NCBI GenBank assembly: GCA_903856295.1
Contig: CAIOBP010000189.1
Coordinates: 1 to 32,211, forward strand
Direction of reading: 5' to 3'
DNA length: 32,211 nt
DNA from: an uncultured Rhodospirillales bacterium
Lineage (GTDB): Bacteria; Pseudomonadota; Alphaproteobacteria; Azospirillales; Azospirillaceae
Part shown: positions 1-32,211 of the stretch, piece by piece
Layout of the letters: each line of letters starts with the position of its first letter
How positions within the stretch are numbered: position 1 is the stretch's first letter
Notes under the pieces: model-generated
What the model was told of the DNA's origin: nothing
Seen by the model: the letters and a program-made list of their open reading frames with translations, nothing else
Databases searched by the model: none
Position numbers and translations under genes: made by a program

Positions 1-71
1 AGGGATGGTCTCTCCGGTCTCACCAAGGGATAAATGATGGGAGGCCGGCGTCCGGCGTCAGGGGCAGGCAG

Positions 72-284
72 CTACTTCAACGCGAGTTCTAACCCACGAG
101 TCGCAGCGACGGGCCATAAAATAAGTGTTGCAATCATTGTTTCATTATTGCTCCCGTCTCCAAATCCAAGCTTGAGAGCGGCTATCGGAAGTGACAACAA
201 ATATAGCGTGACAAAGACTTTGAATAGCTCAAAGTTTTGGTGCCATTTGGTGCTTATCTTATCCATCCTTTCTTCGTTACTCAT
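72..284 (-). CDS. Small two-segment membrane protein downstream of CI
   Basis: Family not recognised. The 70-residue product has a charged N-terminus (starting MSNEERMDK) followed by two hydrophobic stretches separated by a short hydrophilic loop containing GDGSNNET, so it is probably an inner-membrane protein. The ATG at complement 282-284 has an AGGGA sequence about 10 nt upstream. A TTG at complement 306-308, overlapping the CI stop, would add eight residues and couple the gene to CI translation. It lies directly behind the repressor on the same strand, so it should be expressed in the lysogen. That position suits superinfection exclusion or another lysogenic-conversion function, but this is inference from location and membrane character only. 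The gene is clearly more AT-rich than the rest of the window. Confidence 0.6.
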   Translation of the reverse strand: MSNEERMDKISTKWHQNFELFKVFVTLYLLSLPIAALKLGFGDGSNNETMIATLILWPVAATRGLELALK

Positions 285-304
285 AAGCAAAGATTCCCTA
301 ATTT

Positions 305-973
305 TCAAACGCTCCGAAGGTGCAGAATTACTCTGCCAAGAATGGTGATGTCGTTGGGATTGACCCCGCGCAATGTCTCGTATTGCTTGTTATCGCTGGC
401 GATGGTCAGGGTTTTGTCGGCAAGATTGACCGATAGGCGTTTGACCATCAAGCTGTGGTCGTGACGGATGCCATAGATGCCCTCGCGGGTGGGTCGTGTC
501 TGGGTGAGGTCGATGAGTATCTGATCGCCATCGCGCAGGGTCGGATCCATGGAATCGCCCTGGACGCAGACAACCACGATTTTATCGGGCGGGGCTTGCG
601 TGAGAGAGCGCAGCCACTGGCGCCCGACGGGTTGATGGCAGATCGGTTCGCCGTCATGGTCGATCCAGGCGCCGGGACCGGCGGACAAGCGCAGATCGAA
701 AACCGCTAGCATGGCGATATCGCTCAGAGCGCTGAGTTCATCTCTGCTGGCGTCGTCGCGCAGCAGTTCAAATGGAGAACAGCCGAGAGCATTTGCGATC
801 GCCTCAACCGTTCCAAGCTGCGGATCGCGACTCTTTCCAGATAAAATTGTTTTGATCAACGTATCGCTCATGCCCGTTGCAAGCGAAACCTTGCGCATAG
901 AGTCGGCGCCTTCCTCAACTCGAAGGCGAAGCTGACGGCGAAAGGTGTCAACAAGGTTGGTCGGAGCTGGCAT
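305..973 (-). CDS. CI-like phage repressor (HTH plus S24 peptidase domain)
   Basis: This 222-residue protein has the LexA/CI layout. An N-terminal helix-turn-helix (about residues 22-70, with MRKVSLATGMSDTLIKTILSG) should bind operator DNA. A linker follows, then a C-terminal S24 autoprotease domain. The catalytic pair is visible: Ser141 in VQGDSMDPTLRDGD and Lys178 in MVKRL. A98-G99 in LSAGPGAW is the expected self-cleavage bond. Family knowledge says such repressors hold the lysogenic state and are cleaved with RecA help after DNA damage. It is transcribed leftward, divergent from the Cro-like gene, with dyad sequences between them. A TATTTA box ends four bases before the ATG, so the transcript may have little or no leader, as lambda cI does from PRM. 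Confidence 0.92.
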   Translation of the reverse strand: MPAPTNLVDTFRRQLRLRVEEGADSMRKVSLATGMSDTLIKTILSGKSRDPQLGTVEAIANALGCSPFELLRDDASRDELSALSDIAMLAVFDLRLSAGPGAWIDHDGEPICHQPVGRQWLRSLTQAPPDKIVVVCVQGDSMDPTLRDGDQILIDLTQTRPTREGIYGIRHDHSLMVKRLSVNLADKTLTIASDNKQYETLRGVNPNDITILGRVILHLRSV

Positions 974-1058
974 GGGTTAAATATCCCTATTTTCTGAAAG
1001 AAAGCATCGGAAACAAATTCCCTTGACGCGGGGTATTAAATTCCCAACCATATCTCCC
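974..1058. promoter_or_regulatory. Divergent CI/Cro operator-promoter region
   Basis: This AT-rich gap separates the divergent repressor and Cro-like genes and holds several inverted repeats. GGGTTAAATATCCC lies at 974-987 and GGGTATTAAATTCCC at 1031-1045; they share a GGG-AT-rich-CCC pattern and are likely operators. GGAAACAAATTCC at 1009-1021 and TTTCTGAAAGAAA at 990-1002 are weaker dyads. A TTGACG box at 1023-1028 reads rightward, but no good -10 at standard spacing is visible. On the minus strand, TTGTTT followed by 17 nt and AAAATA is a possible CI promoter. Operator assignment is inference from symmetry and position. Confidence 0.65.
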
Positions 1059-1331
1059 ATGGAGACGCCCCCCACCCCCCGCCTACGGGCGATCGCGCTT
1101 GAGCGCTTTGAACGCTTCCTGGTCCGCACTGGGATGAGCGCCAGTGCGTTTGGACTGGCGACGGTCAACGACCACAAGTTTTTGCTGCGTTTGCGGCGGG
1201 GCCGGAATGTGACGCTGCGCCTGATCGAGCAGGCTGAAGCGTTCGTGGCCGAAATTCCGGCTGATTTCAGGGCTCCGGAAGTTGTCGACTCGAGTCTCCC
1301 GCCTCCCCACGAAGAAGGACTTTCAGGATGA
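1059..1331 (+). CDS. Putative Cro-like HTH regulator
   Basis: This 90-residue protein is the first rightward gene after the divergent operator region, the position of Cro in lambdoid phages. Its central part (FLVRTGMSASAFGLATVNDH, then KFLLRLRRGRNVTLRLIEQAEAF) reads as a short helix-turn-helix of the kind found beside CI-type repressors in alphaproteobacterial prophages. The ATG at 1059 is preferred. An in-frame TTG at 1023 would put the start inside the presumed promoter and operator. The 3' end overlaps the next ATG by four bases (ATGA), indicating translational coupling. The DNA-binding role is inferred from motif and position. Confidence 0.65.
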   Translation: METPPTPRLRAIALERFERFLVRTGMSASAFGLATVNDHKFLLRLRRGRNVTLRLIEQAEAFVAEIPADFRAPEVVDSSLPPPHEEGLSG

Positions 1332-1687
1332 ACGAACGCACTCCCAGTGGTGCCGAACTGAGCGCGGAAGCGCGGCGTTTGAAGTGTTTGGAATTGGCTG
1401 GTTTGACAGCAGATCAGGAGCTTCGGAAACGGTGCGTCGAATTTGTACTCAAGAAGTGCGTCACCGCTGAGCCGGCGGTTGAGCAGGCCGAGCAAATCCG
1501 CATTGCCGTTGAGTTCGGCGTTAGCTGGTGGTCGTTGAGTTCCGTGATCGACTTTCCCGAAGCCCGCCTGCCCGCCGCCGAGGCGGTCAGGCGGGCTCAG
1601 GCGGTCGAGGCCTACATCATTTCCGGGGAGGTTGCCCCGACCCATACGGCGATTGTGCCAGAGGAGGCCGGCTCTCAATCCGGCTGA
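1328..1687 (+). CDS. Early hypothetical protein
   Basis: Family not recognised. The 119-residue product is soluble and mainly helical by composition, with no signal peptide or membrane segment. It has two cysteines close together (CVEFVLKKC) and a WWSL motif. Its ATG overlaps the stop of the Cro-like gene by four bases, so it is probably translated from the same early mRNA. Its last 71 bp face a possible small leftward gene. Lambda has regulators such as cII at this position, but no sequence evidence supports that assignment here. Confidence 0.7.
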   Translation: MNERTPSGAELSAEARRLKCLELAGLTADQELRKRCVEFVLKKCVTAEPAVEQAEQIRIAVEFGVSWWSLSSVIDFPEARLPAAEAVRRAQAVEAYIISGEVAPTHTAIVPEEAGSQSG

Positions 1688-1802
1688 GTCGGCCATCAAT
1701 GCTGGCGAGGGCTGTGGCGATAAATTCCAGGGCTTGGATGGTGCGCTGATCGATGGGCGCGGCTTGGTCGTGAGTAAACGCCAAAGGGGCGATATCTGAC
1801 AT
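1617..1802 (-). CDS. Possible small leftward gene in the early operon
   Basis: Family not recognised. The 61-residue reading frame starts MSDIAPLAFTHDQ and contains an amphipathic stretch (ALEFIATALASIDGRLSRIE) that could form a coiled coil. GGAGA lies about seven bases before the ATG on the minus strand. It fills a stretch, about 1688-1900, where the plus strand has no convincing gene. Against it, the gene is antisense to the early operon, overlaps the 3' end of the upstream rightward gene by 71 bp, and shows no clear promoter. It could instead be a transferred fragment or chance. Confidence 0.4.
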   Translation of the reverse strand: MSDIAPLAFTHDQAAPIDQRTIQALEFIATALASIDGRLSRIESRPPLAQSPYGSGQPPRK

Positions 1803-1900
1803 GACAAGTCTCCATGGTGGTTGGTTTGGCGATTGACACCATAGGAGATGCCGGGGCGGGCGTCGAGTCCGTCCCGGCAAACGGGTAGGGAGGCGTGGGG

Positions 1901-2125
1901 ATGGCTAAACGCTATGTGCTCGACCAGCGGGTTGACCTGCCCTGCGGGTGTTTGGGTGTGGTGGTTGCCATCAGCAATTCCGGGCGCTTCGCGACGGTGC
2001 GCGTCGAGGGGCAGGGCTATCGGTTTATCGGCGAGGCGCCGGGGCCGGTGGAGGGGTTCCGGCCGGCGGGCGGGTGGTTTGGCGTGGCGGCGGGGCGATT
2101 TGAGGAGGGGCGGTGTCATGGGTAG
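1901..2125 (+). CDS. Small hypothetical early protein
   Basis: Family not recognised. The 74-residue product is rich in beta-prone and glycine residues (PCGCLGVVVAI, GRFATVRVEGQGYRF), suggesting a small beta-barrel or SH3-like fold. That is a guess from pattern. The ATG at 1901 follows a purine-rich AGGGAGGCGTGGGG sequence. The 3' end overlaps the next gene's start by eight bases. An isolated TTGACA at 1833-1838 lies upstream without a convincing -10 box, so a separate promoter is only possible. Confidence 0.6.
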   Translation: MAKRYVLDQRVDLPCGCLGVVVAISNSGRFATVRVEGQGYRFIGEAPGPVEGFRPAGGWFGVAAGRFEEGRCHG

Positions 2126-2618
2126 GACCAGGGTGCCTTTGTTCGGGGATTCGGTGCTGCCGGGGTTCGAACCGGCGCAGGGGGTGTTTGGCGGGTTTGA
2201 CCGGCTGGCGGAATTGAGCCGTCCCAGCCCGGCGATGCAGCACCGGGTTTACGTGGCAGCGCTCAGAAAATCGACGGGACGGCTCCGTGAGGCGGTGCCG
2301 GAGCTGGGGGCGCTGATCGCCCTGGCCGGGCAGCGCTGGGCGGCCGGATTGCGCGGGTTGTACCCGGCGCACACGGTCAAGCTGGTGATGCGCGACTTTC
2401 ACGCGCTGGGCCTGCCGGTGGCACAGCGCACGGTCGAGGGCTGGCTCGAAGGGCAGTCGCCCCGGCTCGGGCACTTTATCGCGGCGGTGCAGCTGTATGG
2501 CTGGGAGTTCGGGGCGGCGGTGATCGCGCCCGGCTCGGAGGTGGCGCAGCGCGAGGTGCTGCGCAGCGAGATGCGCCGGCTGGCGCAGGAGTTGGATCGG
2601 GTGTCCGGGGAGGTTTGA
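2118..2618 (+). CDS. Putative HTH-containing early protein
   Basis: This 166-residue protein has a central segment (VMRDFHALGLPVAQRTVEGW followed by LEGQSPRL and HFIAAVQLYGWEF) that reads like a helix-turn-helix in which a recognition helix precedes a WLEG turn. The C-terminus (EVAQREVLRSEMRRLAQELD) is a probable coiled coil that could allow dimerisation. The ATG at 2118 has GAGGAGGGG eight bases upstream and overlaps the previous stop; longer in-frame starts would run back through the preceding gene. The location in the early operon suits a transcription factor such as a CII analogue. I infer DNA binding only from the motif; the target is unknown. Confidence 0.6.
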   Translation: MGRTRVPLFGDSVLPGFEPAQGVFGGFDRLAELSRPSPAMQHRVYVAALRKSTGRLREAVPELGALIALAGQRWAAGLRGLYPAHTVKLVMRDFHALGLPVAQRTVEGWLEGQSPRLGHFIAAVQLYGWEFGAAVIAPGSEVAQREVLRSEMRRLAQELDRVSGEV

Positions 2619-2620
2619 CG

Positions 2621-2731
2621 ATGGGCGAGTCCGAGACGGTGCGGGTGATGGCAGCCGAATTCCTGGCCCTTCTGTTTTTGGTTGCGGGCTGCTGGTGCGC
2701 GATGGTGCTGGCCTGGGCGGCGCTGCCATGA
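2621..2731 (+). CDS. 36-residue membrane microprotein
   Basis: A very short gene encodes a protein with a polar N-terminus (MGESETVRV) and one hydrophobic span (FLALLFLVAGCWCAMVLAWA). Two cysteines sit within the span. A strong Shine-Dalgarno sequence, GGGGAGG, ends seven bases before the ATG. The stop overlaps the next gene's ATG as ATGA. The reading frame exactly bridges two well-supported genes with no other use for this DNA. Function unknown; a single-span inner-membrane protein is the only supported statement. Confidence 0.6.
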   Translation: MGESETVRVMAAEFLALLFLVAGCWCAMVLAWAALP

Positions 2732-3633
2732 GCACGAGCGATTTCATCGCGCGCATGGATCGGTACGTGCGGGCGCGGATCGCGGAGCGGCCGGCGCTGC
2801 TGGTGCCGTTTTTTTTGATGGCCGGCCATGGCTATGAGCATCTCGACCGGCCGTTGATCAGTGACGGGCTGTGGGATGAGCTGTGCCGATATCTCGACCA
2901 TGCTTGGGATGAGATCGAGCATCCGCACAAGGCGTTGATCCGGCGCGAGCATTTGTCGGCGGGCACGGCGATGGGGCTGACGGTCGAGGTGCTGCCGGAG
3001 ATGGTCAAGGCGGCGAGCAGGCGGTTGCTCGCCGAGGGGCCGCCGCCCGGCAGCGAGGGCGCGCTGCTGCCCTGGTACGATGCCCGGCAGGCCGGTCCGG
3101 TGCTGGCAGCGGTGCTCGGCTGGCGGCTCAAGGGGCTCGACGTGCTCGACGCGCCGCCGCCGCGGCGGCCGGCGGCATGGCAGGCGTTTGTGCGCACCTC
3201 GTTGTGGGACCGCAAGAGCCTCTCGGCCAATGGCATGGAGGTGACGCTGCGGGGTCAACTGCCGATGATCGAGGCCAAATACCAGCCCGACGAGTGGTGG
3301 CAAGTGCTGGCGGTGGGGGATGATGTCTATGACGCGATTGGCGATGCCCGACGCTGGCTCGATGCCCGGCCGGATCAACCGATGCAGGTTCCGGGAGTGC
3401 CGGAGCAGCGCGAACCGCTGGCTGCGCGTGCCGTGGGGCTTTCGGCCCCGGCAGCGCCTGCGGTGGCTGTTCGCGCGCCAGCCCCGGCCGTGCGTGCTGT
3501 GGCTGCGGCTCCGGCACCGGCACGACCAATAGCCACCCCCGGAGCGGCCCGGGTCGCCGGGGAGCGGACCGGCACGGGGGCGTCGCGCCCACCGACGCCG
3601 GCCGGCGCGTCCGGCCAGCTCAGCCTGTGGTGA
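2728..3633 (+). CDS. Early DNA-metabolism protein with clamp-binding-like C-terminus
   Basis: This 301-residue protein begins with a helical segment (about residues 15-65) containing LDRPLISDGLWDEL and DEIEHPHKALI. This resembles domain Ia of NAD-dependent DNA ligases and related short phage proteins, but the ligase catalytic core is absent. The middle part has conserved-looking tryptophan-rich patches (DEWWQVLAV). From about residue 225 an alanine/proline-rich, probably disordered linker leads to a terminal GQLSLW. That ending resembles the bacterial sliding-clamp motif QL(S/D)LF. The simplest inference is a replication- or repair-associated protein that docks on host DnaN. It follows the microprotein with an ATGA overlap; ATG 2728 is preferred to an upstream GTG inside that gene. 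Confidence 0.6.
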   Translation: MSTSDFIARMDRYVRARIAERPALLVPFFLMAGHGYEHLDRPLISDGLWDELCRYLDHAWDEIEHPHKALIRREHLSAGTAMGLTVEVLPEMVKAASRRLLAEGPPPGSEGALLPWYDARQAGPVLAAVLGWRLKGLDVLDAPPPRRPAAWQAFVRTSLWDRKSLSANGMEVTLRGQLPMIEAKYQPDEWWQVLAVGDDVYDAIGDARRWLDARPDQPMQVPGVPEQREPLAARAVGLSAPAAPAVAVRAPAPAVRAVAAAPAPARPIATPGAARVAGERTGTGASRPPTPAGASGQLSLW

Positions 3634-3637
3634 GAGG

Positions 3638-3973
3638 ATGATGGCGCAATCTGGCACGCCGCGCAAACTGCCGCCCGTGATGTTGTTGGGCATGCGGGTC
3701 AATGGCTGGCTCAACGCCGTGTCCCGGGCGACGGCGGACAGCGCTCGGGCCGCGCACGAGCTGGGGCTGGCGCGCGAGCTGGCGGCGACGGTGCTGGGCG
3801 ATGAGCGCGCGCGCGCCGCCGATCACGAGCTGGCGGCGGCGGTGCGGAGCCGGGCGGCGGACCCGGGCACAGTGCGCGCGGCGCTGCTGGCCTGGGCCGC
3901 GACCTGGACAGAGGCGGAGCAACCGGCCGGGGCGGATGCCCGGCCCTGGTGGAACAGAGGGGGGATGGCGTGA
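3638..3973 (+). CDS. Hypothetical early protein
   Basis: Family not recognised. The product is about 111 residues, alanine- and arginine-rich, mainly helical, without membrane spans. The pattern ELAATVLGDERARAADHELA suggests amphipathic helices. Two adjacent ATGs (3638 and 3641) follow GAGAGG; the second gives slightly better spacing. The stop overlaps the next ATG (TGATG). It lies within the early operon between two probable replication-related genes, but nothing in the sequence reveals its task. Confidence 0.6.
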   Translation: MMAQSGTPRKLPPVMLLGMRVNGWLNAVSRATADSARAAHELGLARELAATVLGDERARAADHELAAAVRSRAADPGTVRAALLAWAATWTEAEQPAGADARPWWNRGGMA

Positions 3974-4503
3974 TGGGCGAGGATGCGATGGATAGGGATG
4001 ATGTGAGCTTGTTGGCCGAAGAGATCATCGAGCAGGGATATGAGCGGGCGGCGGTCGAAACCATTGAGCTGACCACCGAGACGATTAGCACCATCCGCGA
4101 CTGGTTTCGCGCACAAACCAAGCTGTGGTCGCAGATGACCCAGGGCGAACAGAGCGGCAAGTTGTACGACATCGAGCGGCTGGTGGCGTCGATGGTGCAG
4201 CGGATGGTGCGGGTGATCGCCGCCGATGGCCGCAAGGTGATCGTTGCGACCTGCGCCAAGGTGGCCTTTGAGCAAAAGGGCGTGGTCGCGAGCTTCGTCG
4301 CCAAGAGCGACAGCGAATACCGCCACGATCTGGCGGACAGCCGGGGGCTGGATTGTCTGATCGTGGTTGCCGACGCCAAGGCCTATGACAGCGGCGAGCG
4401 GCCGAGCGCCGATGCCCCGAAGGACAATCAGCCGGAGTTGCCGCTGGAGAGCGATGATGCGCCATCGGTGTTCGACAACACGGCATGTGGCCGGGGCGAC
4501 TGA
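3973..4503 (+). CDS. Hypothetical early protein
   Basis: Family not recognised. The 176-residue protein has an acidic N-terminus, a helical middle (TISTIRDWFRAQTKLWSQM) and a mixed alpha/beta section with IVATCAKVAF and LDCLIVVADAK. It ends in a polar, probably disordered tail. The size and long central helices would fit a nucleoprotein or nuclease-inhibitor type of early protein, but I see no diagnostic motif. ATG 3973 overlaps the preceding stop by one base and is preferred to an in-frame ATG at 3949. The stop overlaps the methyltransferase start in the same way. Confidence 0.65.
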   Translation: MGEDAMDRDDVSLLAEEIIEQGYERAAVETIELTTETISTIRDWFRAQTKLWSQMTQGEQSGKLYDIERLVASMVQRMVRVIAADGRKVIVATCAKVAFEQKGVVASFVAKSDSEYRHDLADSRGLDCLIVVADAKAYDSGERPSADAPKDNQPELPLESDDAPSVFDNTACGRGD

Positions 4504-5177
4504 TGGCGCAGCGCGGGCAGAACCGAAGCACGGCGGTGATGAACCGGCGGGTGGAGGCTCCCGAGAGCCTCGACTATTTTCCGACGCCGCCCTGGGCGAC
4601 GCGGGCGTTGTGCCGGCATATCCTGGAGCCGGCGGACTGGTTGAGCCGGAGCGTCTGGGAGCCGGCTTGCGGCGAGGGCCACATGGCTCGGCCGCTCGGT
4701 GAATTCTTCGATCTCTGCATGGCGTCCGATATCTATCCCTATGGTCATGGTGCGATTTGCGATTTTCTGGGCGGGTTGCACCAAGCCGAGCACGCGCCCG
4801 CCGACTGGATCGTCACCAATCCGCCCTTCAATCTTGGCGAGGCGTTCGTGCTGCGGGCACTCTCGCTGGCCCGCTGCGGGGTGGCGATCTTCTGCCGGAC
4901 CAATTTTGCCGAGAGCGAAGGCCGGTACACGAGGTTATTCACCCCGTATCCGACCTCAGCCGAGGCGATCTTTGTCGAGCGGGTCAACATCGTCAAAGGC
5001 CGGCTCGATCGCCGCGCCTCGAATGCCACCAGCTATTCTTGGTTCGTCTGGCGCCGGGACCATGTCGGGCCAACGCTGCGTCTGCGAGTGCCGCCCTGCC
5101 GTGCGGCGCTGGAGCGGGATGAGGATTACCCGGTCGCGCCCACGGAACCGCTGGAACTGTTTGCGGAGGCATGTTGA
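4503..5177 (+). CDS. Orphan adenine-specific DNA methyltransferase
   Basis: This 224-residue protein carries the two hallmark motifs of an amino-methyltransferase. The AdoMet-binding motif is EPACGEGHMA at about residues 53-62, and the catalytic motif IV is TNPPFN at about 105-110. A YFPTPPW segment near residue 25 is typical of phage adenine methyltransferases of this compact type. The expected reaction is N6-methylation of adenine in DNA from S-adenosylmethionine. No restriction endonuclease is present nearby, so it probably protects phage DNA or modulates replication or transcription rather than being half of a restriction system. The target sequence cannot be read from the gene. It sits immediately upstream of the replication initiator, whose ATG overlaps its stop. 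Confidence 0.8.
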   Translation: MAQRGQNRSTAVMNRRVEAPESLDYFPTPPWATRALCRHILEPADWLSRSVWEPACGEGHMARPLGEFFDLCMASDIYPYGHGAICDFLGGLHQAEHAPADWIVTNPPFNLGEAFVLRALSLARCGVAIFCRTNFAESEGRYTRLFTPYPTSAEAIFVERVNIVKGRLDRRASNATSYSWFVWRRDHVGPTLRLRVPPCRAALERDEDYPVAPTEPLELFAEAC

Positions 5178-6460
5178 TGACAGAAGCCCTGCCACCACCG
5201 CTGCTGCCGCCTTATGTTTGGCTGGGAGGCTTTCCCTATACCCAGCTCCATGGCGATTTGCTTTTTACCTCGGAGACGTGGATTTGCGCCTCTGACGCAG
5301 CGCGGGTGGCATACCTTAAGCTGTATTGGGAGGCGTTCAAGTCGCACCCGGGCGGCTCGCTGCCCTCGGATGATCGCATGCTGGCCGAGCTGGCCGGCTA
5401 CGGCACATGGCCGGGGGCGGTGCGGGCGTGGCGGCGGATCAAGAAGACGGTGCTGGCCGAGTGGGTGCTGTGCTCGGATGGCCGCTGGTGGCACCCGTTT
5501 CTGGCCGGGCGGGTGGCGGCGGCGTGGAATCGGATGCAGGAGGATCGCTGGGAAGCCGAGAAGGCCCGGATCACCCGCGCCCATCAGCGGGCCTGCAAGG
5601 CGGCGCGGGCCTTGGATCAGGCGCAGCCCGATGCGCCGAAGATGCCGCCTCAGCCGAGCTTTGTCGAGGTCCGCGAGGTGGTTTTGAGTGGCGGTGTCGC
5701 GGCGACCGAGGGTGATATTTCGGCGCCTGTCGCGACGACAGAAGGCGTTGTCGCGGCGACCGAGGGTGATTGTCGCGGGTCTGTCGCGACGACAGAAGGC
5801 GTTGTCGCGGCGACAGAGGGTGATTGTCGCGGCGATTTGGCTCTTAATAAGAGAGATAAGAGAGAAAGAAAAAGGGTGGGTAGGTTGGCGCTGGATCCGC
5901 AAGAGGCCGCGACGGCGGCGGATGACGCGGCGACAGCGGACCCGGCAGAGGCGCTGATCGAGCTGTTTGATGCGGCGATGGTGCGGCATTGGGGCGCGGT
6001 GTCGTCGCGACAAGGGCCGGATGGGTCTGACCTGTCGATGGCGACCGACTGGCTGTTGGCCGGGGTTGACGCTGATTTGCTCGCCAAGGTTTGCGACGCA
6101 CAGTTCCGGCGCATGGTGGCGCGGCGGGTGGCACCACCGTTTTCGCTGCGCGGACTCGACGAGGATGTGCGGCGGGCGGTGGCGGCGGCGCGGGCTAAGC
6201 CCCCCGGCGCTCCGGCCGATCACCCGCTGGCGATGCCCGAGGGGTTCCCGGTCGCGGTCGCTGCCCTGGTCGGTCGGCTGGGGCGACAGCGCTTTGCCTC
6301 GTGGGTGTCGCCGCTGGTCGCGGTCGATGATGGCACCCGGGTCACGGTGCGGGCGCCGACGCTATACCACCGCGACTATGTGGCGACGCATTTGGCCCAT
6401 GATCTCGGGCCGTTGTTCGGCTGTCGGCGAATTGATTTCGAAACGGGAGGTGCGGCGTGA
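5177..6460 (+). CDS. O-like replication initiator (DUF1376-like N-terminus, DnaA-N-like C-terminus)
   Basis: The 427-residue protein has three parts. Residues about 10-130 resemble DUF1376 proteins (VAYLKLYWEAFKSHPGG, LPSDDRMLAELAGYG, DGRWWHPFLAGR). Residues about 172-225 are a low-complexity repeat encoded by DNA iterons. Residues about 355-427 resemble the DnaA N-terminal domain (LGRQRFASWVSPLVAV, VTVRAPTLYHRDYVATHL), which in host DnaA contacts DnaB and other partners. This suggests a phage initiator that binds its own intragenic origin and recruits host helicase, like lambda O. No helicase or loader is encoded nearby. ATG 5177 is preferred to 5171 because GGAGG at 5165-5169 is seven bases away and the start overlaps the methyltransferase stop. 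Confidence 0.75.
   Translation: MTEALPPPLLPPYVWLGGFPYTQLHGDLLFTSETWICASDAARVAYLKLYWEAFKSHPGGSLPSDDRMLAELAGYGTWPGAVRAWRRIKKTVLAEWVLCSDGRWWHPFLAGRVAAAWNRMQEDRWEAEKARITRAHQRACKAARALDQAQPDAPKMPPQPSFVEVREVVLSGGVAATEGDISAPVATTEGVVAATEGDCRGSVATTEGVVAATEGDCRGDLALNKRDKRERKRVGRLALDPQEAATAADDAATADPAEALIELFDAAMVRHWGAVSSRQGPDGSDLSMATDWLLAGVDADLLAKVCDAQFRRMVARRVAPPFSLRGLDEDVRRAVAAARAKPPGAPADHPLAMPEGFPVAVAALVGRLGRQRFASWVSPLVAVDDGTRVTVRAPTLYHRDYVATHLAHDLGPLFGCRRIDFETGGAA
5695..5840 (+). repeat. 54-bp tandem repeat, about 2.7 copies
   Basis: Units start at 5695, 5749 and 5803. Each is built from 22-bp, 11-bp and 21-bp subunits, and all but one of the 11-bp subunits begin with TGTCGCG. The copies differ at a few bases, so the DNA pattern is kept better than expected for a protein linker. 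The encoded peptide repeats VAATEGD and VATTEG. Confidence 0.9.
5695..6012. other. Candidate intragenic replication origin with iterons
   Basis: Inside the initiator gene, TGTCGCG-type units recur from 5695 to 5840 with a 54-bp period. The 13-mer TGTCGCGACGACA occurs at 5728-5740 and 5782-5794, and its exact reverse complement occurs at 6000-6012. Immediately after the repeats, 5836-5872 is purine- and AT-rich and includes the perfect hairpin CTCTTA-A-TAAGAG at 5841-5853. Iterons plus an adjacent AT-rich segment within the initiator gene is the lambda O/ori arrangement. The origin role is inference from architecture. Confidence 0.65.
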
Positions 6461-7164
6461 TGGGCCATCAGGATGTTCGGCTGGCGATCGGCATCGAGGC
6501 GCTGGTGATCTGGGCGGTGCGCGATCAGTGCTGTGACCGGGAAATTCCGGCGATGTTCGAAGCCGGGCTGAGCCGGAGCGGCGGCGATGGCGTGGCGGCG
6601 CTGATGCGCCGGGCGCGGCTGGGCCGCCGTGTCGATGGCGGCGGCGCCTATGCCGGCCGGCCGAGCAGCCTGCATCCCGATGCCGAGGCGGTAGCCGATG
6701 CGCTCGATCGGCTGGATTTCGAAACCAAACAGCTGGTCGAGGATCAGGCGCGGATCGGCGAGGCGCCGGTGTGGAGCGCCGGCCCGCAGGCGCTGGTACC
6801 AGTGGCCGGTGGTACCGGCTCCCATGTGGTGGTCCACGAGTGGGAGCCGGCGCCGGCCGGGGTGGCGGTGGTCAACGGCAAGGCGTTTGGCCCGGATGGC
6901 CGCTTGCCCGCCGGCAGCTGGTGTCTGCGCCGCGATGCGCGCTGCGACGGGACGCTGGTCGAGACGGTGCATGTGCGGGTCAGCTATTGCCCGGTGCGCG
7001 CCGAGCCGCCGGCCGAGTATTGCGAGTTCGTCAATTTGCTCTATCGCCGCTGGTGGCGGGGCCTGCGGCGGCTGCAGCGACTGATTGCTGTCGAGTCGCG
7101 GCCATTGCTGGCGCACCGGTTGACTCCGTTTGATCTGTGCGCTCAGCCTTGGGTGCGGCCTTAG
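6460..7164 (+). CDS. Hypothetical protein at the end of the early operon
   Basis: Family not recognised. The 234-residue protein has a helical N-terminus (IGIEALVIWAVRDQCCDREI), several cysteines (CCDR, CLRRDARC, SYCPVR, EYCEF) and a basic, tryptophan-containing C-terminal helix (LLYRRWWRGLRRLQRL). Spaced cysteines and basic helices would be compatible with nucleic-acid binding. The location just before the late region is where lambdoid phages place a late-gene activator or antiterminator such as Q, but I see no motif proving this. GGGAGG at 6445-6450 precedes both an in-frame GTG (6457) and the chosen ATG (6460), which overlaps the initiator stop. The 3' end meets the leftward HTH gene, with a 4-bp overlap. 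Confidence 0.65.
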   Translation: MGHQDVRLAIGIEALVIWAVRDQCCDREIPAMFEAGLSRSGGDGVAALMRRARLGRRVDGGGAYAGRPSSLHPDAEAVADALDRLDFETKQLVEDQARIGEAPVWSAGPQALVPVAGGTGSHVVVHEWEPAPAGVAVVNGKAFGPDGRLPAGSWCLRRDARCDGTLVETVHVRVSYCPVRAEPPAEYCEFVNLLYRRWWRGLRRLQRLIAVESRPLLAHRLTPFDLCAQPWVRP

Positions 7165-7388
7165 TCCAGGCCCCGGCAAGCCAAGACCACCGTTTTTGGC
7201 ACGGCGGACTCTCCAGCCTCATAGGCCGCCACCGTTCGCAGGCTAATGCCCAGTCTCTCGGCGGCGATGGTTTGCGTCAGTCCCTTGGATTTGCGCCAGG
7301 CGCTGAAAGCATCGGGGGACATCTCGAGAACTGGGGTAATTTCCCGGAGCTGGCCGGCCGTTATTGTCAACCCACAAAATGCGATCAT
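7161..7388 (-). CDS. Second HTH (XRE-family) transcriptional regulator
   Basis: This 75-residue leftward gene encodes a compact helix-turn-helix protein. MSPDAFSAWRKSKGLTQTIA followed by AERLGISLRTVAAYEAGESA is a clear XRE-type HTH with the LTQ...A..LG.S..TV..YE.G pattern. No dimerisation or protease domain is attached. ATG at complement 7386-7388 is chosen because the region upstream is AT-rich control DNA; no strong ribosome-binding site is visible, and an internal ATG at the MSPDAF position would still retain the HTH. It converges on the early operon and diverges from the terminase operon, so it is well placed to repress or time the late promoter. Confidence 0.75.
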   Translation of the reverse strand: MIAFCGLTITAGQLREITPVLEMSPDAFSAWRKSKGLTQTIAAERLGISLRTVAAYEAGESAVPKTVVLACRGLD

Positions 7389-7488
7389 CGCATCTTTTTG
7401 GGTTAAATATCGGCGATCAAAAATAACTGCTTGACATTTTCCGAGCCTGAGTTGACTTTCCGCTTCAGGCGAAATTTGTGTTTGTGCT
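7389..7488. promoter_or_regulatory. Control region between HTH regulator and terminase operon
   Basis: This AT-rich stretch holds TGGGTTAAATATC at 7399-7411, an exact 13-bp match to 973-985 beside CI. A palindrome GCGATCATCGC at 7381-7391 overlaps the HTH gene start. Two rightward -35-like boxes, TTGACA at 7431-7436 and TTGACT at 7452-7457, are followed by no strong -10. It is a likely operator and a possible late promoter region; which protein binds is unknown. Confidence 0.5.
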
Positions 7489-7522
7489 GACCCGGCCGGG
7501 AGACCCCCGCGCCGGGTCTTTT
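7489..7522 (+). terminator. Rho-independent terminator before the terminase operon
   Basis: GACCCGGC (7489-7496) pairs with GCCGGGTC (7511-7518) around a 14-nt loop and is followed by TTTT. It lies downstream of the -35-like boxes and upstream of the small terminase start, so it could be a checkpoint where late transcription is blocked unless antiterminated, as at lambda tR'. Confidence 0.75.
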
Positions 7523-7538
7523 GCGTTCTGGGGGTGTA

Positions 7539-8144
7539 ATGGGCGCTGACGGCGGTGAGCAGGAATTGAGCGCTGCGGGCTGGATGCGCTATTCGTTCCG
7601 CCTCTCCCCAGAGCAGCAAGCGTTCGTTGATGCCTATCTCGCCAATGGCGGCAATGGGACCAAGGCTTACCTCATCGCCTATCCGGAGTGCACGCGCGAG
7701 TCGGCTCGCCGGCTGGCGTCCGAACTGCTCAAAAATCCGGACATATCCTTGACACTTTCCGAGGCCAAGCGCGGTGCGGTCAAGCGGATGCTGGGGCGGT
7801 TCGAGGTGACGGCGGAGAGCTGGCTCGCGGTCCAGGCGGCCATGGCCTTTTTCAACCCGACCGACATTTTGTCGTATGACGGCCGGAGCCTAACCCTTAA
7901 GCCGACGACGGAAATCCCGCCGGAAGCGCTGGTGGCGATCAAGTCGGTCGAGGTTGCCGAGGGCAAGCTCAAGGTGCAGTTCGTCGATCGCCAGTCGGCG
8001 ATGGATGCGCTCGGGCGCTACCTCGGTCTGTTCAAGGATCGCTCCGAGGTCACCCTCGATGTCAGCCGCACGCTGGCGGATCAGCTGGGCGCGGCGCAGG
8101 CACGGCTGGCGGCGGCGGTGCCGGAGGGCTCGGCCCATGGCTAA
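7539..8144 (+). CDS. Terminase small subunit
   Basis: The 201-residue protein matches the Terminase_2 type of small subunit. Its N-terminal DNA-recognition region reads LSPEQQAFVDAYLANGGNGT and ASELLKNPDISLTLSEAKRG. Its C-terminal half has the family pattern of DILSYDGRSL, PPEALVAIKSVEV and VDRQSAMDALGRYLGLFKD. The small subunit recognises the packaging site on phage DNA and regulates the large subunit. ATG 7539 follows GGGGGTG; an upstream TTG at 7521 sits in the terminator and is not used. The stop overlaps the large-subunit start by eight bases. Confidence 0.88.
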   Translation: MGADGGEQELSAAGWMRYSFRLSPEQQAFVDAYLANGGNGTKAYLIAYPECTRESARRLASELLKNPDISLTLSEAKRGAVKRMLGRFEVTAESWLAVQAAMAFFNPTDILSYDGRSLTLKPTTEIPPEALVAIKSVEVAEGKLKVQFVDRQSAMDALGRYLGLFKDRSEVTLDVSRTLADQLGAAQARLAAAVPEGSAHG

Positions 8145-9654
8145 GGCAGCGAGCGCGGGGCCGGCCGAGGTCGAGCGGCGGCTGATCGAGTTCGTCGCCG
8201 GTTTCCGCCACGATCCGCTGGGCTTCGCGCGGGCGATGTGGCCGTGGTCCGAGCCGGGGCCGCTGGCGGCGGCGGCGGGACCGCGCCGCTGGCAGACCGA
8301 CATCCTGACTGAGATCGGCGCCCACCTCGCCAACCCCGCGAACCGCCACCAGCCGTTGCGCATCGCGGTGTCCTCGGGCCACGGCATCGGCAAGTCGGCG
8401 CTGATCGGCATGATCGATCATTGGGCGCGCTCGACCTGCGTCGATCACCGCACCGTGGTCACCGCCAACACCGGGGTGCAGCTGTTCAAAAAGACCTTAC
8501 CCGAGCTTGGGCGCTGGACGCGCACCGCGATCAACGCCCACTGGTTCGCGGTCGAGAGCACCTCGATCTCGGCGCGGGCGGTGGGGCATGAGGGATCGTG
8601 GCGCACCGATGGCGCGACCTGGAGCGAGCACAACACCGAGGCCTTCGCCGGGCTGCACAATCAGGGCCGGCGGATTTTGATGGTGTTCGATGAGGCCTCG
8701 GCAATTGCCGACAAGGTGTTCGAGGTCGCCGAGGGCGCGCTGACCGACGAGGGCACCGAGATCATCTGGCTGGTGTTCGGCAATCCCACCCGCAACACTG
8801 GCCGCTTCCGCGAGTGCTTCGGCAACGGCAAGTTCCGCCACCTGTGGCGGACTCGGCAGATCGACAGCCGCACGGTCGAGGGCACCAACCGCGCCTATCT
8901 TGACGGGCTGGTGACAACCTGGGGCGAGGACAGCGACTACGTCAAGGTCCGGGTGCGCGGGTTGTTTCCCTCGGCGTCGGACCGTCAGTTCATCAGCGAC
9001 GATCTGGTGTCCGGGGCGATGGACCCGGCGCGCGAGGTCCATGTCGATCGCAACGATCCGCTGATCATGGGCGTCGATGTGGCGCGCGGTGGCGCCGACG
9101 GCACGGTGCTGCGCTTTCGGCGCGGCCGGGATGGCCGTTCGATTCCGCCGGTGCGCTTGCGGGTGCGCGACACCATGGAGATCGCGGCGCGGGTGGTCGA
9201 GCAGCGGACGCGCTGGGGCGTCGATCAAATCTTCGTCGATGGCGGCGGCGTCGGCGGCGGCGTCTGTGACCGGCTGCGCCAGCTCGGGGTTCCGTACATC
9301 GAGGTCCAGTTCGGCGCCAGGGCTGATGGTGGCGCCCGGGTCGAGGGCGAGGTGTTTGCCAATAAGCGCGCCGAGATGTGGGGCGCGGTCCGGATTTGGT
9401 TGAAAACCGGCACCCTTGAGGATGATCCGCTGCTGCGCGGCGATCTCTGCGGCCCGGAATACGGCTACGTGCTGCGCGATGGCCGCGACGCCATCCTGCT
9501 GGAGTCCAAGGACGCCATGCGCGATCGCGGCCTGTCCTCACCCGATGATGGCGACGCCTTCGCCCTGACCTTTGCCTATCCGGTGACCCTGGCCAGTGCC
9601 CGACCCGGGCCGGGCCAGACGCGGCCGAGTTGCGACTACGATCCCTTTTCGTGA
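8137..9654 (+). CDS. Terminase large subunit
   Basis: The 505-residue protein is the packaging motor. Its ATPase domain has a Walker A motif (SSGHGIGKSAL, residues 79-89) and Walker B (ILMVFDEAS, with Asp185-Glu186). The C-terminal RNase H-like nuclease has acidic residues in MGVDVARGGAD (Asp314), IFVDGGGVGGG (Asp368) and SPDDGDAFAL near the end. It hydrolyses ATP to pump DNA into the prohead through the portal and cuts the concatemer. ATG 8137 overlaps the small-subunit stop. Length and motif order are normal for the family. Confidence 0.95.
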   Translation: MAKAASAGPAEVERRLIEFVAGFRHDPLGFARAMWPWSEPGPLAAAAGPRRWQTDILTEIGAHLANPANRHQPLRIAVSSGHGIGKSALIGMIDHWARSTCVDHRTVVTANTGVQLFKKTLPELGRWTRTAINAHWFAVESTSISARAVGHEGSWRTDGATWSEHNTEAFAGLHNQGRRILMVFDEASAIADKVFEVAEGALTDEGTEIIWLVFGNPTRNTGRFRECFGNGKFRHLWRTRQIDSRTVEGTNRAYLDGLVTTWGEDSDYVKVRVRGLFPSASDRQFISDDLVSGAMDPAREVHVDRNDPLIMGVDVARGGADGTVLRFRRGRDGRSIPPVRLRVRDTMEIAARVVEQRTRWGVDQIFVDGGGVGGGVCDRLRQLGVPYIEVQFGARADGGARVEGEVFANKRAEMWGAVRIWLKTGTLEDDPLLRGDLCGPEYGYVLRDGRDAILLESKDAMRDRGLSSPDDGDAFALTFAYPVTLASARPGPGQTRPSCDYDPFS

Positions 9655-9665
9655 TGGAGACAACC

Positions 9666-9875
9666 ATGTGCATGGGTGCCAGCGTTCCCGATCCGCCGCC
9701 GCCGCCACCGCCGCCCGCGCCGCCGCCGCAGCTGCCGGATAAGCAGGTGCAGGATGCCGGTGCGGCGGCTGCGGCCAAGGCGCGGATGGCGTCGGCTGGG
9801 GGCACGGTGCTGACCGGCCCGAAGGGTCTGGAGACGCCGCCCCAGACCACGCGCAAAACCCTGCTGGGGGGATAA
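9666..9875 (+). CDS. Small proline-rich protein between terminase and portal
   Basis: The 69-residue product starts MCMGASVPD and contains a run of prolines broken by alanine (PPPPPPPPAPPPQLP), followed by an alanine-rich helix and GGTVLTGPKGLE. Small proline-rich proteins of this shape occur just before the connector gene in many podoviruses; their role is unknown. GGAG at 9656-9659 favours the ATG at 9666 over the one at 9654, which overlaps the terminase stop but lacks a ribosome-binding site. The portal ATG follows three bases after its stop. Confidence 0.7.
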   Translation: MCMGASVPDPPPPPPPPAPPPQLPDKQVQDAGAAAAAKARMASAGGTVLTGPKGLETPPQTTRKTLLGG

Positions 9876-9878
9876 GCG

Positions 9879-11600
9879 ATGGCCTCCGTCGCCCCTGTGG
9901 CCGTGGCGCCCCGGTCGCCGCAGCTGCTGTCTCCCGATCAGATCATGGCGTTGCGCAAGGCGCTCGACCGCCGGCTGGTCGATCTGGAAAAGCAGCGGCT
10001 GCCTTGGCTGTATCATTGGCGCGAGATCGGCAAGGTGATTCTGCCCCGGCTGGGCCGCTGGCTGGCGATTGCCAACGATCCGACCAGGGGGACGCCGAAA
10101 ACCCAGGCGATCATCGATTCCACCGCCGGGGTCAGCGCCACCCGTTTCGCCTCCGGGCTGATGGCCGGGGTGACCAGCCCGGCGCGGCCCTGGTTCGCGC
10201 TGACCGTGCCCGACCAGCAGCGGGCGAGTGCGGCAGCGGTCAAGCTGTGGCTCGACGAGGTGGGCAAGCGGATTTCGCGGGTGTTCGCCGAAAGCAATTT
10301 CTACCGCTCGATCGCGATGCTCTATCAGGAGATCGCGCTCTTCGGCACCGGCGTCATGCTGATCAGCGAGGATTACCACGATGTGATCCGCTGCTATCCG
10401 CTGACGGCGGGCGAGTACTTTCTGGCGGTCGATGAACGGCTTGAGCCTTCGGCGCTCTACCGGCGCTTTGTGATGTCGGTCGAGCAGCTGGTCGGACAGT
10501 TCGGTCTGGCGGCGTGTTCCGATCAGGTGCAGGCGCTCCACCGCACCGGCCAGATCGATACCGAGGTGATCGTCGCCCATGCCATCGAGCACAACAGCGG
10601 CCGGATCGAGGGCGCGCCCGGACCCAAAGGCATGGCATGGCGGGAAACCTATTGGGAGCTGGGCACCAGCTGTACCGGCGTGCTCCAGGTCAAGGGCTAT
10701 CACGAGCGGCCGTTTCTGGCGGCGCGCTGGGAGGTCACGGCCAACGATGTCTATGGGTCTAGCCCGGGCATGACGGCGCTGGGCCAGATCAAGGCGTTGC
10801 AAAAGGCGCAGCTGCGCAAGGCTCAGCTGGTCGATCAGCTGGCAATGCCGCACCGGGTGGCGCCGGCGGTGCTGGCGGGCGAGCGGATGCTGCCGGGCGA
10901 GATCAGCTATGTGCCCCAGGGCCAGCTCAATGTCGAGATCAAGCCGTCCTACGTGCCGCACCCCTCGGCGCTGTCGGCGGTCGATGCCGTGGTTACGGAA
11001 ATCCAGCGGCGGATCAAGTCGATCTTCTTCGAAGATTTGTTCTTGATGATCGATCAGCTGGACACCGTGCGCACCGCCACCGAGATCGCTGAGCGCAAAA
11101 CCGAGAAGATGATGATGCTCGGGCCGGCGCTGGAACGGCTGCACGATGAGTTGTTGTCGCCGGCGGTCGAGCGGAGCTTCGCGATCATGCTGCGCGGCGG
11201 GCTGTTGCCGCCGCCGCCGGCCGAACTGCATGGCCGCTTTGTCGGCGTCGAGTTTATCTCGACCATGGCCCAGGCCCAGAAGGCGGTGGCGACCACCGGC
11301 ATCGAGCGGCTGGTGGCCTTCATCGGCAACCTCGCCGGGGCGCTGCCGACCGCGCTCGACAAGCTCAATGTCGATGAAACCATCGACGAATATGGCGAGG
11401 CCCTCGGGGTCTGTCCGAAGGTGGTCAACGACGACAAGCAGGCCCAGGCGATCCGCCAGCAGCGCCAGCAGCAGCAACAGCAGCAGCAGGCGCTGCAAAC
11501 CAGCATGGCGGCGGTCCAGGGCGCACAGGGGCTGAGCCAGACCGATGTCGGCGGCGGCCAGAACGCGCTGCAAATGATGCTGGGGAGGGGGGGAGCATGA
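9879..11600 (+). CDS. Portal (T7-type head-tail connector) protein
   Basis: The 573-residue protein resembles the podoviral head-to-tail connecting family. Typical segments are WLYHWREIGKVILPRLGRW, DSTAGVSATRFASGLMAGVT, SPARPWFAL, RSIAMLYQEIALFGTGVMLI and GLLPPPPAEL. Twelve subunits should form the ring through which DNA enters and leaves the capsid. It is slightly longer than T7 gp8. The C-terminal tail has a run of glutamines at about residues 527-537, encoded by CAG/CAA repeats, which is probably flexible and may vary in length. The stop overlaps the next ATG (ATGA). Confidence 0.9.
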   Translation: MASVAPVAVAPRSPQLLSPDQIMALRKALDRRLVDLEKQRLPWLYHWREIGKVILPRLGRWLAIANDPTRGTPKTQAIIDSTAGVSATRFASGLMAGVTSPARPWFALTVPDQQRASAAAVKLWLDEVGKRISRVFAESNFYRSIAMLYQEIALFGTGVMLISEDYHDVIRCYPLTAGEYFLAVDERLEPSALYRRFVMSVEQLVGQFGLAACSDQVQALHRTGQIDTEVIVAHAIEHNSGRIEGAPGPKGMAWRETYWELGTSCTGVLQVKGYHERPFLAARWEVTANDVYGSSPGMTALGQIKALQKAQLRKAQLVDQLAMPHRVAPAVLAGERMLPGEISYVPQGQLNVEIKPSYVPHPSALSAVDAVVTEIQRRIKSIFFEDLFLMIDQLDTVRTATEIAERKTEKMMMLGPALERLHDELLSPAVERSFAIMLRGGLLPPPPAELHGRFVGVEFISTMAQAQKAVATTGIERLVAFIGNLAGALPTALDKLNVDETIDEYGEALGVCPKVVNDDKQAQAIRQQRQQQQQQQQALQTSMAAVQGAQGLSQTDVGGGQNALQMMLGRGGA

Positions 11601-11932
11601 GCGACGCCGACCTGTTCAGCGATGACGATGCTGAGGCGATCGGGGCGGCCAAGCGGCTCTCCGATCAGGCCGACAACGACCTCATCGCGCTGATGGCCGC
11701 TGCGGGCGGCCGGCGCGTCATGGCGGCATTGCTCGACCGCTGCGGTCTCGGCCGCACCAGCTTTATCGGCGCCCGCCCCGAACCGATGATCACCGCCTTC
11801 CTCGAAGGCGAACGCAACATCGGCCTGGAGTATCTCGCCCGTATTCGCCGGCTGTGTCCCGATCGCTATCTGGCGATGCTCAAGGAACAGCTGGATCAGG
11901 AATCCGCCAGTTCTGGCGGCTGTAACGCGTAG
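11597..11932 (+). CDS. Bbp19-like phage protein
   Basis: The 111-residue protein resembles the Bbp19-like family named after Bordetella phage BPP-1: an N-terminal variable part, then GGRRVMAALLDRCGLGRTSF, TAFLEGERNIGLEYLARIRR and PDRYLAMLKEQ. The gene lies between portal and scaffold, the expected place. Its molecular role is not established to my knowledge. It is translationally coupled to the portal gene. Its stop codon lies inside a 19-bp sequence that recurs just before the capsid gene. Confidence 0.8.
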   Translation: MSDADLFSDDDAEAIGAAKRLSDQADNDLIALMAAAGGRRVMAALLDRCGLGRTSFIGARPEPMITAFLEGERNIGLEYLARIRRLCPDRYLAMLKEQLDQESASSGGCNA

Positions 11933-11938
11933 CACCTT
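11920..11938 (+). repeat. 19-bp repeat upstream of scaffold gene (copy 1)
   Basis: CTGTAACGCGTAGCACCTT spans the end of the Bbp19-like gene and precedes the scaffold ATG by 14 bases. It matches 12714-12732 at 18 of 19 positions. Confidence 0.85.
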
Positions 11939-11952
11939 TCAGGAGATCACAA

Positions 11953-12615
11953 ATGAGCGACCTAGCTCCTGCCGCAGCGCCTGCGGCGGAAACGCCCCCG
12001 GCTGCCCCGGCGGCGACCGCACCGATCAGCCTGCTGTCAACCCCGCCGCTGGCGGCTCCGCCCCCGGCCGGCGGTGAAACCCCGGCTCCGGCTCCGGCCG
12101 CGGACACGCCCCCGGCCGAGGGCGAGACGCCGGCCGAGGCGCCGAAACCGCCCGATTACAGCGCGATCACGCTGCCCGAGGGCGTGACCGAGGGGGCAGT
12201 GTATGACGCCTTCAAGGAGGCGGCGGGCAAGAGCGGTCTGGCGCCCGAGGCGGCCCAGGCGCTGGTCGATGCCGTTGGCCCCAAGCTGGCCGAACAGGTC
12301 AAGGCCCAGCTCGAAGCCCCGTACAAGGCCTGGACCGAGACCCAAACCGCATGGGTCGAGGAGATCAAGGCCGATCCCGTGATTGGCGGCGCCAAGCTCG
12401 ATGAGAATCTGGCGATGGCAGCGACGGCGCTCGACGCTTTCGGCGGCCAGAAGCTGCGTGAAGCCCTGGACTTTACGGGCGCGGGCAACAATCCCGAGGT
12501 CGTCAAGGCGTTCATCCAGATGGGCAAGATGCTGACCGAGGGCAAGTTCATCCCCGGCTCGCCGCCGCCCCAGGCCAAGTCCGCCGCCAAAACCCTCTAC
12601 CCCGACATGGCCTGA
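11953..12615 (+). CDS. Capsid scaffolding protein
   Basis: The 220-residue protein has an alanine/proline-rich, disordered N-terminal third. A helical body follows, starting YSAITLPEGVTEGAVYDAF and including APEAAQALVDAVGPKLAEQV. The segment WVEEIKADPVIGG, FGGQKLREALDFTGAGNNPE and VVKAFIQMGKMLTEG is typical of scaffolds beside BPP-1-type and other podoviral capsid genes. Scaffolds shape the prohead and leave before or during packaging. AGGAG lies seven bases before the ATG. Its place between the Bbp19-like gene and the major capsid gene supports the call. Confidence 0.8.
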   Translation: MSDLAPAAAPAAETPPAAPAATAPISLLSTPPLAAPPPAGGETPAPAPAADTPPAEGETPAEAPKPPDYSAITLPEGVTEGAVYDAFKEAAGKSGLAPEAAQALVDAVGPKLAEQVKAQLEAPYKAWTETQTAWVEEIKADPVIGGAKLDENLAMAATALDAFGGQKLREALDFTGAGNNPEVVKAFIQMGKMLTEGKFIPGSPPPQAKSAAKTLYPDMA

Positions 12616-12743
12616 CCCGTCGGGGCGAACTCTCCCCCTGCTGTCACCACACCAACGAGCATTAACCCGACATAGCCAAGGCAATTCGGGATTGCCTCCG
12701 CTTGTCTTCACCACTGTAACGCGTAGAACCTTGAGGTATTATC
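12616..12743 (+). promoter_or_regulatory. Capsid-gene leader with hairpin
   Basis: This 128-bp gap precedes the capsid gene. It holds a 7-bp stem AGGCAAT/ATTGCCT (12679-12685 and 12691-12697) with a five-base loop and no following U-tract, so it is more likely an mRNA-stabilising or processing hairpin than a terminator. Copy 2 of the 19-bp repeat and a GAGG site follow. No clear promoter is seen. Confidence 0.4.
12714..12732 (+). repeat. 19-bp repeat upstream of capsid gene (copy 2)
   Basis: CTGTAACGCGTAGAACCTT differs from the copy at 11920-11938 at one base and ends 11 bases before the capsid ATG. Confidence 0.85.
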
Positions 12744-13763
12744 ATGACCACACTCGCGACCAACAATTCGACCCTGGCGGATTGGTCCAAACGCCAGGAT
12801 CCTGACGGCAAGATCGCCAAGATTGGTGAGTTGCTGAACCAGAGCAATGAAATCCTGGAAGATGCGGTGTTCGTTGAAGGCAATCTGCCGACCGGTCACC
12901 GCTTCACCCTGCGCACCGGCCTGCCGACGGTCTATTACCGTCTGCTCGGTCAGGGCGTGCCGACCAGCAAATCCACCACCACCCAGGTCGACGAGGCCTG
13001 CGGCATCCTGGAGGCGCGCAGCTATATCGATGTCGAGCTGGCTAAGCTCAACGGCAATTCCGCCGCGTTCCGGCTGTCCGAAGACAGCGCCTTCCTCGAA
13101 GCGATGAACCAGACCTTCGTCTCCAACCTGCTGAATGGCAACCCGGCCCTCGATCCCCGGCAAATCCTCGGTCTCATGACCCGGTACTCGTCGCTGTCCG
13201 CCGGCAACGGCCAGAACATTCTCGATGGCGGTGGCTCCGGGACTGACAATACCTCGGTGTGGCTGATCGGCTGGGGCGATGACACCATTGCCTGCCCGTT
13301 TCCCAAGGGCTCGACCGCCGGCCTGATGCACCAGGATTTGGGTGAGGAATCGGTGCCCGACTCCAATGGTAATTATTATCAGGCGCTGCGCACGCTCTAT
13401 CAGTGGAAGAATGGCCTGATGGTCAAGGATTGGCGCTATGCCGTGCGCATCGGCAATATCGATGTCTCCGATCTGGTCGGGCAGAGCGGAACCCAGGCCG
13501 CGACCGCCGCCACCGCGCTGATCAATCTGATGAGCCGGGCGATCGACCGCATTCCGTTCCCGGGCAAGTGCCGGCTGGCCTTCTATGCCAACCGCACGGT
13601 CTACTCGATGTTGCGCATCGCCGCGCTCAACAAGAGCCAGAACGCGCTGAGCATCGAAGCCGCGTTGTCGCAGTTCGGTACGCCCTATGCCCTGACCAAG
13701 TTCCAGGGCATCCCCCTGCGCAAGGTTGACCAGATCGGCACCGCCGAGACGCGGGTGACCTGA
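12744..13763 (+). CDS. Major capsid protein (BPP-1 Bbp17-like)
   Basis: The 339-residue protein fits the HK97-fold capsid family of BPP-1-like podoviruses. Characteristic segments are ADWSKRQDPDGKIAKIGELL, NEILEDAVFVEGN, TGHRFTLRTGLPTVYYRLL, SAAFRLSEDSAFLEAMNQTF and QNALSIEAALSQFGTPYALT near the end. It should form the icosahedral shell. GAGG lies seven bases before the ATG. Its neighbours (scaffold upstream, cement protein downstream) give the same order as in BPP-1. There is no fused protease domain, so maturation probably relies on the separate scaffold. Confidence 0.9.
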   Translation: MTTLATNNSTLADWSKRQDPDGKIAKIGELLNQSNEILEDAVFVEGNLPTGHRFTLRTGLPTVYYRLLGQGVPTSKSTTTQVDEACGILEARSYIDVELAKLNGNSAAFRLSEDSAFLEAMNQTFVSNLLNGNPALDPRQILGLMTRYSSLSAGNGQNILDGGGSGTDNTSVWLIGWGDDTIACPFPKGSTAGLMHQDLGEESVPDSNGNYYQALRTLYQWKNGLMVKDWRYAVRIGNIDVSDLVGQSGTQAATAATALINLMSRAIDRIPFPGKCRLAFYANRTVYSMLRIAALNKSQNALSIEAALSQFGTPYALTKFQGIPLRKVDQIGTAETRVT

Positions 13764-13815
13764 CCCGCGCCGGCCCACGCCCGCTCCTCCCACCGAACTC
13801 ACAGGAACAGCGACC

Positions 13816-14283
13816 ATGTATGTTGACGCCAATCTTATCGTATCGGGGTCGATTTCCGGCAACACGATCACCGGCCAGACCATCACTGGCACCGATACCA
13901 GTGTGCTCTCGACCAACGCCATCGACCTCGGTACCGCCCGTGACCTGGGCAGCGGCGAGGATCTGATGATGCGGACCTCTGTCGTCACCGCCTTCAGCGG
14001 CGGCACTTCGGCCGAGTTCCAGGCGATCATCGCCGACAACGCCGCGCTGTCGTCGAATGTCACGGTGATCGGCTCCACCGGGGCGATCGCCATCGCCTCG
14101 CTGACGGCCGGCGCCCGCTTCGCGGTTGACCTCTCGCCGCGCATCGGCTCGCTCGGCAAGCGCTATGTCGGCCTGCGGGCGGTGCTGGTCGGGGCGGTGA
14201 CCGCCGGGGCGATCCTGGCCGATTACGGCATCGACCTCGAAGACGGCGGCAAGTTCTACCCGGTCGGCTTCACGATCAGCTGA
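13816..14283 (+). CDS. Capsid cement protein (Bbp16-like)
   Basis: The 155-residue protein resembles Bbp16, the cementing protein of phage BPP-1. Matching features are LSTNAIDLGTARDLGSGEDL near residue 40, the run of beta-strands with SSNVTVIGSTGAIAIASLTAG, and KRYVGLRAVLVGAVTAGAIL towards the C-terminus. Such proteins bind outside the capsid at symmetry axes and stabilise it. The first 28 residues are rich in Ser, Thr, Gly and Ile (GSISGNTITGQTITGTD), which may form an extended arm. CAGGAA precedes the ATG. The gene is followed by a strong terminator. Confidence 0.85.
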   Translation: MYVDANLIVSGSISGNTITGQTITGTDTSVLSTNAIDLGTARDLGSGEDLMMRTSVVTAFSGGTSAEFQAIIADNAALSSNVTVIGSTGAIAIASLTAGARFAVDLSPRIGSLGKRYVGLRAVLVGAVTAGAILADYGIDLEDGGKFYPVGFTIS

Positions 14284-14308
14284 TCGCCATTCCATGACTG
14301 GACTTGGT

Positions 14309-14345
14309 CGGGCGTCGGGGCTTCCCCGGCGCCCGATTTTTTTTT
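14309..14345 (+). terminator. Strong Rho-independent terminator after capsid genes
   Basis: A 12-bp stem (CGGGCGTCGGGG with CCCCGGCGCCCG, one G-U pair) closes a three-base CTT loop and is followed by A and nine T residues. It separates the capsid genes from the tail genes and probably lowers downstream expression relative to capsid proteins. Confidence 0.9.
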
Positions 14346-14362
14346 GAGAAGGCCGCGCCGCC

Positions 14363-15037
14363 ATGACCACCGACGTCGATATCTGCAACAACGCGCTCTC
14401 GGGCATCGGCACGCGCTCGACCATCGCCAGCCTGAGCGAGGATTCGCCAGAGGCGCGGGCCTGTCTCCAGAATTATCAGCAGACCGTCGATGAGCTGCTG
14501 CGCACCCACCCTTGGAGTTTCGCGCGGTTCCAGGTCTCTCCGGCCGTGTTCGCCGCCGCCGCCGGTACGCCCGAGAACCCCAACGGCACGGGACCGCTGC
14601 CGCCGTCGCCCTGGCTCTACAGCTACGCCGCGCCGTCCGACCATGTGCGGACGCTGCGGGTGCTGCCGGCGGCCGGCCCAGGCAGTGCCGCTGCCGGGGC
14701 GCTCAAGTTGCCGTTCGTGGTGCGCCCGGCGCTCGACCTCGCGGGCAATCAGATCACCACCGTGCTGACCAATCAGCCCCTGGCGCAGCTGATCTATATC
14801 GGCCGGCCGCCATCCCCGGATGACTGGGACATCCTCTTTCGCTCGGCGGTGATCGCCGGGTTGGCGGCCAAGCTGGTGCTGCCGCTGTCGGGCGAGAAGA
14901 CGCTGTCGCGGGCGGCCCAGGGCGCGGCGGCCCAGGCCCTCGACGCCGCGCGGGTCGCCGATGGCAACCAGGGCAGCCAGGAGCCGCAACCGCTCCCCGA
15001 CTGGCTGGAAGCCGGCGGTTTCAGCGGCTTATACTAA
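14363..15037 (+). CDS. Tail adaptor (T7 tail tubular protein A-like)
   Basis: The 224-residue protein resembles gp11-type adaptor proteins. Typical segments are DICNNALSGIGTRSTIASL, SPEARACLQNYQQTVDELLR with the following THPWSFAR, PSDHVRTLRVLP, and LIYIGRPPSPDDWDILFRSA before a long alanine-rich helix. Twelve copies should sit below the portal and receive the nozzle. GAGAAGG precedes the ATG. The sequence between the conserved parts is low in complexity, as is common in GC-rich hosts. Confidence 0.85.
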   Translation: MTTDVDICNNALSGIGTRSTIASLSEDSPEARACLQNYQQTVDELLRTHPWSFARFQVSPAVFAAAAGTPENPNGTGPLPPSPWLYSYAAPSDHVRTLRVLPAAGPGSAAAGALKLPFVVRPALDLAGNQITTVLTNQPLAQLIYIGRPPSPDDWDILFRSAVIAGLAAKLVLPLSGEKTLSRAAQGAAAQALDAARVADGNQGSQEPQPLPDWLEAGGFSGLY

Positions 15038-15049
15038 GGACGCGCGCCA

Positions 15050-17155
15050 ATGCCCAATTCCTTCATTCAGCCGAGCTTTGCGGCGGGCGAGCTGGCGCCG
15101 GGTTTGGCTGGGCGTGTCGATCTCGCCAAGTACCGGGTCGGCGCCCGTACCATGCGCAATTTCGTCAGCCGGGTCAGCGGCGGCGCCTCGACCCGGGCGG
15201 GCACGCTGTTCGTCGGCCGGGCCGCCAATGACGGCAGCGCGGTGCGCCTGATCCCGTTCAGCTTCTCGGCGAGCCAGACCTATATCCTGGTGTTCAGCCA
15301 TCTCCGGGTCGATGTCATCAGCAATGGCGGCTTCGTGGTCGATGCCAGTCTGCCGCTGACCACGCCCTGGGCGGCGGCCGATCTGGCTCAGCTCAAATAC
15401 GCCCAGTCGGCCGACGTGCTGACGATCTGCCATCCCAGCTATCCGCCCTATGATCTCAAGCGCAGTGGCGCCGGCACATGGTCGCTGGCCGCGATCAGCT
15501 TTCAGGCCAAGGTCCAGCCGCCCTCGGGTGGCGCTGCCGCCCATATCGGCGGCGGTACCGGCTTCGACTATCACTATGTCGTGACCTCGGTCACCGACTC
15601 GCCGGCCGAAGAGAGCGTGCCTTCGGCCGCGATCGATGTCAGCAACAAGGGCGCGCTCAACCAGACCACCGGGGTTGCCAACACCCTGGGCTTCGACCCG
15701 CCGGCCAGCGGGCCGACGCCGAATCGCTACCGGATTTATCGCTCGTCGCAGCTGACCACTGGGCTCAACTGGTCGGGCACCTACGGTTATATCGGCGAAT
15801 CGACCACCGGTAAGTTTCAGGATGTCAACTATGCGCCGGATTTCAGCGACACCCCGCCGGTTCACGACAACCCTTTCGCGACGACCAATCCGGCCTGCGT
15901 GACCTATTACGAGGGCCGGAAAATCTTTGCCGGCGGCAATGACTATCCGGACACCATCTGGATGACCAAGCCGGGCAACTACACCAACATGGACACCTCG
16001 TCGCCGGGCAAGGACGACGACGCCATCACGGTGACGCTGGCGGCGCAGCAGGTCAACCCGATCCGCCATCTGGTCTCGATCAACTCGCTGCTCGCCCTGA
16101 CCCAATCGGGGGCGTGGATGATCTCGCCGGGCGGGACCGCGAACGCGTTGACCCCGTCTTCGGTCACGGCCAAGCCTCAGGCTTACAATGGCTGCAACGA
16201 TGTCCCGCCGCTGACCGTCAACTATGATGTGCTGTATATTCAGTCCAAGGGCTCGACGGTGCGGGATTTGGCCTATAACTACTATGTCAACATCTTTACG
16301 GGTGATGATAAATCGGTGCTGTCCAGCCACCTGTTCTATGGCTATCAAATCACCGATTGGGCGTGGTGCGAAGAGCCATTCAAAATCATCTGGTGCGTGC
16401 GTTCGGACGGCATCCTGCTCGCCTTCTCTTATCTCAAGGAACAGGATGTCTACGCCTGGACCCGGCATGATACCGCCGGACTGGTCAAGAGCGTGGCCTC
16501 GATCAGCGAGGGCAGCGAGAACGCCCTCTATCTGGTGGTGCAGCGCACCGTGCCGGGGGTCAATGGCGGTGCGCCGGTCCAGTACATCGAGCGCCTGCAG
16601 TCGCGCAACTTCATGACCAACGGCGTCGCCGATGCCACCAAGGTCTGGTGCGTCGATTGCGGACTCCAGTATGCCGGGGCTCCGGCGACCACGATCAGCG
16701 GTCTCGGGCATCTGGAAGGGCTGATGGTGACCGGGGTCGCCGATGGCGGTGTGGTCGCGCCCCAGCGGGTCAGCGGCGGCGCCATCACCCTGCCGGCGGC
16801 GGCCTCGCTGGTGACGCTCGGGCTCGGCTACAGCTGCCAGCTGCAACCGATGCGCCTCGATGTCGGCGAACCGACGATCCAGGGCAAGCGCAAGAAGGTC
16901 GGCGCGGTCACCCTGGTGGTCGAGGACACCCGTGGGCTCAAGGTTGGCCCGAGCGCCGACCGCCTGACCGAAATCAAGCAATGGTCCCCGGCGTCGGGCG
17001 CCAGCGTCACCGCCCCGCCGCTGGTCAGCGGCCAGCAGCGCGTGGTGCTGGATCCGCTGTGGCAGACCGATGGCTCGGTGCTGATCCAGCAGGATTATCC
17101 CTTGCCAGCCACCGTGCTGGCGATCATCCCGGAGGTGGAAATTGGCGACCGTTGA
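15050..17155 (+). CDS. Tail tube/nozzle protein (T7 tail tubular protein B-like)
   Basis: The 701-residue protein starts with the characteristic QPSFAAGELAPGLAGRVDLA and GARTMRNFVSRVSGGASTRA of podoviral nozzle proteins (T7 gp12 and the BPP-1 equivalent). It is beta-rich throughout; later segments such as QVNPIRHLVSINSLLALTQS and SSHLFYGYQITDWAWCEEP are typical of the family's propeller-like body. It should form the hexameric nozzle closing the tail and bearing fibres. The stop lies inside the start of the next gene (14-bp overlap). Confidence 0.88.
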   Translation: MPNSFIQPSFAAGELAPGLAGRVDLAKYRVGARTMRNFVSRVSGGASTRAGTLFVGRAANDGSAVRLIPFSFSASQTYILVFSHLRVDVISNGGFVVDASLPLTTPWAAADLAQLKYAQSADVLTICHPSYPPYDLKRSGAGTWSLAAISFQAKVQPPSGGAAAHIGGGTGFDYHYVVTSVTDSPAEESVPSAAIDVSNKGALNQTTGVANTLGFDPPASGPTPNRYRIYRSSQLTTGLNWSGTYGYIGESTTGKFQDVNYAPDFSDTPPVHDNPFATTNPACVTYYEGRKIFAGGNDYPDTIWMTKPGNYTNMDTSSPGKDDDAITVTLAAQQVNPIRHLVSINSLLALTQSGAWMISPGGTANALTPSSVTAKPQAYNGCNDVPPLTVNYDVLYIQSKGSTVRDLAYNYYVNIFTGDDKSVLSSHLFYGYQITDWAWCEEPFKIIWCVRSDGILLAFSYLKEQDVYAWTRHDTAGLVKSVASISEGSENALYLVVQRTVPGVNGGAPVQYIERLQSRNFMTNGVADATKVWCVDCGLQYAGAPATTISGLGHLEGLMVTGVADGGVVAPQRVSGGAITLPAAASLVTLGLGYSCQLQPMRLDVGEPTIQGKRKKVGAVTLVVEDTRGLKVGPSADRLTEIKQWSPASGASVTAPPLVSGQQRVVLDPLWQTDGSVLIQQDYPLPATVLAIIPEVEIGDR

Positions 17156-17612
17156 GGTGGTTCCGGCGCTCGCCGAGCACATCCCGGCCATTGCGGCGGC
17201 GATGCGGGCGGCGGACCGGCAGGAGGTTGCGGCGGCGTCCGGCCGGTCTCCGGGGGCGGCGCTGCACTGCTCGCTTCGGGTCTCGATCGAGGCCTGGACC
17301 GGCCTGATCGATGGCCGGCCGGTATGCATGTTCGGGCTCGGCTGTCCCTCGCTGCTCGGTGGCGTCGGCGTGCCCTGGTTGCTCGGGACCGATCAACTGA
17401 AGCGGCACCAGATGGCGTTCTTGCGCCGCAACCGCGCGGTCGTGGCCCGGTGGGCGGCGCGTTACCCGCGTCTGATCAACTTCGTCGATGCCCGCAACCT
17501 GACCTCGATCCGCTGGTTGCGCTGGCTTGGCTTTGTCATCGATCCGGCGCGGCCTTATGGCCTTGCCGGGCTGCCGTTTCATCCGTTTGTCTTGAGGAGC
17601 GACCATGTGTGA
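17142..17612 (+). CDS. Internal virion protein A-like (T7 gp13-like)
   Basis: The 156-residue protein resembles the DUF2833/T7 gp13 family. It has a GNAT-like pattern: VVPALAEHIPAIAAAMRAAD at the start, LGGVGVPWLLGTDQLKRHQM in the middle, and NFVDARNLTSIRWLRWLGF near the end. The final segment looks like the acetyl-CoA-side helix of acetyltransferases, though activity is unproven. The start is an unusual TTG at 17142, supported by GGAGG at 17131-17135 with six-base spacing. It lies at the head of the internal-core gene set and overlaps the next gene by eight bases. Confidence 0.75.
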   Translation: MATVEVVPALAEHIPAIAAAMRAADRQEVAAASGRSPGAALHCSLRVSIEAWTGLIDGRPVCMFGLGCPSLLGGVGVPWLLGTDQLKRHQMAFLRRNRAVVARWAARYPRLINFVDARNLTSIRWLRWLGFVIDPARPYGLAGLPFHPFVLRSDHV

Positions 17613-18195
17613 TCCCATATCGGCAATGGTGATAGGCGCCGCCGCGACCGGGGTTTCCGCCTACGGCCAACTTCAGGCTGGCGAAGCGGCGAAGAAACAG
17701 GCCGACTATCAGGCCCAGGTCGCCAGCAACAACGGCGTCATCGCCAAGCAGAACGCCGATGCGGCAACCCAAGCCGGTGCGGTCCAGGAACAGAACCAGC
17801 GGCTGAAGACGGCGGCGCTGATCGGCTCCCAGCGCGCGGCGGCAGCGGCCAACGGCCTCGATATCAACAGCGGCTCGCCGCTCAAGCTTCAGCAGGACAG
17901 CGCCAAGCTCGGTGAACTGGACGCCCTGACCACCCGCAGCAATACCCAGCGCACCGCCTGGAACTACATGGCCCAATCGGCCAACTTCGACGCCATGGCC
18001 GGACTCTACAGCGCCCAGGGCCAAAACGCCGATATCGCATCCTCACTGGGCGTTGCCGGCACGTTGCTCTCGGGCGCCAGCGACTTTTCCAGCAAGTGGG
18101 CCGAGTACAAAAATTCGACCCCTGATAGCGGTGGTGGCGGCGGTGGCGGTGGCGGTGGTGGCGGCGGTGGCGGTGGCGGTGGTGGTGGACCCTGA
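17605..18195 (+). CDS. Internal virion protein B-like (T7 gp14-like) with polyglycine tail
   Basis: The 196-residue protein starts MCDPISAMVIGAAATGVSAY, a short hydrophobic segment typical of the gp14 group, followed by long alanine/glutamine-rich helices (AGEAAKKQADYQAQVASNN). In T7, gp14 is ejected first and forms a pore in the outer membrane. Unusually, the protein ends with 20 consecutive glycines encoded by GGT/GGC repeats (18130-18189), then proline. The tract is prone to replication slippage, so its length may differ between isolates. The gene is coupled to the preceding one. Confidence 0.8.
   Translation: MCDPISAMVIGAAATGVSAYGQLQAGEAAKKQADYQAQVASNNGVIAKQNADAATQAGAVQEQNQRLKTAALIGSQRAAAAANGLDINSGSPLKLQQDSAKLGELDALTTRSNTQRTAWNYMAQSANFDAMAGLYSAQGQNADIASSLGVAGTLLSGASDFSSKWAEYKNSTPDSGGGGGGGGGGGGGGGGGGGGP
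18130..18189 (+). repeat. GGN microsatellite encoding polyglycine
   Basis: Twenty successive glycine codons, mostly GGT and GGC. It is a simple-sequence tract within the C-terminal end of the gp14-like gene. Confidence 0.95.
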
Positions 18196-18222
18196 GACTT
18201 TTTGATCCCGTAAGGATATCCC

Positions 18223-20580
18223 ATGCAAATTCCGACCTACGGCCCGGCGCCGACGATAGCCCCGAGCGGTGCCCCCGGCACTTATCAGTCTATTCAGACC
18301 AATGGCGACGAGTTTGGTGCCGGTATCGGTCAGAGCGCGCTCGGCGTTGGACAGGCTCTTCAGCATGCCGCCAACCAGACCTTCGAGACCGGGCTCAAAG
18401 CGCAGGCGATAGAGAATAAGACGGCGGCCAAAGACCTCGTCTACAACCAGTATCTGCCGGCGCAGAACGCCATCCTGTTCGGGACCTCGGACAAGCCCGG
18501 GTATTACGGCAAAACCGGCCAGGATGCCCTGAGCAGCCGCGAGGCCACGACCAAGGCCCTGACCGATTTGCACGCCAATCTGATCGGCTCGATCAGCAAT
18601 CCGGCGGTCAAGAGCATGGTCGAGGACTTCGTGACCCCGGAAATGCGCCGTGGTCTCGACGGCATCAGCAGCCATGCCAGCAAGGAATTTTTGACCTATC
18701 GCGACACGGTGTCGAGGGCGAGTACCGAGTCGGCGCTGAACAATGCCGTGCTGCATTACAGCGATCCCGACCAGTTCGGCACCTATCTCGACCGAGCCAG
18801 CAACGAGGCGCTGTCCAACGCCAAAGCCCAGGGCATCCAGGACCCGGCGGCGCTCGATACCATCGCTTCCGGGATCAGGGCCAAGGGCGTCGAAGCCGGG
18901 GTGATGCGCTTCCTAACCAACAATGACCCGGATGGGGCGAGAGGCTTTTACGAGCAGCACAAGGCGGTGCTGCGCGGCAATGCCCTGCTCGATGTCGAGC
19001 AAAAGCTGCATGCGACCAACACGGCGGCCCTCGGGCAGGCCAATGGCGCGGCCCTGCTCGGCGGCCAACCGCTCCCGGACCGTCCGACCGCGCTCGGGGT
19101 GCCGCGCGCCCAGGTCCAGAGCGCGCTGATCGGCGCCGCCAAAAGCAGCGGCGCCGATCCCTCCCACGCTCTGACCGTCGCCGAAATCGAAAGCTCGACC
19201 GGCAGCAATCTCGGCACCATCGGCAATCTCGGCCAGATCAAGGGCGGCACCACCAAGGCCGGGGATGTCGCCGGGCAGGCCCGCGACCTGTGCGCCGAAT
19301 GGCAGCGGGTCGGGCCGATCGCCGACCAGGCGGTGGGTGGCACGGCGCAGCCCTGGCAGCGCTATGTCGTCTATCAGCAGGGGCAGGGCGGCGGCCCGGC
19401 GCTGCTCCAGGCCGATGCCAAGGACAACGCGGTGGATGTACTGGCGCCGCTCTATAAGAGCCGCGACATCGCCCAATCGGCGATCACCGGCAATGGCGGC
19501 CGGCCCGATATGACCGCCGGTCAGTTCCTCGACTTCCTCCAGAGCAAATGGAACCAGAATGCCCGGCGCTGCGCCGTCGATCCCAATGCCCCGGCGACGG
19601 CCCCGGCCACGCCCCTGATGGCGCCCCAGCCGGCAACCAATCCGCATCAGGCATTGATCGAGTTCGATAAGGTTTATGCCCCGGCGCTTGATCGGGCCAA
19701 CGCGATTCCGAACCTCGCCGAGCGCGATGCCACCGTGCATTATCTGGAGACGCAAAAGGCCGTGCGCACCCAGGCCGCCGCCGCCTGGACGCAGCAAACC
19801 ACCGATGCCCTGATGAAACTCGGCATGGACCCGAAGTTTACCAATATCTCCCAGGTGCCGCCGGACATGGTGCCGGCGATGTCCGAAAACCCGCACATGG
19901 CGATTTGGTTGGAAAACCGCGCGAAATCGAATGCCGGGGGCGGTGACAGCAAGAGTTTCGACGATAACGCCAAGGCCGTCTACTATGATGCTTTGGGCAA
20001 GATGGCGAATGACCGCAAGGGCTTTGCTGCGGAAAACTTGACCGACCCGAAATATTCCCACGCGTTGCCGGATAATTACCTGCATGAGCTGATGAATAAG
20101 CAATTCGTTATTCGGGAAAACTTGAACAGCGGCGACACCGAGGTTTCGCCCCGGTTGCTCTCTTCGGCGAAGAGCATTGCGCACCCGATGTTGGAAGCCG
20201 CCGGGATCAAAACCCAGGTGACGGATAAGTCTCCTGATAATGTCAAGCAAACCTATAACCAGTTCATCGGCCGCCTGACCTCTGACCTTCAGGACTATAA
20301 GATTGCGCATAAAGGTGACGATCCCGACGCCGTTGGCATGCGGTCGATCGTTTCATCTCTGTTGACCCAAGGGCTGCAACGGGATTCCGGCTGGATATGG
20401 GACCGCGAGGTGCGGAATTTCCAGGTTTCGCCCGATCAGTTCTACCTGAAGCCCGCCGCCGCGGAGCTGCCCGATCTCAGGCGCCGGTTCCTGGCGGCCA
20501 ACGGCCGGCTCCCGAAGACTGATGATGAGCTGGTGCGCGCTTATACCAAATGGAAGACGCTGACCGGAGGGGCGAAGTAA
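18223..20580 (+). CDS. Internal core protein (gp15-like) with lytic-transglycosylase-like segment
   Basis: The 785-residue protein is mainly helical and lies at the T7 gp15 position. Residues about 305-395 look like a soluble lytic transglycosylase module: GVPRAQVQSALIGAAKSSGA, ALTVAEIESSTGSNLG with the expected catalytic Glu in an ES pair, then GNLGQIKGG and PWQRYVVYQQGQGG. Such a domain would cut peptidoglycan during DNA entry. In T7 this activity resides in gp16, so here it seems to have moved to the neighbour. A proline/alanine-rich linker (PATAPATPLMAPQP) follows at about residue 460. AAGGA precedes the ATG. The stop overlaps the next ATG. Confidence 0.75.
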   Translation: MQIPTYGPAPTIAPSGAPGTYQSIQTNGDEFGAGIGQSALGVGQALQHAANQTFETGLKAQAIENKTAAKDLVYNQYLPAQNAILFGTSDKPGYYGKTGQDALSSREATTKALTDLHANLIGSISNPAVKSMVEDFVTPEMRRGLDGISSHASKEFLTYRDTVSRASTESALNNAVLHYSDPDQFGTYLDRASNEALSNAKAQGIQDPAALDTIASGIRAKGVEAGVMRFLTNNDPDGARGFYEQHKAVLRGNALLDVEQKLHATNTAALGQANGAALLGGQPLPDRPTALGVPRAQVQSALIGAAKSSGADPSHALTVAEIESSTGSNLGTIGNLGQIKGGTTKAGDVAGQARDLCAEWQRVGPIADQAVGGTAQPWQRYVVYQQGQGGGPALLQADAKDNAVDVLAPLYKSRDIAQSAITGNGGRPDMTAGQFLDFLQSKWNQNARRCAVDPNAPATAPATPLMAPQPATNPHQALIEFDKVYAPALDRANAIPNLAERDATVHYLETQKAVRTQAAAAWTQQTTDALMKLGMDPKFTNISQVPPDMVPAMSENPHMAIWLENRAKSNAGGGDSKSFDDNAKAVYYDALGKMANDRKGFAAENLTDPKYSHALPDNYLHELMNKQFVIRENLNSGDTEVSPRLLSSAKSIAHPMLEAAGIKTQVTDKSPDNVKQTYNQFIGRLTSDLQDYKIAHKGDDPDAVGMRSIVSSLLTQGLQRDSGWIWDREVRNFQVSPDQFYLKPAAAELPDLRRRFLAANGRLPKTDDELVRAYTKWKTLTGGAK

Positions 20581-23500
20581 TGGATCAGAGTTTCGAGGAT
20601 TTCCTGCGCGCCGACCAGCAGCCCGCGCCGGCGCCGACATCGGGCATGGCGTTTGAGGATTTCCTGCGCGCCGATCGGGCCATGACCCAATCCCAGGCGG
20701 CGGGCGCGGTCATCGGCGCTGCTGGCACCAATCCAGACCAAGAGGCCAAGGCCGTCCAGGTCGGGAAGCAACTCGGATTACCGGCGGCGGTGGTCCGTAC
20801 CGATCTCCCCCAGCACGAGCAGGACGCGGCCCTACAGCGCAATGTCGCATTGCTGCGCAACAACCCGGCTTTGGCCGAATGGGTGGCGGCCAACCCCGAG
20901 CGCACGAAGCTTGCTCATGATGATTTCGGGTCTCTGGCCAATATCGAGACCGCGATAACCCGGTGGGGCATGAGCCTTGGCACGCTGGCTCCCATGACCA
21001 GCACGCCTGGACATGATCTCCTTAAAGCCGCATTTCCGGCATTCGAGAATGCTTGGTCCGCAGGCATGGACGAAGGCGCGCAGCAAAATGTCCAGGGCTT
21101 TGCGGCCTATGACAGCCGCGGCAAGGTTCATCCGCCGGAAGCGCACCGTACCGACTATGGCAATCTGCTGTACAACGCCACCAACTGGATCGCTTCGAAC
21201 ATCGGCGGCGTCTACGACCTGGGAGCGCGCGCGGTCCCTTGGGCCATCTCTGGAGCTTCGTCAGGCGCCGCGATCGGCGCCATTGGCGGGCCGTTGGCGC
21301 CGATCAGCTCCGCCGCCGGGGCCGTGGCCGGCTTCGGTTCCGGCTTCTTGGGTAAGTTCTTCAGCGATAATTTCAAGATCGGGGCCGGCGAAGTGATGGC
21401 GGCACACGATCAGAGCCGCAGTCGTGAGGGGCTGGAAGTCGATCCGACCGTGGCTCAGGCGTCGGCGGTGGTTGGCGGTCTGCTCTATGCCGGCTTCAAT
21501 AGCTTCGGGCTCGGGCATTTCAGCTCCGCCGCCGCCGCGTCGGCGGCCAAGCTGTTCGCCCGCGACGCCGTGACCGAGGCGGTGACCAAACCGACGGTCC
21601 AGGCGGCGATCGCCAAAACCGCCGGCACCCTGACCAGGACCGGGCTTGAGGGCGGCGCGCTCGGCGTGCTGGTCGAAAGCTCGAAGATTGCCGGCGAGCA
21701 GCTCGGACGCATGCTGTCCTCGGGCGATTTTGCCACCATCCTCAACGATCCCGAGCAGCGGAGCCAAGCGCTTGACCGGGTGGTGCAGTCGGCCGAGCAA
21801 ATGGCGCTGCTGGCCGGCGCCTTTCATGCCGTGCCGATGGTCTCGACCTTCGCCGCCGATCTGTTGCACGCCCGTCAGGCCCACATCGACGCCGGCAATC
21901 TCCAAGCGGTGGTCGATGGCACCACCGACAGCAAGCTGCGCGGCCGGGCTCCTGACGCCTTCACCGATTTCCTGCGCCAGCAGCTCGACGGCACGCCGGT
22001 CGAACACCTCTATCTGCCCGGCGAGAAGGTCCAGGAGTTGTACCAGTCGTTCGGCTTCGATCCGCACGCGCTGGATGACGATCCGCTGTTCAACTTCGTC
22101 CCCGACATGAGCCACCAGCTTGAGCAGGCGGTGGCCACCGGCGGCGATGTCAAAATCCCGGCGGCGGACTATGTCAGCCGCTTTGCCGGCACCCCGGTCC
22201 ATGAGGCGCTCAAGGGCGATCTGCGCACCCGCCCGGATGGCTTTAGCCTCAACGATGCCGCCCGAGCCGTCGAACACCAGCGCAGTTTGCGCGAGTTGGC
22301 GGTGGACATCCAGCGTCAGTCCGAACAGGCGGGCAAACAAGCCGAGCTGGCGCAGCAGGTTTACCGCGATCTCCAGGACAAGTTGCGCGCCGCCGGCTAT
22401 GGCTCCGAGGCGGCCAATAAGCAGGCGGCCCTGCTCGCCGCCCATTACCAGACCCGGGCCGAGCGCATGGAGGGCAAGCTCGGCAGCGCCCTTGACGCCT
22501 ATCGCGCGGCCAATCTTGAGGTCCGTCAGGTGCTGCCCGACAGCCTGCACGGGGTCGATGGCGATCAGCTCAATCAGATGATCGCGGCGCTCAAAGACCC
22601 CCAGGCGCGCAAGGTGCCGACCGAGCGCGCGGCGCTGGGGCCGAGTCTGGCCGAGTTCGTCGCCAAGCGCGGCGGTGTTCATGATGCCGGCGGCGACCTC
22701 CGGGCGATGGATGCGCATCTGTGGCACCGGGGCAAGCGCGGCATGCCCCGGTTGCTGCGCGAGGTCTCGGAGTATGACCCGCTCAAGGCCCATGAGTTCG
22801 GCCAGGATGAAACCGCTCACGCCGCCTGGGAGGCGGGCTATTTTCCCGATCACGCCGAGCGGCCGGAGATCCGCGATTTTCAGGAAGCTCTGCGCACCGA
22901 GCTGGCGGGCAAGCCGCGCTATGCCGACCACGCCTATAGCGGCGAGCTGGGCTGGCAACAGGCCCTCGGCGATCTCGAACAGACCCTGGACCGGTTGGGC
23001 ATCGACCCGAAGAAGGCCAGTGTCGCCGAAATCCGCACCGCGCTTGCCCATTACGCCCAGGATGCGGTCGGTGGCTTCGAACAGGGGGAACGACCGTCAA
23101 GGCCGGCCATCGCTCTGGCCGGGGATGAGATTGCGCCGCGTGGCAGCGATGCCAAAACCGCGCGCGATGCCGCCGTGGCGTGGTATCGGGCCAATCTCCA
23201 GGGGACCAAGGCCGAAACCTCGATCGGTCCGGTCGAGTTCACCGGTCGCGGTCGAGGTAAGATGAAAATCGGCCTTTCCGACCCGGAAACCGCACGGTAT
23301 GTCGCGTCAATCCGTGATGTGCTCGAACGGGGCGAGTACAAGGGCAGCCGAGATAATGCCAAGCTGGACAGTAAGCCAACAGTGCTGCGCTATCATCGGT
23401 TTGAGGCCGAAGTCGCAATCGGGAGCGGGGAGCCGCATCGGATCGCAGTGCTCGTGGAAGAACACACGAACGGTAAGCTGTTCTATGACCTATATCGAGA

Positions 23501-26500
23501 TCCCCCGGAGACTAATCCCGCAGTTTCAAGCACGGTATTCTCCGGGGGAGCCGAAGGCGGTAAAACCACCTACCATCAGACAATAGCATCAGTAGGCGGT
23601 GATTTCAATCTGAGCCTCTCACAATCCGCCGCCGAAGGCCGGGCGCGGGGCTCGATCGTGTTCGAGCGCGGGCGCACGGTCATCAACCTCTTCGAAAAGC
23701 GCGACCTTTCGACCCTTCTGCACGAATCCGGGCATTTGTTCCTGGAAGAGCTGGTGTCCGATGCCGCCCATCCGGAGGCGCCCGAGGGCGTGCGCGCCGA
23801 TCTTGCCGCGACCCTGAAATGGCTGGGGGTGGAGGATGCCGGCCAGATCGGCCGCGAGCAGCACGAGCAGTTCGCCCGGGGCTTCGAGACTTACCTCATG
23901 GAAGGCAAGGCGCCCTCGCTGGCCCTGGGCCGGGTGTTCGAGACGGTCAAGGCCTGGCTGACTGGCATCTATCGCAGCCTCGCTGCGCTCAAGGCGCCGC
24001 TGTCGCCCGAAATGCGCAGCGTGTTCGATCGTATGCTGGCGAGCGACGACGCCATTCGGGTTGCGCGCGAGCGGCAGCGCCTGGGCGCGCTGTTCCATAG
24101 TGCCGAAGATGCCGGCATGAGCGACCGCCAGTTCACCAAATATCAGGAGGTGGCGCGGGCGGCCAAAGAGCGGGCAAACCAAGCTCTGCTCGCCAAAACC
24201 ATGGCCGAGGTCCGGCGGCGGCGCACCGAGCAGTGGAAGACCGAAGAGGCGGGGGTGCGCGAGGAGGCGGCGCGCGAGGTCAACCGCCGGCCCGACTTCC
24301 AGGCCCTGCATTATCTGCGCACCGGCACGTTTCTCGACGGCGCTGCCACCGAGGGGCTGGAGCGGATCAAGCTCAACCGGGCCGATATCGTGGCCGCGTT
24401 CGGCGGCAACGAGGCCATCCTCAAGCAACTGCCCAGGGGCGTGCCGCCCTATGTGGTGGAGAGTGGCGGCGTCCACCCCGATCTCGTTGCCGGGCTGTTC
24501 GGCTACAAAACCGGCAAGTCGATGCTGACCGCGCTGCGCAAGCTGGAACGGGAGGCGCAGAAGATCAAAGTCGAGCAGCCGGGCGACAAGCGCTCGCTGC
24601 GCAACCGGCTGATCGATGAGAAAACCGCCGCGCGCATGGCCGAGCGCCATGGCGATATCCTGGCCGATGGCAGCATCGAGGCCGAGGCGGTGGACGCCAT
24701 CCACAATGACGCATCCATGACCCAACTCGGCGAGGAGCTGCGGGCGCTGGGACGGCGCGAGCGGAAACCACGGTCCGAGGCTGCGGGGGAGCCAGCCGGA
24801 GAGCCGGCCCCCGATCCGACGGCATGGCCGCAATCGCCGGTCGAGTTCGCCCGTGAGTGGGCGGCCGAACGGGCGGCGGCCCTCAGGGTCGAGGATGCCA
24901 CCCCGGCCACCGCCGCCGCCCATGCTCGCGACGAGGCCAAGGCCGGGCGCGCGGTCGAGCGGGCGCTGCTCAAGGGCGACCGTGCCGAGGCGATGCGCCA
25001 GAAGGAACGGCAAATCCTCAGCGCAGCCCTCTATCGCGCGGCCAAGGACGCGGTGACCGAGGCCGAGGACGCCCTTGACACCTTCCGCAAGCTGGGGCGC
25101 AAGCTGACGGTCGCGGGCATGGAACAACCCTATCTCGATCGCATCCATCAGCTGATCGGCGCCTTCGGCCTGCCGCTCAAGCGCAACCTCGCCGAGCTGG
25201 AGCGCGGGCTCGGTCGCGAAACCCTGGAAGGCTTTGTCGGCCGCAAGCTGGCCGAGGGCCGGGAGATCACCGTCGATCCGGCGCTTTATCAGTTCTCGAC
25301 CGCCAAGCCGGTCGGGCAGCTGACCATTGCCGAGTTGCGGGCGCTCCGTGATGCGATCAAATCGCTGGCCCATAACGGCCGCGAGGAACAGACCATCCTC
25401 GTTGACGGCAAACGGGCTGACCTCAAGGGGCTGGTCGAGGAGGCGGTCAACCAGGTCTCTCAGTTGCCCCAGCGCGAGGTGCCACCGGAGATCAACCCCG
25501 GCACGGCGCCGGGGCTGCGCGGGCTGGCCGAGAAGATCGGCGGCATTGCCCGCGCCTGCGACTCCAGCTTGCTCAAAATGGAGCAGCTCTTCGACTGGCT
25601 CGATCACCGCAACCCCAACGGTCTCTTCAACCGCACGGTGTTCAACCGGCTGAAGCTGGCGCAGCACCGCGAGAACGACCGGCTGTTGGCGGTGTCCAGG
25701 CGCCTGGAAGAGCTGGGCAAGGCGCAGCCCGAGGGCTGGAGCAAAACCCTGGATGAGCGGTTGACGCTGCCCGAGTTGCGCGACCCAAGTAAGCCCGGTG
25801 AGACGGTCTATCGCAAGAAAGACCTGCTCGCCATGGCGCTCAATGTCGGCAATGCCGACAACTTCAAGAAGCTGGTGGTCGGCTATAAATGGGCGACGCT
25901 CGACGACGCCCGCTCGATCGATGCCGCCAAATCGCGGGTGATGGCGGTGCTGGACCGCGAGTTGAGCAAGCCCGATTGGAACTTCGTGCAAGGGGTGTGG
26001 GATATCTTCGAGAGCTTCTCGCCCGAGGTCGATGCCCTGCAACGCCGGCTCAGCGGCATCGGCATCACCAAGGTCGAGGCCTCGCCGGTCACGACTCGCC
26101 ACGGCGCGTTGCGCGGCGGTTATTACCCGGTGGTGTTCGACCCGATGAAATCGCCGAAGGCGGCCCACAACAAGGCCGGCGGCGAGGCTTTGTTCGAGGA
26201 TGGCTATTTCCGGCCCGGTACCGCCAAGGGTCACACCATCGCCCGCGTCGAAGCCAACGATCCGCTACACCTCAGTCTCGATATCATCCCCTATAAGCTG
26301 CGGCAGGTCGTGCATGATCTGGAATTCCGCGAGGCGATCATCGACGCCGATAAGCTGCTTTCGAACGATCAGGTCAAGCAGGGCATCACGGCGGCCTTCG
26401 GCCCGGAATACACCGCCCAGCTCCGGCCCTGGCTGCAATCGATCGCCAACGACGCCAACCGCAACGACCGCACCCTCGCCGGCATCGACAATTTCCTGCG

Positions 26501-27620
26501 GCAAGCGCGGGTCAACGCCACCGTGGTCGGCATCGGCTTTCGGGTGTCTACGGTGCTCAAGCACGGGGGCTCCGCGCTCGGCATGTCGGTCGGCGAACTG
26601 GGGCCGAAATGGTCGCGGTTGGCCTGCGCCGAACTCTACGGCTCAAACGGCACCTATGGCCGCACCCGCGCCATGATCCTGGAGAAGTCGGGCGAGCTGC
26701 GCCACCGCATGGACAGCATCGACCGCGATGTCCGCGAATCGCTGCGCACGGTGGCCGGCGAGTTCGGCTATGGCAACGGCGCGATGGCAACCGCCCAGTG
26801 GTTGCGCGCCGAGGCGGTGCATTACAGCCATTACATGGTCGCCCGTGCCGATATGGAGAGCGCTTATTTTGTCTGGCTCGGCGCCTATCGCCGGGCCGAG
26901 CAGGCGGGCAGGACCGAGGGCGAGGCGGTGGCGGCGGCCGATAAGCTGGTGCGCCAAGCCCATGGCGCCCAGGGCATCATGGATCTGGCCGCGATTCAGC
27001 GCGGACCCGAGGCCCTGAAACTAGCCACCATGTTCTATGGCTTCTTCAACCACAACTACAACCGGCTGCGCGACACCGGCCGGCTGGCCGGTGAAGGGGT
27101 GGACAAATGGAAGGCCGGCGACCGGGCCGGCGCGGGCAAGGACTTCACCCTGGTGCTGGCGCGCTCCATGACCTACCTGCTGATGCCGGCGTTGATCGAA
27201 GCCATGGTCTCCGAGGGCTTCCCCAACGACGAGAACGAGGAAAGCTGGCCGGGCTGGGCGGCGCGCGCCCTGACCGCCCAGGTCACCGGCGGTGTGCCGG
27301 TCGTCCGCGACATCGTCAAGGCCGAACTCAGCGGCCACAATTACGAGATGACGCCGGTCGAGCATGCGGTCAACTCGCTGCTGAGCTTCGCCTTCAAGGA
27401 TATTCCGGATCAGCTCGGCCTGACCGATCACCAGCCTTCGGAGCGCTTCCTGCGTCATGCCATCGAGACGCCGGGCTACATTCTCGGCCTGCCCACCGGC
27501 GCCCCGGCCGGCACCGCGCAATATCTCTGGGATTATATGGACGGCCGGGAAGACCCGCAGAATTTCCTCGACTTCCTACGCGGCGTCGCCTTCGGCCCGA
27601 CACCCAAAACCAAGCACTGA
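20580..27620 (+). CDS. Giant polyvalent internal virion protein (gp16-like position) with LPD3-like and HExxH domains
   Basis: At 2346 residues this is the largest gene, in the T7 gp16 position. The N-terminus carries the peptide FEDFLRAD twice within 30 residues. Residues about 215-261 are a glycine-zipper-like hydrophobic segment (GASSGAAIGAIGGPLAPISS) that could enter membranes. Residues about 863-1015 resemble large-polyvalent-protein domain LPD3 (WYRANLQGT, IGPVEFTGRGRGKMKIGLSD). LHESGHLFLEEL follows, with His1048-Glu1049 and His1052 as an HExxH zinc motif and Glu1103 in FARGFETYL as a plausible third ligand. Long helical regions fill the rest. Virion location and ejection into the cell are inferred from position; peptidase activity from the motif. 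ATG 20580 overlaps the preceding stop. Confidence 0.85.
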   Translation: MDQSFEDFLRADQQPAPAPTSGMAFEDFLRADRAMTQSQAAGAVIGAAGTNPDQEAKAVQVGKQLGLPAAVVRTDLPQHEQDAALQRNVALLRNNPALAEWVAANPERTKLAHDDFGSLANIETAITRWGMSLGTLAPMTSTPGHDLLKAAFPAFENAWSAGMDEGAQQNVQGFAAYDSRGKVHPPEAHRTDYGNLLYNATNWIASNIGGVYDLGARAVPWAISGASSGAAIGAIGGPLAPISSAAGAVAGFGSGFLGKFFSDNFKIGAGEVMAAHDQSRSREGLEVDPTVAQASAVVGGLLYAGFNSFGLGHFSSAAAASAAKLFARDAVTEAVTKPTVQAAIAKTAGTLTRTGLEGGALGVLVESSKIAGEQLGRMLSSGDFATILNDPEQRSQALDRVVQSAEQMALLAGAFHAVPMVSTFAADLLHARQAHIDAGNLQAVVDGTTDSKLRGRAPDAFTDFLRQQLDGTPVEHLYLPGEKVQELYQSFGFDPHALDDDPLFNFVPDMSHQLEQAVATGGDVKIPAADYVSRFAGTPVHEALKGDLRTRPDGFSLNDAARAVEHQRSLRELAVDIQRQSEQAGKQAELAQQVYRDLQDKLRAAGYGSEAANKQAALLAAHYQTRAERMEGKLGSALDAYRAANLEVRQVLPDSLHGVDGDQLNQMIAALKDPQARKVPTERAALGPSLAEFVAKRGGVHDAGGDLRAMDAHLWHRGKRGMPRLLREVSEYDPLKAHEFGQDETAHAAWEAGYFPDHAERPEIRDFQEALRTELAGKPRYADHAYSGELGWQQALGDLEQTLDRLGIDPKKASVAEIRTALAHYAQDAVGGFEQGERPSRPAIALAGDEIAPRGSDAKTARDAAVAWYRANLQGTKAETSIGPVEFTGRGRGKMKIGLSDPETARYVASIRDVLERGEYKGSRDNAKLDSKPTVLRYHRFEAEVAIGSGEPHRIAVLVEEHTNGKLFYDLYRDPPETNPAVSSTVFSGGAEGGKTTYHQTIASVGGDFNLSLSQSAAEGRARGSIVFERGRTVINLFEKRDLSTLLHESGHLFLEELVSDAAHPEAPEGVRADLAATLKWLGVEDAGQIGREQHEQFARGFETYLMEGKAPSLALGRVFETVKAWLTGIYRSLAALKAPLSPEMRSVFDRMLASDDAIRVARERQRLGALFHSAEDAGMSDRQFTKYQEVARAAKERANQALLAKTMAEVRRRRTEQWKTEEAGVREEAAREVNRRPDFQALHYLRTGTFLDGAATEGLERIKLNRADIVAAFGGNEAILKQLPRGVPPYVVESGGVHPDLVAGLFGYKTGKSMLTALRKLEREAQKIKVEQPGDKRSLRNRLIDEKTAARMAERHGDILADGSIEAEAVDAIHNDASMTQLGEELRALGRRERKPRSEAAGEPAGEPAPDPTAWPQSPVEFAREWAAERAAALRVEDATPATAAAHARDEAKAGRAVERALLKGDRAEAMRQKERQILSAALYRAAKDAVTEAEDALDTFRKLGRKLTVAGMEQPYLDRIHQLIGAFGLPLKRNLAELERGLGRETLEGFVGRKLAEGREITVDPALYQFSTAKPVGQLTIAELRALRDAIKSLAHNGREEQTILVDGKRADLKGLVEEAVNQVSQLPQREVPPEINPGTAPGLRGLAEKIGGIARACDSSLLKMEQLFDWLDHRNPNGLFNRTVFNRLKLAQHRENDRLLAVSRRLEELGKAQPEGWSKTLDERLTLPELRDPSKPGETVYRKKDLLAMALNVGNADNFKKLVVGYKWATLDDARSIDAAKSRVMAVLDRELSKPDWNFVQGVWDIFESFSPEVDALQRRLSGIGITKVEASPVTTRHGALRGGYYPVVFDPMKSPKAAHNKAGGEALFEDGYFRPGTAKGHTIARVEANDPLHLSLDIIPYKLRQVVHDLEFREAIIDADKLLSNDQVKQGITAAFGPEYTAQLRPWLQSIANDANRNDRTLAGIDNFLRQARVNATVVGIGFRVSTVLKHGGSALGMSVGELGPKWSRLACAELYGSNGTYGRTRAMILEKSGELRHRMDSIDRDVRESLRTVAGEFGYGNGAMATAQWLRAEAVHYSHYMVARADMESAYFVWLGAYRRAEQAGRTEGEAVAAADKLVRQAHGAQGIMDLAAIQRGPEALKLATMFYGFFNHNYNRLRDTGRLAGEGVDKWKAGDRAGAGKDFTLVLARSMTYLLMPALIEAMVSEGFPNDENEESWPGWAARALTAQVTGGVPVVRDIVKAELSGHNYEMTPVEHAVNSLLSFAFKDIPDQLGLTDHQPSERFLRHAIETPGYILGLPTGAPAGTAQYLWDYMDGREDPQNFLDFLRGVAFGPTPKTKH

Positions 27621-27645
27621 CGGTTCCCTCCATCCCCGTCCTGAC

Positions 27646-27673
27646 AGGCCCAGCCCTCGCGCCGGGCCTTTTC
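27646..27673 (+). terminator. Probable terminator before tail-fibre gene
   Basis: AGGCCC (27646-27651) pairs with GGGCCT (27664-27669), followed by a T-rich TTTCTTT run. The stem is short and the loop 12 nt, so it is probably a partial terminator between the core-protein and fibre genes. Confidence 0.6.
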
Positions 27674-27687
27674 TTTGAGGTCCGCTC

Positions 27688-29481
27688 ATGACGATTTCCA
27701 ACCCCGCCGCGTCGGTGACCCTGCAGGGCAACGGCGCCACGACATCCTGGCCGTATTCATTTTTGATTCCGGATGGCGCCAGCATCACGGTCAGCATCAC
27801 CGACAACACTCAGCCCTATCCGCTGGTGACGGTGCTGACCTCCGGCCAGTATGGCGTGTCCGGGCTAGGCAACCCCAGCGGCGGCTCGGTGACCTATCCG
27901 ACCTCGGGGGCGCCGCTGGCCTCCGGCTGGGCGCTGACCATCGAGCGCACGATGGCGGCAACCCAGTCCACCAGCTTGGCCGCCCAGGGCGCGGTCTATC
28001 CGGCGGTGCTGGAAGCGGCGCTCGACCGGGTGACCATGCTCAGCCAGCAGCTGGCGGCCAAGCTGGCGCGGGCGCTGCTGGTGCCGGTCGGCAGCACGAT
28101 CAACCCGACCAGCTATGTCGGCACCGTGCTGAGCCAAATGGCAAGCGCCCTCAGCTCGGCAGCGGGTGCGGCCGGCGCGGCGGCGGGCAGTGCCAGTGCG
28201 GCGGCCGGCAGTGCTGGGGCGGCAGCTGGAAGTGCCTCTGTTGCCGCCATTCAGGCCGGAATCGCGACCTCTCAGGTCAGCAGCTGCACAACCCTGGCTG
28301 CCCAGGCGCTGAGCAACGCCCAACTGTCACAGCTCGCGATGACGACGGCGCAGTTCGGCGCCCTGACCGCGACGACACAGGCGGCCATGGCACTGACGTC
28401 ATCTGGTCTGGCCCTGGTTGCGGCCAGTACGGCGCAGGGATCGGCCATCACGGCCAGTCAACAGGCAGCGATCGCCACCACCGCCGCCGGCACCGCCCAG
28501 GGATCGGCGGTGACTGCCAATCAGCAGGCGGCGATTGCCATCACCGCTGCCAGCACGGCCCAGGGCTCGGCGGTGACGGCCGGGCAATATGCAACCTCTG
28601 CGCTCCAGGCGCTGACCTCTGCGCAGGTATCGGCACTCTCGGCGACAGCGGCGCTTGTGACCTGTCAGGCGAGCGCCGTCACGGCCGGACAATATGCAAC
28701 CTCCGCGCTCCAGGCACTCACCTCTGCGCAGGCGTCGGCGCTCTCGGCGACAGCGGCGCTTGTGACCTGTCAGGCGAGCGCGGTGACGGCCGGGCAGTAC
28801 GCAACCTCCGCGCTTCAGACACTTACCTCTGCGCAGGCATCAGCGCTATCGGCAGCGATCGCGGCTGGCATTGCCACGGCGGCAATCAATAACTTTACTG
28901 GTGCAAGCTCGACAAACCTGACAATAGGGACCGGAGATATTTCTCTCATTGTCAATACAAACAAAGGATTCGCAATAAGCCAGCCAGTACAAATCATCGA
29001 TCAGTCCAACGCTAACAACTATATGTATGGGCTGATCACCGGATACACGGCTGCCACTGGGGCGATTACCGCTAGCATCACATCGACTGGCGGCTCTGGC
29101 ACGAAGAGTGCGTGGTATGTGAATCTCGTTGGTATCCAGGGGCTGACAGGGTCGGCGGGAAGCCTCGCCTATGGCATGAGCACCGGTACCGTGGATGCGC
29201 TCACGGCATCGATTTCTGGCCCGACGACCTCTGACGGCACCACCGTTCTGATCGGGATATTTGGCGCCAATCTTACCACCGGCCCGACATTTAAGCTCAA
29301 CGGCGATTCCGTGAAAACGATCTCAAAGCTTGGTGGGAATATGGTCGCCAAGGGTGATCTTCAGGATAATAGCACAGCTATTCTCGCCTACAGGTCTACA
29401 CTTGATAAGTGGGACCTTCAGAACCCAAAGGTTCCCCTTGGCATGTCGCCAATCGTCTCCGCTATCATCTTTGGAGGGTAA
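27688..29481 (+). CDS. Tail fibre protein with T7-fibre-like N-terminus
   Basis: The 597-residue protein begins with a virion-anchoring domain (NPAASVTLQGNGATTSWPYS, SITDNTQPYPLVTVLTSGQY, LTIERTMAATQSTSL) like the N-terminal part of T7-type fibres. Residues about 140-395 are an alanine/glutamine-rich shaft made of near-identical repeats, including 35-residue units, probably a trimeric coiled-coil stalk. From about residue 400 the composition changes: the tip (NLTIGTGDISLIVNTNKGFA, MVAKGDLQDNSTAILAYR) is lower in GC and richer in Asn, Thr and Ile. The tip probably contacts the host receptor and seems to have a different history from the anchor. The next gene starts four bases after the stop. 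Confidence 0.85.
   Translation: MTISNPAASVTLQGNGATTSWPYSFLIPDGASITVSITDNTQPYPLVTVLTSGQYGVSGLGNPSGGSVTYPTSGAPLASGWALTIERTMAATQSTSLAAQGAVYPAVLEAALDRVTMLSQQLAAKLARALLVPVGSTINPTSYVGTVLSQMASALSSAAGAAGAAAGSASAAAGSAGAAAGSASVAAIQAGIATSQVSSCTTLAAQALSNAQLSQLAMTTAQFGALTATTQAAMALTSSGLALVAASTAQGSAITASQQAAIATTAAGTAQGSAVTANQQAAIAITAASTAQGSAVTAGQYATSALQALTSAQVSALSATAALVTCQASAVTAGQYATSALQALTSAQASALSATAALVTCQASAVTAGQYATSALQTLTSAQASALSAAIAAGIATAAINNFTGASSTNLTIGTGDISLIVNTNKGFAISQPVQIIDQSNANNYMYGLITGYTAATGAITASITSTGGSGTKSAWYVNLVGIQGLTGSAGSLAYGMSTGTVDALTASISGPTTSDGTTVLIGIFGANLTTGPTFKLNGDSVKTISKLGGNMVAKGDLQDNSTAILAYRSTLDKWDLQNPKVPLGMSPIVSAIIFGG
28573..28850 (+). repeat. 105-bp tandem repeat in the fibre shaft
   Basis: Units begin at 28573, 28678 and 28783 (the last partial). 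Each encodes 35 residues including VTAGQYATSALQALTSAQ. Copies are nearly identical at DNA level, so the shaft length could change by recombination. Confidence 0.9.
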
Positions 29482-29484
29482 CCA

Positions 29485-29841
29485 ATGTCTGCCCCAAACC
29501 TAAACTCCAGCACCTCGACTTACGGTACGGCGTCATTATCGACCCTTACCACGTCCCCCATCAACATCTTGAGCAATTCTCAGGGCAGTAATAGCCTTGT
29601 TAAGGCTCAGCAATGCATCGTCAATAACATGACGATGGGCACAATCGCCTTGACGGCGGCGATCTACAACTCAGGCACATCCAGTGCGATTGCACTGATG
29701 ACCAGCCAGTCGGTCCCGGCGCTCACTTCGGTAGCTGTCCCCGTCGGCGGGCTCAACCTCCTTGAGGGGCAAAATCTCCAGCTCACCGCGAGCGTGGGTG
29801 GGTGCCTTGCCGCTTCGGCGTCAGCCATGGTGATGTCATGA
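29485..29841 (+). CDS. Small fibre-associated hypothetical protein
   Basis: Family not recognised. The 118-residue product is rich in Ser, Thr, Asn and Ala (MSAPNLNSSTSTYGTASLST), beta-prone, with AALTSVAVPVGG-like strands and LLEGQNLQLTASVGG near the end. This resembles small virion decoration or fibre-tip proteins. It is lower in GC than the head genes. It lies between the fibre and the glycine-rich adhesin and overlaps the latter's ATG by four bases, suggesting a receptor-binding cassette. Confidence 0.7.
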   Translation: MSAPNLNSSTSTYGTASLSTLTTSPINILSNSQGSNSLVKAQQCIVNNMTMGTIALTAAIYNSGTSSAIALMTSQSVPALTSVAVPVGGLNLLEGQNLQLTASVGGCLAASASAMVMS

Positions 29842-30809
29842 GCGGGCCGACTATTCGCAATGGGGGGATCATTGGGGCACAGAATGCGCCGACGCCAACG
29901 ATGACCGGAGGCGTATGGACCATTGACGACATATCCGCCGCGACCCTGTCCAGCTCATGGCCGACGCTGGTAACCCCAACGATCCAGGCTCTTGTGGTGG
30001 GGGGCGGCGCCGGAGGCGGGTCTACCCGTGGCGCTGGTGGTGGAGCGGGTGGAGTTTGCGTCGCCTTGGCTTACCCAGTGGTGCGGGGGAAGACATACTC
30101 GGTGACGGTAGGGGGCGGCGGGGCTGGCGGAGTCAGCAGCGCAGGATCGACCGGTAGTGACAGCGTCATGGATACCATCATCGCTAAGGGTGGCGGGGCT
30201 GGAGCCAGTGGCGGCGGCACCGGCCAAACGGGCGGGAACGGGGGCTGTGGCGGGGGCACCGGAGGTGGCGTATCGACGGCCTATGGCGGCACGTCTACGC
30301 AAACGTCCGGCCCTTATCATGCGGGATATGGCGCGAGCGCGGCTGGTGTTGCATGTGGCGGTGGTCCATCTTACCCATCTACGGGAGGGGCCGGAGCCAG
30401 CGGCGCCCCAGCTGTTATAACGTTCAATGGCACTGCCGGTGGGTCAGGAATATACAGCGCCATCACAGGCACCAATACCTGTTACGGCGGTGGCGGCGGT
30501 GGCAGCAGCGGCGACTACCAGGGTAGTGCCGGTGGTGATGGCGGCGGCGGGGTCGGTGGCGCCAGCCCCAGCGGCGGCAATGGCGGCGCGGGGTCTGCCA
30601 ATACCGGTGGTGGCGGCGGCGGCGGCGGTGGTGGCAGTGGCCCAAACGCTCCCTACGGCAATGGTGGGGCGGGTGGCTCAGGCATCGTCGTGATCGCATA
30701 CCCGGCTACGTTCCCCGCGCTATCGAGCACAACCGGCTCTCCGACCGTGACCACGGTAGGCGGCATGCGCATTTACAAGTGGACCGGCAACGGCTCATTC
30801 ACCGTCTGA
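29838..30809 (+). CDS. Glycine-rich adhesin-like tail protein
   Basis: The 323-residue protein has a short N-terminal domain (IRNGGIIGAQNAPTPTMTGG), then a long glycine-rich body starting IQALVVGGGAGGGSTRGAGG with strands such as GKTYSVTVGGGGAGG. The end reads GSGIVVIAYP followed by a short IYKWTGNGSFTV tail. The pattern fits phage glycine-rich-domain proteins and recalls the polyglycine-helix adhesins at the fibre tips of some T-even phages. Loops between glycine runs would carry receptor specificity. ATG 29838 overlaps the preceding stop (ATGA). Virion location is inferred from neighbours. Confidence 0.75.
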   Translation: MSGPTIRNGGIIGAQNAPTPTMTGGVWTIDDISAATLSSSWPTLVTPTIQALVVGGGAGGGSTRGAGGGAGGVCVALAYPVVRGKTYSVTVGGGGAGGVSSAGSTGSDSVMDTIIAKGGGAGASGGGTGQTGGNGGCGGGTGGGVSTAYGGTSTQTSGPYHAGYGASAAGVACGGGPSYPSTGGAGASGAPAVITFNGTAGGSGIYSAITGTNTCYGGGGGGSSGDYQGSAGGDGGGGVGGASPSGGNGGAGSANTGGGGGGGGGGSGPNAPYGNGGAGGSGIVVIAYPATFPALSSTTGSPTVTTVGGMRIYKWTGNGSFTV

Positions 30810-30816
30810 GGATGAC

Positions 30817-31128
30817 ATGGCGCACTTCACGAAACTTGACGATGACAACGTCGTTCTGGAAGTTCACACAGTCAACAACTCTGAGCTTCTTGACGCAAAT
30901 GGCGTCGAGCAAGAATTCAAAGGTATTGAATTTCTGGCTGAGTGGTCTGGAGGTCATGCGAATTGGAAACAGACCTCATATAGTGGCAAACTCAGAAAGC
31001 GTTATGCCGGGATAGGATACGTTTACAATCCGGGGTATGACGTTTTTATTCCACCTTGCCCCAGTCCTGAGTGGACTTTTGACGACGCCACCGGCTCATG
31101 GGTTAACCCAAACCATGGGAGGATTTGA
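30817..31128 (+). CDS. Conserved small phage protein of the fibre region
   Basis: The 103-residue protein matches a pattern I recognise from marine, cyanophage and other tailed-phage genomes: MAHFTKLDDDNVVLEVHTVN, then SELLDANGVEQEFKGIEFL, WKQTSYSGKLRKRYAGIGY and FIPPCPSPEWTFDD. Its role is not established; it is usually found near tail-fibre genes. It is more AT-rich than its neighbours, which suggests recent exchange. GAGG lies a few bases before the ATG. The stop is two bases before the holin-like ATG. Confidence 0.75.
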   Translation: MAHFTKLDDDNVVLEVHTVNNSELLDANGVEQEFKGIEFLAEWSGGHANWKQTSYSGKLRKRYAGIGYVYNPGYDVFIPPCPSPEWTFDDATGSWVNPNHGRI

Positions 31129-31130
31129 TA

Positions 31131-31583
31131 ATGGCGCGAGGACTCAGACAGCTGGCCACCTGCCTGACCGGACTGGCGGCGGCAGCGGTCGGCGGTGGCA
31201 TTGTGGCAGCAATAATCATGACGGCTGGGGCATCGCACGCCGACACTCAGCCATCGCTCTCCCGGACGTCCGATGGTGCCCTGGTCGGCGCCTGGGACGT
31301 CGCGGACCACTCTCTCGGCGTGATGTCGCAATGGCACCCGGGAGTTCAGGCCCTGGTGGTGTTGTCGGTGATCGGCTGCTTGTTCGGCTTGGCGTGGCGG
31401 TGGCTGACGCTCTCCCAGTCCCGCAGCGATCTGGCCGAGCTGCTGCACGCCATCCACGGCATCGCCGATGATCTCGGCGATCTCCGCTCTCAATTCGCCC
31501 AGCACATCATGACCTGCCCGGCGGCCAACTTCGCCCGCAAGGTGCGGTCGATTCGCACCGCTCACGATGAGGACCCGTCATGA
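31131..31583 (+). CDS. Holin-like two-span membrane protein
   Basis: The 150-residue protein has a basic N-terminus (MARGLRQ), a first hydrophobic span (LTGLAAAAVGGGIVAAIIMT), a loop of about 30 residues, a second span (VQALVVLSVIGCLFGLAW) ending in WRWLTL, and a polar helical tail. The predicted N-in/C-in topology fits a class II-type holin, which would release the endolysin. Its position directly before the endolysin supports this. GGGAGGA lies seven bases before ATG 31131, which is preferred to an in-frame TTG at 31125. The last 23 residues before the final serine are encoded by copy 1 of a 71-bp tandem repeat and recur at the endolysin N-terminus. Confidence 0.65.
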   Translation: MARGLRQLATCLTGLAAAAVGGGIVAAIIMTAGASHADTQPSLSRTSDGALVGAWDVADHSLGVMSQWHPGVQALVVLSVIGCLFGLAWRWLTLSQSRSDLAELLHAIHGIADDLGDLRSQFAQHIMTCPAANFARKVRSIRTAHDEDPS

Positions 31584-31648
31584 CCTGCCCGGCGGCCAAC
31601 TTCGCCCGCAAGGTGCGGTCGATTCGCACCGCTCACGATGAGGACCCG
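31507..31648 (+). repeat. Perfect 71-bp tandem duplication at the holin/endolysin junction
   Basis: Bases 31507-31577 and 31578-31648 are identical. The first copy encodes the end of the holin-like protein, the second the start of the endolysin, in the same reading of the repeat. The repeat junction creates both the upstream stop and the downstream start (TCATGA). Confidence 0.97.
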
Positions 31649-32119
31649 GACCAACCGTCCCACGCCCTCGATCTTGCCGAACAGGTGGCCCGGCACTTCG
31701 AAGGGCTATACCTCAAGGCTTACCGTTGTCCGGCCGGAGTGCTGACCATCGGCTACGGTCACACCGGCCCCGATGTCACCGAAGGCAGGGTCATTACCGC
31801 CACCATGGCCGAAGAGCTGCTGGCTCATGACTTGGCTGAGGCCGCGCTCGCCGTGGACCATCTGGTGAAGGCCAAAATCACCGAAGCCCAGCACGCCGCG
31901 CTCACCGATTTCGTGTTCAACCTTGGGCGGGGCGCGTTGGCCGGCTCGACATTGCTGGCACGGCTCAATGATGGCGACCTGCCGCGCGCCGGGGCCGAGT
32001 TCCTGAAGTGGGACAAGGCCCATATCGACGGCCAGCTCACCACCTTGCCCGGCCTGACCAAGCGCCGGGCCTGGGCCGTGCAAGTTTTTTTCTGTAAATT
32101 CGCGCAGAAGACGACTTGA
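31580..32119 (+). CDS. Endolysin, GH24 lysozyme; 3' end probably replaced by an insertion sequence
   Basis: The 179-residue protein is a T4/P22-type lysozyme. The triad Glu41-8-Cys50-5-Thr56 is visible in HFEGLYLKAYRCPAGVLTIG followed by YGHTG; a catalytic-position Cys also occurs in P1 Lyz. Other family segments are ALTDFVFNLGRGALAGSTLL, LNDGDLPRAGAEFLKWDKAH and GLTKRRAWAV. It cleaves peptidoglycan. No signal or SAR segment is present, so it needs the holin. The N-terminal 23 residues come from the tandem repeat. After RRAWAV the sequence turns AT-rich, and the final residues (QVFFCKFAQKTT) look foreign, probably read from an insertion-sequence end. Confidence 0.85.
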   Translation: MTCPAANFARKVRSIRTAHDEDPDQPSHALDLAEQVARHFEGLYLKAYRCPAGVLTIGYGHTGPDVTEGRVITATMAEELLAHDLAEAALAVDHLVKAKITEAQHAALTDFVFNLGRGALAGSTLLARLNDGDLPRAGAEFLKWDKAHIDGQLTTLPGLTKRRAWAVQVFFCKFAQKTT

Positions 32120-32211
32120 TTCGAGGCGGGTAGTTACGCCGCCAGATTTATGTATATCTTACCAGTCATCCAGTCCTCATCGACCTCTGCGAGCAATGCT
32201 GAAACCAAGCG
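32080..32211 (-). mobile_element. Probable end of an IS256/Mutator-type insertion sequence (partial)
   Basis: The sequence changes abruptly to AT-rich DNA with a run of seven T near 32084-32090, then the C-terminal end of a transposase-like frame on the minus strand. The left boundary is approximate (about 32070-32090). The terminal inverted repeat cannot be confirmed because the other end lies outside the window. Confidence 0.5.
32134..32211 (-). CDS. Partial IS256/Mutator-type transposase (C-terminus)
   Basis: Reading leftward from the window edge, an open frame encodes RLVSALLAEVDEDWMTGKIY then INLAA and a TAA stop at 32134-32136. The ending LVSALL.E.DE.W.TGK.Y closely resembles C-termini of IS256/Mutator-family DDE transposases. 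Only 25 residues are visible, so catalytic residues cannot be checked and it is unknown whether the gene is intact beyond the window. Confidence 0.55.
   Translation of the reverse strand, partial: RLVSALLAEVDEDWMTGKIYINLAA

Follow-up and report, generated by a model that had tools for sequence, protein, structure and literature searches.

A probable λ-type intragenic replication origin served by DUF1376 initiators in proteobacterial phages

The intragenic origin design is known from λ O and from the RepA_N initiator of plasmid pSK41. The origin of phage λ, as of Stx phages and other lambdoids, lies midway through the initiator gene (PMC6022878, PMC7466680), which is also the place of the probable origin at the locus described here, and contains inverted-repeat iterons and a 39-bp region of high AT content (PMC6022878). 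In pSK41, the N-domain of the RepA_N protein binds boxes in the centre of the rep gene and the origin-encoded middle part of the protein is a linker, and the pPR9 chimera represents a natural swap of N-domain and origin as one module (PMC5703833). The DnaA protein of E. coli binds DnaB through its domain I (PMC6127211). Here we describe a locus that, judged from its sequence, is very probably a λ-type intragenic theta origin of a phage or prophage, served by an initiator family other than that of λ.

The window, that is, the whole stretch of 32,211 bp that was analysed, is an entire contig of a 4,018,820-bp source genome. The contig is phage-coding, with genes for both terminase subunits (small and large) and for a head-tail adaptor lying downstream of the initiator gene; no overlap of its ends was found, so a closed circular genome is not claimed. 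Several further features were noted along it. A 2356-aa ORF (20550–27620) takes up about one fifth of the contig, 63-bp and 105-bp tandem repeats lie at 28423–28853 within ORF 27688–29481, and a perfect 71-bp tandem duplication near the contig end (31507–31648; 2.0 copies, 100%) is either a recent event or an assembly effect. ARAGORN places a tRNA-Glu (TTC) at 9081–9158 (plus strand) inside the predicted large-terminase ORF 7954–9654, which could be fortuitous folding or an unusual overlap. Positions 2695–3633 give a weak match to PF22745, the NAD+-binding domain of a DNA-ligase-like family (21.7 bits, cut-off 27), and no Rfam family was found within the window.

The initiator gene (5171–6460, plus strand, as are all features below unless stated) encodes a protein of 429 aa composed of a DUF1376 N-domain, a linker, a helical domain and a DnaA domain-I-like C-terminus. 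By Pfam it is a member of DUF1376 (PF07120; 34.3 bits against a curated cut-off of 30.1, E 3.2e-8), and it also matches PHROG 22470, ‘replication protein’ (5.9e-16). The N-terminal domain (aa 1–176; 5171–5698) is predicted to form a winged helix in a confident AlphaFold2 model (pLDDT 91) and is presumed to bind the iterons. Its best fold matches are the N-domains of staphylococcal RepA proteins, one of them in a Rep–DNA complex, which rank at the top yet are weak (Foldseek E 0.11 or worse, Z 4.4–5.1). Next follow a low-confidence linker predicted to be disordered (aa 176–253; 5696–5929; pLDDT <50), which is encoded by the origin region, and a helical C-domain (aa 255–345; 5933–6205) common to Azospirillum prophage initiators with other N-domains. 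The last domain (aa 352–426; 6224–6448), presumed to contact the helicase or DnaA, is a clear match to DnaA domain I by fold (4tps_B, Z 8.8, rmsd 3.1 over 75 residues) and belongs to DnaA_N when the C-terminal part is searched alone (24.9 bits, cut-off 24.6; 23.1 bits for the whole protein). Hence, the DUF1376 and DnaA-N assignments made in a preliminary description of this DNA hold by Pfam. At E values up to 0.1, DUF1376 and DnaA_N are the only Pfam matches of the protein: neither the λ O family nor the RepA_N profile (PF06970) is among them, nor are the AAA+ domain III and the DnaA-box-binding domain IV of DnaA, and the PHROG ‘O-like’ families match some relatives, not the window protein. 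The DnaA_N tail is rare in the DUF1376 family (3 of 120), the other members having other C-domains. No helicase loader or helicase gene was found adjoining the initiator gene, and the only match of the next ORF (6457–7164) is to PHROG 9306, whose function is unknown; a Pfam search of it gave no significant family. In Pseudomonas relatives, the initiator gene lies directly upstream of genes for a DnaC-type loader and/or DnaB. The host genome encodes DciA, and a search of it for a direct paralogue of the initiator gene gave only a 26-bp match.

The middle of the gene contains a 54-bp tandem array of 2.6 copies (5690–5832; TRF score 235), confirming the repeat built on TGTCGCG that had been reported there. 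Pattern searches identified the iterons TGTCGCGGCGACC at 5695–5707 and 5749–5761 (one mismatch each), TGTCGCGACGACA at 5728–5740 and 5782–5794 (perfect), and TGTCGCGGCGACA at 5803–5815 (perfect), together with the half-site TGTCGCG at 5771–5777 and the degenerate iteron TGTCGCGGCGATT at 5825–5837 (two mismatches), which adjoins the melting region. Two iterons are outlying: TGACGCGGCGACA at 5923–5935, past the polypurine tract (one mismatch), and TGTCGCGACGACA on the minus strand at 6000–6012. TGTCGCG starts at 5695, 5728, 5749, 5771, 5782, 5803 and 5825 on the plus strand and occupies 6006–6012 on the minus strand, these words being spread over all three reading frames. The palindrome TGTCGNNNCGACA, allowing one mismatch at most, has seven sites within 5695–6012, starting at 5695, 5728, 5749, 5782, 5803, 5923 and 6000, and zero elsewhere in the window; the spacings ahead of the tract are 33, 21, 33, 21 and 22 bp, which places these inverted repeats on one face of the helix, as in the λ design. 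Across the 4,018,820-bp genome, TGTCGCGRCGACA occurs at exactly four sites, all of them here (5728, 5782, 5803 and, on the minus strand, 6000), whereas the same pattern read backwards has no match. The inverted 13-mer that had been noted some 200 bp downstream is an exact copy, at 6000–6012, of 5782–5794, 205 nt further on; the inversion alters only the three-base centre, since the iteron site comes close to being a palindrome in its own right.

Immediately 3′ of the iterons, as in the λ design, lies a stretch that should melt easily and is purine-asymmetric and AT-rich. The computed duplex stability of the window is lowest at 5835–5874 for 40-bp segments, marking a presumed DNA unwinding element, and for 30-bp segments in the one that starts at 5844; 5838–5876 is 64% AT against a gene mean of 33%. 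The coding-strand polypurine tract (5849–5884) is the strongest purine run of the window, with a purine score of 25.5 and the runner-up at 14. The purine- and AT-rich segment of the preliminary description is present and holds the extremes of the window. The hairpin beside it corresponds to an AT-rich palindrome, CTCTTA-A-TAAGAG, at the junction of iterons and tract (5841–5853), which at 13 bp is too short for a strong hairpin. GC skew over the window, which had been suggested as a check, shows no switch at 5.8 kb. Within the initiator gene, all five arginine codons of the tract are AGA or AGG, compared with none of 34 elsewhere (Fisher p 1.7e-6), an enrichment that is partly circular since the tract was picked for its purines, so that only the zero outside it counts as independent evidence; in the other genes tested, AGA makes up 2 of 497 Arg codons. 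Analysed with the same scripts, λ ori yields 18-bp inverted-repeat iterons with starts 20, 24 and 23 bp apart, followed by coding-strand AAAAGAAAAAAGAAAAGA.

A search for related loci with the single initiator sequence returned none. A profile built on an alignment of 15 N-domains recovered 160 loci, on viral as well as genomic contigs, and a C-domain alignment recovered seven. The profile loci, Azospirillum prophages and named phages and plasmids together gave, once redundancy was removed, 145 DUF1376 initiator genes, which come from phages of alpha-, beta- and gammaproteobacteria. In most of these homologues, a polypurine tract on the coding strand comes after palindromic repeats; a qualifying tract is present in 114 of the 145 and absent from 31. 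The median purine score is 20.5 in the initiator genes and 9.0 in 241 control ORFs taken from these loci, and a score of at least 20 is reached by 55% and 0%, respectively. Similarly, an excess of 9-mer repeats over synonymous shuffles (z>3) is seen in 57% of the initiator genes and 10% of the controls. Among the 114 tract-bearing genes the tract has its median position at codon 188, repeated 8-mers concentrate from −140 to 0 bp relative to it (up to 0.20 per base, compared with 0.05 in synonymous shuffles), and AT content is highest at the tract end (0.60 against a gene mean of 0.37). Linkers with at least three palindromic sites number 51 of 114, compared with 7 of 222 control segments, and the distance from iteron array to tract falls in a narrow range with a median of 17 bp. 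While the protein sequences of the linkers vary, the DNA anatomy is kept. The comparison of homologues at DNA and protein level that had been proposed thus supports the early reading, the repeats of the tract-bearing genes being clustered, phased, often out of frame and linked to the N-domain; repeat-free homologues with an unrelated linker, which would have spoken against it, were not seen as a rule. A non-functional tandem duplication in a single degenerate prophage would fit the window array, which is a 54-bp tandem duplication, but is contradicted by the independent arrays, built on different words, that many homologues have at this position, and we consider it hardly credible.

Some individual loci of the survey deserve mention. 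A circular Herbaspirillum plasmid of 43 kb with phage genes carries an initiator gene with a very long tract; no other annotated initiator was found on it, although its gene table is incomplete, which is consistent with the DUF1376-type gene being the replicator of this plasmid. In phage Solano (OR683411.1), the DUF1376 initiator gene at 2501–3149 is missing from the annotation, which instead lists a small antisense ORF (2672–2965) and a downstream fragment and thereby conceals the conserved origin region. A phage with Synechococcus as its recorded host (PP438432.1) carries an initiator gene of 68% GC and of the proteobacterial DUF1376 type, and its host label may deserve a check. Four Azospirillum prophage initiators (L017, L020, L030 and L032) have another N-domain, with GTTCCGAAC-type iterons and a polypurine tract of the same kind, so that the tract is not confined to DUF1376.

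One could suppose that the repetition serves the protein, the linker being a low-complexity spacer whose duplication incidentally repeats DNA words; the linker is predicted to be disordered, and the 54-bp array is an in-frame duplication of 18 codons. However, the window words occupy all three frames, the repeat excess survives comparison with synonymous shuffles, and among homologues 55% of the 127 spacings between neighbouring iterons are not divisible by three. Instead, the distances between linker repeats cluster at 11–12, 21–24, 33–36, 45–46 and 57 bp with almost none between, and the same 127 spacings show helical phasing with a best period of about 11.25 bp (R=0.84), which is absent elsewhere in the gene (R=0.04) and persists in 56 representatives with dissimilar N-domains (R 0.67). 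Synonymous shuffles retain part of the 11–12-bp phasing (R 0.51), a portion of the repeats being in frame. Also, when 2.9 million viral contigs were scanned blindly for the 24-mer AAGGGACAGGGACAGGGACAGGGA, 78 loci were returned, of which 74 lie within DUF1376-like genes by a rough motif test and two of the remaining four (L243 and L302) are DUF1376 by eye. Its frames 0, 1 and 2 are used in 66, 9 and 3 of these loci, and the tract is translated as KGQGQ/GQGQ, GTGT or RDRD depending on the phage, indicating that selection acts on the nucleic acid. A protein-level origin of the repeats, contradicted by frames, spacings, tract peptides and shuffle excess alike, is very improbable. From these sequence comparisons, the tract appears to be frame-independent and nearly exclusive to the DUF1376 family in the blind scan, which is new.

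The repeat words differ between N-domain clades: iteron words are common to 4% of pairs at 50–60% N-domain identity, 51% at 70–80% and 100% above 90%, a co-variation that common descent explains in part. L013 and L017 form a natural chimera, with 638 bp of 92.6% identity that begin 8 and 3 bp behind their tracts, no similarity found upstream of the tract and unrelated N-domains. The iterons of L013 are of the CGTNACG type and those of L017 of the GTTCCGAAC type, and the breakpoint sits at the tract, N-domain and repeats having been swapped together. On this sequence evidence, N-domain and iterons travel together as a single cassette. The same observations bear on the proposal that the palindromes are operators for a phage repressor or for transcriptional autoregulation of the initiator, for which one might cite their symmetry and an HTH_3 regulator gene nearby (7161–7619, minus strand). 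Site sequence varies with the N-domain of the same protein, the sites of homologues lie mid-gene in helically phased arrays abutting the melting region, and the window has no site with at most one mismatch that is promoter-proximal or outside the array and its outliers; we therefore give operators little credence.

The tract is invariably on the coding strand, and a G4 motif occurs on this strand in 42 of 114 genes and on the template strand in none. This would suit an element working at the level of the mRNA or of an RNA:DNA hybrid, separately from the iterons, either through transcriptional activation by an R-loop or through internal ribosome entry at Shine–Dalgarno-like runs. However, the iteron array abuts the tract within narrow distances (median 17 bp), the chimera breakpoint joins iterons and tract, and an analogous tract is found in the λ unwinding element, making a separate RNA element unlikely. 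A role of RNA as origin helper is compatible with the origin reading and not exclusive of it.

For the preferred λ-type origin, we infer three steps, namely binding, melting and helicase recruitment. Dimers of the DUF1376 winged-helix N-domain would bind the phased palindromic iterons in their own gene and wrap the iteron DNA, whereupon the AT-rich/polypurine stretch at 5835–5884 would melt. The C-terminal part, with its DnaA domain-I-like end, would then recruit host DnaB, either directly or via host DnaA or DciA. This last step is suggested by the domain-I match, the binding of DnaB by DnaA in E. coli, the DciA of the host and the lack of an adjoining loader; it is the least certain of the three, with about even chances of being correct. 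More tentatively, the polypurine tract may be a dedicated frame-independent origin element of DUF1376 phages whose transcribed G-rich strand, often the G4-capable (GGGACA)n, keeps the origin open as an R-loop or G4, with the DnaA domain-I tail substituting for a phage helicase loader, a combination that is possible and, taken jointly, rather doubtful. Literature searches on DUF1376, on intragenic origins with polypurine or hexanucleotide repeats, and on phage G4 origins turned up no description of the element; the papers found to mention DUF1376 apparently do not treat origins, as judged by title and abstract.

DUF1376 proteins occur in many proteobacterial phages, a large and barely studied group, where they are labelled hypothetical or primosomal. 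The pattern amounts to a computable rule for locating the origin in these phages, and the N-domain/iteron cassettes are natural matched initiator/origin pairs for specificity work. By profile, the window protein is a direct member of the DUF1376/PHROG 22470 phage replication proteins. The λ layout recurs here in a family without a recognised sequence match to λ O: inverted-repeat iterons, whose starts are 20–24 bp apart in λ, precede an AT-rich tract that is purine-rich on the coding strand, and the iteron-encoded part lies between two protein domains. In contrast to λ, the N-domain is DUF1376, the C-terminus resembles DnaA domain I in its fold, the window has no P-type loader gene after the initiator gene, and the tract of many DUF1376 relatives is G-rich, (GGGACA/GGGAGA)n, instead of A-rich. 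The λ O/ori design proposed in the preliminary description is supported, whereas its ‘unrelated initiator architecture’ needs qualifying: the N-domain model is a winged helix whose best matches, weak as they are, come from staphylococcal RepA_N initiators, and these too have the origin in their gene. RepA_N systems share the layout within the gene and the module swap, and their N-domains give the top, if weak, fold match, but the window protein has no RepA_N Pfam match, its C-terminus is DnaA domain-I-like where that of pSK41 is DnaD-like, and its relatives belong to proteobacterial phages instead of Gram-positive plasmids. With DnaA the protein shares the domain I fold of its C-terminal 75 residues, but here domain I is C-terminal and the AAA+ and DnaA-box-binding domains have no Pfam match. 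Compared with these systems, what appears to be new is the DUF1376 family as initiator, the frame-independent G-rich tract and the DnaA domain-I tail.

What the first reader, a model, noticed from the sequence alone, without database searches (positions are those of the whole stretch)
31507..31648. A 71-bp tandem duplication separates holin-like protein and endolysin; one copy would encode a fusion
The two copies are identical. Because 71 is not a multiple of three, the duplication shifts frame: the first copy ends the membrane protein with a TGA at the junction, and the second starts the lysozyme at the overlapping ATG. Removing one copy joins both genes into a single in-frame ORF. The duplication also puts a GAGG site from the end of copy 1 seven bases before the new start. 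A tandem repeat thus supplies stop, start and ribosome-binding site at once. It may be a recent event that split a membrane-tethered lysozyme, or a reversible slippage switch between fused and separate lysis proteins.
Basis: partly seen in the sequence, partly recalled or inferred. Interest (0 to 1): 0.85.

Follow-up and report, generated by a model that had tools for sequence, protein, structure and literature searches.

The report
Tandem duplication splits phage lysis genes
In a prophage of an Azospirillum-family bacterium, a one-off exact 71-base duplication sits exactly where a membrane (holin-like) gene meets a lysozyme gene and supplies the stop, ribosome-binding site and start that keep them apart; this is a neat accident of gene evolution, and nothing found here shows a reversible switch.

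Summary
In detail: two identical, abutting 71-bp copies (31507-31577, 31578-31648). Frame arithmetic, TGA/ATG overlap and the GAGG seven bases upstream also hold. The lysozyme ATG has a usable Shine-Dalgarno in copy 2 (-6.0 kcal/mol, like other genes here), but none in the copy-1 (single-copy) context (+1.2).

The window is a whole contig bounded by a high-copy IS, whose end supplies the lysozyme's last 15 codons and stop, so the prophage is IS-damaged. Second, relatives exist: Azospirillum genomes carry a distant holin homologue next to a homologous lysozyme, as separate genes, usually with a small gene between, and without the shared 23 residues. None of 181 related lysozymes is fused downstream of a two-TM holin; 20 distinct ones carry C-terminal TM tethers. 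No one-copy allele or close relative was found.

Best reading: a real, recent duplication inside a continuous holin-lysozyme frame (perhaps created by an earlier deletion) restored a gene boundary. The single-copy fusion is inferred, not seen. A functional tethered ancestor is unlikely, because its lysozyme would face the cytoplasm. A switch has no support. An assembly artefact is unlikely: no other exact duplication over 33 bp in 373 kb of the genome.

The parts
31131..31583 (+). Holin-like membrane protein, 150 aa; two hydrophobic segments (about residues 14-34 and 72-93); last 24 residues lie in copy 1 plus the junction
   Evidence: ORF; no Pfam/PHROG family; homologous to ORFs upstream of lysozymes in Azospirillum genomes, 28-29% identity over residues 15-126
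31507..31577 (+). Copy 1 of the 71-bp tandem duplication (3' end of the holin-like gene)
31578..31648 (+). Copy 2 of the 71-bp tandem duplication (5' end of the lysozyme gene)
31569..31572 (+). GAGG Shine-Dalgarno of the lysozyme, from the end of copy 1
   Evidence: anti-SD pairing -6.0 kcal/mol, against +1.2 for the same ATG in copy-1 context
31580..31583 (+). ATGA overlap: lysozyme start ATG 31580-31582 and holin stop TGA 31581-31583
31580..32119 (+). GH24 lysozyme (endolysin) ORF, 179 aa; catalytic E41-C50-T56
   Evidence: PF00959 E=4.9e-40; PHROG endolysin 3.4e-46; GH24 fold in PDB; E41, C50, T56 invariant
32075..32211 (+). End of a high-copy insertion sequence; supplies lysozyme residues 165-179 and the stop; boundary good to about 2 bp
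   Evidence: same sequence at about 30 other contig ends of the genome
1..115 (+). IS end, probably the other end of the same element, at the left contig edge
   Evidence: 33 further places in the genome
30817..31128 (+). Small conserved phage protein directly upstream of the holin-like gene (phrog_7759, unknown function)

Best explanation
A single recent event duplicated 71 bp in tandem inside what was then a continuous frame running from a two-TM holin-like protein into a GH24 lysozyme. Copy 2 is entered out of frame, so the holin ends at the TGA of the new ATGA overlap. The lysozyme now starts at the ATG of copy 2, using the GAGG carried at the end of copy 1, and the overlap should couple its translation to the holin's. 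The cassette then works like any ordinary separate holin and endolysin pair. The preceding in-frame junction is inferred. Since distant relatives keep the genes separate with a small gene between, it may itself have come from a deletion in the prophage. Shown: the repeat, frames, stop, start, calculated Shine-Dalgarno, families, IS. Inferred: the one-copy ancestor, the earlier deletion, that the two proteins are made and work.
For: Exact 2.0-copy repeat. Both copies are read in the same frame, with coding-like GC3 of 0.87. Lysozyme start in copy 2: anti-SD energy -6.0 kcal/mol, within the range of most window genes (-5.3 to -11.8); the same ATG without the duplication upstream: +1.2. Separate holin and lysozyme genes in Azospirillum relatives. 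The lysozyme N-terminus encoded by the unit is predicted disordered (residues 1-26 below pLDDT 50), so a redundant 23-residue tail and leader are tolerable. Assembly looks sound: no exact tandem repeat above 33 bp in 373 kb of the same genome.
Against: No one-copy or otherwise closely related allele was found anywhere, so the order of events is not tested. The breakpoints show no microhomology, so ordinary slippage does not explain the event well, and a non-homologous end-joining Ku gene was not found. The holin relatives are only about 28-35% identical. The prophage is IS-damaged, so the new boundary may never have been tested by selection.
Confidence: 0.6

Rival explanations
1. A long-established membrane-tethered holin-lysozyme fusion was functional in the ancestor and was recently split by the duplication.
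For: One copy would give a continuous frame; the unit has coding-like GC3 in that frame; a natural holin-endolysin fusion exists in Clostridium sporogenes (PMC9527704).
Against: None of 181 related lysozymes is fused behind a two-TM holin; tethers occur at the C-terminus instead. Azospirillum relatives are separate genes. N-terminal Arg residues and Arg residues after TM2 suggest both ends are cytoplasmic, so a fused lysozyme would sit on the wrong side of the membrane (inference from sequence).
Confidence: 0.15
2. Neutral decay: the duplication is one more accident in a dying prophage, with no effect on a lysis system that no longer works.
For: Both contig ends lie in a high-copy IS and one has replaced the lysozyme's 3' end.
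Against: The lysozyme keeps its catalytic residues, and the model has IS-coded residues completing the last helix; the repressor and structural genes examined are open.
Confidence: 0.3
3. Reversible switch: slippage between two copies and one copy toggles separate and fused lysis proteins.
For: Tandem duplications inside capsule genes cause reversible phase variation in pneumococcus (Waite et al. 2001 and 2003, cited in PMC4243769).
Against: Only one allele known; no homologue keeps a repeat; two copies with no microhomology look like a single accident; no benefit of the fused state is evident.
Confidence: 0.04
4. Assembly artefact: the true sequence has one copy.
For: Draft genome of 255 contigs; reads were not available.
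Against: Contigs extend roughly 90-140 bp into the collapsed IS, which suggests word or read lengths well above 71; an assembler needs reads across the new junction; no other exact duplication above 33 bp in 373 kb.
Confidence: 0.07

Closest known systems
Separate holin / small ORF / GH24 lysozyme cassettes of Azospirillum genomes (L011, L015, L018, L137, L146)
   Same: Homologous lysozyme (50-60% identity) and a distant holin homologue in the same order
   Different: Separate genes, no tandem duplication, no shared 23 residues, an extra small ORF overlapping the holin stop
Reversible tandem duplications in pneumococcal capsule genes (Waite et al. 2001, 2003; via PMC4243769)
   Same: A short tandem duplication inside coding sequence changes the reading frame
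   Different: There it inactivates one gene and reversion is observed; here it creates a boundary between two genes and no reversion has been seen
Natural holin-endolysin fusion of Clostridium sporogenes (PMC9527704)
   Same: What the one-copy state would resemble: holin at the N-terminus, endolysin at the C-terminus
   Different: TpeE-type one-TM holin, unrelated proteins, a fixed fusion in six genomes
GH24 lysozymes with a C-terminal membrane anchor (L026, L187, L231) and the SpmX muramidase
   Same: GH24 lysozyme tied to the membrane
   Different: The anchor follows the lysozyme instead of preceding it; the SpmX tether is recalled from general knowledge

Membership tests
GH24 phage lysozyme / endolysin | Pfam PF00959 match above cut-off | tested here: met
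   137.2 bits against cut-off 22.3
GH24 phage lysozyme / endolysin | Catalytic Glu-(Asp/Cys)-Thr triad | tested here: met
   E41, C50, T56 invariant in alignment A2
GH24 phage lysozyme / endolysin | Intact native C-terminus | tested here: not met
   residues 165-179 come from an IS; the final helix is still predicted
Holin | Small membrane protein next to the endolysin | tested here: met
   two hydrophobic segments in 150 aa, directly upstream; homologues in the same position
Holin | Match to a curated holin family | tested here: not met
   no Pfam or PHROG family
Holin | Forms membrane lesions at a set time | not testable with these tools
   needs expression
SAR / signal-anchor endolysin | N-terminal hydrophobic anchor on the lysozyme | tested here: not met
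   lysozyme residues 1-26 are polar and disordered
Phase-variable tandem duplication | Both alleles present in a population, with reversion | not testable with these tools
   no reads; no second allele in the collections
Holin-endolysin fusion protein | Single uninterrupted ORF | tested here: not met
   the present sequence has stop 31581-31583 and start 31580

The most novel reading that the evidence does not exclude
The 71-bp repeat is a contingency locus: loss and regain of one copy during prophage replication switches lysis between separate holin plus lysozyme and a membrane-bound fusion, giving subpopulations with different lysis behaviour.
Probability: 0.04. Interest if true: 0.75.

Novelty: new variant of a known kind. 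Interest (0 to 1): 0.33.

Why it matters
Gene fusion and fission are usually inferred from old events. Here one recent, exact duplication appears to have produced stop codon, ribosome-binding site and start codon in a single step, showing how a phage lysis cassette can be cut into two genes without point mutations. It is a clear teaching example more than a new system.

Tried and rejected
Close relatives of the holin or whole cassette: none in 50,697 phage records by DNA or protein, in IMG/VR, or in 82 family genomes outside the window's own. A weak hit in G108 lies among flagellar genes and was dropped. Related phages by the portal protein: best 46%; the two annotated ones I opened and the fetched stretches gave no homologue of this holin or lysozyme. 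I tried to find the contig carrying the rest of the lysozyme after the IS by reading about 33 IS right ends; none obviously continues it. A profile of the diverged holins was too weak to scan with. Ku-dependent end joining as the source of a microhomology-free duplication: no Ku gene found. The structure model of the holin is low confidence (mean pLDDT 54.8) and is not used.

Full report
Observation. The window holds an exact head-to-tail duplication of 71 bp, 31507-31577 and 31578-31648, with 100% identity and no indels. The base before copy 1 differs from the base before copy 2, and the base after copy 2 differs from the base after copy 1, so the repeat is exactly two copies and the breakpoints share no microhomology.

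Frames. The holin-like ORF (31131-31583) and the lysozyme ORF (31580-32119) are in different frames, and the offset between the copies (71 = 2 mod 3) accounts for it. The ATG at 31509 in copy 1 is in the holin's frame; the same ATG at 31580 in copy 2 starts the lysozyme. Both copies are therefore read in the same frame relative to the unit, and both proteins contain MTCPAANFARKVRSIRTAHDEDP. With one copy the frame would run on from the holin into the lysozyme. This rests on frame arithmetic; the fused sequence was not built.

Translation signals. The GAGG at 31569-31572 is 7 bases from ATG 31580. Calculated pairing with the 3' end of 16S rRNA is -6.0 kcal/mol there, similar to most other genes of the window (-5.3 to -11.8, with one at -2.8). 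For the copy-1 ATG, whose upstream context is what a one-copy allele would have, it is +1.2. So the duplication adds a usable ribosome-binding site where none existed. The unit has GC3 of 0.87 in the shared frame against 0.61 and 0.57 at the other positions, like the flanking genes, so this frame is probably long-standing coding sequence; 23 codons is a small sample.

What the genes are. The downstream ORF is a GH24 lysozyme (PF00959, 4.9e-40; PHROG endolysin; GH24 structures in PDB) with an invariant E41-C50-T56. The upstream ORF has two hydrophobic segments and no curated family. The phage is a temperate podovirus-like element: CI-like repressor, terminase, portal/head-tail adaptor, major head protein, tail proteins, with portal relatives such as Cobetia phage Carin1 and Pseudomonas phage HU1.

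The window's edges. The window is the whole contig C189 of a 4.0-Mb draft in 255 contigs. Its right end (32075-32211) and left end (1 to about 115) recur at about 30 other contig ends each, which is the pattern of a high-copy insertion sequence. The lysozyme's native codons end at A164 (about 32074); residues 165-179 and the stop are IS DNA. In homologues about ten more residues follow this point. A model built on six sequences extends the terminal helix through residue 171 with high confidence, so activity may be kept, but AlphaFold is not a sensitive test of such a change.

Relatives. Lysozymes 50-64% identical are common there. Upstream of some of them lies a distant holin homologue (28-29% identity over residues 15-126, ending HIDQHDRRVA). 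Its stop overlaps the start of a small ORF, which is followed by the lysozyme; in other genomes the same holin precedes an unrelated endolysin. In all cases that could be read the genes are separate. The peptide encoded by the 71-bp unit has no convincing match in 306 fetched loci. Among 181 lysozyme loci, three have a single N-terminal hydrophobic stretch, 20 distinct ones have a C-terminal membrane segment, and none follows a two-TM holin in frame.

Interpretation. The simplest history is: an in-frame junction of holin and lysozyme, perhaps by deletion of the small ORF and the lysozyme leader; then the exact duplication, which re-created a boundary; and, at an unknown time, the IS insertion. 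Only the duplication and the insertion are shown. A functional tethered ancestor is less likely because N-terminal arginines and arginines after TM2 point to both ends being cytoplasmic, so a fused lysozyme would be kept from the wall; the published C. sporogenes fusion (PMC9527704) shows that such proteins can nevertheless exist. The slippage switch is a hypothesis without data. Pneumococcal capsule genes show that tandem duplications can be reversible (PMC4243769), but no second allele, no read data and no conserved repeat support it here.

Artefact check. Contigs run about 90-140 bp into the collapsed IS, suggesting read or word lengths well above 71, and a false second copy would need reads crossing a junction that does not exist. 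In 373 kb of the same genome no other exact tandem repeat with a period above 33 bp was found. An artefact is unlikely but only reads can exclude it.

Verdict. Observation confirmed; interpretation partly supported; ordinary mechanism with an unusually tidy outcome. Interest 0.33.

Noticed in passing
window 1-115 and 32075-32211; about 30 further contig ends of G000: A high-copy insertion sequence bounds the contig on both sides and fragments the assembly; ends begin with GGCC-like sequence. Family not identified.
   Followed up: partly
28423-28853: 63-bp and 105-bp coding tandem repeats in the tail-fibre-like gene, all multiples of three, unlike the 71-bp repeat.
   Followed up: no
5690-5832: 54-bp in-frame tandem repeat inside the putative replication protein gene 5171-6460.
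   Followed up: no
20550-27620: A single 2356-aa ORF, in the place where related phage Carin1 has an 8.5-kb gene; probably a giant internal virion protein.
   Followed up: no
G000:C129:9234-10619: A second portal-like gene (28% identity), probably another prophage of the same genome.
   Followed up: no
L018:1112-1285, also L137, L146: Azospirillum lysis cassettes carry a small ORF (MPEPPAQPDAQQ...) overlapping the holin stop and preceding the lysozyme; absent from the window.
   Followed up: partly
L026, L187, L231, L250, L264 and others: GH24 lysozymes with a C-terminal transmembrane segment are common among relatives (20 distinct of 181 loci).
   Followed up: partly
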